A DNA stretch of 64,000 bases. Source: Microbulbifer harenosus. Its GTDB lineage: Bacteria; Pseudomonadota; Gammaproteobacteria; Pseudomonadales; Cellvibrionaceae. The stretch spans positions 124,001 through 188,000 of the forward strand of contig NZ_VANI01000006.1 of assembly GCF_005771435.1 (NCBI RefSeq), written 5' to 3'. Within the stretch, counting starts at the first letter, position 1. Every line of letters begins with the position of its first letter. The position numbers were made by a program, and so were the translations under genes. Shown here piece by piece: positions 1 to 64,000 of this stretch. The notes beneath the pieces were generated by a model. That model worked only from the letters and a program-made list of their open reading frames with translations. It ran no database searches and had not been told where the DNA came from.

Positions 1-473
1 CCCTGCCCCACGCCCGGTTGCAGTGCGTTGATGGAAGCGGTGTTGACGATGCAACCACCACCGTTCTCCCGCATCAGCTTGCCCGCTTCCACCGACATGA
101 AAAAGTAACCGCGAATATTCACCGCCACGGTTTTCTCGAAGGCGCCAATGTCCGTATCCAGAATGTGTCCAAAATAGGGATTGGTGGCCGCATTGTTTAC
201 CAGGATATCCAGCTTGCCGTACTGATCCCGGATATGACGAAATACCTGTGAGATATCCTCCATATTGCCGATGTGGCAGGGCAGAGCATCAGCCTTGCCC
301 CCAGCATCATTGATGGCATCCGCCACCGCCTGGCAGCCCTCGATCTTGCGGCTGGAAACCAATACATGGGCGCCCTGCTCCGCCAGTAACTTGGCAATGG
401 CCTCGCCGATACCGCGACTGGCTCCGGTTACCAGGGCAATCTTGCCGCTCAGATCAAATAAATTGGTCGCCAT
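1..473 (-). CDS. SDR-family oxidoreductase, 3' end cut off by window edge
   Basis: NAD(P)-dependent short-chain dehydrogenase/reductase. About 157 N-terminal codons are present, read leftward from the ATG at 473. The Rossmann dinucleotide motif TGASRGIG follows the first beta strand, and the NNAA motif of classical SDRs is visible later. The catalytic serine region (NTASINA) lies close to the edge; the YxxxK pair would lie beyond it. It is the last visible gene of a minus-strand group, 33 bp after the kinase-like gene, whose members suggest oxidation of hydroxyacyl or other lipid-derived substrates. The substrate cannot be told from sequence. Confidence 0.9.
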   Translation of the reverse strand, partial: MATNLFDLSGKIALVTGASRGIGEAIAKLLAEQGAHVLVSSRKIEGCQAVADAINDAGGKADALPCHIGNMEDISQVFRHIRDQYGKLDILVNNAATNPYFGHILDTDIGAFEKTVAVNIRGYFFMSVEAGKLMRENGGGCIVNTASINALQPGVGQ

Positions 474-506
474 GAATTTCTCCCGACAATCTTTCACTGT
501 TGTTGT

Positions 507-1559
507 TTAATCGCTTTCTTTTTCAATGACATCCAATGCCAACGCCGCCAGCGGGCCGATGAAGGCACCAAGTTTTGCCGCATCTTTGCTGGAGGCATTG
601 CCGTCGTGCGCGCGCTTGACCACGCCCTGAATAATGGCCGCCAGGCGGAAAAAACTGAATGCGAGATAAAAGGCCCAGTTGTCGATGCGCTCAATACCCG
701 TGCGCTTGCAGTACTGGCTCACGTACTCCCGTTCAGTCGGAATGCCAATTGCGCGCCGGTCCACTCCCATCAGGCCGGAGATGTTCCCGCTATCCGCGGG
801 CATACGCAGTTGCATACACTGGTAGGCCAGGTCCGCCAACGGATGTCCCAGGGTTGACAGTTCCCAGTCCAGTACGGCGATAGCTCGAGGTTCGCTGGGA
901 TGGAACATGATGTTGTCGAGGCGATAATCGCCGTGTACCAGGGACACGCGACCGTCGTCCTCGGGCAAATGTGCACCCAGCCACTGGATCAGCTGGTCCA
1001 TGGTGCCGATGGTCTGCAACTCCGATGCCCGGTACTGCCCCTGCCAGCGCTCAAACTGGCGCTCGAAGTAGTTGCCCGGCCGACCGTAATCGGTAAGGCC
1101 TACAGCGTCGATATCCACACTGTGCAGCGCAGCCAGCACCCGGTTCATTTCCTCATAAACGGCGCTGCGTTCGCTGTTGTTCAGCTCTGGCAGCGCGGCG
1201 TCCCAGAAAATCCGACCCTCGCAATATTCCATCAAGTAGAACATGGAGCCGATCACTTCACGGTCTTCACAGAGGTGCAGCACCCGGGGCACCGGTACAT
1301 CGCTGTTGGCCAGCGCCTGCATCACCCGAAACTCCCGATCCACCGCGTGCGCGGATTTCAGTAGTCTGCCCGGCGGTTGCCGGCGCAGTACGTAAGTGCC
1401 GGCATCGGTCTCGACCTTAAATGTGGGATTCGATTGGCCACCGGAAAACTTGTTGGCTTGTACGGGCCCATCAAAACCCGCTACCCGGCCTCGCAGATAC
1501 GCCGACAATTTTTCCGTATCCAGCTGATCCACCACCGATGGCGTTTTCACCTCGGACAT
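507..1559 (-). CDS. APH-like phosphotransferase of acyl-CoA metabolism
   Basis: A 350-residue kinase-fold protein of the aminoglycoside phosphotransferase family. The Brenner motif HGDYRLDN is at residues 209-216 and the metal-binding DWE at 231-233, so it should be active. Bacterial homologues next to acyl-CoA dehydrogenases match the kinase half of vertebrate ACAD10/ACAD11, which phosphorylates the hydroxyl of 4-hydroxyacyl-CoA before elimination. Here its ATG directly follows the stop of the acyl-CoA dehydrogenase gene (zero gap), arguing for translational coupling and a shared pathway. A true antibiotic-resistance role is unlikely given this context. The substrate is inferred. Confidence 0.88.
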   Translation of the reverse strand: MSEVKTPSVVDQLDTEKLSAYLRGRVAGFDGPVQANKFSGGQSNPTFKVETDAGTYVLRRQPPGRLLKSAHAVDREFRVMQALANSDVPVPRVLHLCEDREVIGSMFYLMEYCEGRIFWDAALPELNNSERSAVYEEMNRVLAALHSVDIDAVGLTDYGRPGNYFERQFERWQGQYRASELQTIGTMDQLIQWLGAHLPEDDGRVSLVHGDYRLDNIMFHPSEPRAIAVLDWELSTLGHPLADLAYQCMQLRMPADSGNISGLMGVDRRAIGIPTEREYVSQYCKRTGIERIDNWAFYLAFSFFRLAAIIQGVVKRAHDGNASSKDAAKLGAFIGPLAALALDVIEKESD

Positions 1560-2774
1560 TCAGCCCTCCTCCGCGGCGTAGCGTGCCGCCAGGTTGCGCC
1601 CCAGCTGCATCATGTGCACCTGGTCCGGGCCGTCCGCAAGACGGATGGTGCGCGCGTAGCTGTATGCGCGCGCGAGATTAAAATCCTGGCCCAGACCGGC
1701 AGCGCCGTGAATCTGGATGGCGCGGTCGATGACGTTGCAGGCCATCTGCGGCGCAACGATCTTGATCATGGCTATCAGGTCCCGCGCGGCTTTGTTGCCA
1801 TGGCGGTCCATCTGGTCGGCAGCCTTCAAGGTCAGTAAGCGCGCCTGTTCGATTTCACAGGCGGATTTTGCGATGTCTTCCCGCACGGAACCCTGCTTGA
1901 TCATCGGGCGGCCGAATACCACGCGATTCTCTGCTCGAGTGGCCATCATCTCCAGCGCGCGCTGCGCCTGGCCGATAAGGCGCATGCAGTGGTGGATGCG
2001 CCCCGGGCCAAGGCGGCCCTGGGCGATTTCAAATCCACGCCCTTCGCCAAGAATCAGATTTTCTTTCGGCACCCGCACGTTCTCGAATAGGATTTCTGCG
2101 TGCCCTTCCGGCGCGTCGTCGTAACCAAACACGGTCATCGGACGTATCACTTTTACGCCGGGCGTATTCATCGGCACCAGAATCTGGGACTGCTGGCGGT
2201 AGCGGTCCTCATTCTCCGGCGCGGTCTTGCCCATCACAATCAGAATTTCACAGCGGCGACTGAGGGCACCGCTGATATAGAACTTGCGGCCATTGATGAC
2301 GTAGTCATTCCCATCGCGCACGATTGCGGTTTCGATATTGGTCGCATCGCTGGATGCCACATTGGGCTCGGTCATGGCAAAGGCGGAGCGGATTTCCCCT
2401 GCCAGCAGCGGCGTGAGCCAGCGCTTTTTCTGCGCGTCCGATCCATACTGGGCGAGCACTTCCATGTTGCCGGTATCCGGCGCGCTGCAATTGAAAATTT
2501 CCGAGGAAAACAGCACCCGCCCCATCTCTTCCGCCAGCGGCGCGTATTCCAGGTTGGTCAGACCCGCACCGTGTTCGGCGCCCGGCAAAAACAAGTTCCA
2601 CAGGCCCGCATCCCGCGCCTTGCGTTTCAGTTCTTCCATAATGGGCGGTTCGCCCCAGCGGTCCTGCGCGAGCTGCTCCATATACAGGGCTTCCACGGGG
2701 ATCACTTCATCAGCCATAAACTGCTTCAGGCGCCCGAGCAGTTCCTGCACTTTCGGGGAATACTCAAAATTCAT
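1560..2774 (-). CDS. Acyl-CoA dehydrogenase family protein (ACAD10/11-like)
   Basis: A 404-residue flavoprotein predicted to use FAD for alpha,beta-dehydrogenation (or the related elimination chemistry) of acyl-CoA. Family features include the FAD/substrate segment [16 protein letters not shown] near residue 140 and the C-terminal [20 protein letters not shown] segment. Length is typical. The gene sits 15 bp after the histidine phosphatase gene and abuts the APH-like kinase, matching the fused domain order of ACAD10/11 in split form. A phosphorylated 4-hydroxyacyl-CoA is therefore the best guess for substrate, though an ordinary branched or medium-chain acyl-CoA cannot be excluded. Confidence 0.93.
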
Positions 2775-2789
2775 TATTGCTTTCCCTTG

Positions 2790-3461
2790 TTAACTGTAAG
2801 TAATGAATTCGCGGCGCTGGCGCGTATCCAGATGGGGCACGTGATTGAAACTGTGCAGGCTCACACCGCTGCGGCCGGCAAAAAAGTGGCTGACCGCGGT
2901 ATTTTTTATCTGCATATTCAATTGCGTCACGCTATGGGAAGGTGCTCCCAGAATCTGCCGCACCATCATGGCAATAGCACCGCCGGAACTCACCACCAGC
3001 GTTCTTCCGCCGCGTGCGCCGGCGGCGAGAATGCCCAGCACTTCTTCGATGCGCTGTTCAAACTGCTGCCAGGATTCCGCGCCGACAATGTCACCAGCGG
3101 ACCAAGCTTGCATAGCCAGTTTCAGAAAGCGGTAATAGTCCGCGCGCTCTGCTCCAGCCGCCGGTATTGCCTGCGGATTTTTTTCACTGTAGGCATGCAT
3201 CACATTTTTGAAATCAAACTCGTTCAGTTGCGGCAGTTCTTCCACGCGTTGGCCCGCGAGCCCCAAGCCCTCGCAGATACCGCGGGCCGTTTCTCGGTGC
3301 CGCTGCAGGTCACCACTGACGATGTGATCGAACTTCTGCCCGTCTTCCGCCCAGTGCTCCCCCAGCCAACGCGCCTGCTGCCAGCCAAGTTCCGATAGCT
3401 GGTCGTAGTTGTCACTGCCAAAAGACGCCTGACCGTGGCGCACTACAAAAATTTCCGGCAC
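2790..3461 (-). CDS. Histidine phosphatase family protein (phosphoglycerate-mutase-like)
   Basis: A 223-residue member of the branch-1 histidine phosphatases. The RHG motif with the phospho-accepting histidine is at the N-terminus (VVRHGQASFG), and a second conserved block (VVSSGGAIAMMV) lies near residue 165; the usual SH of that block is replaced by SG. It heads a leftward operon with an acyl-CoA dehydrogenase, a kinase-like protein and an SDR, so a phosphatase acting on a phosphorylated lipid intermediate is conceivable. It is divergent from the LysR gene, about 200 bp apart. The substrate is unknown. Confidence 0.85.
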   Translation of the reverse strand: MPEIFVVRHGQASFGSDNYDQLSELGWQQARWLGEHWAEDGQKFDHIVSGDLQRHRETARGICEGLGLAGQRVEELPQLNEFDFKNVMHAYSEKNPQAIPAAGAERADYYRFLKLAMQAWSAGDIVGAESWQQFEQRIEEVLGILAAGARGGRTLVVSSGGAIAMMVRQILGAPSHSVTQLNMQIKNTAVSHFFAGRSGVSLHSFNHVPHLDTRQRREFITYS

Positions 3462-3515
3462 TTCCGCTCTCCCATAATTCGCACAGTAAACGATGAATTG
3501 GAGGTTTCGAATTAC

Positions 3516-3632
3516 GTCCCGGGTTATTCACTCCCCGGGGTGACTGGGGGATAAAGCTAGCGATTCCCCATAGATCATCAAAGTTTATTATGTAAATATC
3601 CAAACATTCACAAGAGTGATAACCAGGGGGAC
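3516..3632. repeat. Imperfect inverted repeat in divergent promoter region
   Basis: The arms are GTCCCGGGTTATTCACTC at 3516-3533 and GAGTGATAACCAGGGGGAC at 3614-3632, which pair with a few mismatches across about 80 bp. The region separates the lipid-catabolism operon from its divergent LysR gene, so it may hold regulator binding sites or be a remnant of a small palindromic element. Nothing else was recognised in this spacer. Confidence 0.3.
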
Positions 3633-3663
3633 CGGTGGCGATGATTCGAGGAGAGCCCTGACC

Positions 3664-4554
3664 ATGCAGTTGCAACAGATCGATATGAACCTGTTTCCGG
3701 TACTGGATGCCATCTACGCCACGCGCAATCTCACCCGCGCTGCGGAGCGCTTGCATATCACCCAGCCGGCGGTGAGCAACGCGCTGGCGCGACTGCGGCG
3801 GGCCTTGAATGACCAACTGTTCATGCGCACACCGAACGGCATGAGCCCTACACCGCTGACAGAAAACATCATGCCGCGGGTACAGCAGGCGCTGGCCCTG
3901 TTAGGTAGCAGTGTGACGGAGCAGCATCAGTTTGATCCGGCGAGCGCGCAGAAAACCCTGCGCCTGTCCATGAACGATATGGCGGAGACTCTGGTGTTGC
4001 CGTCTCTGCTTGAGCACCTGCAGCGGGTGGCGCCAGGGGTGAGTGTTGAATCCTATTACGTACCGCGAGACCAACTGGTCAAAGAGCTTGCGGCCAATAG
4101 CTTGGATTTCGCTCTCGACATCCCGATGGTTTCCGCCACCCAGCTCAATCAGCGCCGTCTGGTGGCAGACCGCTACCAGTGCATGGTGCGGCCGGATCAT
4201 CCGCTCGCCACGGAGGCGACGCTAACACTGGAGCAGTATCTGGAACTGGAGCATATCCACGTATCCAGCCGGCGGAGCGGCCCGGGTATCGCGGATATCG
4301 CACTCAATAAACTGGGCCGCCGGCGCAAGATAAAGCTGCGCGTGCAGCACTACCGCGTGGCACCGCTGGTTGTGTTGAAAACCGATCTCGCCCTCACCGT
4401 GCCCATCAGCCTCGCGCGCCAGTACCCGTCCCGATGCTTCGAATTGCCATTCCAGATACCGCAGATGGACTGGCACCTGCTGTGGCACCGCAGCCAGGAC
4501 GAAGACAGCGCCCATCAGTGGCTGCGAGAGCAGGTTATTTCGCTGTTTGGATAA
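3664..4554 (+). CDS. LysR-family transcriptional regulator
   Basis: A 296-residue LysR-type regulator. Residues 1-60 form the winged helix-turn-helix, including the signature run RAAERLHITQPAVSNALARL; the remainder is the periplasmic-binding-protein-like effector domain. The start at 3664 is chosen over an in-frame ATG at 3616 because a GAGGAG Shine-Dalgarno lies just upstream and the protein then begins with the typical MNLFPVLDAI segment. It is divergent from the acyl-CoA dehydrogenase operon and sits before fadH, so it probably controls one or both. NodD/PcpR-like sequence character suggests an aromatic or lipid-type effector, but this is inference. Confidence 0.93.
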   Translation: MQLQQIDMNLFPVLDAIYATRNLTRAAERLHITQPAVSNALARLRRALNDQLFMRTPNGMSPTPLTENIMPRVQQALALLGSSVTEQHQFDPASAQKTLRLSMNDMAETLVLPSLLEHLQRVAPGVSVESYYVPRDQLVKELAANSLDFALDIPMVSATQLNQRRLVADRYQCMVRPDHPLATEATLTLEQYLELEHIHVSSRRSGPGIADIALNKLGRRRKIKLRVQHYRVAPLVVLKTDLALTVPISLARQYPSRCFELPFQIPQMDWHLLWHRSQDEDSAHQWLREQVISLFG

Positions 4555-4637
4555 CCCAGCAGGAGTACAAGGTCAGAAGATTCGAGCGAATCGGTCAGTG
4601 TCATGGCCTTTTTGCACTTGCTATCCTTGAGGCTGAA

Positions 4638-4655
4638 TATGCAACTTTTTGCATA
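4638..4655. promoter_or_regulatory. Palindrome TATGCAA-N4-TTGCATA upstream of fadH
   Basis: A perfect 7-bp inverted repeat with a 4-bp spacer lies 79 bp before the fadH ATG, in the non-coding gap after the LysR gene. Its size and symmetry suit a dimeric repressor such as a TetR-family fatty-acid regulator. Which protein binds is not known. Confidence 0.4.
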
Positions 4656-4691
4656 ACTTGCTTTTGTGTCGCATCACCCAACCCGGTGTAA

Positions 4692-6782
<2,091 letters not shown>

Positions 6783-6794
6783 TGATCGGCCCAT

Positions 6795-6834
6795 GCGGCG
6801 GTGAAGCAGGCTGAAACGACCTGTCCACCGCCGC
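6795..6834 (+). terminator. Hairpin downstream of fadH
   Basis: GCGGCGGTG (6795-6803) pairs with CACCGCCGC (6826-6834), with an inner CAGG/CCTG pair. There is no U tract, so it is at best a weak or Rho-assisted terminator. Confidence 0.35.
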
Positions 6835-6999
6835 AATGGAACGTTTCTCACCCACACATTACCCTCAGATTACTATACTTCCTGAAACGGATTGATCTGC
6901 CAGGGAAGCGCGCCAGTCCTCCTATCTCGCACCGCCAAGCGTAGAAATCTATGCCCTCCCTGCCGTCACGCCGACAACCGACAGGAAGGTTTCTGCGCT

Positions 7000-9900
7000 A
7001 TGGCCACATCCGGCTCCTTTTCCGAATTACTTTCGCGCGCACGGCCCGTCGTGGAGCGCCAGTTGGCGAAACTCACGCCGCCCTATACGCTGTTTTTTTC
7101 TGCGAGCGATGGCAAACGGCGAGCGCGGGTATGCCATGGTCGCGGCCAGAGTACCGACGCATTATGGCTGCGGCTGGCCACCCAGATTCGCAAGCTGCTC
7201 GCCAGCGAAAAAATGGACGGTCGCTGGTTGCGAATCGACTGGGTAACCGACAGCGAAACCACGACTTGGCGCGCACTGCAGCAACAGTTCGAGAATACCA
7301 AGCGCGGATACTTCCGCTACGGCCTGGCTCTGGACGCCAACTGGAAAACGGCGTTTCTTGAACAGGAACTAAACGGCAATGCCATGCTGTATGGCGGCAA
7401 TAAGGTCGCACATGTGGCGATCAATCAAAGCCAGTTTCGCGCCTATACCGACTTCCGCTTCGGCCGCAATACGCCGCTGGAATTTTCTGACGACCGCCCG
7501 GTTACCATCCTTCATACCGAGGGCCTGTTTCTCGATGGCAAGACAGAGCCGCGGTCACTGTACGGACCCGGCCGCAACGCCGGCCGTCGCGTCGTCGATA
7601 CTCTGGATGAGCCGATCGCCCATCATCTGATAACCACCAGCAGTCGCTACCTGGCCTCGCAGGTGCGGAAGAACGGGCGTTTCGACTATGGCTGGCACTG
7701 CTGTTTCGACCGCCCCATTGATACCTACAATACGCTGCGTCATGCCAGTTCCACTTACGCCCTGACCGAAGGGTGGGAAGTCACTGGCGACGAGCAAACC
7801 CGGTGTGCGATCGACAGGGCAATCGCATACCTCACCGGGCATCTGATCAAAACCGCTCAACTGCCTTGCGGGACAGAAGCCGCATTTCTCGTGGAAGCCA
7901 ATGGCGAAATCAAACTGGGCGGCAACGCCGTCTGCCTTCTGGCACTGGTAAAATACTCAGAACTTACCGGCAGCAGCGAGCACGAAGAATTGCTGGAAAA
8001 GCTCGCCCTTGGCATTCGCTTTATGCAAGACCAGGGCAGTGGAAAATTTGTGCATGTACTGCAATACCCCGAACTCACCCTCAAGGAGGAGTTCCGTATC
8101 ATCTACTACGATGGGGAAGCGGCTTTCGGCCTCATGCGTCTATATGGACATACCCGGGATGAGCGCTGGCTGAATATTGTTGAGAAGGCATTCGAGTACT
8201 TTATTGCCAATAACCACTGGCAAGCCCACGATCACTGGCTCAGTTACTGCGTCAACGAACTTACCCTGTACCGCCCCCAAGCCCGTTATTACCAGTTCGG
8301 CCTCCAGAACGTAATCGGTCACCTGGACTTTATTCTGGAGCGCATCACCACGTTTCCGACCCTGCTCGAACTGATGATGGCCGCGGAGCGTATGGTCGCA
8401 CGGTTGCGCAAGGACGAGGAATTCTCCTACCTGCTCGCGCAGATGGATCTGCATAAGTTTTACCGCGCACTGCACAGCCGTGCCATGTATTTGCTGAATG
8501 GGTATTTCTGGCCGGAGTACGCCATGTACTTTGCCAATCCGGCGAAAATCACCGGAAGTTTCTTTATTCGCCACCACGCCTTCCGCGTGCGTATCGACGA
8601 TGTGGAGCACTATCTATCAGGATTTGTCGCATTCAGAAAGTATCTGCTGCGAGGGGGGTGCCCGATAGAGCTCTCGGAACAGATACCTGCCATACCACAG
8701 TCGGAGAAACACAGTCATCCCACGCTGGCTTGGGGTGGCGATGTCAATCTGGCGCGACGCCAGCATTATCGCGCCGAGGAACTCGGGCATGAAGAAGCGT
8801 TTGGGAGAATTCCCGCACTCAGCAACGCCGATCTGAGCGTGATCAATCTGGAGTGCGTGGTCGCCACCACCGGTGAGCAGGGAGTCGAGAAAGGAGAGCG
8901 GTCTCCCTATTACTATCGGGCGCGCCCGGATATGCTGCGACTCTTGTGTAAGGCGAAGATTGATGTCGTCACCACCGCCAACAACCACGTTGGTGACTAC
9001 GGTAACCAGGCACTTCTGGAACAAGGCTATTGGCTAGATTGTATCGGCATCGGCCATACCGGCTCCGGTGTAAACATAGACGTCGCACTAACACCGGTGA
9101 TTCGTCCAGCCGGCAATCTCAATGTGGCAATCTTTTCTCTGGACGCCACCCAGGAAACCTTTGCCGCGGGGTCAAGGAAACCAGGAAGTGCCTATCTTCC
9201 TCTATACGCTCCGGAATCGTGGATGCAGTATTTGCAGCCGAGGATCGCCGCCGCCCGCAAAGCCGCGCATGTGGTGATCGTCGCGGTGCATTGGGGAAAC
9301 AATCTGGAAGAAACACCCTCCGCTGAAGAAATCAAGGTGGGCCACTGTATTATTGACGCCGGTGCCGACGCCGTGCTCGGTGCAAGTGCGCATATTTTGC
9401 AGGGCATAGAAGTCTATAAGGACCGCCCAATTATCCACGACGCCGGAGATCTGCTGTTCGACGCGGTGCGAAAAACGCTGAAAGACAGCGGTATATTTCA
9501 GCTTTCCCTGAGCCACCGTGGTGTGGAACAAGTGCGCTTTATCCCGGTGGGGAGTGGATTTGGCTTCAGTCGTCAGTTGAGTGGAGAAGCGGCAACCGCA
9601 GCGGCCAGACGATTTATTGCCAAGTGCGAAGCACTCGGCGCAAAACTGCAATTGCATGAAGACGGAAGCGGGTTACTGCAACTCGCACCACCTGAGCGGG
9701 CAAAGCCCCTGCCGCCCCCGGCACCGGCAGCGCGCACACGTTATAACCCCAAGCTATTGGACAGTATCCAGCCTCCTCTACACCCCTACTGGCATGTGAG
9801 AGAAGTGCCCGAGGACGCGAAAATAGCACCACGGACACTTGGTCCACTCAGGTTGCTCGGTATCCGGGTATCCCCTACTCATATAGAACACCGCCAACCC

Positions 9901-11901
9901 TTGTGGGTGGAATCATTCTGGACGCTGGAGCAGCCGGTCTCTGACAACTTGCGCCTCGACATCCGCGCCGTACCGACCGAAGCAACGGATATGCCTCACT
10001 GGGGTAAATCCATGGATCACGATCCCTGTGACTGGCAGGTGCCAACCAGCCGCTGGCAGCTCGGTGTCATCTACCGGGATTACTACGGACTCAGACCACC
10101 GCAACCGGGGCAGCTGAAAAATATCAACCTGCGCCTTGAGATTGGTCTCTCCGGAAAAACGTTGACCATACCACCGCAGCCTTTGGATCTGGGAATCATC
10201 ACGGTGAAGATTCCCGAACTCGACGCGCGTGCAAACGCCCGCAACAGCCATTCAAACGGCGTGGTTGAGCGGAGCAAGCCGCCGGTTTATCGCAGCGACT
10301 TTCCTGCGGTGACCTTCCGCCAGTCACCGGGCAAGACGTGGGATGCGGAGCAGATTACCATGCTCACTGGCGGCACCTGGCTGGTCCCCCCGCCAGAGGA
10401 CTGGTTTGTGTGCAGCGTAGTATCCGGCCAGGGTTTCATCGCTCAGTCCCAGTCCCCGGTCATGTTCGTTGCGCATAAAAGCCATGACCGTGCGTACCAC
10501 GAGCGCAGTTCCATCACGAAATACAGCCGGTGGGACCTACATGACCGGCTACCGGAAATTGTCCGCACCGCCGGGCAATTACTTGGTGGGGTAATCGTAG
10601 CGCGGCCGGTAGAGGGATTGCCGCCGGACCTTCCGGTACTGCAGGTTGCAGATCCTATCCAGGCCATCATTGAGCTCGGGCTCGCGGCACGGCAACGTTA
10701 CAGTGGCGAAGTCGTTGCGATTACCGGTACCTCCGGCAAGTCATCCACACTGAAAATGCTCAGCTGCCTGCTGGGCGGTCGGGATAAAGTGCTCACCAGC
10801 CTCGGTAATTACAATTCCCGCGTGGGTGTACCCTCCATGCTCGCCAGTCTGAATCAACACCACGACGCCGCGGTGGTCGAAATAGCACAGAGCGCCCTGT
10901 GGATGAAGCAAGGGCCGATCACGCAACGGGTGCCCCCCACCATCGCATTGATTACCGAAATTGGCGTTTCCCAGACTACCAGCCGGGTTAAAACTGACCG
11001 CGATACCGCAAAATGGAAATCCCGTATTTTCGATGGACTGAGTGGGCGCGCAACCGCAGTGATAGGCGAGCATCTGCCACATTTCGATTACATTCTGGGA
11101 AAGGCGCGCCAACACGCCAAACGTGTAGTGACCTACGGCAATAGCGAACGCGCAGAGGTACAGATACGGGAGATTACAACAGATCAATACGGCAGCCGGT
11201 TAGCCCTGCATACGCCACGAGAAGACATAGAAATTTACGTGCCCGTTCCCAGTATGGGTATGGCCCGCAATGCCGTTGCCGCCCTGACGGTACTGTATGC
11301 CATGGGAAAACCGCTGGCGAACGCCGCCAGCGCTCTAGGGCAACTGACATTGGACGAAGGGCATCTCGACCAGATACCACTGAATTTGCCCCGAGGCAGC
11401 GCAATGCTCATAGACGACAGCTGGAACGCCACGGTGAGCTCCATGCTCAATGCCTTTTCGGTATTGGCGCAAACCCCGATGCCATCGGGAGGGCGCAAAG
11501 TTGCCGCGCTGGGACGCATTGTTGAGCTGGGTGACCAAGCAGCGGCACTGCACCGCAGCCTGGCCAGGCCATTAATTGAATGCGGTATCGAAAAACTTAT
11601 TACTCACGGGGAAGAAATGCACTTCCTCAGATCCATTCTCCCGGAAAAAATACTCGGTCCGCACTTCAACACCGCGAAGGACATGGCCTACTACCTGATC
11701 GGAGCCCTGCAGGATAAGGATCTGTTACTGGTCAAGGGGTCACGGCGGGATTCAGATTTTGGTGCAGTACCGAAGCTGCTGCAAGAGCTGGCGGCCACAA
11801 ATGCCCCAACAGAAGTAGCGACTCGTACAGAGTGCGGCACTGGCAGTGCACGCCGTCTTTCGGCCAACCGTCCAGCCGACAACTGTTGGTTCCCGTACTG
11901 A
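7000..11901 (+). CDS. Giant CapA-like/Mur-ligase fusion protein
   Basis: A predicted 1633-residue multidomain protein. Residues about 1-210 are unassigned. Residues 220-550 look like an all-helical (alpha/alpha) toroid of the glycosidase/epimerase sort. At 577-880 lies a CapA/PgsA-type metallophosphatase-like domain (GGDVN, NLEC, TANNHVGDYG, VAVHWG, HDAGD). A Pro-rich linker and a beta-rich segment follow. Residues about 1200-1610 are a MurF-like ligase with P-loop GTSGKSS and a DDSWNA motif equivalent to MurF's DDSYNA. CapA and Mur-type ligases occur together in poly-gamma-glutamate synthesis, and Mur ligase plus ATP-grasp in cyanophycin synthetase; the ATP-grasp partner is the convergent neighbour. 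The start at 7000 has AGGAAGG 10 nt upstream; an in-frame ATC-preceding start at 6892 lacks such support. No signal peptide seen. Confidence 0.85.
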   Translation: MATSGSFSELLSRARPVVERQLAKLTPPYTLFFSASDGKRRARVCHGRGQSTDALWLRLATQIRKLLASEKMDGRWLRIDWVTDSETTTWRALQQQFENTKRGYFRYGLALDANWKTAFLEQELNGNAMLYGGNKVAHVAINQSQFRAYTDFRFGRNTPLEFSDDRPVTILHTEGLFLDGKTEPRSLYGPGRNAGRRVVDTLDEPIAHHLITTSSRYLASQVRKNGRFDYGWHCCFDRPIDTYNTLRHASSTYALTEGWEVTGDEQTRCAIDRAIAYLTGHLIKTAQLPCGTEAAFLVEANGEIKLGGNAVCLLALVKYSELTGSSEHEELLEKLALGIRFMQDQGSGKFVHVLQYPELTLKEEFRIIYYDGEAAFGLMRLYGHTRDERWLNIVEKAFEYFIANNHWQAHDHWLSYCVNELTLYRPQARYYQFGLQNVIGHLDFILERITTFPTLLELMMAAERMVARLRKDEEFSYLLAQMDLHKFYRALHSRAMYLLNGYFWPEYAMYFANPAKITGSFFIRHHAFRVRIDDVEHYLSGFVAFRKYLLRGGCPIELSEQIPAIPQSEKHSHPTLAWGGDVNLARRQHYRAEELGHEEAFGRIPALSNADLSVINLECVVATTGEQGVEKGERSPYYYRARPDMLRLLCKAKIDVVTTANNHVGDYGNQALLEQGYWLDCIGIGHTGSGVNIDVALTPVIRPAGNLNVAIFSLDATQETFAAGSRKPGSAYLPLYAPESWMQYLQPRIAAARKAAHVVIVAVHWGNNLEETPSAEEIKVGHCIIDAGADAVLGASAHILQGIEVYKDRPIIHDAGDLLFDAVRKTLKDSGIFQLSLSHRGVEQVRFIPVGSGFGFSRQLSGEAATAAARRFIAKCEALGAKLQLHEDGSGLLQLAPPERAKPLPPPAPAARTRYNPKLLDSIQPPLHPYWHVREVPEDAKIAPRTLGPLRLLGIRVSPTHIEHRQPLWVESFWTLEQPVSDNLRLDIRAVPTEATDMPHWGKSMDHDPCDWQVPTSRWQLGVIYRDYYGLRPPQPGQLKNINLRLEIGLSGKTLTIPPQPLDLGIITVKIPELDARANARNSHSNGVVERSKPPVYRSDFPAVTFRQSPGKTWDAEQITMLTGGTWLVPPPEDWFVCSVVSGQGFIAQSQSPVMFVAHKSHDRAYHERSSITKYSRWDLHDRLPEIVRTAGQLLGGVIVARPVEGLPPDLPVLQVADPIQAIIELGLAARQRYSGEVVAITGTSGKSSTLKMLSCLLGGRDKVLTSLGNYNSRVGVPSMLASLNQHHDAAVVEIAQSALWMKQGPITQRVPPTIALITEIGVSQTTSRVKTDRDTAKWKSRIFDGLSGRATAVIGEHLPHFDYILGKARQHAKRVVTYGNSERAEVQIREITTDQYGSRLALHTPREDIEIYVPVPSMGMARNAVAALTVLYAMGKPLANAASALGQLTLDEGHLDQIPLNLPRGSAMLIDDSWNATVSSMLNAFSVLAQTPMPSGGRKVAALGRIVELGDQAAALHRSLARPLIECGIEKLITHGEEMHFLRSILPEKILGPHFNTAKDMAYYLIGALQDKDLLLVKGSRRDSDFGAVPKLLQELAATNAPTEVATRTECGTGSARRLSANRPADNCWFPY

Positions 11902-11920
11902 AATTCTCAGCTATTCCGAC

Positions 11921-12086
11921 GCTAATGGTCCATGCGGAAAGTTCGGTAACTAAGGAGCAAAGCCAAAGCGCTCAGATCAAGGCGAGAAAGCGCAGGAATA
12001 GTGGAACTATTTCAAGCTTTCTCAACGCAGAGCTGGACGCTTTGGCGAAGTGAACCGTTACGCAACGTTCCGCATGGACCACTAGC
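11921..12086. repeat. MITE-like palindromic element between convergent genes
   Basis: Terminal inverted repeats of 19 bp, one mismatch apart: GCTAATGGTCCATGCGGAA at 11921-11939 and TTCCGCATGGACCACTAGC at 12068-12086. Inside, further arms pair imperfectly (AGCCAAAGCG with CGCTTTGGCG; GCGAGAAAGCG with TTTCTCAACGC), so the whole 166 bp folds as one long hairpin. The right repeat overlaps the end of the ATP-grasp gene and supplies its TAG stop. No target-site duplication was evident. It may act as a bidirectional terminator. Confidence 0.7.
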
Positions 12087-14070
12087 CCAGCACCGAAAAG
12101 CTGCAACGGGAGAAACACGGCGCGGATTCAACCTCTGTGTGCGTTACGGCCGCCGATAAAGGGCCAACTTTGCACTGCTCTACCATTTGCGCCACGGCCC
12201 GCTCGGTACCTTCCAACACTGCCTCTACTCGCCCATCCTCCAAATTTCTGACCCAGCCGGAGACTGCATGGCGTACTGCCATCAATTTAAGCCAGCGCCT
12301 GAACCCGACGTGCTGCACCTTCCCGCATACCAGCACGCGGCAGGCGACACGTGTTGCAGAGTCTGGGAGTTCGGGAAACAGCTCTCGCAGCAGTACAGCG
12401 GCGACGTCTCTTGGTAGACCTTCGTCGGGAAAATGATGTCGCCCAAGATGAGGATTACACACGGCGTTCACCACTTGCCATCGCTGTGAACAGGCATCGC
12501 GGCTGATATCCTCCATAAGAAGGTCGATGCCAGCAATAAACGGATCGAAGATAACCTGAAGAGTTCGCTCAAGCACCGACAACACACTAGGGTGAATCAG
12601 CTCGCTGACATCCATCCGCGAGACTTGAGTTTGCATCCCCTGGGGAGCTGTCTGCGAATATAACGCCGCCACCACCTTGTTGCCGATGACAAGTACCCGG
12701 TAGTGATTTAGTCGTCGCCCAGACTCATCCCCGGCACCCTCGCCCATTCCGGCCTGCTGATGGGGCTCACTGCACGGAAGCACCTCTGCCATCCAGTCGT
12801 TGTTCCTGGTGATTTTGCGGGACACCAGTCGCACGCACTCAGGTATTGCACCATGGAACAGGCAGCTGAATTTTCCGTGGCGCAATCTCAACACCGTATC
12901 CGAAAGCGTTTCTATTTCGAGATTGTGCGCAAATGCCGCCTGTTTGATCAGATCAGCCTGTCGTCGTTCGCCCTGATAAAATGCACGCGGGAATTGACTG
13001 AAACGATATACAGGAGCCAGCGCCACCTGCAACCTGCGCGGGCTCGCCGCAGTCGTAGTGGAAAGTACATGGCGGAGCAATTTTCCCGGTACGTCGACCG
13101 CACGCCCATACGAGGGAAAAACCGCATCACAGATTCCCGGATTGGAGTTGACCTCAATGACATAGACCGGCGAGTGAGCGGCGCTCGGCACCACGCCGCA
13201 ATACATAAGATCCACGCCCACTTGCACAAGGCCGGGGAAACACAGCGCAGCGCGTTCAGCTATCCTTCGGCTCTCCGCATCCAACAGGCCCAAAACCTCT
13301 ACGGTTTCCCCTCCCGCCGAAGTGTTCGCCACCGAGGCCAGTTGAACTCTTTCTCCAGTACTGGGAATCGTGTCTAACGAGATGTTCCTGCGCTCTAGCA
13401 GATCAACGTTTCGAAGGGGGTCATACCGCAGACTCGGATTGTTCCTGCGAATCCGGTTCTTGCGCTCCATTAAGTCGCGAATGGAATGGATGCCATCACC
13501 AACCACGTGTGCTGGCGTGCGCACATAGGCGGCCTCTGCCTTTCCTCCGATAACGATGACACGTATATCCTGACCTGTAAGATTCTGCTCAACGATAACC
13601 CGTGCACTGTGGTGCCGGGCCAGTTTCCAGGCGCGGTTGAACTCGTCTTCCCCGCCGATCCCGCAGGAGACACCAGCACCGGATGATCCGTCACTGGGTT
13701 TTACAGCAACTTCCCCACCGAACTCAAGAAAATACCGCAGCGCCGACGGATAATCCTCGAACACATCTCCTGCTGGCACGGGGACGCCTGCATCCGCCAT
13801 TAGTTTCTTGGCTATATGTTTTTGACGCGCGCAGTATGCATAAACTGCAGAGTTTTCGGGGGAATTCTGTCGAAAAACGATACTTCTCTGTCCATCTCGC
13901 ACCTCAAAAATCAATTTTCGATGGCGCTGGACTTCCAGATTCATTGCATTGGCCGCATGACACAGCAGCGAAATGCCAATGTCGTCACGCACGTGGAGGA
14001 AGGGTGAGTTTGAGTAGTCGTTCTCTACTGACTCCCGGACAATACTTTCTACGGGGAAAATTTCAGACAT
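12082..14070 (-). CDS. ATP-grasp ligase fused to acylphosphatase (cyanophycin-synthetase-like)
   Basis: A 662-residue protein. Residues 25-335 form an ATP-grasp domain resembling that of cyanophycin synthetase: KPSDGSSGAGV at 124-134, the GDGIHSIRDL segment at 191-200, and metal ligands D287, E306, N308 (VIEVNSN). Residues 360-570 repeat the pattern of the first domain in degenerate form; the IEVNSN equivalent reads VNAVCN, so a metal ligand is lost. Residues 575-662 are an acylphosphatase domain with GKVQHVGFRRW and VRN, i.e. catalytic Arg and Asn kept. It would activate a carboxylate as acyl-phosphate and form an amide. It lies 142 bp after the HlyD-like gene on the same strand and faces the CapA/Mur fusion. 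Substrate unknown. Confidence 0.85.
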   Translation of the reverse strand: MSEIFPVESIVRESVENDYSNSPFLHVRDDIGISLLCHAANAMNLEVQRHRKLIFEVRDGQRSIVFRQNSPENSAVYAYCARQKHIAKKLMADAGVPVPAGDVFEDYPSALRYFLEFGGEVAVKPSDGSSGAGVSCGIGGEDEFNRAWKLARHHSARVIVEQNLTGQDIRVIVIGGKAEAAYVRTPAHVVGDGIHSIRDLMERKNRIRRNNPSLRYDPLRNVDLLERRNISLDTIPSTGERVQLASVANTSAGGETVEVLGLLDAESRRIAERAALCFPGLVQVGVDLMYCGVVPSAAHSPVYVIEVNSNPGICDAVFPSYGRAVDVPGKLLRHVLSTTTAASPRRLQVALAPVYRFSQFPRAFYQGERRQADLIKQAAFAHNLEIETLSDTVLRLRHGKFSCLFHGAIPECVRLVSRKITRNNDWMAEVLPCSEPHQQAGMGEGAGDESGRRLNHYRVLVIGNKVVAALYSQTAPQGMQTQVSRMDVSELIHPSVLSVLERTLQVIFDPFIAGIDLLMEDISRDACSQRWQVVNAVCNPHLGRHHFPDEGLPRDVAAVLLRELFPELPDSATRVACRVLVCGKVQHVGFRRWLKLMAVRHAVSGWVRNLEDGRVEAVLEGTERAVAQMVEQCKVGPLSAAVTHTEVESAPCFSRCSFSVLG

Positions 14071-14212
14071 TGCACTTATCTACCCTACGGCCTGTATCGT
14101 CGCCTTACGCCGCGGAAATTGGCTGCAAAGCGACAGCATGGATAGCCAGGATCAAATACAAAGCATGTGATTTCCCAACTATCTAAACAGCCAAAAAGTT
14201 GCAAAAGCCAGA

Positions 14213-15493
14213 TCAGCGTTCGCGAAGCGCCTCTCCCGCCTGGTTAAATGGTTTTACCAGATAGTCATATATGGTTTTTGATCCGGTTTTAACATCCACG
14301 GTCGCCACCATACCCGGCACAATCGGAAACTCCTTTCCATCCCGATTAATCAACGCATCGGCATCCGTTAGAATCAATACGTGATAAAAATATTCACCGG
14401 GTTTGGTTTCATCCTGAATGGTATCGGGAGATATCATGGTAACTTTCCCATCCAGCCCGCCATATACGCTGTAGTCATATGCAGTTATCTTGACCTTGGC
14501 ATCCTGTCCTGGGTGAATGAACGCGATATCCCTGGGTGATATTTTTGCCTCAATCAACAGGCGGTCATCTAGCGGAACAATTTCCATCAAGCGGCCATTT
14601 GGAGGAATTACACCGCCAATAGTGGTCACTTCAATATCCTTAACGATACCTCGCACCGGCGATTTTAGTGTCAACCTGGTGAGGGAATCCGCGCGCCCCT
14701 CGATGATAGAGGACAAGGCCTCAACCTCCGCGCTGACGTTCGCCAACTCTTCCCGTGCGCGCACCATATATTCCGACTGAACATCCTTGATTTTCAGGTC
14801 CAGTTCGGATTTCTGCCGACTTAGCCTTAGCACTTCGACATTGCTCGCCGCGCCGGACTTAACCAGATCCCGGGTTATTGAAAGCTCACTCTGGATCAGG
14901 TCGCGGGCCTCTTTAAGACTGAACAGGGAATCCTGAAGACTTTTTTGCCGCGTTTGATATAGTCTCTTTTCTTTAAGAATCAAATCCTGATAATTTGATA
15001 ACGCCTCAGGGAACTTGAGCTCCGTACCATTCACCTCCGCACTAAGTCTGGCGGCATTGGCTAGCGCGGCCCGATAGCGGGCTTCACTTTCTTCGACATT
15101 GGAGCGGATTTTTGTCGGGTCCAGTTGCGCGAGTACTTCACCCTGCTCAACAATATCGCCTTCGGCAACATTGAGCCGTGCGAGAATCCCTCCTTCAAGC
15201 GACTGGATCACCTGCGCTCTGGAGGTCGGAATTACTTTGCCCGCTCCCTTGGAGACTTCATCCACTTTGGCGAAGTAAGACCAGGTAATGAAGCTGGCAA
15301 GCAACAGGAAAAACACCCAAATGACGCGGCGGGACTGAGAGAGTCGCGCTTCGTCTGAGCCCTCGCAGTAATGCGCACCAGCATTGTGAAAATCCGCCTC
15401 GAGAATCGCGATGTTCGCAGCCTCCTGAGGTGCTGTATTAGCACGGCTGATCGCGGATTCCGGGCTTTGTGAAACTGGGGGCACGCTGGTCAT
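14213..15493 (-). CDS. HlyD-family type I secretion membrane fusion protein
   Basis: A 426-residue periplasmic adaptor linking the inner-membrane ABC transporter to TolC. One transmembrane helix lies at about residues 52-72 (VFFLLLASFITWSYFA), followed by a lipoyl/barrel-sandwich half (VIQSLEGGILARLNVAEGDIV), a long coiled coil (residues about 130-270), and the returning barrel with GMVATVDVKTGSKTIYDYLVKP near the end, typical of LapC/HlyD proteins. Its start overlaps the stop of the ABC transporter gene by 4 bp, so the two are translationally coupled. Confidence 0.95.
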   Translation of the reverse strand: MTSVPPVSQSPESAISRANTAPQEAANIAILEADFHNAGAHYCEGSDEARLSQSRRVIWVFFLLLASFITWSYFAKVDEVSKGAGKVIPTSRAQVIQSLEGGILARLNVAEGDIVEQGEVLAQLDPTKIRSNVEESEARYRAALANAARLSAEVNGTELKFPEALSNYQDLILKEKRLYQTRQKSLQDSLFSLKEARDLIQSELSITRDLVKSGAASNVEVLRLSRQKSELDLKIKDVQSEYMVRAREELANVSAEVEALSSIIEGRADSLTRLTLKSPVRGIVKDIEVTTIGGVIPPNGRLMEIVPLDDRLLIEAKISPRDIAFIHPGQDAKVKITAYDYSVYGGLDGKVTMISPDTIQDETKPGEYFYHVLILTDADALINRDGKEFPIVPGMVATVDVKTGSKTIYDYLVKPFNQAGEALRER

Positions 15494-17676
15494 CCGTTCA
15501 CCTTTTCACGTCCCTGTTGGGCATTGGTATCCGAGGATTTGGACTCGGATGTGGCAACCTGAGCCAGTTTCTGTAAAGCGACCGCCTTGGGTGCATCAAG
15601 CACCACCTGCCCATTGTCCACTACCAGTATCCTGTCTACGAGTTGCAACGTACTGCTTCGGTGAGTGGCAAGGACAAGTGTCCGCCCCTCTACCCAGCGC
15701 TTCAGCTTTGTGATGAATCGTTTTTCCGTGACATCATCCAGAGAGGCCGTCGGTTCATCCAGCAGTACCACATTCGGGTTTCGGATAAATAGCCGGGCAA
15801 GTAGCAGTGATTGACGCTGGCCGCCGGAAAGCCCAAGACCACCTTCAAGTACAACGTGATCCATGCCTTTGGGAAGCTTGCGTACAAATTCCAGAGCGCC
15901 CGACAAGTCCAATGCCGCAATAATTTCCCGGTCGGATGCACCGGGTGCTCCGAGAGTGATATTTTCACGCAGTGTTCCGTGAAACAGGTTGGCATTCTGG
16001 GTCAACAAACCGATATCCCGACGCGTATCCGCCGGATCGATATGCCCAAAGCTGACCCCCTCCAGAGTAATTTCTCCGGCACTCGGCTCCAGCAGTCCAG
16101 AGAGGGCCTGCAACAACGTGGATTTGCCCGCTCCGTTGCGTCCTAATATGCCGATGCGTTCACCGGCCCGGATCTGCAGCGACGCCACGCTCAATGCCGG
16201 GATACTGGCATCGTCGCCGTATTTGAACGCGGCCTGGCGCAACTGGTAATTCCCCGCAACGTAGGAGAGATGCACCTTTTTACTCCCCTCCGGGTGGTCC
16301 ACTGGCAACTGCATTATCTGATCCAGACCTTTCAATGCATACTTTGCCTGCTGCCAACGACTCAGCACCTGGGTGATCTGCGCCATCGGCGCCATCATGC
16401 GTGATCCCAGAATCGAGGCAGCTACCAGCGAACCGGCCGTCATATCCCCCGACATCACCATGGGGGCGCCAAAGAGCACAATAACGGCAAATACAGACGA
16501 CTGGATATTGTGGGTCCAGGTAACCAGTTTACCAATCAGCCCTCTCAGCCGGAGATTCGACTCGGCGGTGACCGCGTTGTAGTGGTTCCATTGCTGTTGG
16601 AATCGCTGTTCCGCCTGCAGCCCCTTGATATCTTCCATTCCCTGCACAGTTTCCACCAGCATGGCATTGCGCAACGAGGATTCCCGAATGGATTCTCCGG
16701 CCAGCTGGGCAAGTTTTCCCTGCGCCAGTAGGCCGGGCACAATCAACATCACCAGTGCCACTAGGGGAATCAGCGCGAGAGGGCCGGCCACATACCACAT
16801 GAACACAAGAAAGAGGAAAAAGAACGGCATATCCGCCATGGCGAGAATGGTGGTTGACGTTACCATCTCCCGAACCTTCTCCAGCTCCCGAATCTGGGAA
16901 ATAAACGCACCGGTCGACTTGGGCCTGGCGCTGCTGCGCAACCGCACAGCGTGACCGTAAACGAGATCGGACACTCGAATATCCGCCCGCTTACCCAACA
17001 GATCGGTAACCTTAATGCGGTTTACCCGCATCAGAAAATCAAAGAACACGGCGATCATGACACCGCTGAAGAGTACATAGAGCGTGGGTATAGATTCCGC
17101 GGGTATGACCCGATCATACACCTGCTTGGAAAAGAGGATTCCGGACAGCGCCAGAATATTAGCCACCGTAGTGGCAATCATTACATGAGTGTAGGGCTTA
17201 AGGTCCCGCAGGATGATCGACCTGAACCAGTGTTTTTGTTGGGGCTTGATGTAGTCATCCACCCGAACATCGGCCACGTTGTGGGAAGGACGCAGAACCA
17301 CTACGGCACTGATTTGGGAAGCGATGGCGTCAGCTTTAATCGCCGATGCCGCCCCCTTATCACCGCTGAACACGACCGACAGACTTCCGTTCGCATCGAT
17401 GGTTTCAATGACACCTATCTGACCACTACGCAGCTGAACAACCAGCGGAAGGCGCCACGGGCTCAACATGCTGGAATCAAACTCGGTAAACCTGGCAACC
17501 AGCCCAGCCTGCCGCGCCATACTTCGCACTACGTTTTCAACAGGATCCTCCTTCCCCCAGTGGGACGCAATCCGTATATTTTCTTCTGAAAATTCAAGCC
17601 GATAGTGCCTGGCAACACAAAGTACGGCATCCACCCATTGAACATAATCCGCAATTACTTTCTGGGGACTTTCCAT
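15490..17676 (-). CDS. Type I secretion ABC transporter (LapB/HlyB-like permease-ATPase)
   Basis: A 728-residue inner-membrane exporter. An N-terminal C39-like domain (about 1-150) lacks the expected cysteine protease motif, as in non-processing HlyB/LapB transporters that handle RTX or Bap-type adhesins. Membrane segments cover about 165-450. The nucleotide-binding domain has Walker A GRNGAGKST, signature LSGGQRQS, Walker B VVLLDEP and H-loop ATHR. It sits between the tolC-like gene (32 bp upstream) and the HlyD-like gene (4-bp overlap). The nearby BapA-prefix proteins with no double-glycine leader are the obvious cargo. Confidence 0.95.
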   Translation of the reverse strand: MESPQKVIADYVQWVDAVLCVARHYRLEFSEENIRIASHWGKEDPVENVVRSMARQAGLVARFTEFDSSMLSPWRLPLVVQLRSGQIGVIETIDANGSLSVVFSGDKGAASAIKADAIASQISAVVVLRPSHNVADVRVDDYIKPQQKHWFRSIILRDLKPYTHVMIATTVANILALSGILFSKQVYDRVIPAESIPTLYVLFSGVMIAVFFDFLMRVNRIKVTDLLGKRADIRVSDLVYGHAVRLRSSARPKSTGAFISQIRELEKVREMVTSTTILAMADMPFFFLFLVFMWYVAGPLALIPLVALVMLIVPGLLAQGKLAQLAGESIRESSLRNAMLVETVQGMEDIKGLQAEQRFQQQWNHYNAVTAESNLRLRGLIGKLVTWTHNIQSSVFAVIVLFGAPMVMSGDMTAGSLVAASILGSRMMAPMAQITQVLSRWQQAKYALKGLDQIMQLPVDHPEGSKKVHLSYVAGNYQLRQAAFKYGDDASIPALSVASLQIRAGERIGILGRNGAGKSTLLQALSGLLEPSAGEITLEGVSFGHIDPADTRRDIGLLTQNANLFHGTLRENITLGAPGASDREIIAALDLSGALEFVRKLPKGMDHVVLEGGLGLSGGQRQSLLLARLFIRNPNVVLLDEPTASLDDVTEKRFITKLKRWVEGRTLVLATHRSSTLQLVDRILVVDNGQVVLDAPKAVALQKLAQVATSESKSSDTNAQQGREKVNG

Positions 17677-17708
17677 TTTACGCTCTTCTGATATACCACC
17701 GAAGGGGA

Positions 17709-19202
17709 TCAGGGTAATACCTCAACACCTTGGATAGGGCGCCCCTGAAGATCAAATGCATTTCGGATTTCGCCGACGGTATAGAGGCAATCCACCTGTA
17801 ACTTATTCAAGTCGTATTCGGTGTTATTTTTTTCTATACGCGCCTGGTACAGCTCCTGTTCCGAATTGAGCAGTTCAACCAGTGTTCTGGTTCCCAGCGC
17901 TGAGTATTGCTGCTGGTAAAGATCCCGAGTCTCCGCAATCGCGCGAAGGCGTGCATCAAGTATTGAGACACTTCTCGACAGTCCGTCGCTCTGACTTTGC
18001 GATATGCGCAGATCGCGAACCACACCGAGCCGCGCGTTGTCCTTGGCCGCTTCCGCAGCACGCAATGCAAAGCCCGCTGCATCCCGATTCGCAAAAATAC
18101 GGCCACCCTGATAGATCGGCATGGAGAGGTTTAGAAATACGGCGCTTTCGTGGTCGTTCAGAGCATTGGTATCCACGTATTCCTGATCCAGATAGCTGTT
18201 GACACTGCCATCAAGAGAGAGTGTGGGCCAGGATTGAGCTTTGGCTTCCCGTAGCTGTGCCATCGCTTCCGCGCGCTGGGCTTCGGCAAGCAGTACAGCT
18301 GGAGCGTAGCTGGCCTGCATAGGATCAATCTGGCACCCGTGCACAACGGATTCAGGAATTCCCGCGGTGAGCACTACCGGCTGTTCCGTCCCCATCAGGT
18401 TTTGCAAAACACTGCGCCAGCGCGCCAATTGTGCCTCAAGCTGCTGCCGCGTGGCCTTTGCGGATTCAATGCGGGATTGCGCCTGAAGCACATCGGAACG
18501 CGAACTCGCACCACGCTGACTCCTCAGATTCACCAGCCGGGAAATCGCCGACACTCCCTGAACCTGCTCCTCGGCGGACTTCACCAGCGCTTGATAGCGC
18601 TGTACTTCGATCGCCGCTTGGGCGGTATCCCGCGCTACCTGATCGATTTGTTGGAGTACCCGCGCCTGAGAAGCCTGGGCGCCGGCAGTCGCAGCGTCCA
18701 CGCTGCTGGAAATTTTTCCGAAGTCGTATAGGACTTGTGACAGGTACAACTGCACAGCATGACCATCGCCGTTGCCGTCATTCTCGCTGTCATAGCCTCC
18801 AACAATCCCGACATTCAGCTGGGGATAATAGCCAGCCTTTGCGGCTCGGATATTCTGTTGCTGGCGATGTAACTCGCCAACGGATTCACCAATCGCGGGA
18901 TGCCACTCAACGGCACTCAGGACGGCTTCGCGCATACCGACCTGCCTGGCACTGGAACCTCCGGCCTGCGACGGGTTAAGAGGGCGCGCACTATAGAGCG
19001 GACTTTCGGCAACTTCTCCATGTAACCGGGCTGGGCTGATCACCTGAAATTCCAGCTCGGAATCCGCCGCATATACAGTCCCGGCAGCAACGAGAAATGT
19101 CGCGAAAATCACTGTAAGTGGAATTTTCTTCTTCAGAAAGACCTTGTGGAGTTCACTGCGCGCAGTTTTTCCTGGCCTTGGCTTCGCGTATTCCTGGGTC
19201 AC
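17709..19202 (-). CDS. TolC-family outer membrane efflux/secretion protein
   Basis: A 497-residue outer-membrane channel component of the type I system. A hydrophobic signal segment lies at about 26-45 (IPLTVIFATFLVAAGTVYAA), followed by paired OEP repeats with long helices and the conserved SRSDVLQAQSRIESA and TLVELLNSEQELYQAR segments. The first codon in frame is GTG at 19202 with no clear Shine-Dalgarno, so the start is uncertain and could be a little downstream. It lies after the two Asp-Ala protein genes, separated by a terminator, and begins the transporter cluster tolC-ABC-HlyD. Confidence 0.93.
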   Translation of the reverse strand: MTQEYAKPRPGKTARSELHKVFLKKKIPLTVIFATFLVAAGTVYAADSELEFQVISPARLHGEVAESPLYSARPLNPSQAGGSSARQVGMREAVLSAVEWHPAIGESVGELHRQQQNIRAAKAGYYPQLNVGIVGGYDSENDGNGDGHAVQLYLSQVLYDFGKISSSVDAATAGAQASQARVLQQIDQVARDTAQAAIEVQRYQALVKSAEEQVQGVSAISRLVNLRSQRGASSRSDVLQAQSRIESAKATRQQLEAQLARWRSVLQNLMGTEQPVVLTAGIPESVVHGCQIDPMQASYAPAVLLAEAQRAEAMAQLREAKAQSWPTLSLDGSVNSYLDQEYVDTNALNDHESAVFLNLSMPIYQGGRIFANRDAAGFALRAAEAAKDNARLGVVRDLRISQSQSDGLSRSVSILDARLRAIAETRDLYQQQYSALGTRTLVELLNSEQELYQARIEKNNTEYDLNKLQVDCLYTVGEIRNAFDLQGRPIQGVEVLP

Positions 19203-19290
19203 TTTTATTCACTTTTTTATGCCACGTCTGATGCGAATACGCTGGCAGAACGCAGCCGGATATTTCCCTAGTACCGCGCTAAGTCTAGTT

Positions 19291-19324
19291 CAATATAAAG
19301 ACGCCGGACCTGGGTCCGGCGTCT
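19291..19324 (-). terminator. Rho-independent terminator after the small Asp-Ala protein gene
   Basis: AGACGCCGGACC (19299-19310) pairs perfectly with GGTCCGGCGTCT (19313-19324). Read on the minus strand it is followed by a T-rich stretch (TTTATATT). It separates the secreted-protein gene from the tolC-like gene. Confidence 0.85.
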
Positions 19325-19363
19325 GAGGCGTGAATATCAACTGAATAATTGAGCGTGAAAAGA

Positions 19364-20656
19364 TTAAAGCTCGTAGACTCCATTCTGTGACCAGAGACCG
19401 GCCATCGGATCATACGTATCCGGCGGCAGTATCTCGGCATCATTGGCCGCAGCGGGCTGAATGTCACTGACATTTGCAAGCAGATTGCCCAGTTCTTCCG
19501 CCGAAAGGAAGTCACTATGGAAAAAATCAATCAACAAATCTTGCAGTTGGACATACGACCCACCGCCCTCCTGGTTTGTTGAGCCGGAACAGCCACAGTC
19601 CGCACCATCACCAATAAGCAATCCTTCCAGCTGTATTGCTTCTTCAAGTGCATTTTCGAGCCTGGCCTCAACCGTATCGCGGAAGGCGGGCGATATCTCT
19701 TGCCCGCTCACCGGTACCAGCGACTCTATCGGTGTGTACTGGCTCATATCGCAACTAAGGGTGATATCGGCATCAATGTCGATATCGATATAGCAGCCAC
19801 CGTCGCCGTTTACAGCGGTCAACGGAAGGTTGCTATCAATATCCATTGCAATATCAACGTAGACGTCAATCCCGTGCAAAGTTACCTGATGGGTGTAGAC
19901 CCAGTCCCCATTAGAGACCGACACAGGATCATTTTGGGGATCGCATTCAAGACTGATATCTACATCAATATCCACGTTGATATCGCATAGATCATGACAA
20001 TGATCGTCACAGTCATCGCCATCGTCGGTGTTGTCATCCTCGCCGGTATCAGTGTCTGGATCGGCGTCGGCATCGGCGTCGGCATCGGCGTCGGCGTCGG
20101 CGTCGGCGTCGGCATCTGAGTCTGCATCCGCATCGGTGTCGTCCTCCGAATCCGGGGGAATCGGCGAAGGCATGCTCGGGGAGGGTGATAGCGCAGGCGG
20201 CGGGGAAACGGCGAAGCCCGCGCTGGAAGAATTGTTACCATCAGACGATGCCACGCCAGCAATACCCAATGCCGATAGCCCCGCCCACAACCCCGAAGAT
20301 ACATTTAGCAAACTACCGGCTGTATTCCCGGATAAAGCGGAGCTGCCCTCTACCGAGGCAAACGATAATGCTGTTCCATCCGCTGAATACTGCGCAATCT
20401 GCACTTCACCCGTGTTGGGATTCTCCAGAAAAAGTTCGGTCGGTGTTTCCACCGTATCGGGACCGAAGAAATTCGCGATCATGATGACTTCTGCAGAAGC
20501 CAATTGAATGATCAGGTCGCTGCCTGATCGGCTCCACGAAATAATGTCGCTCTGCGACAACGGTAATTTGACAAACCCTGAAGAATTTAAAGCCACTCTA
20601 GTGGAATCAAATGATGTCAAGGTGCCGTCCAGTTTATCGACTACCTGCGTTAGCAT
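19364..20656 (-). CDS. Secreted BapA-prefix protein with short Asp-Ala tract
   Basis: A 430-residue, very acidic protein, paralog of its upstream neighbour. Residues 1-105 match the BapA/LapA-type N-terminal prefix (LSQSDIISWSRSGSDLIIQL, LFLENPNTGEVQIAQ). A hydrophobic helix at 123-137 and a Pro/Ser linker at 151-170 precede 13 Asp-X dipeptides (residues 175-199). Then come a Cys/His cluster (CDDHCHDLCD), three segments alternating Asp with Ile/Val (residues 226-238, 262-274, 288-302), and a conserved C-terminal region ending in WSQNGVYEL that probably carries the type I secretion signal. There are no RTX GGxGxD repeats. Function unknown; surface retention or adhesion is likely. Confidence 0.85.
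   Translation of the reverse strand: MLTQVVDKLDGTLTSFDSTRVALNSSGFVKLPLSQSDIISWSRSGSDLIIQLASAEVIMIANFFGPDTVETPTELFLENPNTGEVQIAQYSADGTALSFASVEGSSALSGNTAGSLLNVSSGLWAGLSALGIAGVASSDGNNSSSAGFAVSPPPALSPSPSMPSPIPPDSEDDTDADADSDADADADADADADADADADPDTDTGEDDNTDDGDDCDDHCHDLCDINVDIDVDISLECDPQNDPVSVSNGDWVYTHQVTLHGIDVYVDIAMDIDSNLPLTAVNGDGGCYIDIDIDADITLSCDMSQYTPIESLVPVSGQEISPAFRDTVEARLENALEEAIQLEGLLIGDGADCGCSGSTNQEGGGSYVQLQDLLIDFFHSDFLSAEELGNLLANVSDIQPAAANDAEILPPDTYDPMAGLWSQNGVYEL
20060..20134 (-). repeat. Short (Asp-Ala)n-coding tract
   Basis: Hexanucleotide GAY-GCN tract coding for 13 Asp-X dipeptides inside the 430-residue protein. Nearly all X are Ala. It is the short counterpart of the much longer tract in the paralog. 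Confidence 0.9.
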
Positions 20657-20693
20657 CCTGCCTACCCTTACTTTTTCATCATCCTATGATGAA
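20657..20693 (-). promoter_or_regulatory. Leader hairpin and CsrA/RsmA-like GGA sites of the small Asp-Ala gene
   Basis: On the sense (minus) strand TTCATCA and TGATGAA (20675-20693) enclose the loop TAGGA. A second GGA overlaps the start codon (CAGGATG). The paralog has the same layout with different stem bases, which supports a real RNA or DNA palindrome. A GGA in a loop plus one at the start is typical of CsrA/RsmA-controlled messages; the match to the full CsrA consensus is partial. Confidence 0.5.
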
Positions 20694-20785
20694 GCCCAGA
20701 TCCAATTGATGAAGGTTTTCTCTGACATCGAAAACCTAAAGAACAGTTTTTGGACAACATGCCCTCTTTTTGATCAAGAACATAT

Positions 20786-20819
20786 GGTATGGCTGAGTTA
20801 TTCGTTGATTTCAAGCAGA
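20786..20819 (-). promoter_or_regulatory. Conserved 34-bp upstream block, copy 1
   Basis: This block is nearly identical (2-3 differences) to 23011-23044, upstream of the paralog. On the minus strand it contains TTGAAA and, 19 bp on, TACCAT, a possible sigma-70 promoter with long spacing. Conservation in otherwise diverged upstream DNA implies shared control. Confidence 0.5.
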
Positions 20820-20842
20820 TGGCATCAGTACTGGAATTCCTG

Positions 20843-20880
20843 GGCGCAAAAAAAAGACACCGGGTTTTTAGCCCGGTGTC
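20843..20880 (-). terminator. Rho-independent terminator after the large Asp-Ala protein gene
   Basis: GACACCGGG (20856-20864) pairs with CCCGGTGTC (20872-20880). On the minus strand it is followed by eight Ts. It lies 42 bp after the stop of the 651-residue protein, so that gene is probably transcribed alone. Confidence 0.93.
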
Positions 20881-20921
20881 TGAGTCGCCCATATCAACTG
20901 GGGCGTATGAAAGCGAGTATG

Positions 20922-22877
20922 TTACAGCTCGTGGTACCCGTTCTGCGTCCACAGATCCGCTGTCGGGTCGCTCATGTCTGGCGTCATGATCTCTGCAGTA
21001 AGTCCAGGCTCGGACTGGGCTGAGCTCGCGTCACCCAACAGACTGCCCAGAGCTTCCGTCGAAAGAAGATCACTTTGGACAAAGTCTTCCAGCAGATCTT
21101 CGAGACTGACGTACGCTCCAGTGTCGCTCTGATGTGTTGAATCGGAACTACCAGGATCGTCACTGTATTCAGCCAGTTCTATGGCTTTCTCAAGCGCTTC
21201 TTCGAGCGTGGCGTCAAGTGCTCCCTGGCCACCAAACTCTGACTGAGATGCCATCAGTGCGACTCCGTTATCCGGTCCATAGAGTGGCACCGCCATGAAA
21301 TCACCACTGGGTTCCTCACCATCGGGCGACATCGCTACCCCATAGTCCGGTGGGCAGTGTCCGAAGTCGCAATCTATGCCGATGTCGATATCTACATAGA
21401 TGTCGATATAGCAGCCCTTATCACAGCCGTCGGTAGGTGGACCAAACCCTTTGTCGATATCCACCGCGATTTCAACATCGACATCAATCCCATGCAGGCT
21501 TATTTGATGGCTGTAGACCCAATCGCTGTCGGAATCTGCATCCGCGTCCGCGTCTGAATCTGCGTCGGCATCGCACTCAATGTCGATATCAACATCCACA
21601 TTGATGTCGCAGTGGCAGTGCTCGTCGCAATCGGCGTCGGCGTCTGCATCGGCATCGGCGTCGGCGTCGGCATCCGCATCCGCATCGGCGTCGGCATCGG
21701 CATCGGCATCGGCATCGGCATCCGCATCGGCATCGGCATCCGCATCGGCGTCGGCATCCGCATCGGCATCGGCATCGGCATCCGCATCGGCGTCGGCATC
21801 CGCGTCAGCGTCAGCGTCGGCGTCGGCGTCAGCATCGGCGTCGGCATCCGCGTCGGCATCGGCATCCGCATCGGCATCCGCATCGGCATCCGCGTCGGCA
21901 TCGGCATCCGCATCGGCATCCGCGTCGGCATCCGCATCCGCGTCGGCATCGGCATCCGCATCGGCATCGGCATCGGCATCCGCGTCGGCATCCGCATCGG
22001 CGTCAGCATCCGCGTCGGCATCGGCATCCGCGTCGGCATCCGCATCGGCGTCAGCATCCGCATCGGCATCGGCGTCGGCATCCGCGTCGGCATCCGCATC
22101 GGCGTCGGCATCCGCGTCGGCATCGGCATCCGCATCGGCATCCGCGTCGGCATCCGCGTCGGCATCCGCATCGGCGTCAGCATCCGCGTCGGCATCGGCA
22201 TCCGCGTCGGCATCGGCATCCGCATCGGCGTCAGCATCGGCGTCAGCATCGGCGTCAGCATCGGCGTCAGCATCGGCGTCCGCATCGGCATCCGCATCGG
22301 TATCAGCATCCGCATCGGCATCCGCGTCTGTATCTGCGTCCGCATCCGCATCAGAGTCCGCGTCAGCATCCCCGTCCGGGGGCGGTGGCGCGGGGGGCGG
22401 GGGTGGCGGCGGGGGTGGTGGGACGTATGGCGAGAAGCTAGGTCCGGAGGAGTCATCATCGTCGGCATTAGCAATCGCGATGATGCCCAACGCGGCTAAA
22501 CCCGCCCATACCCACGGGCAAACAATTTCCCCCGTAGGAGGAATGATGCCAGCGAAGCCCGTACTGCTGCTCGCCTGAGCCATCGAAAGTATTGAACCAT
22601 CGGCTCCTTGCTGAGCAAGCAATATCTCGCCAGATTCAGGATCCTCCAAGAAGAGATCACTAGCGATATCGCCCGAATCCGCGAGATAAAAATTCTCGAT
22701 GGTAATTATTTCCCCGGACGCCAGCTGTATGATCAGATCATCGCCGGATCTGGAAAACGAAATAATGTCATCCTGCGACAGTGCCAACTTGACGTACCCC
22801 GGAGCGTTCAAAACCACGTTGGCGGAATCAAACGAACTCAGGGTGCCGCTGGATTTATCAACTACATGTGTTTGCAT
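20922..22877 (-). CDS. Secreted BapA-prefix protein with 124-unit Asp-Ala repeat
   Basis: A 651-residue, extremely acidic protein. Residues 1-105 are a BapA/LapA-type prefix domain ([20 protein letters not shown]); a hydrophobic helix ([16 protein letters not shown]) lies at 123-138 and a poly-Pro linker at 152-167. Residues 170-416 have Asp at every even position, with Ala between them apart from a few Ser and Thr. A Cys/His cluster CDEHCHCD (417-424) and three Asp/hydrophobic alternating strands follow (e.g. [12 protein letters not shown]). The C-terminal 60 residues ([15 protein letters not shown] ... WTQNGYHEL) match the paralog. No RTX repeats and no signal peptide, consistent with export by the adjacent type I system. 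Metal binding or a matrix role is inferred. Confidence 0.88.
21630..22370 (-). repeat. 741-bp hexanucleotide minisatellite coding (Asp-Ala)n
   Basis: Uninterrupted GAY-GCN hexamers, 247 codons. Third positions vary, yet longer blocks of 18-40 bp recur, e.g. the plus-strand pattern GGCATCCGCGTCGGCATCCG. That points to growth by tandem duplication of multi-hexamer units under selection for the Asp-X pattern. The tract also keeps several other reading frames open; those are shadows. Confidence 0.95.
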
Positions 22878-23184
22878 CCTGCCTACCCTTGCTTATCCGT
22901 CATCCCGTGACGGAGCCCCAACTCGATTTGGCGAATTTGTGCTTTGGCGCCCCAAGACCCCCAAGAACAGTTTTCGCACCAAGTGATCATTTTTTGACCA
23001 CTTATATAACGGTATGGCTGAGTTATTCGCTTATTTCAAGCAGAGCAATGGCATGCTGCCAATTGAGCACATGAATCGGAATTGAATGCCAAACAAGAGG
23101 TGTAAAGTTCCGCCACAAAACAAATTACTGCGTCGGAAATGCGAGGTGTTCTCATCATAGTTCGACGCAGTAACCGCCCTGAAT
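22878..23184 (-). promoter_or_regulatory. Upstream region of the large Asp-Ala gene: leader hairpin and conserved block
   Basis: This 307-bp gene-free stretch holds two elements shared with the paralog. A hairpin at 22896-22914 reads, on the minus strand, TCCGTCA-CGGGA-TGACGGA, with GGA in the loop and a second GGA overlapping the start (CAGGATG). The conserved block at 23011-23044 contains minus-strand TTGAAA and, 19 bp on, TACCGT. The remainder towards the MFS gene stop shows nothing recognisable. Confidence 0.55.
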
Positions 23185-24447
23185 TCACAGTGCTGCGGAA
23201 CGCTCCGTAGACACTGGCGACGGATCAGATGCTGGTGAAGTATCTGTGATCCGACCGCTTCGGAAATACAGAAACAAAACCAGCCCGCACAGAAGAAAGG
23301 TTCCCCAGTAGAGAGACGAACCACTCCACTTCTCGATTACAAAACCCCCAACCAACGGCGCACTTGACCAGCCAAGTGTGTAAAAAGACGTCGCGCCAAA
23401 ATAGCTACCCCTGAGATGATCGGGAGCCATCCGGTCTACCTGGATACTCATTGTCGGGAACAAAATTGTTTCGGCTACGCTCACAACGAAGGTCGCACCC
23501 AACCAGCCATAGAACCAGTGGACCGGATTGATCGCAAACCACACCTGCCCTGCCGCGAGAACAAAAATTCCCATCACAATCCGGCGGTTGATACTCAATG
23601 CACGCATCAATTTCAGCAATGGAAACTGCAGCAGAATAATCGTCGATGCATTCACCAGAATCATGCTGGAGATCAGCTGTATCAAGTCGGGAGCACTACT
23701 TTGTGTAAGGTACTGCACCAGGCTGGAATCCATATGCGCGTAGATAAACAGCGTAAGAATGTTGGCAAACACCACGATCAAAAAAGCTTTGTCACGCCGC
23801 AGTACCGTCAAGGTCGCTCGGAAGCTCGTCGGCGGATGCCGCTTCAGTCTCGCTGCCACTCCCGATGTTGTATACCGGAACGCCCATACAAAGCCGAGAC
23901 AGAGAAAAAGGTAGCTGAGCGCGGTAAGCCCGAACGTGGACTGCTGCGCACTGATCCCGACCCAAACGCCCACGACCGGTCCCAGTGCAGCCCCCACATT
24001 GATCAGAAAATAGCGAAACTGCAGTGCAAGCTCACGAACCTGCTTTTGCTTGATCAGATCACCAAACAATGCGCTTGCTGGTGGTTCCCAGATGGCGCGA
24101 CCAATGGAACAAAGCGTAATGGACACGACAAAGGCAGACAGTGACTCCGCCACGGCGAGTAGCGCAAACGCACAGGTGTTGATCAATGTACCCAGGATTA
24201 ATATGGTGCGCCTGCCATATCTGTCAGACAGGGTACCCATATAGAACCCGAGCAGAGTCGCCGCCATCGCCGATACACTGAGAATAAGTCCGATATATGC
24301 CGGTCCCAGTGAAAATTTCTCATGCAGCAGAATCGCGAGAAATGGCCACACCATAAAATAAGTGCCGCGCCCGAAAAAACTTCCGATCAGAATTATCCAT
24401 ATCAACGGCGGTAAGCCATAGAGTGATTGCCACCACTGCCTGTCCAT
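23185..24447 (-). CDS. MFS transporter
   Basis: A 420-residue inner-membrane protein with about 12 transmembrane helices. The MFS loop motif GTLSDRYGRRTILILG lies between helices 2 and 3, and RAIWEPPASALFGDL resembles the helix 4-5 region of MdtH/YceL-like drug exporters. It lies upstream of and on the same strand as the Asp-Ala genes but with 307 bp between, so co-transcription is doubtful. Substrate unknown; efflux of a small molecule is the usual role of such proteins. Confidence 0.9.
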   Translation of the reverse strand: MDRQWWQSLYGLPPLIWIILIGSFFGRGTYFMVWPFLAILLHEKFSLGPAYIGLILSVSAMAATLLGFYMGTLSDRYGRRTILILGTLINTCAFALLAVAESLSAFVVSITLCSIGRAIWEPPASALFGDLIKQKQVRELALQFRYFLINVGAALGPVVGVWVGISAQQSTFGLTALSYLFLCLGFVWAFRYTTSGVAARLKRHPPTSFRATLTVLRRDKAFLIVVFANILTLFIYAHMDSSLVQYLTQSSAPDLIQLISSMILVNASTIILLQFPLLKLMRALSINRRIVMGIFVLAAGQVWFAINPVHWFYGWLGATFVVSVAETILFPTMSIQVDRMAPDHLRGSYFGATSFYTLGWSSAPLVGGFVIEKWSGSSLYWGTFLLCGLVLFLYFRSGRITDTSPASDPSPVSTERSAAL

Positions 24448-24471
24448 GCCGATCCTCCCATGTTAACGGCA

Positions 24472-24507
24472 AAAAAAAACCCGGAGGCCAAGACCATCCG
24501 GGTTTTT
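24472..24507 (-). terminator. Rho-independent terminator after the 124-residue orphan gene
   Basis: AAAAACCCGGA pairs with TCCGGGTTTTT around a short loop (24475-24507). On the minus strand the stem is followed by a run of Ts. It sits between the orphan gene and the MFS gene and supports the former being expressed. Confidence 0.85.
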
Positions 24508-24556
24508 CCTGGAGAGTCTTGATGAAACCCTCCAGAACACACATTTTGGTAATCTG

Positions 24557-24931
24557 TCAGGTGATCATACCGCGCACTCGAATAGCCACTGCGGAGGCCA
24601 GCACGGAAACGGACAGATGTTTACACAGCATATTAACCAGCATTTCCGCACGAGGGGTATATTCGGCCATCATTTCAGGTAGGGAAGTATGGAGTGAGAA
24701 AAGACGCACGCGGGCCATCAGTGCCAGCGCTGCTCGCTGCCAACGATAACCCGATAAGTTCACGCGTTTGATCTGAGAGTTCATTTGATTCCGTACCCGG
24801 TTGCACCGAGAGGTTTCTGATACATTTTCCACTCGCCTGCCGTCGGCCTCTATTTGTGCGATTGACAGGAAGGCAACCATCATATCCGACCCGCCATTTC
24901 GCGCAACCGATAATTCGCGGATTTTTCGCAT
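24557..24931 (-). CDS. Hypothetical 124-residue protein
   Basis: Not recognised. The start at 24931 is chosen because GGAG lies 7 nt before the ATG on the minus strand; upstream in-frame codons would overlap the divergent esterase gene. A strong terminator follows the stop, supporting a genuine single-gene unit. The protein begins MRKIRELSVARNGGSD, faintly like a double-glycine leader. It is Arg-rich (several Arg and Lys, e.g. RCNRVRNQMNSQIKRVN), with two moderately hydrophobic segments in the C-terminal half (ALALMARVRLF; LSVSVLASAVAIRV). Role unknown; coding status is likely but not certain. Confidence 0.6.
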   Translation of the reverse strand: MRKIRELSVARNGGSDMMVAFLSIAQIEADGRRVENVSETSRCNRVRNQMNSQIKRVNLSGYRWQRAALALMARVRLFSLHTSLPEMMAEYTPRAEMLVNMLCKHLSVSVLASAVAIRVRGMIT

Positions 24932-25074
24932 TTTTTTCTCCGGAAACAAAATGGTCATGAAAACTGCCGACCCGATCCTGTGATACCCGCTTCTATACTG
25001 ACTGATGAATCCGGAAAGAGATCGCCTCTGTAGGGTTCGCTCCTGTGTACCCTTTGAAAAGGATGCTGAACGCC

Positions 25075-26685
25075 ATGCCCCACTCCAGAAAGATAAACCC
25101 ATCCGACGATAAGCTTCATCAGAATGCCGTCCTGATCGAAACGAGCCATGGAATACTCCAAGGGCGGGTCATACCGGAATGCCCCGACGGGCCCGGCGCC
25201 GTAAGACAGTTTTTGGGAATTCCCTACGCGGAACCTCCCGTCGGCCCGCTACGCTGGCACCCGCCCCAGCCACTTTCCCCCTGGACCGGAGTCCGGAATG
25301 CCAGCAGCTTCGCCATGCCCGCACCGCAAAACCCCAATCATTTGTTTGATATCCGGGGACCGGAAGGACAAGAGCCGAAAAATGAAGATTGCCTCTACCT
25401 GAATATCCATGCGCCGCTCTATCCTGCGCACGGGAAACTACCGGTAATGGTATGGATTCACGGCGGCTCATTTTATTTAGGGTCCGGTTGTCAGGCCCTG
25501 TATGACGGGCAGTACCTCGCAGGTAGCGGACGCGCAATCGTGGTGACACTCAACTACCGCTTGGGCGCATTGGGATTCCTCCGGCTGAAACAACTGAGCG
25601 ATATTCCTGCAACCGGTAATGAAGGTATTCTGGACCAGATTGCGGCGCTGCGTTGGGTACAGAACAATATTTCCGCCTTTGGCGGTGACCCGAACAACAT
25701 CACCCTCTTTGGGGAATCCGCCGGCGCCATGAGTATCGCCAGCCTGTTTGCGGCGCAGGATGCCAACCACATACCTCTGGGCGGCACGCTCTTTCATAAG
25801 GCGATAGTCCAGAGCGGCAATCCCGCCGTTTACAGTCAGCCGGAGAAAGCCACGGCGATGGCGGAAAAATTCTGCGAAATTCTGTCGGCCCTGCGGGGTG
25901 GCAGGCCCATCAGGTTTCCGCCCACAACCGAAGAGCTGCTCAAAGCCCAGGAGTTACTCCTGAATAATCCTGAAACCGATCGCCACTGGGGCCACCTCCC
26001 CTTCAAACCCGTACTTGATGGTGAACTGATTACTTGCCCACCCATAGACGCTCTGCGCGGTGGCGCCAGTACCGGCGTGGCCCTGCTAGTGGGGAGCAAC
26101 AGCGATGAATGGAACCTGTTCAGTGCGGCGCGACCGGAAACCCTGACACTGAACGATCAAGATATTCGCGACCACCTACTGCCGCTGTTGCCGGACGAGC
26201 TGATCCAGCCATTGCTGGAGCACTATCGGCAGCGGGCAGAATGCCTCGGTGACAATCCATGGCCGCTGTGGAGCCGCGCCTGGAACATGTTACTGACCGA
26301 TATGACATTCACGGTACCCGGGCTGCGCCTACTACAGGCCCACCAGGGTAAGTGCTTTCACTATCACTTTGCGCAACCGCTGCGCGCTCAGCCCATGCTC
26401 GGCGCCTGCCACGCCTCGGAGCTTGGCTATGTGTTCGGTACCCACGGCGCGCCGGAACTCCAGCACCTCTATGGAGGTGAGCAGGAGCCGCATATTCTCA
26501 GCGAATCCATGCGTAATGCATGGCTAAGTTTTGCCGAATCCGGAGATCCGGGAGACGACTGGCCCGACTTTGCATTGGGGTATAGCCGTTGCTTTGGGCA
26601 AACGGACGATAGACAGACAGACACAAGAATCCTGCAGCAGGTGTGGCAGATTCTGGACGACAGCAAACTTGGCGGATTTCTTTAG
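25075..26685 (+). CDS. Type-B carboxylesterase/lipase
   Basis: A 536-residue alpha/beta-hydrolase of the carboxylesterase type-B (para-nitrobenzyl esterase) family. The family signature EDCLYLNI is near residue 104, the oxyanion-hole segment WIHGGSFYLGSG near 128, and the nucleophile elbow GESAGAMS places Ser at 215. Catalytic acid and histidine (ACHASELGYVFG segment) are consistent. No signal peptide is visible, so it is probably cytoplasmic. The start at 25075 has AAGGA 11 nt upstream; a GTG at 25045 and ATG at 25063 are also in frame. It is divergent from the orphan gene and followed after 100 bp by a phosphatase. Confidence 0.92.
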   Translation: MPHSRKINPSDDKLHQNAVLIETSHGILQGRVIPECPDGPGAVRQFLGIPYAEPPVGPLRWHPPQPLSPWTGVRNASSFAMPAPQNPNHLFDIRGPEGQEPKNEDCLYLNIHAPLYPAHGKLPVMVWIHGGSFYLGSGCQALYDGQYLAGSGRAIVVTLNYRLGALGFLRLKQLSDIPATGNEGILDQIAALRWVQNNISAFGGDPNNITLFGESAGAMSIASLFAAQDANHIPLGGTLFHKAIVQSGNPAVYSQPEKATAMAEKFCEILSALRGGRPIRFPPTTEELLKAQELLLNNPETDRHWGHLPFKPVLDGELITCPPIDALRGGASTGVALLVGSNSDEWNLFSAARPETLTLNDQDIRDHLLPLLPDELIQPLLEHYRQRAECLGDNPWPLWSRAWNMLLTDMTFTVPGLRLLQAHQGKCFHYHFAQPLRAQPMLGACHASELGYVFGTHGAPELQHLYGGEQEPHILSESMRNAWLSFAESGDPGDDWPDFALGYSRCFGQTDDRQTDTRILQQVWQILDDSKLGGFL

Positions 26686-26785
26686 AGATCAATACTGCGC
26701 GCGAAATTCATAATAAAACGTTAAAATCCCGCTGAGGATTTCCAGCCGGAATACCTCACACAAACTTCTAAAAAAGGCTGACGAT

Positions 26786-27376
26786 TTGCATCAGATTTTG
26801 TTGATTCGCCATGGCGAAGCCGCCAAGTCCTCTACCGATGACGACCCGGGCCTGACACACCTCGGCCGGCGGCAAGCGGAGATACTGGCAGATGATCTGG
26901 ACCGACAGTTTCCAGATGGCGGCGGCGTACGGCTGATCAGCAGCCCCAAAGCGCGCGCAATCCAGACAGCAACCCCACTAGTCCAGCGCTGGCAATGCCG
27001 CCTGGATAAATCGCCAAAGGTCATTGAGATCCCATCGCCCGCGGGAGTAAAACTGGCGGAGCGCGGCGGATGGATTCGGACGCTGCTCAACAGCCACTGG
27101 GACAGCCTCACCCCTTTGCAAACAGAATGGAGAATGGGCATTACCGACTATCTCCTGCAGTTATCCTCCCATGGGGAGAATGAAGAGTTCCACACCACTC
27201 TGATTTTCTGCCACTTCATGGTAATCAATTCTATAGTGGCAACCATCCGCAATGACTTGCAGGTGGTGCAGTTTCACCCCGACTACACCTCGCAGACCCG
27301 TCTTTTCCTCGAGCAAGGAAAACTGTCGCTTGCAGAACTCGGGCAGGAAAAAAGTATCGACAACCTGATTCAGTAA
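26786..27376 (+). CDS. Histidine phosphatase family protein
   Basis: A 196-residue protein with the RHGE motif at residues 8-11 (LIRHGEAAKS) and the second catalytic block reading FCHFMVINSIV, which supplies the general His. This is the SixA/phosphoglycerate-mutase-like fold. The first codon is TTG at 26786, preceded by an AAAGG at a suitable distance; no good ATG lies upstream. It follows the esterase by 100 bp. A small GC hairpin lies just after the stop (27384-27400). Substrate unknown. Confidence 0.85.
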   Translation: MHQILLIRHGEAAKSSTDDDPGLTHLGRRQAEILADDLDRQFPDGGGVRLISSPKARAIQTATPLVQRWQCRLDKSPKVIEIPSPAGVKLAERGGWIRTLLNSHWDSLTPLQTEWRMGITDYLLQLSSHGENEEFHTTLIFCHFMVINSIVATIRNDLQVVQFHPDYTSQTRLFLEQGKLSLAELGQEKSIDNLIQ

Positions 27377-27462
27377 TGCGAAACGGGCTGGGGGAGCCCG
27401 CTCGATTAGTCTGAAAAGAAAATAGTGATCCCTCATTGCCCCGTCTGCGGCCGTATCCGAGA

Positions 27463-30108
27463 TCAGTCCTGCCCGAGGCTTTTGCTGACTACTTCGTACA
27501 AATCAGAAGACAGTTTGCCACTGTCTGAAATACGCTGCAGTGCCGCCCGAATCTGCCCGGATTCCTCGGCCCGGTATTTTCTCCAGCGTGTCAGAGGTGT
27601 GACCAGCCGCGCCGCAATTTGCGGATTGAGCTTATCCAGTGCGATGACCTGATCCGCCAGAAAATTGTAGCCACTCCCGTCTTCCCGATGGAACTGGGTG
27701 AAGTTGCGCATCGCAAACCCCGCGACTACGGCGCGCACCTTATTGGGATTCTTCACGTCAAAAGCCGGGTGCGACATCAATTTCTGCACTCGTTCCAGTG
27801 TGCCGAACTTCGCGCTGCCGCTTTGCAACCCAAACCAGGTTTCCACCACCTGCGTATCCTGTTGCCACTGCTGATAAAACGCTTCCAGGAAGTTTTCTGA
27901 TTGCTCTTCCGGACCGAACTCCACAAGGGCGGCAAGTGCGGCGGCGGTATCTGTCATGTTTTCTCCGCGCTCAAACTGCGTTTTCGCCAGTGTCAGGGAG
28001 TCGGCATTTCCGGCGGCACACAGATAGGTGAGGCAAGTATTCTTCAGACTACGCTCGGCAATATCTTCCGCCGCGGGGGTATAGGGTTTGCGCCGATCCA
28101 GCGCGCGATAACGGGCCAGGAACCGTGCTTCAAGTGCCTTTGCAATAGCGTCGCGGGCAAAGACGCGCACGGCGATGATGGCGGCCGCATCAATATCGCC
28201 CTCTTGCTCAGCCAGTTCCTGCGCGCTGGGAAGCGACAGCATCTTTGCGACCAACGCCGGGTCTAGTGTTACATCGTCCAGCACCGCGGCAAAACCTTCT
28301 ATCAAAGTACCCGGCGACTCCAATGCCGCACCTGCGCGATATTGTTGCTGCAGTTTGCACAGGCTATCCAATGCCAAACGCTGACAGGCATCCCAGCGAT
28401 TGAACGGGTCTGAATCATGCCGCATCAGGAATTGCAGCTGTGCGCTCGAATAGCCATAGCGAAGTTTTACCGGTGCGGAGAATCCTCGCAGTAGTGATGG
28501 CAATGGACGCGAAGCAATACCATTGAAGGTAAACGTCTGCTCCGCTTCAGTGAGATGCAACACCATTTCTTCCCGCCCCGAGGTATCGAGTGGTAGCGGG
28601 CTGCCACTTTCATCCAGAAGTCCAATCTTCACAGGAATATGCAGAGGTAACTTGTCATTCTGCCCCGGCGTTGCCGGAGTGTGTTGGCGAATAGTGAGTG
28701 AATACTCCCCATTCGCCTCGCTATAGGCATCTGTCACCTCAAGCACCGGCGTGCCTGCCTGGCTGTACCAACGGCGAAACTGTTTCAGATCCGCACTATT
28801 GGCATCTTCCATTGCCACCACAAAATCTTCACAGGTAACGGCACAGCCGTCATGGCGTTCAAAATAAAGATCGCTGCCACGCCGGAAAGCTTCCTCTCCA
28901 AGAAGCGTGTGGATCATCCGCACCACTTCGGCCCCTTTCTCGTACACTGTGAGCGTATAGAAATTGGAAATTTCCATATAGGAATCCGGCCGCACCGGAT
29001 GGGACATGGGACCGGCATCCTCGGCAAACTGGGAGGTGCGCAGCAGGATGACGTCTTCGATGCGCTTGACCGCCCGGGAATTCATGTCCGCAGAAAACTC
29101 CGCATCACGAAATACCGTAAAGCCCTCTTTCAGACTGAGCTGGAACCAGTCACGGCAGGTGACACGGTTCCCCGACCAATTGTGGAAGTACTCGTGAGCA
29201 ACAATGGCCTCAATTCTCTGAAAAGCGGCGTCGGTCGCGGTTTCCGGGCTGGCGAGGACACAGGCGGAATTGAAGATATTCAGCCCTTTGTTTTCCATTG
29301 CCCCCATGTTGAAATGATCTACCGCGACGATCATGAAAATATCCAGATCGTATTCCCGGCCGTAGACCTCTTCATCCCAGCGCATAGCGTGCTTGAGAGA
29401 CGCCATCGCGTGTGCACACTTGCCGATGTTGCGCGCCTCGGTAAACAGTTGCAGTTTCACCGTGCGGCCACTGCAGGTTGTGAAATGGTCTTCCACATGC
29501 TGTAAATCCCCCGCCACCAGTGCAAAAAGGTAAGAAGGCTTGGCAAACGGATCTTCCCAGGTCACCCGCAAGCGACCGTCCTCGGTGGTCGTGCTGTCGA
29601 TCCTGTTGCCATTCGACAGCAGGACAGGGTATGTGGCGGGCGCGACAATCGTAGTAGTGAATATCGACATCACATCCGGCCGGTCTGGATAAAAGGTGAT
29701 TTTCCGAAAGCCCTCGGCCTCGCACTGGGTGCAATACATGCCATTGGAGAGATACAGCCCCTCGAGTGAGGTATTGGCTTCCGGGGCAATGCGGGTCTGC
29801 ACTTCCAATTCGAACGCCGCTCGGTCAACGCTCAGTGCCAGTCCACCGGGTTTTTCCTGATAGCGCTGGGCCGGGAGAAGCTCGCCATCAACCGATACAG
29901 AAAGCAACTCCAGATCTGATCCATCGAGCCAGAGCGGCGGCAGAGTCTCCTCAGCGCGGGCCACAGCCGGATTGCGCCGGACCTTTAGACGGGACGTCAC
30001 AAGGGTGGCATGGGGATCGAGATCAAAGGTGAGGTCCGTGCGATCCACCAGATAATCCGGAGCCTGATAATCCTTCAGGTAAATCGTACGCGCTTGGGAA
30101 TCTTTCAT
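27463..30108 (-). CDS. pepN: Aminopeptidase N (M1 family)
   Basis: An 881-residue zinc aminopeptidase of the gammaproteobacterial PepN type, which removes N-terminal residues from cytoplasmic peptides. The exopeptidase motif GAMEN is at 269-273 and the zinc motif HEYFH at 305-309, with a second glutamate expected about 20 residues later (KEGFTVFRDAEF). Length and the C-terminal helical domain agree with the family (about 870-880). It is convergent with the phosphatase gene and followed upstream by ggt on the same strand after about 115 bp. Confidence 0.97.
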   Translation of the reverse strand: MKDSQARTIYLKDYQAPDYLVDRTDLTFDLDPHATLVTSRLKVRRNPAVARAEETLPPLWLDGSDLELLSVSVDGELLPAQRYQEKPGGLALSVDRAAFELEVQTRIAPEANTSLEGLYLSNGMYCTQCEAEGFRKITFYPDRPDVMSIFTTTIVAPATYPVLLSNGNRIDSTTTEDGRLRVTWEDPFAKPSYLFALVAGDLQHVEDHFTTCSGRTVKLQLFTEARNIGKCAHAMASLKHAMRWDEEVYGREYDLDIFMIVAVDHFNMGAMENKGLNIFNSACVLASPETATDAAFQRIEAIVAHEYFHNWSGNRVTCRDWFQLSLKEGFTVFRDAEFSADMNSRAVKRIEDVILLRTSQFAEDAGPMSHPVRPDSYMEISNFYTLTVYEKGAEVVRMIHTLLGEEAFRRGSDLYFERHDGCAVTCEDFVVAMEDANSADLKQFRRWYSQAGTPVLEVTDAYSEANGEYSLTIRQHTPATPGQNDKLPLHIPVKIGLLDESGSPLPLDTSGREEMVLHLTEAEQTFTFNGIASRPLPSLLRGFSAPVKLRYGYSSAQLQFLMRHDSDPFNRWDACQRLALDSLCKLQQQYRAGAALESPGTLIEGFAAVLDDVTLDPALVAKMLSLPSAQELAEQEGDIDAAAIIAVRVFARDAIAKALEARFLARYRALDRRKPYTPAAEDIAERSLKNTCLTYLCAAGNADSLTLAKTQFERGENMTDTAAALAALVEFGPEEQSENFLEAFYQQWQQDTQVVETWFGLQSGSAKFGTLERVQKLMSHPAFDVKNPNKVRAVVAGFAMRNFTQFHREDGSGYNFLADQVIALDKLNPQIAARLVTPLTRWRKYRAEESGQIRAALQRISDSGKLSSDLYEVVSKSLGQD

Positions 30109-30222
30109 TGACTAAGGTCTCTTTCAAAAATTGGCAGGCCTTTTTCTATGGGCCCCCGTATAAATCGTAGCGAGCGGTCCTCCTTCACCAGGTGGCGCGC
30201 AACAGGTTTCAAGTGGGGCCCG

Positions 30223-31959
30223 TCAATAACCGGCAGCCTGCCCGTCTTTGCGGCTTTCAGAGGCACCGTGATACACACCATTCGCGTCTTTCAGGATGGC
30301 CTGGTAACCGCCATAAGGGCCACTTTCAAAACGTATCTGATGGCCCATCTGCACCAGCTTGCGCCGCGTTTCCATGGGAAAGCCGTCTTCCAGGCTGAGA
30401 TAGCCCCCATCCTCCATCAGTTCATCTGTGGGTTGGCTGGAACCCGTGTGCAGTATACGCGGCGCATCGCCCGCTTCCTGCACGTTCATGCCGAAATCCA
30501 CCATGTTGATGATAACTTGCGCATGCATCTGCGGCTGGGTCGCGCCGCCCATGACGCCAAAGCTGAGCCAGGGTTTGCCATCTTTGGTCACGAAGGCGGG
30601 GATGATGGTGTGGAACGGACGCTTCCCCGGCTGGTACTGATTGAAATGACCTTCTCTGAGGCTGAACATCTCCCCGCGGTCCTGCAGAATAAACCCCAGC
30701 TCTCCGGGAGTCATGCCAGAGCCCATCCCCCGGTAATTACTTTGGATCAGCGACACCATATTGCCGTCTTTATCGGCGGTAGTGAGGTAGATGGTATCGC
30801 CGTGACGCAGAGCCACGGTCCCGGCATCGTAACGTTTAGCGGCCCGTTCCGGGTTGATAAGCTTGCGGCGTTTGTCGGCGTAGGATTTCGAGATGAGCTC
30901 TTTGACCGGCAGAGTATTGAATTCTGGGTCCGCATAGTATTTGGCGCGGTCTTCAAACGCGAGTTTCTTGGCCTCCGTGAACAGGTGGATATATTCGGGG
31001 CTGAGGCGCCCCAGCTCAGCCAGATCATAGTCCTCGAGAATATTGAGGATCTGTAATGCTGCAATGCCCTGGCCATTGGGCGGCAGCTCCCACACGTCGT
31101 AGCCGCGGTAATTGGTCGACACCGGTTCCACCCACTCAGATTTGTGACTGGCCAGGTCGTCATAGGAGAGAAAACCTCCGTTGGCATTCATATAGCGGTC
31201 GATTTCCCGTGCAATGTCCCCTTTGTAGAAGGCATCGCGTCCGTCATCCGCAATTTTCTGTAGCGTATTTGCCAGACGGGGATTGCGAAAAATGTCGCCT
31301 TCCCTGGGCGCGCGGCCGTCAGGCATGTAGGTTTCGCGGAAGCCCGGGTATTTTTCCAATACCGGTACAGATCGGTTCCAGTAGTAGGCCACCAGCTGCG
31401 TTACCGGAAAACCGCTGTTGGCATAATGAATGGCCGGCGCCAACAGGTCTTTCATTGGCAGCCGGCCGAACTTTCCATGCAGCTCGAACCAGCCATCCAC
31501 CGCGCCCGGCACGGATACAGGCAGAGGACCATGGGAGGGGATCTTCTCGAGATTATTGTCGGCAAAATAACGGAATAACAGTGATTTCGGCGAGCGCCCG
31601 CTAGCATTCAAGCCGTGGAGCTTTTTGTCTTCGGCACTCCACACAATGGCAAACAGATCACCACCAATGCCATTGCCAGTCGGTTCCATCAGCCCCTGCA
31701 CCGCATTGGCGGCAATAGCGGCATCTACTGCGCTGCCGCCCTTCTTCAGGATATCCAGCGCCACCTGGGTCGCCAGCGGCTGGCTAGTGGCGGCCATTCC
31801 CCCGGTGGCCAGTACCGGTGAACGGCTGGCGAACCCCTCACCGTTGATGCGGTCATATGCTTGAACTCCCACAGCTACCGACAGGGTCCCCGCCAGGGAA
31901 ATCGCGGTCACTGCCAACATTTTCCTCACCTGACTGGCTTTACCGCACAATACTGTCAT
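30223..31959 (-). CDS. ggt: Gamma-glutamyltransferase (glutathione hydrolase)
   Basis: A 578-residue N-terminal-nucleophile enzyme that cleaves gamma-glutamyl bonds, e.g. of glutathione, in the periplasm. A signal peptide (basic KASQVRK, then LAVTAISLAGTLSVAVG) starts the protein. The self-cleavage and catalytic threonine lies in YLTTADKDGN, and downstream NYRGMGSG forms part of the glutamate pocket. The ATG at 31959 is preferred; an in-frame TTG at 32004 has no ribosome site, and an ATG at 31920 with GAGG nearby would shorten the signal n-region. Divergent from ydbH, about 93 bp from start to start. Confidence 0.93.
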   Translation of the reverse strand: MTVLCGKASQVRKMLAVTAISLAGTLSVAVGVQAYDRINGEGFASRSPVLATGGMAATSQPLATQVALDILKKGGSAVDAAIAANAVQGLMEPTGNGIGGDLFAIVWSAEDKKLHGLNASGRSPKSLLFRYFADNNLEKIPSHGPLPVSVPGAVDGWFELHGKFGRLPMKDLLAPAIHYANSGFPVTQLVAYYWNRSVPVLEKYPGFRETYMPDGRAPREGDIFRNPRLANTLQKIADDGRDAFYKGDIAREIDRYMNANGGFLSYDDLASHKSEWVEPVSTNYRGYDVWELPPNGQGIAALQILNILEDYDLAELGRLSPEYIHLFTEAKKLAFEDRAKYYADPEFNTLPVKELISKSYADKRRKLINPERAAKRYDAGTVALRHGDTIYLTTADKDGNMVSLIQSNYRGMGSGMTPGELGFILQDRGEMFSLREGHFNQYQPGKRPFHTIIPAFVTKDGKPWLSFGVMGGATQPQMHAQVIINMVDFGMNVQEAGDAPRILHTGSSQPTDELMEDGGYLSLEDGFPMETRRKLVQMGHQIRFESGPYGGYQAILKDANGVYHGASESRKDGQAAGY

Positions 31960-32052
31960 CACGAATTTCACAATTTCTGCCCCTGTCGTTATTCTCACAA
32001 ACAAGTCTCTACATTTGGTGGTGAATTCTCAAGTCGGTCAGCCGAGGTTTTT

Positions 32053-35000
32053 GTGCGTTTTGTCTCCCGCTCCCTGAAGATCGCTGCAGTTGCCCTGGCG
32101 CTATTGCTACTGGCTGCTGCCGCCGGCTGGATGGCGAGACATTCATGGATACCCGGTGCACTGAACTGGCGGCTGGATGGGATGCGCGTTACGGTATTCC
32201 AAGGGCTGAGCCTTTCCCGCTCGGACCGCGGACTGGGCGCACATCTTGACCACCTGCGCCTTGTCACCTCGCGCGGGTACTTCATTGATGTGAGTGATAT
32301 CCACGTCAGCCGGATTCCCGCCCTCATTCGCGCCCTACTGAGTTCGAACACGCGCGTCTTGCCGGAAGCAGAAATATCGGTCGAACGCCTTGCGATCAAA
32401 TCTCCCGAGCCAGTGGTCGACGCTCAGGAAAACGCTCTGCCGAAGTTCCCGCCGGAAAATCCAGCGTCGAGCGCACCGCACGGAGCTGACGTATTCGCGA
32501 AAGATACGGAGGCAGCCACTGAAATTTCCGTAGACGAAGTACTCGATAACCTGCGCAATCTGCCAATTCGGAAACTGCAGATCCAAAAAATCCAGTGGCC
32601 GCAGAGATTAAATGGCGAACTTTCCTTTTCCGCCACCCAGTTCCCCGGACACACCATTGAGGGAGAGCTGCGCAGCGACCGCTGTAGAGCATGCCGCCTG
32701 GAGCTGAAAGTGCATATCGAGGAGGCACTGACAAAGTCTGCCCTAAAACTCGACAACGGTGCCGTGACCGTGGGACAACTGGACACCCGCGTATATCGTC
32801 AAAGGCCGGTCAATAGCGAAAGTCCTTCACGCCGCTGGCGGTTGGAAGGCAGTCTCAATCTTGCTGCCGGTCAATTGCCTCCACTGTTCCAACAAGTCGG
32901 TTTATCCAGCCGTGAACGCGGAGACTGGCTCGACCTAGCGCACTCCCTGCAGGGGGAGGCGTCGCTTACCTTCAAAGGCGGGATCCCGGATCGACTTTCG
33001 AATGCAGGTGATCTGCGCGATATCAGCGCGGCGATTGAAACCCGAGCGTTTTCCGCGGTATTGCCCGAGGGACACGCCGGCCTGCCAGTGGCCGCGGAAG
33101 TAACGACGACAAAACCGGTCCACCTGCAAATACATTCTGCAGTACCCCTGTCCGTCGCTTCCATCGAAGGAGAGCTGCAGATTCGCACAACCATTCAACC
33201 GGCATCGGAAATGCCCGTAGCAGTGCCGCCGCTAGTAGACAGCAATATTGTATTGTCGACTCAAAACGGCATTCCCCAAGTCCTGTTTCGCGGCGAGACC
33301 CACCTTGATGAAGCATCCCGCCTTTGGAATACAGCGAGATGGCAACAAGTGCGCGAGCAGATTCCAGTGACAGATATGCGGGGCATTCAAACATTTACCG
33401 GAACCTTCTCACTTCCCGGACTCAATGGAATACTCAGCGGATCTGATGCACCGAAGATCCATCAGTTTTTCGCGGAAATCCGGCTCAATGACAACGCGAC
33501 GTTCCTGCTGGAGCCTCCAAGCCACAATAATCCGCTGGCAGCATTGGACTGGCAGAAACTGCGGCTAACGCTGAGCGGCAGCCAAGCGATAAAACTTTCT
33601 TCCGCGAAATTTCCCGGTGAAATGGATCTGGAATTCCCACAGCTTGAGCTGGCAGCCAAAGATCTAAGAAAACTGCAAGATGAAAAACAGGGAAGCCCCG
33701 AACTCCGGGGAGAAGTCGGCAACCTGCGCTGCGCCGGATTACCTGCGGTCAACTGCACCCTGCAACTGAAAATGGCAACCCCACAGTTGAGGCTGCCGGA
33801 CACAACGACCAGTGTTAGCAACCTAAACCTGACCGTCGCGGAAGCCCACCTTGCCTCAGGGCAGGATGGCTCATTTTCCATAGCCCTGAAAGACCTGAAC
33901 CTGAGCGCCGATCAGGGACATTCGGGAGAAGTCAGTATAGGTAAACCGGAGGTGTTTACGCAGCAGGCCAAATGCCGGTGGCAGAATACGGCGATTTCCT
34001 GCAGCAGCCCACACCTTGCCATCAATCTCGACCCACTGCGCAGTGGCGACAATCAATTGCGTGGCGTTGTGTTTCTCGAAGACTTGCTCATTGTCCATTC
34101 CGGCGACAAACCTGGAGATTTTCAAGCTGCTGCCAGCTTCCATGCTGACAACCTGAATGTCTCCATACTGAAGCAATATAAGGCCGGGTTTTCCTCACGT
34201 GGGAAATGGCAGATTGCCAATCAGGAGATCACCGGCAGCAGCGATATTTCAGGTGGGCCGCTCGCACTGGCCACCAAATGGCAGCACAGCCTGAAATCGG
34301 GACAAGGCACGCTGACGCTCGTCCTTCCGCAAGTCGAATTTACACCCACGAATCCCCTGACCCGCGCTGTAAGCGGGCTACCTGTGGATATTGTCGGCGG
34401 CAAGCTGCAGGCGGACGCCAGAATTCACTGGCCGGAATCGGGGACGAGTCAGTTCCAGCTGGGATTCATTGACACTGCCCTTCAGTACAACGACAGCTTC
34501 GCCGTAGGCGTCAACACCGAGATTGCCCTGCAGCAGCACAATGAAAACTGGGTCACAATAAAGCCAGTCCCAGTCTCCGTAAAATCGGTAGACACTGGGA
34601 TTGCCGTCACCAATGTGAATTTTTTACTGTCACTGGCCGAAAATGGCGACCTCACCCTCCGGAACTTCTCCGCCGAGCTTCTGGAAGGCGCGCTAACCGC
34701 CGAAAACCTCTACTGGAACCTAAGCGGTGAGGAGCGGCAATCCCACCTGCAGTTCACTGGCCTCTCGCTTGGCGCCCTGGCAAAGGAAATGGAGTCCACC
34801 AACTTCGCCGCCAGTGGCCTGATCGACGCAAGTATTCCCATCACCACCGACCGTCAGGGCGTCACTGTGGACAACGGCACCGTGCAGTCCCGTCCGCCCG
34901 GGGGCAGGTTGCGCTACTACGGGGCCTTTTCGCCCGGTATGCTCGGCAGTAACCCCCAGTTGAAGCTGCTTGCCGGTGCTCTGGAAGATTACAATTACCG

Positions 35001-35199
35001 GGATATTTCTGGCACCATGAGCTACCCGTTGAGCGGAGATCTGCAGCTGAACCTGAAGTTGACCGGACGCAGTGCCGCCATTGATGCCAACCGGGATCTG
35101 ATCATCAACCTGAATCTGGAAAACAATATCCCGTCCATGCTGCGATCCCTGCAGGCGAGTAGAGATGTTACCGATGTACTGGAGCGCCAGGTACAGTAA
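32053..35199 (+). CDS. ydbH: YdbH-family AsmA-like envelope protein
   Basis: A 1048-residue protein with one N-terminal membrane anchor (LKIAAVALALLLLAAAAGWM) and a long beta-rich periplasmic part. The C-terminus (GRLRYYGAFSPGMLGS, NYRDISGTMSYPLSGDLQLNLKLTG, ANRDLIINLNLENNIPSMLRSLQ) is the YdbH hallmark. YdbH belongs to the AsmA-like bridge proteins that help carry phospholipids to the outer membrane, working with YnbE, whose gene follows together with ydbL. The start is GTG at 32053 with GAGG upstream; the longer in-frame extension to 31861 would overlap ggt. It is longer than the E. coli protein (about 880). Confidence 0.9.
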   Translation: MRFVSRSLKIAAVALALLLLAAAAGWMARHSWIPGALNWRLDGMRVTVFQGLSLSRSDRGLGAHLDHLRLVTSRGYFIDVSDIHVSRIPALIRALLSSNTRVLPEAEISVERLAIKSPEPVVDAQENALPKFPPENPASSAPHGADVFAKDTEAATEISVDEVLDNLRNLPIRKLQIQKIQWPQRLNGELSFSATQFPGHTIEGELRSDRCRACRLELKVHIEEALTKSALKLDNGAVTVGQLDTRVYRQRPVNSESPSRRWRLEGSLNLAAGQLPPLFQQVGLSSRERGDWLDLAHSLQGEASLTFKGGIPDRLSNAGDLRDISAAIETRAFSAVLPEGHAGLPVAAEVTTTKPVHLQIHSAVPLSVASIEGELQIRTTIQPASEMPVAVPPLVDSNIVLSTQNGIPQVLFRGETHLDEASRLWNTARWQQVREQIPVTDMRGIQTFTGTFSLPGLNGILSGSDAPKIHQFFAEIRLNDNATFLLEPPSHNNPLAALDWQKLRLTLSGSQAIKLSSAKFPGEMDLEFPQLELAAKDLRKLQDEKQGSPELRGEVGNLRCAGLPAVNCTLQLKMATPQLRLPDTTTSVSNLNLTVAEAHLASGQDGSFSIALKDLNLSADQGHSGEVSIGKPEVFTQQAKCRWQNTAISCSSPHLAINLDPLRSGDNQLRGVVFLEDLLIVHSGDKPGDFQAAASFHADNLNVSILKQYKAGFSSRGKWQIANQEITGSSDISGGPLALATKWQHSLKSGQGTLTLVLPQVEFTPTNPLTRAVSGLPVDIVGGKLQADARIHWPESGTSQFQLGFIDTALQYNDSFAVGVNTEIALQQHNENWVTIKPVPVSVKSVDTGIAVTNVNFLLSLAENGDLTLRNFSAELLEGALTAENLYWNLSGEERQSHLQFTGLSLGALAKEMESTNFAASGLIDASIPITTDRQGVTVDNGTVQSRPPGGRLRYYGAFSPGMLGSNPQLKLLAGALEDYNYRDISGTMSYPLSGDLQLNLKLTGRSAAIDANRDLIINLNLENNIPSMLRSLQASRDVTDVLERQVQ

Positions 35200-35381
35200 G
35201 CTGGCCTGAGTTCCGTTTTAACCTCGGTTTATACGGCGGCCCGCTGCCGTTCAGTTACGCCCCTATTCAGCTGCGGTTAATGGACAAGATCTATAGTAAA
35301 CATCAATAGCTCCCAGGTGACGCGGCGTCCGCCGCATTGCTACTTACAAACCTGTAAACCTGAGAGACACAGGAGTATTCA

Positions 35382-35594
35382 GTGAAACAGCCAGGAATTG
35401 TCAAACAGACCGCGGTATGCCTCGCACTGTTGTGCGGGTGCGCCTTGATGGCCGCCTGCACCCCGACGGTAGCAGTACAGGCCCCCAGTGAGCCGATCAC
35501 CGTCAACCTGAACGTCAAGATCGAACACGAAATCCGCGTCAGAGTCGACAAGGAGCTCGATGACCTGTTTGAAGACAAGGAGGGGATTTTCTGA
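35382..35594 (+). CDS. ynbE: YnbE-family small outer membrane lipoprotein
   Basis: A 70-residue lipoprotein. The GTG start at 35382 has AGGAGT 6 nt upstream. The signal sequence ends in a lipobox (LMAAC, with Cys at about residue 26), and the mature part has the family's NLNVKIEHEIRVRVDKELDD segment. In E. coli YnbE forms an outer-membrane partner of YdbH. The order ydbH-ynbE-ydbL is conserved here. Confidence 0.92.
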   Translation: MKQPGIVKQTAVCLALLCGCALMAACTPTVAVQAPSEPITVNLNVKIEHEIRVRVDKELDDLFEDKEGIF

Positions 35595-35646
35595 TGCCAA
35601 CCGGCAACAGAACCGTTCACCCCAAATGAGAAAAGGAAAACAGACT

Positions 35647-35991
35647 ATGCCCGCATTCGTATCCATGAAAAAACTGTTGAATGGTCTGCTCGCAGTGACC
35701 CTGCTGATCGCCCTGCCGGCCAGCGCCATCACTCTGGACCAGGCACGCTCTCAGGGACTGGTTGGCGAAGCAAACAGCGGTTATATCGCCGTCGTGCAAG
35801 GCAGTACACCAGAACTCGAAAAACTGGTGGCGGAAGTGAACAACAAGCGCAAGCAGGAATACGCGGCCATTGCTCAGCGCAACAACATCGACATAGCCCA
35901 AGTGGCTGCCCGCGCAGCGGAGAAACTGGAATCCCGCCTCGGCAAAGGCGAGTTTTACCAGGACAACCTCGGTCGCTGGCAGCAGAAATAA
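35647..35991 (+). CDS. ydbL: YdbL-family (DUF1318) periplasmic protein
   Basis: A 114-residue secreted protein with signal peptide MKKLLNGLLAVTLLIALPASA and a DUF1318 domain (LDQARSQGLVGEANSGYIAVV, LVAEVNNKRKQEYAAIA). YdbL modulates the YdbH-YnbE lipid bridge in E. coli. The ATG at 35647 has AAAGGA upstream; a start at 35665 is the alternative. The gene lies 52 bp after ynbE. Confidence 0.92.
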   Translation: MPAFVSMKKLLNGLLAVTLLIALPASAITLDQARSQGLVGEANSGYIAVVQGSTPELEKLVAEVNNKRKQEYAAIAQRNNIDIAQVAARAAEKLESRLGKGEFYQDNLGRWQQK

Positions 35992-36000
35992 CTGCCTCCC

Positions 36001-36037
36001 CAAAAAACAGAACCCGCAACAAAGGTTGCGGGTTCTG
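36001..36037 (-). terminator. Terminator between ydbL and rpoS
   Basis: CAGAACCCGCAAC (36008-36020) pairs perfectly with GTTGCGGGTTCTG (36025-36037). On the minus strand a run of six Ts follows, so it terminates rpoS; as a 13-bp hairpin it may also stop ydbL transcription from the other side. Confidence 0.9.
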
Positions 36038-36086
36038 GTGGGGGATTGTCGCAAGAAAGGACCTTCAATCCATTCCCGCGAACGAA

Positions 36087-37187
36087 TCAGAGATTGGCGA
36101 AGAGTGACATACCGTCAAGCCCCTGGCTCTCCATGACTTCGCGCAGACGCTTGAGCGCGTCTACCTGTATCTGACGCACACGTTCACGGGTGAGACCGAT
36201 TTCACGACCGACTTCTTCCAGAGTGCTGGCCTCGTATCCTCGCAGACCAAAGCGGCGGGACACCACTTCACACTGCTTGTCCGGCAGTTCACCCAACCAG
36301 CGGTTGATACTTTCGAACAGATCCTCATCCTGCAACAGTTCCGCAGGATCGGATTCATGCTGATCGGGAATGGTATCCACCAGGGTTTTTTCAGACGATG
36401 GGCCGATGGGGGTATCCACCGAAGTGATACGCTCATTGAGGCCGAGCATACGCTCAACGTCTTCCACCGGTTTTTCCAGCAGATTGGCAATTTCTTCCGC
36501 AGACGGCTCGTGATCGAGCTTCTGTGCCAGTTCGCGGGAAGCACGAAGGTAAACATTGAGTTCTTTGACCACATGAATAGGCAGACGGATGGTGCGCGTC
36601 TGATTCATGATGGCCCGTTCGATAGTTTGTCGGATCCACCAGGTGGCGTAGGTAGAGAAACGGAAGCCGCGCTCCGGATCAAACTTTTCTACCGCTCGAA
36701 TCAGACCCAGGTTGCCTTCCTCAATCAGATCCAGCAACGCCAGGCCACGACTTACATAACGTCGGGCGATTTTCACTACGAGACGCAGGTTACTTTCGAT
36801 CATACGCTTGCGCGCGGCGACGTCACCGCGCAGCGCCTTGCGTGCGTAGTAAACTTCTTCTTCCGCGGTCAGCAGAGGAGAAAAACCGATTTCGTTGAGA
36901 TACAGCTGGGTAGCGTCAAGATTCTTGTTTGCGTGGGGATCATCCATCCGGCGGATGGTGGTTTTCGTTGATGTGCTTTTTGTTGTAGATCTAGGTGAGA
37001 TGGTTTCGGAGCTTTTCTTGGCCGCCTTTCTCCGTGGGCGGCTGGTCTCTACTTCTTCATCTTCTGATAAGGAATCGTCTTCATCCAATTCCAGAGAGTC
37101 ATCATAGGAATCGTCATTGTCCATTGAGTCGATTGAGAGATCGGCTCTGGCATCGTATTCCAGATGTTCACGACGTTGTGCTTCCAT
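36087..37187 (-). CDS. rpoS: RNA polymerase sigma factor RpoS
   Basis: A 366-residue group-2 sigma factor for stationary phase and stress. Regions 1.2-2.4 run from [12 protein letters not shown] (residue 90) through [17 protein letters not shown], and region 4.2 is near the end ([18 protein letters not shown]). The N-terminus before region 1.2 is about 90 residues, some 40 longer than in E. coli, and is very acidic (residues 20-47) then basic/Ser-Thr-rich. It lies downstream of nlpD as in most gammaproteobacteria, 230 bp away; that spacer may hold an rpoS promoter. Confidence 0.97.
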
Positions 37188-37417
37188 TTCCCCAACTCCT
37201 TGTACTTTGCCTGTTTCAGCCGCCTCGACAGTTCGCGATCGCTGAACCGGTCGCTGTCAGATGCGACAGCCTCCGTTCCCGGCAACCCGCCTTCATTGGC
37301 GAGCAGTGTCACTGCAGGGCAGTTAATGCCGATCCCGGTGACTACCTCAAGTGGTTATAAAATAAAAGTCCATTTTTATTGCGCAACAGCGTAAAGACAC
37401 GCAGATCATTGCGTCGG

Positions 37418-38251
37418 CTAAGGCAGGTAGGCCATGGGGTCTACCGGCTGACCATTGCGGCGAATTTCGAAGTGGAGCATATCGCGGTCGGTACCACTCG
37501 AACCCAGATCCGCTATCCTTTGCCCCGCCTTCACCCTCGCACCCTCGCCCACAAGGAGTTTGTCGTTGTGGGCGTAAGCACTGAGAAATTCCTCACTGTG
37601 CTTGATGATCAGAAGCTTACCGTAACCTCTCAGTGCGCTTCCGGCGTAAATCACTGTGCCATCCGCTGCTGCCAGAACAGATTCCCCCTTTTTACCCGCG
37701 ATATCAACTCCCTTTCGCAAGGGGTCTCCGTGCCGGTACGTGGCCAGCACCCTGCCACGTACCGGCCACTGCCAATTTATGTCAGATTTGTGTCTGGCCG
37801 AATTTGACGATTTTTTAGTGGTTGCCGGAGGGGGTTTACGAGCCCTGGTTGCGGCCTTTTTGGCCGGGGGTTGTGGTCTTTCTGCGACCGCAACCGCCTT
37901 AGTGGCCACTTGCGCGGGCGCACGCCCGGCGAGCTGCAGACGTTGGCCAGGGAATATCCGATAGGGCGAAGGAATGCCATTGATCGCAGCTAACTCTTTG
38001 AAATCTCTACCATATCTCCAGGCAATGGAATACAGGGTTTCACCTCGGCTGACCGTATGGTGCTTGATTTTATGACTGGGTGGCTGTTGGAGGGTCGAGG
38101 TGGGAGCCAGATTACTGGAACAGGACGCGGCGCACACACAGAGTGTGAGAACCCAAAAAACCCTGCGCAGGGAATAGTAGAATTGGCACAATTTACCTTC
38201 TGCGAATTCAGAATTTACGCTGCTGAACTGTCGATAATTGCGCCGTTTCAT
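37418..38251 (-). CDS. nlpD: NlpD-like LysM/LytM lipoprotein, amidase activator
   Basis: A 277-residue outer-membrane lipoprotein with a lipobox ending at Cys44 (CVCAASC), a LysM peptidoglycan-binding domain (HTVSRGETLYSIAWRYG, residues about 65-110), a basic linker and a C-terminal M23/LytM domain. The first zinc-ligand His of LytM is missing (RKGVDIAG instead of HxGxD) and the HxH reads MLHFEI, so it is probably a non-enzymatic activator of amidase AmiC, as known for NlpD. The 30 residues before the signal helix suggest the real start may be somewhat downstream. Confidence 0.93.
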   Translation of the reverse strand: MKRRNYRQFSSVNSEFAEGKLCQFYYSLRRVFWVLTLCVCAASCSSNLAPTSTLQQPPSHKIKHHTVSRGETLYSIAWRYGRDFKELAAINGIPSPYRIFPGQRLQLAGRAPAQVATKAVAVAERPQPPAKKAATRARKPPPATTKKSSNSARHKSDINWQWPVRGRVLATYRHGDPLRKGVDIAGKKGESVLAAADGTVIYAGSALRGYGKLLIIKHSEEFLSAYAHNDKLLVGEGARVKAGQRIADLGSSGTDRDMLHFEIRRNGQPVDPMAYLP

Positions 38252-38470
38252 TATTCTCTTTTTACATCAAAGGTGTGCATTTATGGAAAAAGTGTCTAAA
38301 AAATATCGTGGATTTCGCATCACCGAGAGGCAAAAAAAACCGGTCTGATTCGCAGCTGGCCAACACCGCCCTTCAACGTGGCCCCCCGCTGTCGCAAGTC
38401 CCCCAAATCACCCGTAATACGTCAGAAATCATCCGGTAGTCTTCCGCCCCACCCGGCTGTAATCCCCAAC

Positions 38471-39433
38471 TTATTTTTCCTGTACGACATTTCCTACATG
38501 GCGCAAACTCAGCCACTCAACAGCGAGCACCAGAATCACTGCTGCCATCATTGCGGCCACGGCCCCCAGGAAATAGGACGGATGGCCGGATGCACTGGCA
38601 AATTCTGCAGGTAGAACGTTGGACATCATCGGCGCGAGTTTATCTCCATCGAGCCCGACCATTTCACTGGTTGCCAACTTCCACGGCCAGACAATTTTCA
38701 GGCTGCCAAGCAAAATGCCCACTAAAAATGACAATGTCACCGACGGGAACCGATGCATCAACCAGGAGAGCAGACGGCTGAATAGCAACAGACCACTTCC
38801 CGCACCGGCGGCGAACCACACAAGCGCGCTCAATTGGAATTGATGTACCGCCGCAATCACTTGCGGATAGATGCCAATCATCAGCAAGATAAAGGAGCCC
38901 GAGATGCCGGGCAGGATCATGGCGCAGATCGCCAGAGCACCGGAAAAAAACAGGGTGGTCGGCGTGGCGGTAATTTCCGTGGGGCGCATTTCACTCACGA
39001 GAATCGCGAGCGCAACCCCCAGAATCAGCGCGCCCCAGCATTGCCAAGTCCATCGGCTAACACGCCGTGCAATAGGCACTACCGACGCGAGAATCAAGCC
39101 AAAGAAAAACGCCCAGACCACAATGGGGTAGTTATGTAATAGAAAACTGATTAACTTGGCGAGACTGAAAATACTGGTAAGAATGCCCGCAAACAATGCC
39201 AGTAAAAAATTGCCGTTGATTTGACGCCAGGCTGCAGCAATACCGTCTTTAACAAGGATGGCGAACGTATGTGGCCCGATACGACTCAATGAATCCAACA
39301 GCTCCTGATAGATTCCCGTAATAAATGCGATGGTGCCGCCAGATACACCGGGCACGACATCTGCGGCACCCATGGCGATACCGCGCGCCGCCACGCCCCA
39401 GTATCGGCTGCGAAAAAACATCTGTGACATCAA
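38471..39433 (-). CDS. DUF368 polyprenyl-phosphate transporter (PopT-like)
   Basis: A 320-residue polytopic membrane protein of the DUF368 family, with the opening GIAMGAADVVPGVSGGTIAFITGIYQ and an internal related motif ILPGISGSFILLMIGIY. DUF368 members were recently shown to recycle undecaprenyl phosphate across the membrane for envelope polymer synthesis. The start overlaps pcm's stop by 4 bp. In E. coli this slot between pcm and nlpD holds yqaA-like DedA-related genes, so a different membrane protein occupies it here. Confidence 0.9.
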   Translation of the reverse strand: MMSQMFFRSRYWGVAARGIAMGAADVVPGVSGGTIAFITGIYQELLDSLSRIGPHTFAILVKDGIAAAWRQINGNFLLALFAGILTSIFSLAKLISFLLHNYPIVVWAFFFGLILASVVPIARRVSRWTWQCWGALILGVALAILVSEMRPTEITATPTTLFFSGALAICAMILPGISGSFILLMIGIYPQVIAAVHQFQLSALVWFAAGAGSGLLLFSRLLSWLMHRFPSVTLSFLVGILLGSLKIVWPWKLATSEMVGLDGDKLAPMMSNVLPAEFASASGHPSYFLGAVAAMMAAVILVLAVEWLSLRHVGNVVQEK

Positions 39434-40101
39434 CGCACGACTCCGCTTAACAGGGGAACGAAGCGCACCGGCTCCGCCTTTTCCACATCAAAGCGGCTGC
39501 CGTCTTCACTGCGGGTAACGATGGTAAGAAACTGGCTGTCGCTACCCACAGGAATGACCAGAACTCCTCCTGGAGCCAATTGCTCCCGGAGTTCATCGGG
39601 CACGCTGGCTGGTGCGGCGGCACATAGAATGGCATCAAAAGGAGCCTGCTCCGGCCAGCCGAAACCGCCATTACTCAAACGCATCTCCACGTTGAAAATC
39701 CCCAGTTCCCGCATCCGCTGCCGCGCCTTGGTGAGCAGCGGCTCGATTCGCTCGACGGAATACAGCTTATCGACCAGGCGGGCGAGAATCGCGGTCTGGT
39801 ACCCGGACCCCGCACCCACTTCCAGCACTCGAGCCCGGGAGCGCGCGCGGCTGATCAGCAATTCCGTCATGCGGGCAACGATATAAGGCTGGGAAATGGT
39901 CTGACCGTAACCGATGGGCAGCGCGGTGTCTTCATAGGCGCGCAGCGCCAGCGCCTCATCAAGAAACAGATGTCGGGGGGTGGATGCCATGACATCCAGC
40001 ACCTCCTCACTGCGAATACCTTCCTCCCGCAAACGCTGAATCAGGCGGTTGCGGGTGCGCTGGGATGTCATTCCCAGGCCTTCGTGTCTCAAACGATCCA
40101 T
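39430..40101 (-). CDS. pcm: Protein-L-isoaspartate O-methyltransferase
   Basis: A 223-residue SAM-dependent enzyme that repairs isoaspartyl residues in damaged proteins. Visible are TALPIGYGQTISQPYIVA, the PCMT substrate-binding block, and the SAM motif VLEVGAGSGYQTAIL. Length is typical. It overlaps the DUF368 gene by 4 bp. The usual upstream partner surE is not present in the 123-bp gap to truD. Asp-rich proteins encoded elsewhere in this window would be natural substrates for isoaspartate formation, though they are secreted. Confidence 0.97.
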   Translation of the reverse strand: MDRLRHEGLGMTSQRTRNRLIQRLREEGIRSEEVLDVMASTPRHLFLDEALALRAYEDTALPIGYGQTISQPYIVARMTELLISRARSRARVLEVGAGSGYQTAILARLVDKLYSVERIEPLLTKARQRMRELGIFNVEMRLSNGGFGWPEQAPFDAILCAAAPASVPDELREQLAPGGVLVIPVGSDSQFLTIVTRSEDGSRFDVEKAEPVRFVPLLSGVVR

Positions 40102-40224
40102 AAGGACGCATTATCTCCCTGCAAGCAATTCGCCGGAGCGCTATTTCCAAGGTACCTAAACCCCTAGGATATCCAGCGACTGGCCGGAGTCACAGATGCG
40201 CCACCGGTCACACTTTGTTGTCGT

Positions 40225-41214
40225 TTATTTTATTGCGCGGTCGGACCGATTGGCCAGTTCAGCCACCTCGCGCAGGACCGCCGTAGCGAAAGTACCTGGC
40301 GGCAGGGCAAAAGCCAACGTCAGGTCATCCCCCTGCCACTGGAACTGGAAGCCCTGCGGCTGCAGCACCAAAGACCGACGCTCCTGGCTGAGACCGCAGT
40401 GTTCCAACCAATCACACCAGGACCGCCAGGGCTGCATCGCGGCACTTTCCAGATCCAGCTGAGTACCAGCGGCCAGATTGCGGCCTCGCCCCCACAGCGG
40501 TCCGCTGGCGACGGGTTCCGGTTCACCTTCAAGCTGAACCTGCCAGTTGCCCTGCTCCACCCTACGCGCCAGAACCTGATTGAACAGCCAGCTGCGGGCA
40601 GCGGACATGGCGAATGCCTTCTGACTGCGTGGTGTACGCCTGCGCTTGCCCGCCCCCTGCTCTGCCAACATCGCCTCTACCAGATCCAGGTTGCCGCCAT
40701 TGTGGCCAAAGCGCTGTTCGCCGAAATAGTTCGGCACGCCCTCCGCAATCCGCCCCAACACCGCCTCTGCCGCGGCGCGGTCCCCTTCCGCGTTGCGAAG
40801 ACGAATCTGAAAACGGTTGCCCAGGTGTTCGCCGCGGCGCAGCTTGCGCTGGCCGCGGAAGTGCTGCAGCAACTGGACTTCTGCATTTTCAAGCTGCTTC
40901 CAGTCTGGTTCCGGCTTCTGCGCCAACCACACACTGAACCACTGAGTGGTAACAGCATGCCGGTCCTTGAGCCCGAAAAACCCTACATCATTGCTGTGCA
41001 CTCCAGCCAGCTGCGCCAGCTGCTGGGCGACAAAGCCGGTATTGGCGCCGCGTTTGCGGATGTGCAGATAAACGTGTTCGCCATCTCCCTGCTGCGGCGC
41101 GGCGAGTTCATCTACCACAAAGTCTTCAGGTTCGGTGCGAAAGTCCGCCCGAATAGCGGTGCCACCCAGCGCGCGGGGCCAATCGAGATTCCATGTCGGC
41201 TCATGTTCGCTCAC
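40225..41214 (-). CDS. truD: tRNA pseudouridine(13) synthase
   Basis: A 329-residue TruD-family enzyme that makes pseudouridine at tRNA position 13. The family block [18 protein letters not shown] contains the catalytic Asp, and [16 protein letters not shown] lies near residue 165. The start overlaps ispF by 4 bp, as part of the chain ftsB-ispD-ispF-truD. Confidence 0.97.
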
Positions 41215-41705
41215 GGGGCACTTCCTGCGGCTCGGTCCAGCAGCACCACCGCTTGTGCGGCAATCCCTTCTTTGCGACCTGTGAAGCCGAGTTTTTCACT
41301 AGTAGTCGCCTTGACGCTGATGGCATCGGTACTCACCTGGCAGTCTGCAGCAATGTTTGCGCGCATGGCGTTGATGTGCGGTGCCATCTTGGGAGCCTGC
41401 GCGATCAGGGTGGCGTCGGCGTTGACCAGGCGGTAACCACGCTGGTGAATCAACCCCATCACATGGCGCAACAGCACGCGGCTGTCGGCACCGGAATAGG
41501 CATCGTCGGTGTCGGGAAAGTGCTGGCCGATATCCCCGAGCGCGAGGGCGCCAAGCAGTGCATCTGCCAGTGCGTGCAGCAGCACGTCACCATCGGAGTG
41601 CGCGACAAGGCCTTGTTCGTGGGGGATGGTGACGCCGCCGAGCACGACGCAATCGCCTGGGCCGAAGGCGTGCACATCAATGCCCTGGCCGATTCTGAGG
41701 TTCAT
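41211..41705 (-). CDS. ispF: 2-C-methyl-D-erythritol 2,4-cyclodiphosphate synthase
   Basis: A 164-residue MEP-pathway enzyme. Zinc ligands D10 and H12 sit in GIDVHAF, with the third His in [13 protein letters not shown] near residue 44; the conserved [14 protein letters not shown] closes the active site. It overlaps ispD and truD by 4 bp each. Confidence 0.97.
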
Positions 41706-42445
41706 AGGTTGTTTTCCAAAGAAGATTCGACGGCCCGGTGTTGCAGCAGGGCCTCCGCCAGCAGTAGGTCGGCGGGATGAGTGATTTTGAAGTTGCTGCG
41801 GCAGGCAGCTACCAGTTCAGGATGGAAGCCTGCTCGTTCAAGGGCGCTGGCCTCATCGGTGATGGCCGTGGAATTTTCCGCGAGCCCCTGCAGCAGCGTT
41901 TCACGCAATTTGCCGAGCGGTGCTTTCTGTGGCGTCTGCGCGAGCCAGATCTGGTCTCTCGGCAGGGTTTCCCGCACTTCCGTTTTACCGCCGCGCGTTT
42001 GAGAAAGTTTGACGGTGTCGCTCGCGGGTTGGGCGAGCAGGGCCATAGGTGCAGCGGCAAGCAGTTTTCGTATATCGGCGACTCTGACCAGAGGCCTGGC
42101 GGCGTCGTGGACGAGAATGGAGGTTTCCGGCGCTTCGCGCTCGCTCAGGTAGTCGAGGGCGGCGAGTACGGAGTCTGCGCGTTCGGCACCGCCGGTAACG
42201 GTCTGGATTCTGGCATCCTGCGCGCAGCGGAGTGTTGCAAATTCTGTATCGTCGGCGGCAATGGCAACGACGATGCCCTTAAGCCCGGGCCAGTGGAGTA
42301 TGTTTTCCAGGGTGTGGGCAATGAGGGGTTTGCCGCTCAACGGCAGATACTGCTTGGGTTTGTCTGCGCCCATACGTTTGCCGGCGCCGGCGGCGGGGAC
42401 GATGACCCAGTAGGAGGTTTCAACCGGGTTTACTGCAGTGGTCAT
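41702..42445 (-). CDS. ispD: 2-C-methyl-D-erythritol 4-phosphate cytidylyltransferase
   Basis: A 247-residue nucleotidyltransferase that makes CDP-methylerythritol. The N-terminal [20 protein letters not shown] block binds CTP, and VHDAARPLV and the C-terminal [14 protein letters not shown] segment are typical. Its ATG overlaps the ftsB stop by 4 bp. Confidence 0.97.
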
Positions 42446-42753
42446 TCTTTTTCCCGCGGTGACTGCTCAGGATTTTTTTTGTCCTGATCGAGAAAAATAA
42501 ACAGGGTTTCGCCTTCTTTGATGAGGCCGAGGTCGTAGCGGGCTTTGGCTTCTACGCCGTCAGTGCCTTCTTTGAGGCTGCGGACTTCCCGCAGGAGTTG
42601 GCGGTTCTCGCGCTCGAGTGCAGAGTTTTTCTTCTGCTGATCATCAAGCTGCCGTTCCAGTCTGGTCACGTCCGCGAAACTGCCCTCGCCAACCCAGAGT
42701 CGGTATTGGGTAACCAGCAGCATTGCGGTGAGGATTGCCAGCAGCCATTTCAT
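42442..42753 (-). CDS. ftsB: Cell division protein FtsB
   Basis: A 103-residue bitopic divisome protein. One transmembrane helix at residues 3-20 (WLLAILTAMLLVTQYRLW) is followed by a coiled coil (about 28-63) and the family segment ARYDLGLIKEGETLFIF, which contacts FtsL and FtsQ. The ATG at 42753 fits the family length; the in-frame region further upstream lacks similarity. A GAGAGAA lies just upstream. Confidence 0.94.
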   Translation of the reverse strand: MKWLLAILTAMLLVTQYRLWVGEGSFADVTRLERQLDDQQKKNSALERENRQLLREVRSLKEGTDGVEAKARYDLGLIKEGETLFIFLDQDKKNPEQSPREKE

Positions 42754-42817
42754 TTTGTGTGTTCTCTCTGGCCTTTGTTTGTACTGCGCACGGAATGAGG
42801 TCCGTGGCGGCGCAGCT

Positions 42818-42911
42818 ACCGATGGCCCTTCCCGGGACACGCCGTGAACCCTTCCATGGGGGCTCTTCCGCGACATCCCTGTCGCAGAAGGTCCCGGGAA
42901 GGGCCATCGGT
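42818..42911. repeat. Palindromic REP-like element between ftsB and eno
   Basis: Two perfectly complementary 21-bp arms (42818-42838 and 42891-42911, centred on GGCCCTTCCCGGGA) flank a nested hairpin GCGACA-TCCC-TGTCGC. Size, symmetry and intergenic location resemble REP/REPIN-type elements. A further imperfect repeat (CTTCGCTTCG/CGAAGCGAG) follows towards eno. Confidence 0.75.
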
Positions 42912-42978
42912 ATCAGCGCCTTCGCTTCGGAGACTTAGCTACGAAGCGAGTTTCAGCCAGTTTACTCGGCCTGCCGAA

Positions 42979-44367
<1,389 letters not shown>

Positions 44368-44383
44368 TTATTCGGTTTCCGCT

Positions 44384-45274
<891 letters not shown>

Positions 45275-45317
45275 TCAATTTCTCAGCGCCGACGGACTGA
45301 ATGCATCCCGGCGAAAT

Positions 45318-46961
<1,644 letters not shown>

Positions 46962-47074
46962 TCAGTTGAATGCCCGACGGGTTCGGGCGTGCGGGACTGG
47001 CTCAGGGGGCGCAGCCTCGCGCAACCTGGTGCCATTGAGATGGGACGCCAGACTACCAGAAAGCGGTTTTCTGC

Positions 47075-48439
47075 TCAATCGGAAAACCGCCATTGAGGGG
47101 GGCCGGCAGGTCCCTCCGCGGTGACGAAAAGATCGCCAACCGCCACCAGAACCCCGCCCTGGAAAATGAGCGGTACGCGATCCCGCAACCACGGCACCAG
47201 TCTGTACTCCTGCAGCAGCCTTTTCAGGGTCTGGGAGTGATGGCGCTCTCTCGGTTTCGCCCGCTCTCCACCGGCGCGAAAGCGAACCACGTAGTCGCCA
47301 ACGGGCCAGTCCTTTCCAGGCCTCAGAGTCCAGCCGCCGAGCAGACGCAGTTCGCTTACCCCATTCCACCGCCATTCACCTTCACTGTCCCGGTTCAGAG
47401 GATGCAATTCTGGTGTGAGATAAAGGCGATCGCGATAGCGGCGCAGTACGCGGTCGCCCAGGGGGGCCTCCGGTACGGCATCCTCAGTGGCCTGCGCCTG
47501 CCACAGCGCCTGCTGCAGGTGTGCCGCTTCCGGCATTTTTGCCCCCAATCGCGCCAGCCAGCCCCGCAGCAGGTTTCTGCGCCGCGCTTCTGAGAGCGAG
47601 AGGAAAGCCGCAAGCTCGATGCTTTCCCCAAAGGTTTCCCGCCGGCAGTCACAGCGCGACAGATCCTCCACCGCCAGTTCGCCAAGCAACCCGGCGGCCT
47701 CGCCAAGATTGTCCGCTGCCCGGGCCACGCGTTCGCCAATCGGCCAACGCGCCGACAGGGCGGGGATCACCTGACGGCGGAGATAGTTGCGTGTCAATGC
47801 CAGGTCCGCATTGCTGTCGTCTTCCACCCAGCTGAGCCCTTGCTCAAGGGCATACCGCTCCAGCTCCGCGCGGCTCGCCGCTAACAAGGGGCGCAACAGG
47901 GATCGCATACCGCTCGGATCCCCCAGAGACCGACGCTCCGCCATGGCCGCAAGCCCACGCACTCCGGCGCCGCGAACCAGTCGCAGTAAAAACGTTTCCA
48001 CCTGATCGTCGGCATGATGGGCGAGCAGAATCTGATCGCCGGGCGCCATGTGCTGCTCGAACGCCCGATATCTCGCGTTGCGCGCCGCCTGCTCCAGCCC
48101 GCCGTCCCTGCGATCCACCCGCACCCGGCATACGGTCAATGGCACCCCCAGCGCACCCGCTACTGCTTTGCAGTGGGCCAGCCACTCATCCGCGTGCGCG
48201 CTCAGGCCATGGTGTACGTGAAGGGCAGTAAACGGCACTTTCGCGCACACCAATAGATGCAACAGCACCGTGGAATCCAGCCCTCCGGAATAACCCAGCC
48301 ACAAACACCCCTGCGCGGGATGGCGCTGCAGGCAGTTCGCCAACCGCTGCGGGAGCTGGGATGTAGCGTTTCTTTCAGGCATCAGGCTTAGGGACTTAGC
48401 AGGCTTCGAGACGGCCATTATACCCGCCCCGCAATCCAT
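47075..48439 (-). CDS. tilS: tRNA(Ile)-lysidine synthase
   Basis: A PP-loop ATPase of up to 454 residues that converts C34 of tRNA-Ile(CAU) to lysidine. The P-loop YSGGLDSTVLLHLL lies near residue 50, DDQVETFLLRLVRGAGVRGL near 142, and the C-terminal TilS domain has WPVGDYVVRFRAGGER. The start is uncertain: ATGs at 48439, 48418 and 48382 are in frame, and 48382 (MPERNATSQ) gives the usual short N-terminus. accA, often upstream of tilS, is not here. Confidence 0.94.
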   Translation of the reverse strand: MDCGAGIMAVSKPAKSLSLMPERNATSQLPQRLANCLQRHPAQGCLWLGYSGGLDSTVLLHLLVCAKVPFTALHVHHGLSAHADEWLAHCKAVAGALGVPLTVCRVRVDRRDGGLEQAARNARYRAFEQHMAPGDQILLAHHADDQVETFLLRLVRGAGVRGLAAMAERRSLGDPSGMRSLLRPLLAASRAELERYALEQGLSWVEDDSNADLALTRNYLRRQVIPALSARWPIGERVARAADNLGEAAGLLGELAVEDLSRCDCRRETFGESIELAAFLSLSEARRRNLLRGWLARLGAKMPEAAHLQQALWQAQATEDAVPEAPLGDRVLRRYRDRLYLTPELHPLNRDSEGEWRWNGVSELRLLGGWTLRPGKDWPVGDYVVRFRAGGERAKPRERHHSQTLKRLLQEYRLVPWLRDRVPLIFQGGVLVAVGDLFVTAEGPAGPPQWRFSD

Positions 48440-48553
48440 CCGAGCGCCGCCGGCTCCGTAGACATGTGCGACAACATAAAAAGAAGCATCACAACAGGAG
48501 GTGGAGTTCGCTCACAGTTTATTCATTTTGACCCCACAGTCTGTTGCCGCGGC

Positions 48554-48598
48554 TTGCGGCTCAGATACCATACAATTAATAGTCATTAAGACTATTAA
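48554..48598 (+). promoter_or_regulatory. Putative promoter and palindromic operator of the xylanase gene
   Basis: TTGCGG (48554-48559), 17 bp, then TAATAG (48577-48582) make a plausible sigma-70 promoter; TACAAT at 48571 is an alternative -10. A perfect 9-bp inverted repeat TTAATAGTC-ATTAA-GACTATTAA (48576-48598) overlaps the -10, the classic position for a repressor site. The xylanase start is 83 bp downstream. Confidence 0.55.
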
Positions 48599-48680
48599 CG
48601 GCCGCGATACGGCAACCTTGTTTTTCTGCCCGGTCGCTGCCACCCGATAAGCGAGATAAAGAGAGAAACAGGAAGTTAAT

Positions 48681-50234
48681 ATGAAACAGATTGAAAAAGG
48701 CCCACGACCCGCTATGCGACGGCGCCTGACCGGCATCCTCACTGCAATGCTGCTCGGCGGCGGCGCCCACACCGCCGTTGCCAGTTGCGAATACAGCGTG
48801 AACAACGACTGGGGTTCAGGCTTCGTTGCCAGCGTCCGCATCACCAATAACACGGCCAGCCCGGTGAGCAACTGGCAGGTGCAGTGGCAGTACAGCGGCG
48901 ACAATCGTATCGTGAACCATTGGAGCTCGGACATCAGCGGCAACAATCCCTATGTGGCCAGCAACGCGGCGTGGAACGGCAGCCTGCAACCCGGGCAGAC
49001 CGCGGAATTCGGTTTCCAGGGAACCGCGGCGGCCGGCGCTGAGATCCCGCAAGTGGCCGGCGCCCTGTGTGCCAGTGGCAGTTCATCATCAGGCGGCTCC
49101 AGCTCCAGCAGTTCATCGGGTTCGAGCAGCTCATCCTCCAGCTCCAGCAGCTCATCGAGCTCATCCGGAGGCTCGTCCAGCAGCTCCTCATCGTCCGGAG
49201 GCTCCACCGATCATCTTTACAGCCTGGCGCCCTTCCCCATTGGCGTGGCGGTGTCTGCCGGCAATGAGAACCGCAGCTTCCTCAGCATTCCCGAGAAGCA
49301 GGCGAGCATCACGCAGCACTTCAGCCAGCTTACCGCCGGCAACATCATGAAGATGAGCTATCTGCACCCGGCAGAGAACACCTACGATTTCGCCAACGCC
49401 GACCAGATGGTGAACTGGGCACAAACCAACGGCATCGGTGTGCACGGCCACACGTTTATCTGGCACTCCGACTACCAGGTGCCATCGTGGATGAACAGCT
49501 ACAGCGGCGATTTCGAAACAATGCTGAACAACCACGTCAGCACCATCGCCGATCACTTTGCCGGCCGGGTCGAGAGCTGGGATGTGGTGAATGAGGCCAT
49601 CGATGAGAATCAGTCCAGCTGTTATCGCAATTCGTTGTTCTATCAGCGTCTCGGCAGCAGCTACATTGCCAACGCATTTAACGCCGCCGATGCCGCCGAT
49701 CCCGCTGCAGACCTTTACTACAACGACTACGACACCGAGGGCGGCAACAGCAACAAGCTGAATTGCCTGCTGCAGATCGTGGACGGCCTGCAGGCGAACA
49801 ATGTGCCCATTGACGGCGTAGGCTTCCAGATGCACGTGCAGATCGACTGGCCGTCAACGTCGCAGATCCGCAGCGCCTTCCAGGCCATCGTCGACCGGGG
49901 CCTGAAGGTGAAGATCACCGAGCTGGACGTGCCGGTGAACAACCCCTACGCCTCCACGCCCTTCCCGCAGTACACCAGTTATACCCCGCAAGTGGCAGCA
50001 CTGCAGAAGGCCCGCTACAAATCCATCGTGCAGGCGTACCTCGACGTGGTGCCACCAAACCTGCGCGGCGGCATCACCGTGTGGGGACTGTGGGATGGCG
50101 ACAGCTGGCTGCTGGATTTCGACAACCGCCAGGGTGTCGACGACTGGCCGCTGCTGTTTGGCGGTCCGGCCAATGGACCCTATGAGGAAAAAGCCGCGTT
50201 TGATGGGGTCGCGGAAGCACTGCTTGGACAGTAA
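48681..50234 (+). CDS. Secreted GH10 endo-1,4-beta-xylanase with CBM2
   Basis: A 517-residue secreted enzyme. A signal peptide (basic MRRRLTG then hydrophobic, to about residue 34) is followed by a family-2 CBM at 36-130 (C36 and C130 likely form the usual disulfide; W66, W81, W99 are candidate binding residues), a Ser/Gly linker at 131-175, and a GH10 domain at about 180-517. The acid/base is E305 in DVVNEAID and the nucleophile E414 in KITELDVPV. It cuts internal xylan bonds. The ATG has AGGAAG upstream. Poly-Ser linkers are typical of Cellvibrio, Saccharophagus and Microbulbifer. Confidence 0.97.
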   Translation: MKQIEKGPRPAMRRRLTGILTAMLLGGGAHTAVASCEYSVNNDWGSGFVASVRITNNTASPVSNWQVQWQYSGDNRIVNHWSSDISGNNPYVASNAAWNGSLQPGQTAEFGFQGTAAAGAEIPQVAGALCASGSSSSGGSSSSSSSGSSSSSSSSSSSSSSSGGSSSSSSSSGGSTDHLYSLAPFPIGVAVSAGNENRSFLSIPEKQASITQHFSQLTAGNIMKMSYLHPAENTYDFANADQMVNWAQTNGIGVHGHTFIWHSDYQVPSWMNSYSGDFETMLNNHVSTIADHFAGRVESWDVVNEAIDENQSSCYRNSLFYQRLGSSYIANAFNAADAADPAADLYYNDYDTEGGNSNKLNCLLQIVDGLQANNVPIDGVGFQMHVQIDWPSTSQIRSAFQAIVDRGLKVKITELDVPVNNPYASTPFPQYTSYTPQVAALQKARYKSIVQAYLDVVPPNLRGGITVWGLWDGDSWLLDFDNRQGVDDWPLLFGGPANGPYEEKAAFDGVAEALLGQ

Positions 50235-50547
50235 TTCAGCAGGCCCTGTGTAATCGGATGCCCGATTCCCCGCGAGTCGGGCATCCCCCGTTTGCCGCCC
50301 CATATCCCCTTACCCGTCCCACATATTTCCATCATCCCAGCCAAACTGGGACTGCCCACTTGCGGAAACTGCGCCCACCTTCAGCATTTTGTCCAAAGTA
50401 GGACGCTTTTCCCCATTCCGAACGTCACCATAGAGATACCCATGTATTCGGGTGTCCGTGTGCAGAATCTGTACGCACAAGCAGAACAAATAACTGAAAG
50501 ACTGGGCGTCCATGCCCTCCCCACAATAAAAAAGCAGGTAGTCACTC
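50235..50547 (+). other. Gap between xylanase and symporter: hairpin, otherwise no clear feature
   Basis: This 313-bp stretch starts with a 10-bp hairpin, GGATGCCCGA (50256-50265) with TCGGGCATCC (50277-50286), a possible weak terminator without a U tract. The rest probably holds the symporter promoter. An open frame at 50292-50561 overlaps the symporter start and shows no protein-like features, so it is not called. Confidence 0.5.
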
Positions 50548-52002
50548 ATGCAAGCGATTGAGAACTCCATCGACGGTGTCCAGGGCGCAGCCCAGAGCCG
50601 TCAAGACGCTCCACCACTCCCGTTCATTGTCCTGATTTGCGGTGTCGCCACCATCGGCGGATTCCTGTTCGGGTTCGACAGCGGCGTGATCAACGGTACC
50701 GTTACCGGCCTGCAGCAGGCGTTCAACTCCAATACCGCCGGCACCGGTTTCAATGTGGCCTCCATGCTGCTGGGTTGCGCAGTGGGCGCCTTTTTCGCCG
50801 GGCGGCTGGCGGACCTGTGGGGCCGCAAAACCCTGCTGCTGATCTCCGCGGTACTTTTCGTAATCAGCGCCTGGGGCTCGGGTATCGCCACCAGTTCGCC
50901 GGAGTTTGTGTTCTATCGCATCCTCGGCGGTCTTGCGGTGGGCGCGGCCAGCGTGATGTCACCCGCCTATATCAGTGAGATCGCCCCGGCAGCGATCCGC
51001 GGACGCCTGATCACAATTAACCAGATCGCGATCATTTCCGGCCTGTTTGCCGCATTTGTCAGCAACTACTGGCTAGCCAATGTAGCCGGTTCCGCCGTCA
51101 ACGAGTGGTGGATGGGCTACAACGCCTGGCGCTGGATGTTCTGGATCGAGATTGCGCCGGCGACCCTCTTCTTCCTCGCCCTGCTGCTGATCCCCGAAAG
51201 CCCGCGCTATCTGGTGCTGTCCAAACAGACATCCAGAGCCACCGCAGTTCTGCGCAAGCTGTACGGCGAGGCGGCGGTCGCACAAAAACTGGAAAGCATC
51301 CGCGAATCCGTGGCCGGCGATCACCGCCCGCGCATGTCGGATCTGCTGGAAGGCACCGGCCAGCGTCTGGGCAAGGTACGCAAAATCGTATGGGTGGGCA
51401 TCGGCCTCGCCGTGTTCCAGCAACTGGTGGGCATCAACGTAGTGTTCTATTACGGCGCAGTGCTGTGGCAGGCGGTGGGCTTCTCCGAAGCAGATGCACT
51501 GATGATCAACATCATCTCCGGTGCCGTCAGTATTGCCGCCTGTCTGATCACCATGGCGCTGATCGACAGGATCGGTCGCAAGCCGCTGCTGCTGGTGGGC
51601 TCCATTGGCATGGCCGTTACCCTTGGCCTGGTGGCCTTCGCCTTCGCCAATTCGTCGCTGGTAGATGGCAAGCTGCAGCTGTCCCAGAGCATGGGCCTGC
51701 TTGCGCTGATCGCCGCCAATGCCTACGTGTTCTTCTTCAACGGCTCCTGGGGACCGGCGATGTGGACCATGCTCGGGGAAATGTTCCCCAACCAGATCCG
51801 CGGTTCCGGCCTGGCGGTATCCGGCCTCGCGCAGTGGGTGGCCAATTTCGGCATCACCATGACCTTCCCGATCATGCTGACCGGCATCGGCCTGGCGGGT
51901 GCCTATGGCATCTACACTCTGTTTGCCTTGCTCTCTATCGCCTTCGTGATCTATATGGTGCACGAAACCAAAGGGCTGGAGCTGGAGCAAATGCGCGGCT
52001 GA
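50548..52002 (+). CDS. MFS sugar porter (XylE/GalP-like sugar:H+ symporter)
   Basis: A 484-residue inner-membrane transporter with 12 predicted helices. Sugar-porter signatures are present: RLADLWGRKTLLL after helix 2, LIPESPRYLV before the central loop, FQQLVGINVVFYYG in helix 7 (sugar-binding QQ), DRIGRKPLLLVG, and HETKGLELEQM at the end. Set between a xylanase and a beta-glucosidase, it most likely imports xylose or glucose. Confidence 0.95.
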   Translation: MQAIENSIDGVQGAAQSRQDAPPLPFIVLICGVATIGGFLFGFDSGVINGTVTGLQQAFNSNTAGTGFNVASMLLGCAVGAFFAGRLADLWGRKTLLLISAVLFVISAWGSGIATSSPEFVFYRILGGLAVGAASVMSPAYISEIAPAAIRGRLITINQIAIISGLFAAFVSNYWLANVAGSAVNEWWMGYNAWRWMFWIEIAPATLFFLALLLIPESPRYLVLSKQTSRATAVLRKLYGEAAVAQKLESIRESVAGDHRPRMSDLLEGTGQRLGKVRKIVWVGIGLAVFQQLVGINVVFYYGAVLWQAVGFSEADALMINIISGAVSIAACLITMALIDRIGRKPLLLVGSIGMAVTLGLVAFAFANSSLVDGKLQLSQSMGLLALIAANAYVFFFNGSWGPAMWTMLGEMFPNQIRGSGLAVSGLAQWVANFGITMTFPIMLTGIGLAGAYGIYTLFALLSIAFVIYMVHETKGLELEQMRG

Positions 52003-52033
52003 TCCGCGTCCGATCGTTGAATTGTCTCTCCGG

Positions 52034-52052
52034 GGGAGGAGTCATTCCTCCC
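52034..52052 (+). terminator. Hairpin after the symporter gene
   Basis: GGGAGGA pairs with TCCTCCC across five bases, 31 bp after the stop. It has no U tract, so termination here would be weak. Confidence 0.4.
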
Positions 52053-52270
52053 TCGCCCCATTCCCTCCGGTACCCCGGACGCAGGTACACCTTGTCGGCC
52101 AGCGGATTGGCGAACGCTTTGCAGGGACGCACTTTTTTCTGAATTGACTGACATTCCGGGGCCCGATCCGGCGCCTCGCACGTCTTAACAGCGGGGACGT
52201 GATGCGCTAGCCAGATTGCGCCAGCTATCGCTTCACTCACCATTTCCTGAAGGCCGGAAGGCCTGAACTT

Positions 52271-52318
52271 GTGGGCGCTTTCGTTCTCACCCTTTCTCGG
52301 GAGCGCCCACTTTTTTTT
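52271..52318 (+). terminator. Strong terminator/possible attenuator just upstream of the GH3 gene
   Basis: GTGGGCGCT (52271-52279) pairs with AGCGCCCAC (52302-52310), followed directly by eight Ts. It ends only 31 bp before the GH3 ATG. A smaller hairpin (AGGCC/GGCCT, around 52253-52263) precedes it. It may end symporter transcripts or act as an attenuator in the GH3 leader; the 200 bp before it show nothing else clear. Confidence 0.88.
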
Positions 52319-52349
52319 GGACCAACAAGAATTCCAACCCGGAGTGACC

Positions 52350-55010
52350 ATGACTCAATCAACCGGTAACCTGACCGGAATACATGCCAGGCCCCTTACC
52401 GGGCTGTACGCCAAGCGCCTCGCTGTCGGTATCGCGCTCGCTATGGGTCTGGCGGCCTGTGGCAAATCCGGAAACGATCACACAGCCGCCGCCAAGTCAG
52501 AAACTGCAGCACCGGTTCAGGCGGCAGCCGTTGCCGAGAGTGCGGAAGGCCTTTCACTGGAAAACTGGCCGGCGCTGAAGCCCGCATTACCCCGTGATGA
52601 AAAACTGGAGGCCCGTATTGCCGATCTGCTCTCGCGTATGACGCTGGAGGAAAAGGTCGGGCAGATGATGCAGGCGGAGATCAAATCAATAACCCCCGAA
52701 GAGGTGAAGCAGTACCACATTGGCTCCATCCTCAACGGCGGCGGCACCTTCCCCAACAACGACAAATTCGCCACCCCGGACGACTGGCGCAAGTTGGCGG
52801 ACGCTTACTTCGCCGCATCCATGGACACCAGCGATGGCGGCGTAGCCATACCCATTATCTGGGGCAGTGATGCCGTACATGGCCACAACAATGTCATCGG
52901 CGCAACCCTGTTCCCGCACAATATCGGCCTGGGCGCCGCACGGGACCCGGAACTGATCCGCCGCATCGGCGAGGCCACCGCCCGCGAAGTGGCGGTGACC
53001 GGCGTCGACTGGACCTTCGCACCCACCATCGCCGTGGTGCGTGACGACCGCTGGGGTCGCACCTTTGAAAGCTACTCCGAAGACCCGGATATTGTCGCCG
53101 CCTACGCCCGGGAAATGATCAAAGGCATCCAGGGCGACAAGAACAGTGAAGAATTCCTCGATGGCCGCCACCTGGTTTCCGCCGCCAAGCACTTCGTCGG
53201 CGACGGCGGCACCACGCGCGGCATCGACCGCGGCGACACAGAGGTAAGCGAAAAAGAGCTGGCCGAGATTCACGCCGCCGGGTACTTCACCGCCCTGGAA
53301 TCCGGCGTACAGTCAGTAATGGCATCGTTCAACAGCTGGAATGGCAAGCGCCTGCACGGGCACAAATACCTGCTTACCGATGTACTGAAGAACCGCCTGG
53401 GCTTCGATGGCTTCGTGGTGGGTGACTGGAACGGCCACCGCTTCGTGGAAGGTTGTACTGTCGACAGCTGTGCGGCTGCGGTCAATGCCGGCCTCGACAT
53501 GTTTATGATCACTTCCGAATGGAAAGCACTGCTCAAAAACACCATTGCCCAGGTACGCAACGGCGAAATTCCAGAGAGCCGCATCGACGACGCGGTGAGC
53601 CGAATCCTGCGGGTAAAAATTCGCGCGGGTCTATTCGAGCGCGACCGCCCACTGGCGGGCAAGACCGGTATTATGGGCAGCGAAGAGCACCGTGCTATCG
53701 CCCGCGAGGCCGTGCGCAAATCCCTGGTACTGCTGAAAAACAATGATCAGCTGCTTCCAGTAGACGCGCGCAAAAATATTCTCGTAACAGGTAACGGCGC
53801 CGACAGTATCGCCAAGCAGAGTGGCGGCTGGACCATATCCTGGCAGGGCACCGGTAACACCGCGGAAGATTTCCCCGGCGCTACATCTATCTATACCGGC
53901 ATCAAACAGGCAGTGGACGCCGCCGGCGGCACGGTGGTGTTGAGCGAAAACGGCGAAGTACCGCAAGACGCCTTCGGCAAAGGTGGAAAGCCGGACGTCG
54001 CCATTGTGGTCTACGGCGAGGACCCCTATGCAGAATGGCATGGAGACCTCGCCAGTATCGAATACCAGCTGGGCAGCAAGGAAGATCAGGAACTGCTGCA
54101 GAAACTGCAGGCACAGGATATTCCGGTAGTCAGCGTGTTTCTTTCCGGCCGCCCGCTGTGGGTGAACAAAGAGTTGAACCTGTCCGATGCCTTCGTGGCC
54201 GCATGGTTGCCGGGCTCCGAGGGCGCGGGAGTTGCCGATGTGCTGTTGACCGATAGCGAAGGCAACAAGCGCTACGACTTCACCGGGCGCCTGTCGTTCA
54301 GCTGGCCCGAGCTGGTGCACCAGACGGTGATCAACCGCGATGACGCCAACTACCAGCCGCTGTTTGCCTACGGCTACGGGCTCGATTACAGCAGCGACGC
54401 CCAGCTGGCCAACAACCTGAACGAAGATGGCGAGTCCTATGTCGACGGCAATCTCGAAGACGCCTGGCTGATGGTTTCGCGTCCGCAGGCTCCCTGGAAA
54501 CTGTTTATCGCCGACGGCGATCAGGAACCTCTCTGGGTCAGCGGCAATCTCGCACGCAGCGACGACAACAATATCACCGTCGCATCCATCGATATGCTTT
54601 CCCAGGAAGATGCCCGCGCGCTGACCTGGAAAGGACTTCGCGCCGGCAGTGTGGTGCTAGAGACCCGCAAACCCCAGGATCTCAGCCGCTATCTGGACGA
54701 GGGTGCCGCCCTCACTATGGACATCCGCGTGGATCAGGCACCAGAGGCAGCCGTGTTCGCACAGATCACCTGTGAGGGTCCCGAGTGCAACGGCAAATTG
54801 CCCCTGCAGAATGCATTGAACGCCCTACCCAAGGGCGACTGGTCGCAGGTGTCCATCGACCTCCAGTGCTTTGCCGACGCGGGTACGGATTTCACCAGAG
54901 TGTCCCAGGGCCTGTCGCTGCACAGCGAAGGCAAACTCGCGATGGCGGTGGCAAATATCAAGTTTGTACCCGGCGCTGGCGATCAGGCACAAATTCGCTG
55001 CGGGAGCTAA
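52350..55010 (+). CDS. GH3 beta-glucosidase lipoprotein (exo-glucanase type)
   Basis: An 886-residue family-3 glycoside hydrolase that releases glucose from beta-glucan ends. A lipoprotein signal ends at C37 (MGLAAC). The (alpha/beta)8 domain carries the nucleophile D359 in GFVVGDWNGH; the second domain follows from about residue 440 (KSLVLLKNNDQLLPVD). The last 160 residues form an extra beta domain like that of ExoP-type marine 1,3/1,4-beta-glucanases. The ATG at 52350 has GGAG upstream; an in-frame start at 52269 would lie inside the terminator hairpin. Confidence 0.95.
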   Translation: MTQSTGNLTGIHARPLTGLYAKRLAVGIALAMGLAACGKSGNDHTAAAKSETAAPVQAAAVAESAEGLSLENWPALKPALPRDEKLEARIADLLSRMTLEEKVGQMMQAEIKSITPEEVKQYHIGSILNGGGTFPNNDKFATPDDWRKLADAYFAASMDTSDGGVAIPIIWGSDAVHGHNNVIGATLFPHNIGLGAARDPELIRRIGEATAREVAVTGVDWTFAPTIAVVRDDRWGRTFESYSEDPDIVAAYAREMIKGIQGDKNSEEFLDGRHLVSAAKHFVGDGGTTRGIDRGDTEVSEKELAEIHAAGYFTALESGVQSVMASFNSWNGKRLHGHKYLLTDVLKNRLGFDGFVVGDWNGHRFVEGCTVDSCAAAVNAGLDMFMITSEWKALLKNTIAQVRNGEIPESRIDDAVSRILRVKIRAGLFERDRPLAGKTGIMGSEEHRAIAREAVRKSLVLLKNNDQLLPVDARKNILVTGNGADSIAKQSGGWTISWQGTGNTAEDFPGATSIYTGIKQAVDAAGGTVVLSENGEVPQDAFGKGGKPDVAIVVYGEDPYAEWHGDLASIEYQLGSKEDQELLQKLQAQDIPVVSVFLSGRPLWVNKELNLSDAFVAAWLPGSEGAGVADVLLTDSEGNKRYDFTGRLSFSWPELVHQTVINRDDANYQPLFAYGYGLDYSSDAQLANNLNEDGESYVDGNLEDAWLMVSRPQAPWKLFIADGDQEPLWVSGNLARSDDNNITVASIDMLSQEDARALTWKGLRAGSVVLETRKPQDLSRYLDEGAALTMDIRVDQAPEAAVFAQITCEGPECNGKLPLQNALNALPKGDWSQVSIDLQCFADAGTDFTRVSQGLSLHSEGKLAMAVANIKFVPGAGDQAQIRCGS

Positions 55011-55013
55011 GGC

Positions 55014-55934
55014 ATGCTATTTGAACGTCCACTGAAAAAATCGGCCATTGCTCTCGGGCTCTCTGCGCTGCTGGCGGCATCCGCCAGCAGCGCAGAAGAC
55101 GACACCATCCGCCTCAGTAAAGATTCCCTGAAGCTCGCGCTGGACCCCAATTATGGCGGCCGTATCACCGAGCTGTGGTACGGCGACCGCGACCTGTTGG
55201 CAGTGCCGGAGCCCGGGGAAAACAGCTTTGGCTCCACCTTCTGGCTGAGCCCCCAGACCCTGTGGAACTGGCCACCGATCCCTGAGCACGACACAGCGCC
55301 CTACGCAGTGACTGCAAAAGACAAGCATTCGGCCACTGTCACCAGCGCCTATGGCGGCGGCGCTCGCATCAGCAAGACGGTTACAGTCAATAATGGGCAG
55401 AGCGCCACCGTGCACTACCGCATCGACGCGGACAAAGATTTCCCGGAAATCGCCGCCTGGGAAATCACCCGGGTACCCAGCCGCGGCCTGGCCTTCGCCC
55501 CGGTGACAACCGACAGTGTTAAAACCGTGCGCGGCCGGATGGCCTATGAACTGGAAAATGACGCACTGTGGCTGCCGATGGAAGCGGACGCACCGCTGGT
55601 GGAGGGAAAGGTCGTCGCCAACGGCACCGAGGGCTGGCTGGCCTACGCGGTAGATGGACTGCTGTACCTCAAGCTCTACCCAAAGGTCGCCATGCGCGAA
55701 ATGGCCAGCGGTGAAGGGGATATTGAACTGTACCTTTCCGGCGAACTACCGTTTCTGGAGCTGGAAGTACAGAGCGCCGCCCGTCGTCTGCAGCGCGGCC
55801 AGGGGTTGGATTGGTCGGTGGAATGGCTGCTGCTTCCTCTGCCCGAAGATCTCAAAATCCACAGCGGGTCGCCGGACTTGCTAGCCTTCGTGCGCGAACA
55901 GATCAAACTGGCATCGCCTACCCGAACTCCCTAA
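55014..55934 (+). CDS. DUF4380-type secreted protein (mutarotase-like fold)
   Basis: A 306-residue protein with a signal peptide (SAIALGLSALLAASASSA). The remainder is beta-rich and begins LKLALDPNYGGRITELWYGDRDLL, the pattern of DUF4380/aldose-epimerase-like domains (WPPIPEHD, WLAYAVDGLLYLKLYPK). It starts 3 bp after the GH3 stop, so it is co-translated with it. A carbohydrate-handling role in the periplasm or at the surface is likely; catalytic function is not shown. Confidence 0.8.
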   Translation: MLFERPLKKSAIALGLSALLAASASSAEDDTIRLSKDSLKLALDPNYGGRITELWYGDRDLLAVPEPGENSFGSTFWLSPQTLWNWPPIPEHDTAPYAVTAKDKHSATVTSAYGGGARISKTVTVNNGQSATVHYRIDADKDFPEIAAWEITRVPSRGLAFAPVTTDSVKTVRGRMAYELENDALWLPMEADAPLVEGKVVANGTEGWLAYAVDGLLYLKLYPKVAMREMASGEGDIELYLSGELPFLELEVQSAARRLQRGQGLDWSVEWLLLPLPEDLKIHSGSPDLLAFVREQIKLASPTRTP

Positions 55935-55948
55935 AAACATGCACTTGC

Positions 55949-55980
55949 GCCGCAGCCACCGGCTGCGGCTTCTTTATTTT
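55949..55980 (+). terminator. Rho-independent terminator after the GH3-DUF4380 unit
   Basis: GCCGCAGCC-ACC-GGCTGCGGC (55949-55969) followed by a T-rich run ending at 55980. Confidence 0.92.
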
Positions 55981-56113
55981 CTGACACAGCCGTGAACGAC
56001 CGGTCACCACACAGACAGGAAAACATCAATAGAAACTGTTCCAAATTGTGACGAAATGCTAAATTTGCCGGCAATTACTTCCGACATTGAACCGAACAAT
56101 AAGAGGTACTCCC

Positions 56114-57004
56114 ATGGTTCAGTTAGTCGTCGACTCCGGCTGTGACCTTCCCGATGAGTTCCTGCGTAAATTCAAGATTCCCGTCCTGCCTCACCGCGTG
56201 AGTGTGGGCAATGAGGTCTTCGGCGATCAGCGCAACCCTGCGCAGATGAACCACTTTTATTCTCTGTCGCTGGTAGATCGCTCCCGTCAGGTGAACTCCG
56301 GCCCTGCCGGTGAACCCGAGATCGAGCAGATTCTGGCTAGGCTGGTGCAACAGGGTCAGCAAGACATTGTCGTCCAGACCATCAATGCCGCTAACAGCCC
56401 CACCTATGCCAATGCGCAAAGTGTCGCCGGCAGGCTGAGCAGCGATTCTGTCAGGATTCACACCGTGGACTCCCACACACTGTTCTCCGGTCAGGGACTG
56501 CTGGCACTGTTCACCCTGTCGCTGATGCAGAAAGGACTCACGGGCGCACAGATCAAATCCCGCGCGGAAGAGTTCGGGCGTAAGATTGTCGGCTACGCCG
56601 CGATCAAAGATGTGTACTACCTGCGCGAACGCGGACGACAGAAAAATGAAAAAAGTGTGAGCTGGTTGAAGGCCTTTATGGCTAAGTCGCTGGACCTTCA
56701 CCCTATTCTCTCCATGACCTGGCAAGGTTCCGCGGTAGCCGATACGGTAAAAACCTACAGCGCGTGTAGCGAGCGCCTGTTTCAGCTGGCAGAAGAGAAA
56801 ATCGCCGACAAAGCATTGCTGATGCCGGCCGTGGTGGTGAGCATTGCCGGCGCCCTTCAGGATTTGGATCAGGTGCCCGGATTCAAAGCGTTTGAAAAGA
56901 TTGCCGCCGCGCACAAGGTAAAAATCTATCGTTCGGTAATGAGCCTGTCCGGTGGTATCAACCTCGGCCCCGGTACTGTAGCCCTCGCAATCGCTGCCCG
57001 TTAA
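56114..57004 (+). CDS. DegV family fatty-acid-binding protein
   Basis: A 296-residue DegV-fold protein. The N-terminal VVDSGCDLPDEFLRKFKIPVLP and the C-terminal LSGGINLGPGTVALAI blocks are family hallmarks. DegV proteins bind fatty acids and in Gram-positives serve fatty acid kinase. The ATG at 56114 has AAGAGG upstream. The neighbouring FadL-like and alkyl sulfatase genes fit a lipid theme, although no kinase partner is nearby. A hairpin follows (57019-57047) without U tract. Confidence 0.92.
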   Translation: MVQLVVDSGCDLPDEFLRKFKIPVLPHRVSVGNEVFGDQRNPAQMNHFYSLSLVDRSRQVNSGPAGEPEIEQILARLVQQGQQDIVVQTINAANSPTYANAQSVAGRLSSDSVRIHTVDSHTLFSGQGLLALFTLSLMQKGLTGAQIKSRAEEFGRKIVGYAAIKDVYYLRERGRQKNEKSVSWLKAFMAKSLDLHPILSMTWQGSAVADTVKTYSACSERLFQLAEEKIADKALLMPAVVVSIAGALQDLDQVPGFKAFEKIAAAHKVKIYRSVMSLSGGINLGPGTVALAIAAR

Positions 57005-57161
57005 TTCCTTCCTTGCCGATCAGGCGCACCCACCGGTGTCGCCTGATTACTCCGTGCGACCTGAAAACACCAATTCTGCGTTGAGCACCGCGACGCAGAG
57101 GAACAATCACTTCCCGGTACCGCTAGACTGAGAAAAACCGCTTTACGCCCTTTCCTGCCTG

Positions 57162-57974
57162 GTGAAAAAGATGTACCGCAATTTCGCCGTTTTTTTTGCG
57201 CTGATTTTCGCACTGTCCAGTGTCAGCGCGCGCGCAGATTCCGACCTCGCCAAACAACTCAGCAATCCCGTCTCAGACCTCATCAGCGTTCCCTTCCAAA
57301 GCAATTGGGACAATCGCGTCGGTCCGCTGGAGGCGGGGCGTAAATACACATTGAATATCCAGCCGGTAATTCCGGTTTCAATCAACGACAACTGGAATCT
57401 CATCAGTCGCACTATTCTTCCGGTAATGAACCAGGAAGACATTTTTCCCGGCAGTGGCGATCAGACCGGGCTTGGCGATACCACCCAAAGCCTGTTCTTT
57501 TCCCCCAAGAAGCCAACCGCAGGCGGGATAATCTGGGGTGCCGGCCCAATACTTCTCGTCCCGACTGGCACAGAGCCACTTCTCGGCACGGAAAAATGGG
57601 GCACAGGCCCTACCGGCGTCGTGCTAAAACAGACCGGACCCTGGACCATCGGCGCGCTCGCCAACCACATCTGGTCTTTCGCCGGCAGCGACAATCGCGC
57701 CGATGTGAACAGCACATTCCTGCAGCCTTTCCTGGCCTACAACACACCCAATGCCTGGACCTTCACACTGCAAACCGAATCTACCTATGACTGGGAAGCC
57801 GAGCAGTGGAATGTGCCCGTACATTTTCTGATAGCAAAGGTGTTCAAGGTGGGTAAGCAGACCTATCAGATTCAAGCTGGTCCGCGCTATTACGCAGAAA
57901 GTCCCGAAAACGGTAGCCAGGACTGGGGCTTCCGGCTCAACTGGGTAATGTTGTTTCCCAGTGCCAGCAAATAA
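57162..57974 (+). CDS. Putative outer-membrane porin-like protein (MetA-pathway transporter type)
   Basis: A 270-residue protein with a signal peptide (MYRNFAVFFALIFALSSVSARA) and a beta-barrel-like remainder rich in aromatic/Gly alternation (PVIPVSINDNWNLISRTILPV, IQAGPRYYAESP). Such proteins are often annotated as transporters near aromatic or lipid catabolic genes. GTG at 57162 or ATG at 57171 may be the start. It lies 60 bp before the FadL-like gene. Specific function unknown. Confidence 0.75.
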   Translation: MKKMYRNFAVFFALIFALSSVSARADSDLAKQLSNPVSDLISVPFQSNWDNRVGPLEAGRKYTLNIQPVIPVSINDNWNLISRTILPVMNQEDIFPGSGDQTGLGDTTQSLFFSPKKPTAGGIIWGAGPILLVPTGTEPLLGTEKWGTGPTGVVLKQTGPWTIGALANHIWSFAGSDNRADVNSTFLQPFLAYNTPNAWTFTLQTESTYDWEAEQWNVPVHFLIAKVFKVGKQTYQIQAGPRYYAESPENGSQDWGFRLNWVMLFPSASK

Positions 57975-58034
57975 CCCCTTGAATGCTATTCAACCGAACT
58001 GATCCACTATCGTCATCCCCAGAGGGAACCGCTT

Positions 58035-59333
58035 ATGACGAGCCTACTCGGCAGACCTCACCCGACCGTCAGAAATGTTCTCGCCATATTCATCATTGGA
58101 TTAATCGCACCAATGGCCCACGCTGGTGGAGTGATGCTGTGGGAAATAGGCACGCCCACACTCGGCACCGCAAGTGCCGGTTGGGCGGCGATGCCGGAAG
58201 ACGCGTCAACGGCCTTTACCAATCCCGCAGGAACCGTGTGGCGCAGTGATACCCAGGTGCGCGCCGCGGGGCAAATGCTCTATGGCGACGTGGGCTTCAC
58301 CAACGGCGGCGAGTCGAATGTGCCCGGCAATGACGGCGGCAACCCGGTTGGGTGGTTTCCCGGTGGCGGCGCCCACGCTGCGGGTGTTTTTTCCGAGAGA
58401 TTTGGCTGGGGAGTGGCGATGACGGGCAACTTCGGTCTCGGACTGGATTACAACGACGACTGGGCGGGGCGGCGCTTTGTTCAGGAGGCAGATCTCATCG
58501 GTATGAGCCTGATCCCCTCCCTGAGCTGGAAAATCAACGACTGCCTTTCCATCGGCGCTGGACTGAATGTGATGGGTGCCTTTTTTGAGTATGTCTCCGC
58601 GCCCAGAGCGGGACTGATTCCCGCAGATGCCCATCTTAAATACGAGGATATTGACGTGGGTTACGGCGGCAACGCGGGCATTATCTATCGCCCGGTCGAC
58701 AGCACCACGTTCGGCATTACCTACACCTCAAAAGTGGATTTGACCTTCAGCGACAATCTACGGCTGAGCGACTTCGGCCCTCTGTTTGAGCCGGCCGTCG
58801 CACGCCTGAACGGAACCCGCACCCAAATCGACATGACGGTCCCGGCCACAGTGACGGCCAGCCTGCAACAGCAGTTGACCCCCTATACCACGCTCTACGC
58901 AAATCTCGCCTGGCAAGACTGGTCGGAATTTGCCGGCCTGACCCTGGCGCTAGATAACCCAAATCAAACTTCGATATTCGTGGATCAAGGTTACCAGGAT
59001 ACCGGCCATTTCGCCCTCGGCATCCGCCACAGATTTTCGCAAGGCGCTCTGCAGGACTGGAACCTGTCCACAGGCTTCGCATTTGACAGTTCAATGCAAA
59101 ATGAATCCGACCTCACCGCCAACATGGCCACCGGCAAGGCGTATCGATTTGGCCTCGGTGCCGGCAAAGCCTTATGTCCCGGCGTGACAGTGGATGTAGG
59201 CTACACCTTCCTCTGGTCTGGCAATCTCGATATCGATCAGCAGGGACGCCCACCATTCAACCCGAGGCTGCAAGGCACCTACAAAGACACAGCAATGCAT
59301 TTTATTGGTGGCTCGGTGCAGTTCGAATTCTGA
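58035..59333 (+). CDS. FadL/OmpP1/TodX-family outer membrane transport protein
   Basis: A 432-residue outer-membrane protein. After the signal peptide the mature N-terminus (GGVMLWEIGTPTLGTASAGWAAMPEDASTAFTNPAG) has the FadL-type pattern of an N-terminal hatch with the NPA motif. The remainder alternates as beta strands and ends in Phe (VQFEF), typical for barrel insertion. It likely imports long-chain fatty acids, alkyl sulfates or other hydrophobics. Directly upstream of the alkyl sulfatase. Confidence 0.93.
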   Translation: MTSLLGRPHPTVRNVLAIFIIGLIAPMAHAGGVMLWEIGTPTLGTASAGWAAMPEDASTAFTNPAGTVWRSDTQVRAAGQMLYGDVGFTNGGESNVPGNDGGNPVGWFPGGGAHAAGVFSERFGWGVAMTGNFGLGLDYNDDWAGRRFVQEADLIGMSLIPSLSWKINDCLSIGAGLNVMGAFFEYVSAPRAGLIPADAHLKYEDIDVGYGGNAGIIYRPVDSTTFGITYTSKVDLTFSDNLRLSDFGPLFEPAVARLNGTRTQIDMTVPATVTASLQQQLTPYTTLYANLAWQDWSEFAGLTLALDNPNQTSIFVDQGYQDTGHFALGIRHRFSQGALQDWNLSTGFAFDSSMQNESDLTANMATGKAYRFGLGAGKALCPGVTVDVGYTFLWSGNLDIDQQGRPPFNPRLQGTYKDTAMHFIGGSVQFEF

Positions 59334-59387
59334 ACGAAACAAAACCGTAGCCGTGGACTCAGGAAGACGTATTCAAGGACGGAAATT

Positions 59388-61376
59388 ATGATTCGACGAT
59401 TCTCTCAAGTGGTTATGCGGCCACTGGTCGCCGTTGGCATTATTGCATTTTCATCTGCTCTGGCCCTCGCGCAGAATGCGGCAACGAACACAACCAAAAA
59501 CAATAATGCCGCAGTCAAGTCCGAACTTCCGTTTAGTAATACGCAAGACTTTGAGGACGTTAAAAAAGGGTTTATCGCTCCACTGCCTGACAACGGCATC
59601 ATTAAAAATGCAAAAGGCCAAACAGTGTGGGATCTGGGTGCCTATAGCTTCGCCCAGGGCAAAGAAGCGCCGGATACGGTAAACCCGAGCCTTTGGCGGC
59701 AACTGCAGTTGCTTTCCGAAGGCGGCCTGTATGAAGTGACACCGCGTATTTACCAGGTGCGCAGCGCAGACCTTTCCAATATCACGTTTATCGAAGGAGA
59801 TAGCGGCGTCATCGTTATGGACCCGCTGATTTCTGCCGAAACTGCCAAAGCCTCACTGGATTTGTACCGCAAACACCGCGGCAACAAACCCGTGGTGGCT
59901 GTGATTTACACCCACAGTCATGTGGACCACTACGGCGGTGTGCGCGGCGTGGTGGATGAAAAGGATGTGCAATCCGGCAAGGTGAAAATCATTGCCCCGG
60001 AAGGTTTTCTTGAGGAAGCGGTGAGCGAAAACGTGTTTGCCGGCAATACCATGGGGCGTCGCGCCTCCTATATGTACGGTAACCTCCTGCCGAAAGATCC
60101 CAAGGGGACGCTGGGCACCGGTCTCGGTCTCGGCACCTCCCCGGGAACTATCACCATCATTCCACCGACCGACACCATAACCAAAACCGGACAGCAACTT
60201 AAAGTAGACGGGCTCACTTTTGAATTTCTATTGGCACCGGGCACCGAAGCTCCCGCGGAAATGCACTTCTATATCCCCGAACTGAAAGCCGTAACCGCAG
60301 CGGAAAATGCCACCCATACACTGCATAATCTGTACACCTTGCGCGGCGCCAAGGTACGCAATGCCAAAGCGTGGGCGAATTACCTGAACGAAACCCTGCA
60401 ACGCTGGGGCGATAAAGCGGAAGTGCTCTATGCCCCGCACCACTGGCCCACCTGGGGCAATGAAAAAGTGGTGGACCACCTGAAGAAGCAGCGCGATCTG
60501 TACAAGTACCTGAATGACCAGACCCTGCGTATGGCCAATCACGGTTACAACATGGTGGAAGCTGCGGAGATGATGGAACTGCCTGCGGAGTTGGCGCAAT
60601 ACTGGGCCAACCGCGGCTACTACGGCAGTGTCAATCACGATACCCGCGCCGTGTGGAACTACTACCTCGGATTCTTCGATGGAAACCCCGCGCGACTCTA
60701 CCCGCTGCCTCCCACAGAAGCCGGCAAGAAATTTGTGGAATACATGGGCGGAGCAGACAGCGTATTGCAGAAGGCCCAGAAAGATTATGATGCTGGAAAC
60801 TATCGCTGGGTGGCACAGGTGCTGGACAACCTCGTATCAGCGCAGCCAAACAATCAGAAAGCGAAAAACCTGCTGGCCGATGCTCTGGAACAGATGGGTT
60901 ACCAACAAGAAAATGGCCCATGGCGAAACTTCTTCCTGAGCGGAGCCAAAGAACTGCGTGAGGGGGTAAAAAAACTGGCGATGCCCGTTACCGCGAGCCC
61001 CGACACTATTGCCAATATGCCGATTGAAATGTTCTTTGACTACCTGGGTATCCGCCTCAATGGTCCCAAGGCTGCTGGGAAAAAAATGGCGTTCAACGTT
61101 TCACTGCCGGATATCAAGGGCAACTACTCTCTGGTAGTGGAAAATGGCGTATTGAACTACGGTCCACCGGTGGACAAGCCCGATGCCACCGTCACCATCA
61201 ACCGTACATCACTGGATGATGTGATCATGGGCACCGCAGGCATCGACGACAAGGTAAAAGATGGCTCCGCAAAACTTGGTGGCGACGGCGCCAAGTTCAA
61301 AGAGTTTCTTGGCATGCTCGATACGTTTGATTTCTGGTGGAATGTTTCCACGCCGAACCCACCCCCTTCCGAGTGA
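59388..61376 (+). CDS. Alkyl sulfatase (SdsA1-like metallo-beta-lactamase fold)
   Basis: A 662-residue periplasmic enzyme that hydrolyses alkyl sulfate esters such as SDS. Signal peptide RPLVAVGIIAFSSALALA. The binuclear zinc motif THSHVDH is at 175-181; further ligands lie in AAENATHTLHN and PHHWPTWG. A helical dimerisation region and a C-terminal SCP2-like domain (about 545-655) complete the SdsA1 architecture. Placement behind a FadL-like porin suggests coordinated uptake and cleavage. Confidence 0.95.
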   Translation: MIRRFSQVVMRPLVAVGIIAFSSALALAQNAATNTTKNNNAAVKSELPFSNTQDFEDVKKGFIAPLPDNGIIKNAKGQTVWDLGAYSFAQGKEAPDTVNPSLWRQLQLLSEGGLYEVTPRIYQVRSADLSNITFIEGDSGVIVMDPLISAETAKASLDLYRKHRGNKPVVAVIYTHSHVDHYGGVRGVVDEKDVQSGKVKIIAPEGFLEEAVSENVFAGNTMGRRASYMYGNLLPKDPKGTLGTGLGLGTSPGTITIIPPTDTITKTGQQLKVDGLTFEFLLAPGTEAPAEMHFYIPELKAVTAAENATHTLHNLYTLRGAKVRNAKAWANYLNETLQRWGDKAEVLYAPHHWPTWGNEKVVDHLKKQRDLYKYLNDQTLRMANHGYNMVEAAEMMELPAELAQYWANRGYYGSVNHDTRAVWNYYLGFFDGNPARLYPLPPTEAGKKFVEYMGGADSVLQKAQKDYDAGNYRWVAQVLDNLVSAQPNNQKAKNLLADALEQMGYQQENGPWRNFFLSGAKELREGVKKLAMPVTASPDTIANMPIEMFFDYLGIRLNGPKAAGKKMAFNVSLPDIKGNYSLVVENGVLNYGPPVDKPDATVTINRTSLDDVIMGTAGIDDKVKDGSAKLGGDGAKFKEFLGMLDTFDFWWNVSTPNPPPSE

Positions 61377-61401
61377 TATTCAGTTTCGTATGGATTAATC
61401 C

Positions 61402-61431
61402 GGCCGGTGTGCACAGCCCACCGGCCTTTTT
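61402..61431 (+). terminator. Rho-independent terminator after alkyl sulfatase
   Basis: GGCCGGTG (61402-61409) pairs with CACCGGCC (61419-61426), followed by TTTTT. It separates the sulfatase from the convergent phospholipase D gene. Confidence 0.9.
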
Positions 61432-61445
61432 CTCAGTAATTGCCA

Positions 61446-62945
61446 TCATATCTGGGACTCCACCGGTAACCAGGACAGAATCCAGGAAAGCCAACGCTGC
61501 CACACGGTCGTTTCCGGATCTTTGGTTTCAACCAGTGCTTTGCCGTCGCCATCCCGTGCGCGCCAGCGTATCTTTCCCTGTGCATTGAGTGAAAGATGCC
61601 AGGCAGAATCACCCGCTACCCAGTCTTCAAAAAACGCACTCAACTCCTGATTGATGGACTCATTTTCCATCAGCAGGCCGATTTCCGTGTTCTGCAAGAG
61701 CGATCGACTATCGAGATTGATGGAACCGACGAAGCCAAGACTATCGTCTACTACAAAGGTTTTCGCATGCAGCGTCGCGCGGGACTCACCCTGAAACCAG
61801 CGTTTGCGCCGCTTTTCGCCCGACGCCTTACGCAGCTCCCAGAGATCCACGCCCTTGCGCAACAACTTTTTTCGGTAGCGCGCATAAGCGCCGTGCACGA
61901 TCGCCACATCATTGCTGGACAGTGAATTGGTGAGAATGTCCACATTCACTCCGCGCTGCTGCAACCCAGTGAACAGTGTCGTACCTATATTACCGGGAAT
62001 GAAGTAAGCAGCGCTGATCCTCAGATTAGCACTGCTGTTGCGGATGACCTTCTCCAGTTGATACCCGGGAAATTTCTCGACCGGGATGCGATCTCGGTGG
62101 AGAGCTTTCTCCGGAGGATCGGCAAACAGCGTGCCTCGCCCCCACTGAAAGGGAATCGCTCCCGCAAGGATTTCGCCAGCCATTTGCGACTGCCTCAGAG
62201 CATCAGTGAATTCAGACTTCGCCTCATCCTCAAGGAAGGCCTTCACCTTGCGGCGGAGGTCATCCAGGCTCTGATCTTCCAGGTTATCGAGCGACAGTTC
62301 GGTGACCGGCACCGACACCGGATTGTTCCAATAATCATCAAAAATCTGTTCCGCATCCGGTAGTACCCCACCTAGGGCCATCACATCCACATCAAGAAAT
62401 TCCACATCCGAACGGGAAAAGTAACCGTCGGCGATATTCCGCCCACCGGTAATCATCACCAAGCCATCGGCGACAAGCAGTTTGTTGTGCATGCGATGAT
62501 TGATCCGGCCGAGGTTTGCCGCCTGTTCCAGGGCACGGCGGAGTCCGGAGCGCCCCTCTACCGGATTGAATATACGAATCTCGATCAGAGGATGCTCATC
62601 CAGAGTCAGCACCAGCGGATTGACTACGCGGGTGCCCAGGTCGTCCACCAGCAGGCGCACCCGCACACCGCGATCTGCTGCCTTCAGTAGGAGGCTCATG
62701 AGAATGCGCCCGGCACTGTCATCTTCGTAAATGTAATACTGGAGATCCAGGGATACAGTGGCGGCTTCAATCAACACGGTCCTGGCAACAAAGGCCGACA
62801 GACCATCCTGCATCAAATAAAAACCGCTGGTTTCTGCCGGATGATTCTCCAGCTCGCGCTGCACAGCGCGGGCAAGAGGACTGTTTTTCGGTGAAGGCCG
62901 CACATATGACGCCGGAAATTTCGAGGAGCTGGATGGATATTGCAC
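61446..62945 (-). CDS. Phospholipase D/cardiolipin synthase-like protein (ClsC type)
   Basis: A 499-residue PLD-superfamily protein with two HKD motifs: HNKLLVAD at 153-160 followed by GGRN, and LHAKTFVVDD near residue 390 followed by GSINLDSRS. This is the ClsC/YmdC arrangement, which makes cardiolipin from phosphatidylglycerol and phosphatidylethanolamine. No signal or membrane anchor is visible. The start codon is GTG, 9 bp after the stop of the TPR-cytochrome gene, so the pair is likely co-transcribed. Confidence 0.9.
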   Translation of the reverse strand: MQYPSSSSKFPASYVRPSPKNSPLARAVQRELENHPAETSGFYLMQDGLSAFVARTVLIEAATVSLDLQYYIYEDDSAGRILMSLLLKAADRGVRVRLLVDDLGTRVVNPLVLTLDEHPLIEIRIFNPVEGRSGLRRALEQAANLGRINHRMHNKLLVADGLVMITGGRNIADGYFSRSDVEFLDVDVMALGGVLPDAEQIFDDYWNNPVSVPVTELSLDNLEDQSLDDLRRKVKAFLEDEAKSEFTDALRQSQMAGEILAGAIPFQWGRGTLFADPPEKALHRDRIPVEKFPGYQLEKVIRNSSANLRISAAYFIPGNIGTTLFTGLQQRGVNVDILTNSLSSNDVAIVHGAYARYRKKLLRKGVDLWELRKASGEKRRKRWFQGESRATLHAKTFVVDDSLGFVGSINLDSRSLLQNTEIGLLMENESINQELSAFFEDWVAGDSAWHLSLNAQGKIRWRARDGDGKALVETKDPETTVWQRWLSWILSWLPVESQI

Positions 62946-62954
62946 GCGAATCTT

Positions 62955-64000
62955 TTACCGTAAATGTGCCCTTTGTCCGCCACGCAGTTGCGCCTCGTAA
63001 TACTGGGCCTCTTGCATATTCCCCTGCTCACGGTTGAGAGAGATCAGCAACTGCAGAATGTCAGGATCGCCGGGAAAGCGCTTCAGGGCGGCCTGCTGAT
63101 ACACAATCGCCGCATCCGGCCGACCGACGGAATTGAGGGCAACACCATACACATACGCATAGCGCGACGAAGTACTCTGGCTGTCCGCGGACTGACGTAA
63201 AAACTCCAGTGCATCCGCCATTCGTTGCTGGCGCACCAGAGAAAGGCCCAGGGCGTGCTGCAACGGCGCCTTGTCGATTGCCCCCTCCAGCGCACTGCGC
63301 AATAGCTCTTCACCCCGCTGTTCACGACCGCTACTGCGGTAAAGGTCGGCGAGGTTGACCAGTGCAGGCGTGTAATACGGTGCGCGTTGCACTGCCAGGT
63401 GGAGCAGTGACTCCGCGGCAGATATATTCCCTTCGCGCCCGCGCAGCCCTGCCAGATTCAACAGGCTCTCCGGACGGTCACCGTTGAATTCGGCAGCGGC
63501 AACATAATCCGCCAATGCCCTGTCGAAGCGCTGCCCCACCGACTCCGGGTAGGCATCCATCGGTGCACCGGCAATCGCATTCGCGGCGAGCGATGCAATG
63601 ACCCGCTCATCTTCATACAGCAGTGGAATGGCCAGCGCCGGACGCACCTGTTGCGGAATCTGGTCGAGAGCTTGCGCCAACCCCAGATGCAGCAGTGCAT
63701 TGTCTCCCTGCGCGATGATCTGCAGCAGCTGTGCGGACTGGCGGGAGAGATAACGGGGCAGCAGCGAGATGGCGGTGGCTCGCACGATGTCGGGCTGGGA
63801 CTCGTCCATGATCAATGCCTGTAGCGGTTGATCGGCACCGGGAACACCTGCGCGTCCGGCGTGGATTACCTCACCATAGTGGGGCTCCGGTGCGCCAAAT
63901 TTTCTCTCAAGGATGTCCGCCGCCCAGATACTCGGGCGATCCGTATGGCATCCATTGCAGGCATTGGGCGAGCCAATCTTCTCCGATAAATCTGGGCGAG
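62955..64000 (-). CDS. Tetratricopeptide protein with c-type heme motif, 5' end off window
   Basis: The C-terminal 347 or so residues of a larger protein whose start lies beyond the right edge. Near the edge is a c-type heme site NACNGCHTDRP, so it is probably a multiheme cytochrome c, exported to the periplasm. HEAT-like/helical repeats and then TPR motifs (PESLLNLAGLRGREGNISAAE, YTPALVNLADLYRSSGREQR, ALKRFPGDPDILQLLISLNREQG) fill the rest. Cytochrome-TPR fusions of this kind are common but little characterised. The internal TTG at 63815 is not the true start because the frame continues to the window end. Confidence 0.88.
   Translation of the reverse strand, partial: RPDLSEKIGSPNACNGCHTDRPSIWAADILERKFGAPEPHYGEVIHAGRAGVPGADQPLQALIMDESQPDIVRATAISLLPRYLSRQSAQLLQIIAQGDNALLHLGLAQALDQIPQQVRPALAIPLLYEDERVIASLAANAIAGAPMDAYPESVGQRFDRALADYVAAAEFNGDRPESLLNLAGLRGREGNISAAESLLHLAVQRAPYYTPALVNLADLYRSSGREQRGEELLRSALEGAIDKAPLQHALGLSLVRQQRMADALEFLRQSADSQSTSSRYAYVYGVALNSVGRPDAAIVYQQAALKRFPGDPDILQLLISLNREQGNMQEAQYYEAQLRGGQRAHLR

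Follow-up and report, generated by a model that had tools for sequence, protein, structure and literature searches.

Two adjacent paralogous open reading frames on the minus strand of the window (the whole stretch of 64,000 nucleotides of Microbulbifer DNA that was analysed) encode proteins, here called A and B, that contain a tract with aspartate at every second position and alanine at most of the others. The locus raises the question of what such proteins are, what the tract does, and whether neighbouring genes act upon it. Both frames lie where an earlier note on this DNA had placed them, with the following features.

20922..22877, minus strand: protein A (651 aa), with BapA prefix, helix, Pro linker, 124-unit Asp-X tract, Asp-alternating strand domain and C-terminal region
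22602..22868, minus strand: BapA_N domain (PF22783) of A, residues 4-92, a Pfam match
22470..22520, minus strand: hydrophobic helix of A, residues 120-136, seen by eye and kept across the genus
22377..22430, minus strand: Pro-rich linker of A, residues 150-167, from the sequence
21633..22376, minus strand: Asp-X tract of A, residues 168-415, 124 units by count
20925..21632, minus strand: C-terminal part of A, with Cys-bracketed Asp-alternating strands, then probable helices and a terminal W-x-Q-x-G motif
20855..20881, minus strand: intrinsic-terminator-like hairpin 3' of A, a consensus match only
19364..20656, minus strand: protein B (430 aa), paralog of A with a short tract, from ORF and Pfam
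20045..20140, minus strand: Asp-X tract of B, residues 173-204, 16 units by count
19367..20044, minus strand: C-terminal part of B, with Asp-alternating strands and one 52% identical relative (P0001)
19299..19324, minus strand: intrinsic-terminator-like hairpin 3' of B, a consensus match only

The BapA prefix (PF22783 / NF033677) exceeds the cut-off in both proteins, PF22783 scoring 68.0 bits in A and 59.8 bits in B against a Pfam cut-off of 27. The helix, the Pro linker and the strands in which every other residue is Asp can be seen directly in the sequence, so that this part of the earlier description stands, as does its count of 124 tract units in A; its count of 13 in B becomes 16 by the definition used here. 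The partners of Asp are 120 Ala, 2 Thr, 1 Ser and 1 Gly in A, and 11 Ala, 3 Thr, 1 Ser and 1 Pro in B, and the net acidity of A (D+E-K-R) is 198. As the note had also claimed, RTX and Ig-like repeats are absent: neither A nor B has an RTX or Ig-like Pfam match up to E=1, and the RTX nonapeptide (GG.G.D.) occurs in none of 31 proteins (A, B and 29 further genus proteins or pieces). Among the same 31, Asp-alternating strands are recognised by pattern in 21, and a C-terminal W-x-[QENH]-x-[GT] motif, common to the window and Ig-type paralogs, in 30. An AF2 model of the C-terminal part of A places strands at the Asp-alternating segments at an unreliable pLDDT of 35. A homolog search with this part returned no match, the query probably being swamped by Asp-Ala words, and a search with that of B returned P0001 as its single match.

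Directly downstream of A and B lie the genes of a type I secretion system (T1SS), and upstream a transporter gene of another kind.

17709..19202, minus strand: TolC-type outer membrane protein of the T1SS (TIGR01844)
15490..17676, minus strand: T1SS ABC transporter, LssB type (TIGR03375)
14213..15493, minus strand: T1SS HlyD-type adaptor (TIGR01843)
23185..24447, minus strand: MFS transporter upstream of A, which also precedes the tract gene at other genus loci, with no known role in the system

The tract gene and the ABC and HlyD genes share the same ~20-kb region in 24 of the 28 Microbulbifer genomes with a BapA_N gene. In two of these 24 (G081 and G102) contig ends interrupt the tract gene, and only a C-terminal piece of it lies there; in the remaining 4 of the 28 a contig end truncates the tract gene, and the ABC and HlyD genes are on another contig. 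Neither A nor B matches the C-terminal model NF045619 up to E=1, and we therefore infer export by the adjoining T1SS from the gene neighbourhood. Together with the BapA-type prefix and the acidic tract, these genes make type I secretion, as originally proposed, likely.

The note had known of no described family in which Asp-Ala takes the place of an adhesin body. One Asp-Ala adhesin was nevertheless found in print: BapA of Paracoccus denitrificans, published in 2017, has 2211 aa and 891 Asp-Ala repeats, and its gene adjoins the T1SS genes bapBCD (PMC5588039). Deletion of bapA or bapBCD severely impairs biofilm formation, which is stimulated by 10 mM Ca2+, as attachment is by calcium (PMC5588039), and bapA mutants are unable to attach (PMC13235738). 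As here, the protein is very acidic, consists mostly of the Asp-Ala tract and is encoded directly beside T1SS genes, a likeness judged from the published description; Paracoccus BapA has one long tract, and the sections of that description drawn upon mention neither Asp-alternating strands nor Ig-type paralogs nor ligase neighbours.

A and B are probably surface adhesins that leave the cell by type I secretion and belong to the kind represented by Paracoccus BapA; their Asp-Ala tract would serve as a long, calcium-responsive polyanionic stalk. At the level of sequence, the architecture, its conservation across the genus and the adjoining T1SS genes are established; for function, calcium-responsive adhesion is the best analogy. 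The tract protein would be kept soluble and unfolded by its charge in the cytosol, where calcium is low, and would be exported through the adjoining T1SS, guided by the C-terminus with its W-x-Q-x-G motif. Sea water is rich in calcium. Outside the cell, the Asp tract and the Asp-faced strands may bind Ca2+ and condense, as has been considered for P. denitrificans BapA, and the condensed chains could cross-bridge cells, surfaces or matrix. The stalk would span the distance from the BapA prefix to the C-terminal region, with prefix and hydrophobic helix presumably holding the protein at the cell.

How general is this arrangement? BapA_N genes over cut-off are present in 28 of 48 genus genomes and absent from the other 20, these and the other genome counts being raw and uncorrected for kinship. 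An Asp-X tract is visible in 33 of the 35 BapA_N genes concerned; one exception has a poly-Asp run, and the other ends with its contig in the Pro linker. The Asp-rich middle of the prefix protein, which the note had asked about, is conserved in the genus. Outside it, none of the 8 readable order-sample genomes has a tract after the prefix in the stretch read (loci L110-L112, weak matches on the minus strand, were left out of this count), and these tractless homologues with another body are of the sort that the note had named as refuting its reading. A plasmid search with the A prefix yielded 34 records, all below 60% identity.

Nor does Asp-Ala replace the adhesin body as a rule. In a third paralog of this genome (L009:8261-12049), a tract of 208 Asp-X units precedes a C-terminal region of BapA/Bap/LapF type (NF045619, 379.6 bits against a cut-off of 180), and tracts are likewise joined to further domains at L062, L065 and L074; L009, L062 and L065 match both PF22783 and NF045619. 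Replacement of the body by the tract holds only for the short paralogs. A and B share with BapA/Bap/LapF adhesins the PF22783 prefix domain and the T1SS, but lack the NF045619 region and Ig-like matches, and the Asp-X tract lies outside these models.

Tract length among relatives ranges from 16 to ~550 units, and the genus contains Asp-Ala, Asp-Ser, Asp-Ala-Asp-Gly and poly-Asp versions, short, long or multi-tract, with or without a Bap-type body; comparison among the members of a genus-wide family with such variants can put the role of the tract to the test. The range in length, a hexameric repeat unit and the mere 16 units of B could also reflect a neutral or near-neutral spacer grown by hexanucleotide slippage, with the flanking domains acting and the neighbours unrelated. 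This is improbable in view of the codons: in the longest tract of each of 25 genus proteins (4564 units; some tract proteins were left out), departures from the modal codon are synonymous in 3770 cases and non-synonymous in 132, a count that overstates the constancy of the Asp positions because an Asp in every other position served to define the tracts. The constancy of the tract exceeds chance. Moreover, Asp density is maintained with other partners, in Asp-Ser runs, Asp-Ala-Asp-Gly runs and one poly-Asp run, and such a tract recurs in P. denitrificans (PMC5588039) and near the domain F8N, described below, in four other genomes.

The same regular carboxylates, and the Asp-alternating strands noted above, would suit a mineral- or metal-nucleating surface that seeds calcium carbonate in the biofilm. 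Such a role has been proposed for molluscan aspein, an Asp-rich protein with Asp-Ala stretches to which Kumar and Spiro compared P. denitrificans BapA (PMC5588039). Aspein and other Asp-rich shell proteins are, however, animal proteins not known to be exported by a T1SS; the likeness is one of composition, none of the identified neighbours points to carbonate chemistry, and we regard nucleation as very unlikely.

Two further genes of the window, one encoding a Mur ligase and one resembling cyanophycin synthetase, went unmentioned in the earlier note.

6892..11901, plus strand: F8 (1669 aa), N-terminal domain, CapA (PF09587) and MurF-type Mur ligase, a predicted modifier (Pfam)
7000..8691, plus strand: F8N, the ~560-aa N-terminal domain of F8, without a Pfam match
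8722..9462, plus strand: CapA / PGA_cap domain of F8 (Pfam)
10720..11745, plus strand: Mur ligase middle and C-terminal domains of F8 (Pfam)
12082..14070, minus strand: F11 (662 aa), ATP-grasp and acylphosphatase, a predicted carboxylate ligase, from Pfam, relatives and active-site alignment

In the polymer built by cyanophycin synthetase CphA1, every Asp side chain of a poly-Asp backbone carries an Arg (PMC9262961). The ATP-grasp domain of the enzyme carries out elongation, and Arg is added by the Mur-type domain (PMC9427784). At this locus both enzyme types are present, in separate genes. F11 has an ATP-grasp domain with ATP-site residues, no Mur-type domain in the same chain, and does not reach the TIGR02068 cut-off. 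Among the best 7995 candidates scored, 33 relatives including F11 itself align over 91-100% of its length, all from Microbulbifer wherever an organism is named, and the next-closest are mostly cyanophycin synthetases. Five of six checked ATP-site and acyl-phosphate residues named for TeCphA1 are kept in 33/33 of these relatives. At E<1e-100, 18 of the 48 genus genomes contain F11; each of them belongs to the 28 with BapA_N genes, of which the other 10 lack it. Shorter relatives (333-336 aa, 33-34% identical) occur in two genomes whose tract gene could not be assessed, G074 and G094.

F8N is present in 28/28 BapA_N-positive genus genomes versus 8/20 others. The fusion partners found overall are Mur ligase, CapA, ATP-grasp and glycosyltransferase. 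Asp-Ala, Asp-Ser or Asp-Gly tract proteins lie near it in 4 of 16 non-genus genomes, where it is joined to a Mur ligase or a glycosyltransferase or stands alone, the stretches fetched from the other 12 being tractless, whereas none of 20 control regions of ~20 kb holds an Asp-X tract ORF of at least 8 units. Staphylococcal Sdr/Clf proteins similarly have a long Asp dipeptide stalk, and their Ser-Asp repeats are glycosylated by the dedicated enzymes SdgA/SdgB (PMC3794999); they are Gram-positive wall proteins, however, and Ala cannot be O-glycosylated. The SdrC/SdrD/ClfA/ClfB models match the repeats only, at no more than 144.7 bits against cut-offs of at least 999.

These observations allow the tentative prediction that the CphA-like F11 and the Mur-ligase protein F8 attach something to the Asp carboxylates before export. 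More generally, F8N might read the acidic dipeptide tract, and a module fused to it or encoded nearby (MurF-type ligase, CphA-like or YheCD-type ATP-grasp, glycosyltransferase) decorate the tract pre-export, which we consider doubtful. In Microbulbifer the outcome, if this holds, would be a cyanophycin-like brush that is ribosomally encoded and bears amino acids or peptides on its Asp carboxylates, a bacterial counterpart to the polymodified acidic tails of tubulin. A related reading, compatible with that of an adhesin, takes the tract itself as a cyanophycin-like polymer of ribosomal origin, to whose Asp carboxylates ligases add amino acids or peptides in the cytosol and which is exported, thus modified, as matrix polymer or store. 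It draws on the CphA1 precedent, the association of F8N with tract proteins and with modifying enzymes, the staphylococcal parallel, and the migration of Paracoccus BapA at >300 kDa for a predicted 212 kDa, which its authors credit to odd composition, modification not being excluded (PMC5588039). Yet F8 also occurs without tract proteins, and the TeCphA1 residues His267 and Arg458, the latter among three named for Asp recognition, align with Ser130 and Cys314 of F11. The usual substrates of MurF-type ligases, too, are peptidoglycan precursors, and the CapA domain hints at a capsule polymer. We judge this reading unlikely.

A serious possibility, if somewhat short of an even chance, is that F8 and F11 produce a distinct capsule or surface polymer and have only their location in common with the adhesin. 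F8 contains a PGA_cap domain, and polysaccharide and BapA jointly serve adhesion in P. denitrificans (PMC13235738). Six genus genomes carry F8 in the same syntenic place, with the same neighbours, without a BapA_N gene over cut-off; these genomes show that the association of F8 with the tract protein in the main locus is in part simple synteny, and the idea that F8 is exclusive to the tract system was rejected on their account. On the other hand, F8 copies also adjoin Ig-type paralogs (L009 on contig 2 of the same genome, L065 on contig 26 of G085) and T1SS or autotransporter genes of other taxa, and full-size F11 in the genus is confined to genomes with BapA_N genes.

For the adhesin, an Asp-Ala representative was thus already known from P. 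denitrificans; the ligase neighbourhood looks new. No such system came to light in the portions of the literature consulted on T1SS or adhesins in Microbulbifer, or on either of these together with Mur ligase, ATP-grasp, CapA or cyanophycin synthetase. The linked ligases bear on whether acidic low-complexity tracts of bacterial adhesins receive side-chain modification, and F8N is an undescribed domain found in several groups of the phylum.

F8 itself varies. F8, whole or in part, was scanned with Pfam in 14 BapA_N-positive genus genomes, and in two of these it has no Mur ligase: G068, with an Asp-Ser tract, and G069, where F8 lies far from the tract gene. The F8 frame of G082 (poly-Asp) has only 601 aa, and in G070 and G073 the Mur part sits in a separate adjacent frame. 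In G072 and G108, two of the six genomes with F8 alone, CapA and the Mur middle domain are also present. No Pfam match was obtained for the three ~320-aa secreted neighbours of F8 that were scanned. A class sample added four distant F8N matches with no tract nearby, one of them on a contig of 3.8 kb, and a profile search against PDB sequences gave one weak match (E=0.015), which we do not believe; that the domain folds as a toroid would be a guess. That the fused enzyme tracks the residue between the Asps (glycosyltransferase for Ser, ligase for Ala) was dropped as a rule because G097 and G861 pair Asp-Ser tracts with Mur ligases; G664 fits it.

Two adjacent paralogous genes in the window encode proteins, A and B, that are built in the same order: a prefix domain (BapA_N, PF22783), a hydrophobic helix, a Pro-rich linker, a tract of Asp-X units (Asp plus one further residue, mostly Ala), a Cys-flanked stretch in which every second residue is Asp, and a C-terminal part. 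On their 3′ side follow TolC, an LssB-type ABC transporter, HlyD and then F11 (12082-14070), a cyanophycin-synthetase-like ATP-grasp and acylphosphatase protein. F8 (6892-11901), a protein of 1669 aa, is encoded convergently to these type I secretion system (T1SS) genes and F11.

Tract genes of the window and their 3′ hairpins
20922-22877, minus strand: A, 651 aa, BapA_N (PF22783) above cut-off, tract of 124 Asp-X units
20855-20881: strong terminator-like hairpin 3′ of A, ahead of the T1SS genes (consensus match only)
19364-20656, minus strand: B, 430 aa, BapA_N (PF22783) above cut-off, tract of 16 Asp-X units
19299-19324: strong terminator-like hairpin 3′ of B, ahead of the T1SS genes (consensus match only)

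An open Ala-Ser frame of 332 aa runs antisense to the tract (21580-22578, plus strand), and such antisense frames could be mis-annotated as genes.

The earlier note knew of no described family in which alternating Asp-Ala takes the place of the adhesin body. This has to be given up, since P. denitrificans BapA was published in 2017 with 891 Asp-Ala repeats in 2211 residues (PMC5588039). As described there, bapA adjoins the T1SS genes bapBCD, the protein is present in envelope fractions, biofilm requires it and calcium is stimulatory; the authors liken it to SdrC and aspein (PMC5588039). A 2025 paper regards it as a surface anchor (PMC13235738). By published description it resembles A and B in combining Asp-Ala repeats with T1SS genes alongside. 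Asp-Ala adhesins are thus a known kind, to which the present finding adds a lineage with variants. Our best reading, made from sequence, is that the tract of A and B probably forms a calcium-responsive adhesin stalk: the adjacent T1SS would export the protein, and outside the tract would act as the stalk.

In 24 of the 28 BapA_N-positive Microbulbifer genomes, one ~20-kb region holds the tract gene together with ABC and HlyD genes, the part of the tract gene there being its C-terminal piece in G081 and G102; in the other four (G082, G083, G104, G106) the tract gene is cut off by a contig end, with the ABC/HlyD genes on a different contig. The motif W-x-[QENH]-x-[GT], found in the final 14 residues of 30/31 proteins, may be part of the export signal. 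The window's own genome (4.67 Mb) has three BapA_N genes, the third of which (L009:8261-12049, contig 2) encodes 1262 aa with the prefix, 208 Asp-X units and a BapA/Bap/LapF-type C-terminal region. No T1SS genes were found in the fetched regions of such Ig-type paralogues, which have a Bap/LapF-type body, in this genome and in G085. Furthermore, the tract is not bound to type I secretion, since an autotransporter (L173:5787-8957, G796) carries 89 Asp-X units (Asp-Gly where displayed); it lies directly upstream of a 579-aa gene for F8N, the N-terminal domain of F8.

The C-terminal part of A was matched in 20 of 144 family genomes, every one in a single genus. BapA_N exceeded the cut-off in 28/48 Microbulbifer genomes (35 matches), and when all 35 places were read, 33 had an Asp-X tract of at least 13 units, some reaching a contig end; the remaining two are a poly-Asp run up to a contig end (G082) and a contig that stops in the Pro linker (G081). 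Tracts may be Asp-Ser (G068, G097) or Asp-Ala followed by Asp-Ala-Asp-Gly (G088, G109, G110), and a 3271-aa protein of G073 (L074:1373-11188) interleaves four tracts (458, 164, 161 and 144 units) with similar ~270-aa domains. At six draft places (L066, L068, L069, L070, L072, L073) the contig ends in or just 5′ of the tract; drafts of the genus therefore undercount these proteins, and gene catalogues of broken drafts probably miss or truncate them.

An Asp-rich middle follows the BapA prefix at nearly all places in the genus, but not in the stretches read from other genera of the order. Among the matches listed for 390 genomes of the order, 19 exceeded the cut-off, seven of them Microbulbifer; the other 12 comprised one cut by its contig, three weak matches and eight readable after the prefix, and none of these eight had a tract in the ~1.5 kb read. 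The phylum sample (398 genomes) gave 28 above the cut-off among the matches listed, and one of the 26 further non-genus loci listed had a tract (G664, Asp-Ser, 952 units); in both samples reading reached ~1.5 kb past the match, and tracts further on would be missed. In the longest tracts of 25 genus proteins (4564 units), codons depart from the modal codon synonymously 3770 times and non-synonymously 132 times. Neither the second gene of L048 nor the proteins of L047, L049, L054, L057 and L058 entered this count, and the same applies to fragments truncated at a contig end; because Asp defined the tract limits, the count informs mainly on the X position. Variants with Ser, Gly or Asp in place of Ala point to Asp density, rather than Ala, as the conserved feature.

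A bolder reading, compatible with the adhesin stalk, is that F8/F11-type enzymes tailor the tract side chains; we regard this as rather unlikely, and the two assessments are not intended to sum to one. Modified acidic tubulin tails offer a comparison for such tailored tracts. The Mur-type domain of CphA puts Arg onto Asp side chains (PMC9427784), and staphylococcal Ser-Asp tracts are glycosylated by dedicated enzymes (PMC3794999). P. denitrificans BapA runs at >300 kDa against a predicted 212, for which reason its authors left modification possible (PMC5588039).

The window F8 combines CapA and a MurF-type Mur ligase with F8N, which has no Pfam match. F8N occurs in 36/48 genus genomes, in 28/28 BapA_N-positive ones versus 8/20 others (Fisher p ~2e-6, kinship ignored); in two of these eight, masking obscures the tract gene, leaving six F8-only genomes. 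There F8 has the same neighbours as elsewhere in the genus, so that part of its tie to the tract is synteny. Pure synteny is countered by further F8 copies beside the Ig-type paralogues L009 (the F8N-Mur ligase gene being convergent to it) and L065 (G085). Two F8-only genomes (G072, G108) retain the CapA and Mur middle domain, and in the other four the F8 frame spans 577-603 aa, matching F8N by itself in length. Among the 14 of 28 BapA_N-positive genomes scanned with Pfam for F8, whole or part, 12 have a Mur ligase, as a separate adjacent frame in G070 and G073; the other 14 are known by length only. Downstream of HlyD, F11 is flanked at many genus loci by a transglutaminase-like protein and at fewer by a 2OG-Fe(II) oxygenase (TIGR02466), identities taken from two copies (L045:16012-16965, L045:19034-19810); neither was found beside the window operon.

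Outside the genus, F8N was found in 12 of the 14 positive phylum genomes (14/398) and in four new, distant ones of the six positive class genomes (6/369). Four of these 16 (G664, G214, G861, G796) have an Asp-X tract ORF in the fetched stretches, compared with 0/20 control regions of ~20 kb from five genomes (Fisher one-sided p 0.031; p 0.014 for the phylum sample's 4/12; kinship ignored), some genomes having supplied more than one stretch, which biases toward finding a tract; by stretch, the count is 5/23 (four genes). In G664 an Asp-Ser tract gene, TolC, ABC, HlyD and F8 are consecutive, and this F8 joins F8N to a family-1 glycosyltransferase. G214 has ~210 Asp-Ala units, a LapA-like N-terminus (by eye), T1SS genes and an F8N-Mur ligase fusion, and G861 an Asp-Ser tract (partly masked) with a Mur ligase fusion, as well as two other F8 copies with no tract nearby. 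T1SS, RTX or large-adhesin genes lie beside F8 in five more (G213, G795, G609, G601, G639; some by eye or weak similarity), and none of these nor a tract was found in the stretches fetched from seven (G547, G678, G652, G955, G992, G1003, G1073). F8N is fused to a YheCD-type ATP-grasp in G213 and G547. An 886-aa protein with ATP-grasp matches (L163:9184-11844), encoded close to an HlyD fragment and to an F8 gene of the CapA-Mur form, may be a further non-genus ligase-F8 pairing.

Finally, a ~320-aa protein, probably secreted and bearing a metallopeptidase-like motif by eye, is encoded next to F8 in four taxa, and Pfam gave no match for the three copies scanned.

The ~320-aa proteins with the motif 'AHELFHLYQ'
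L150:7220-8179
L162:6991-7977
L167:8308-9255
L172:6588-7661
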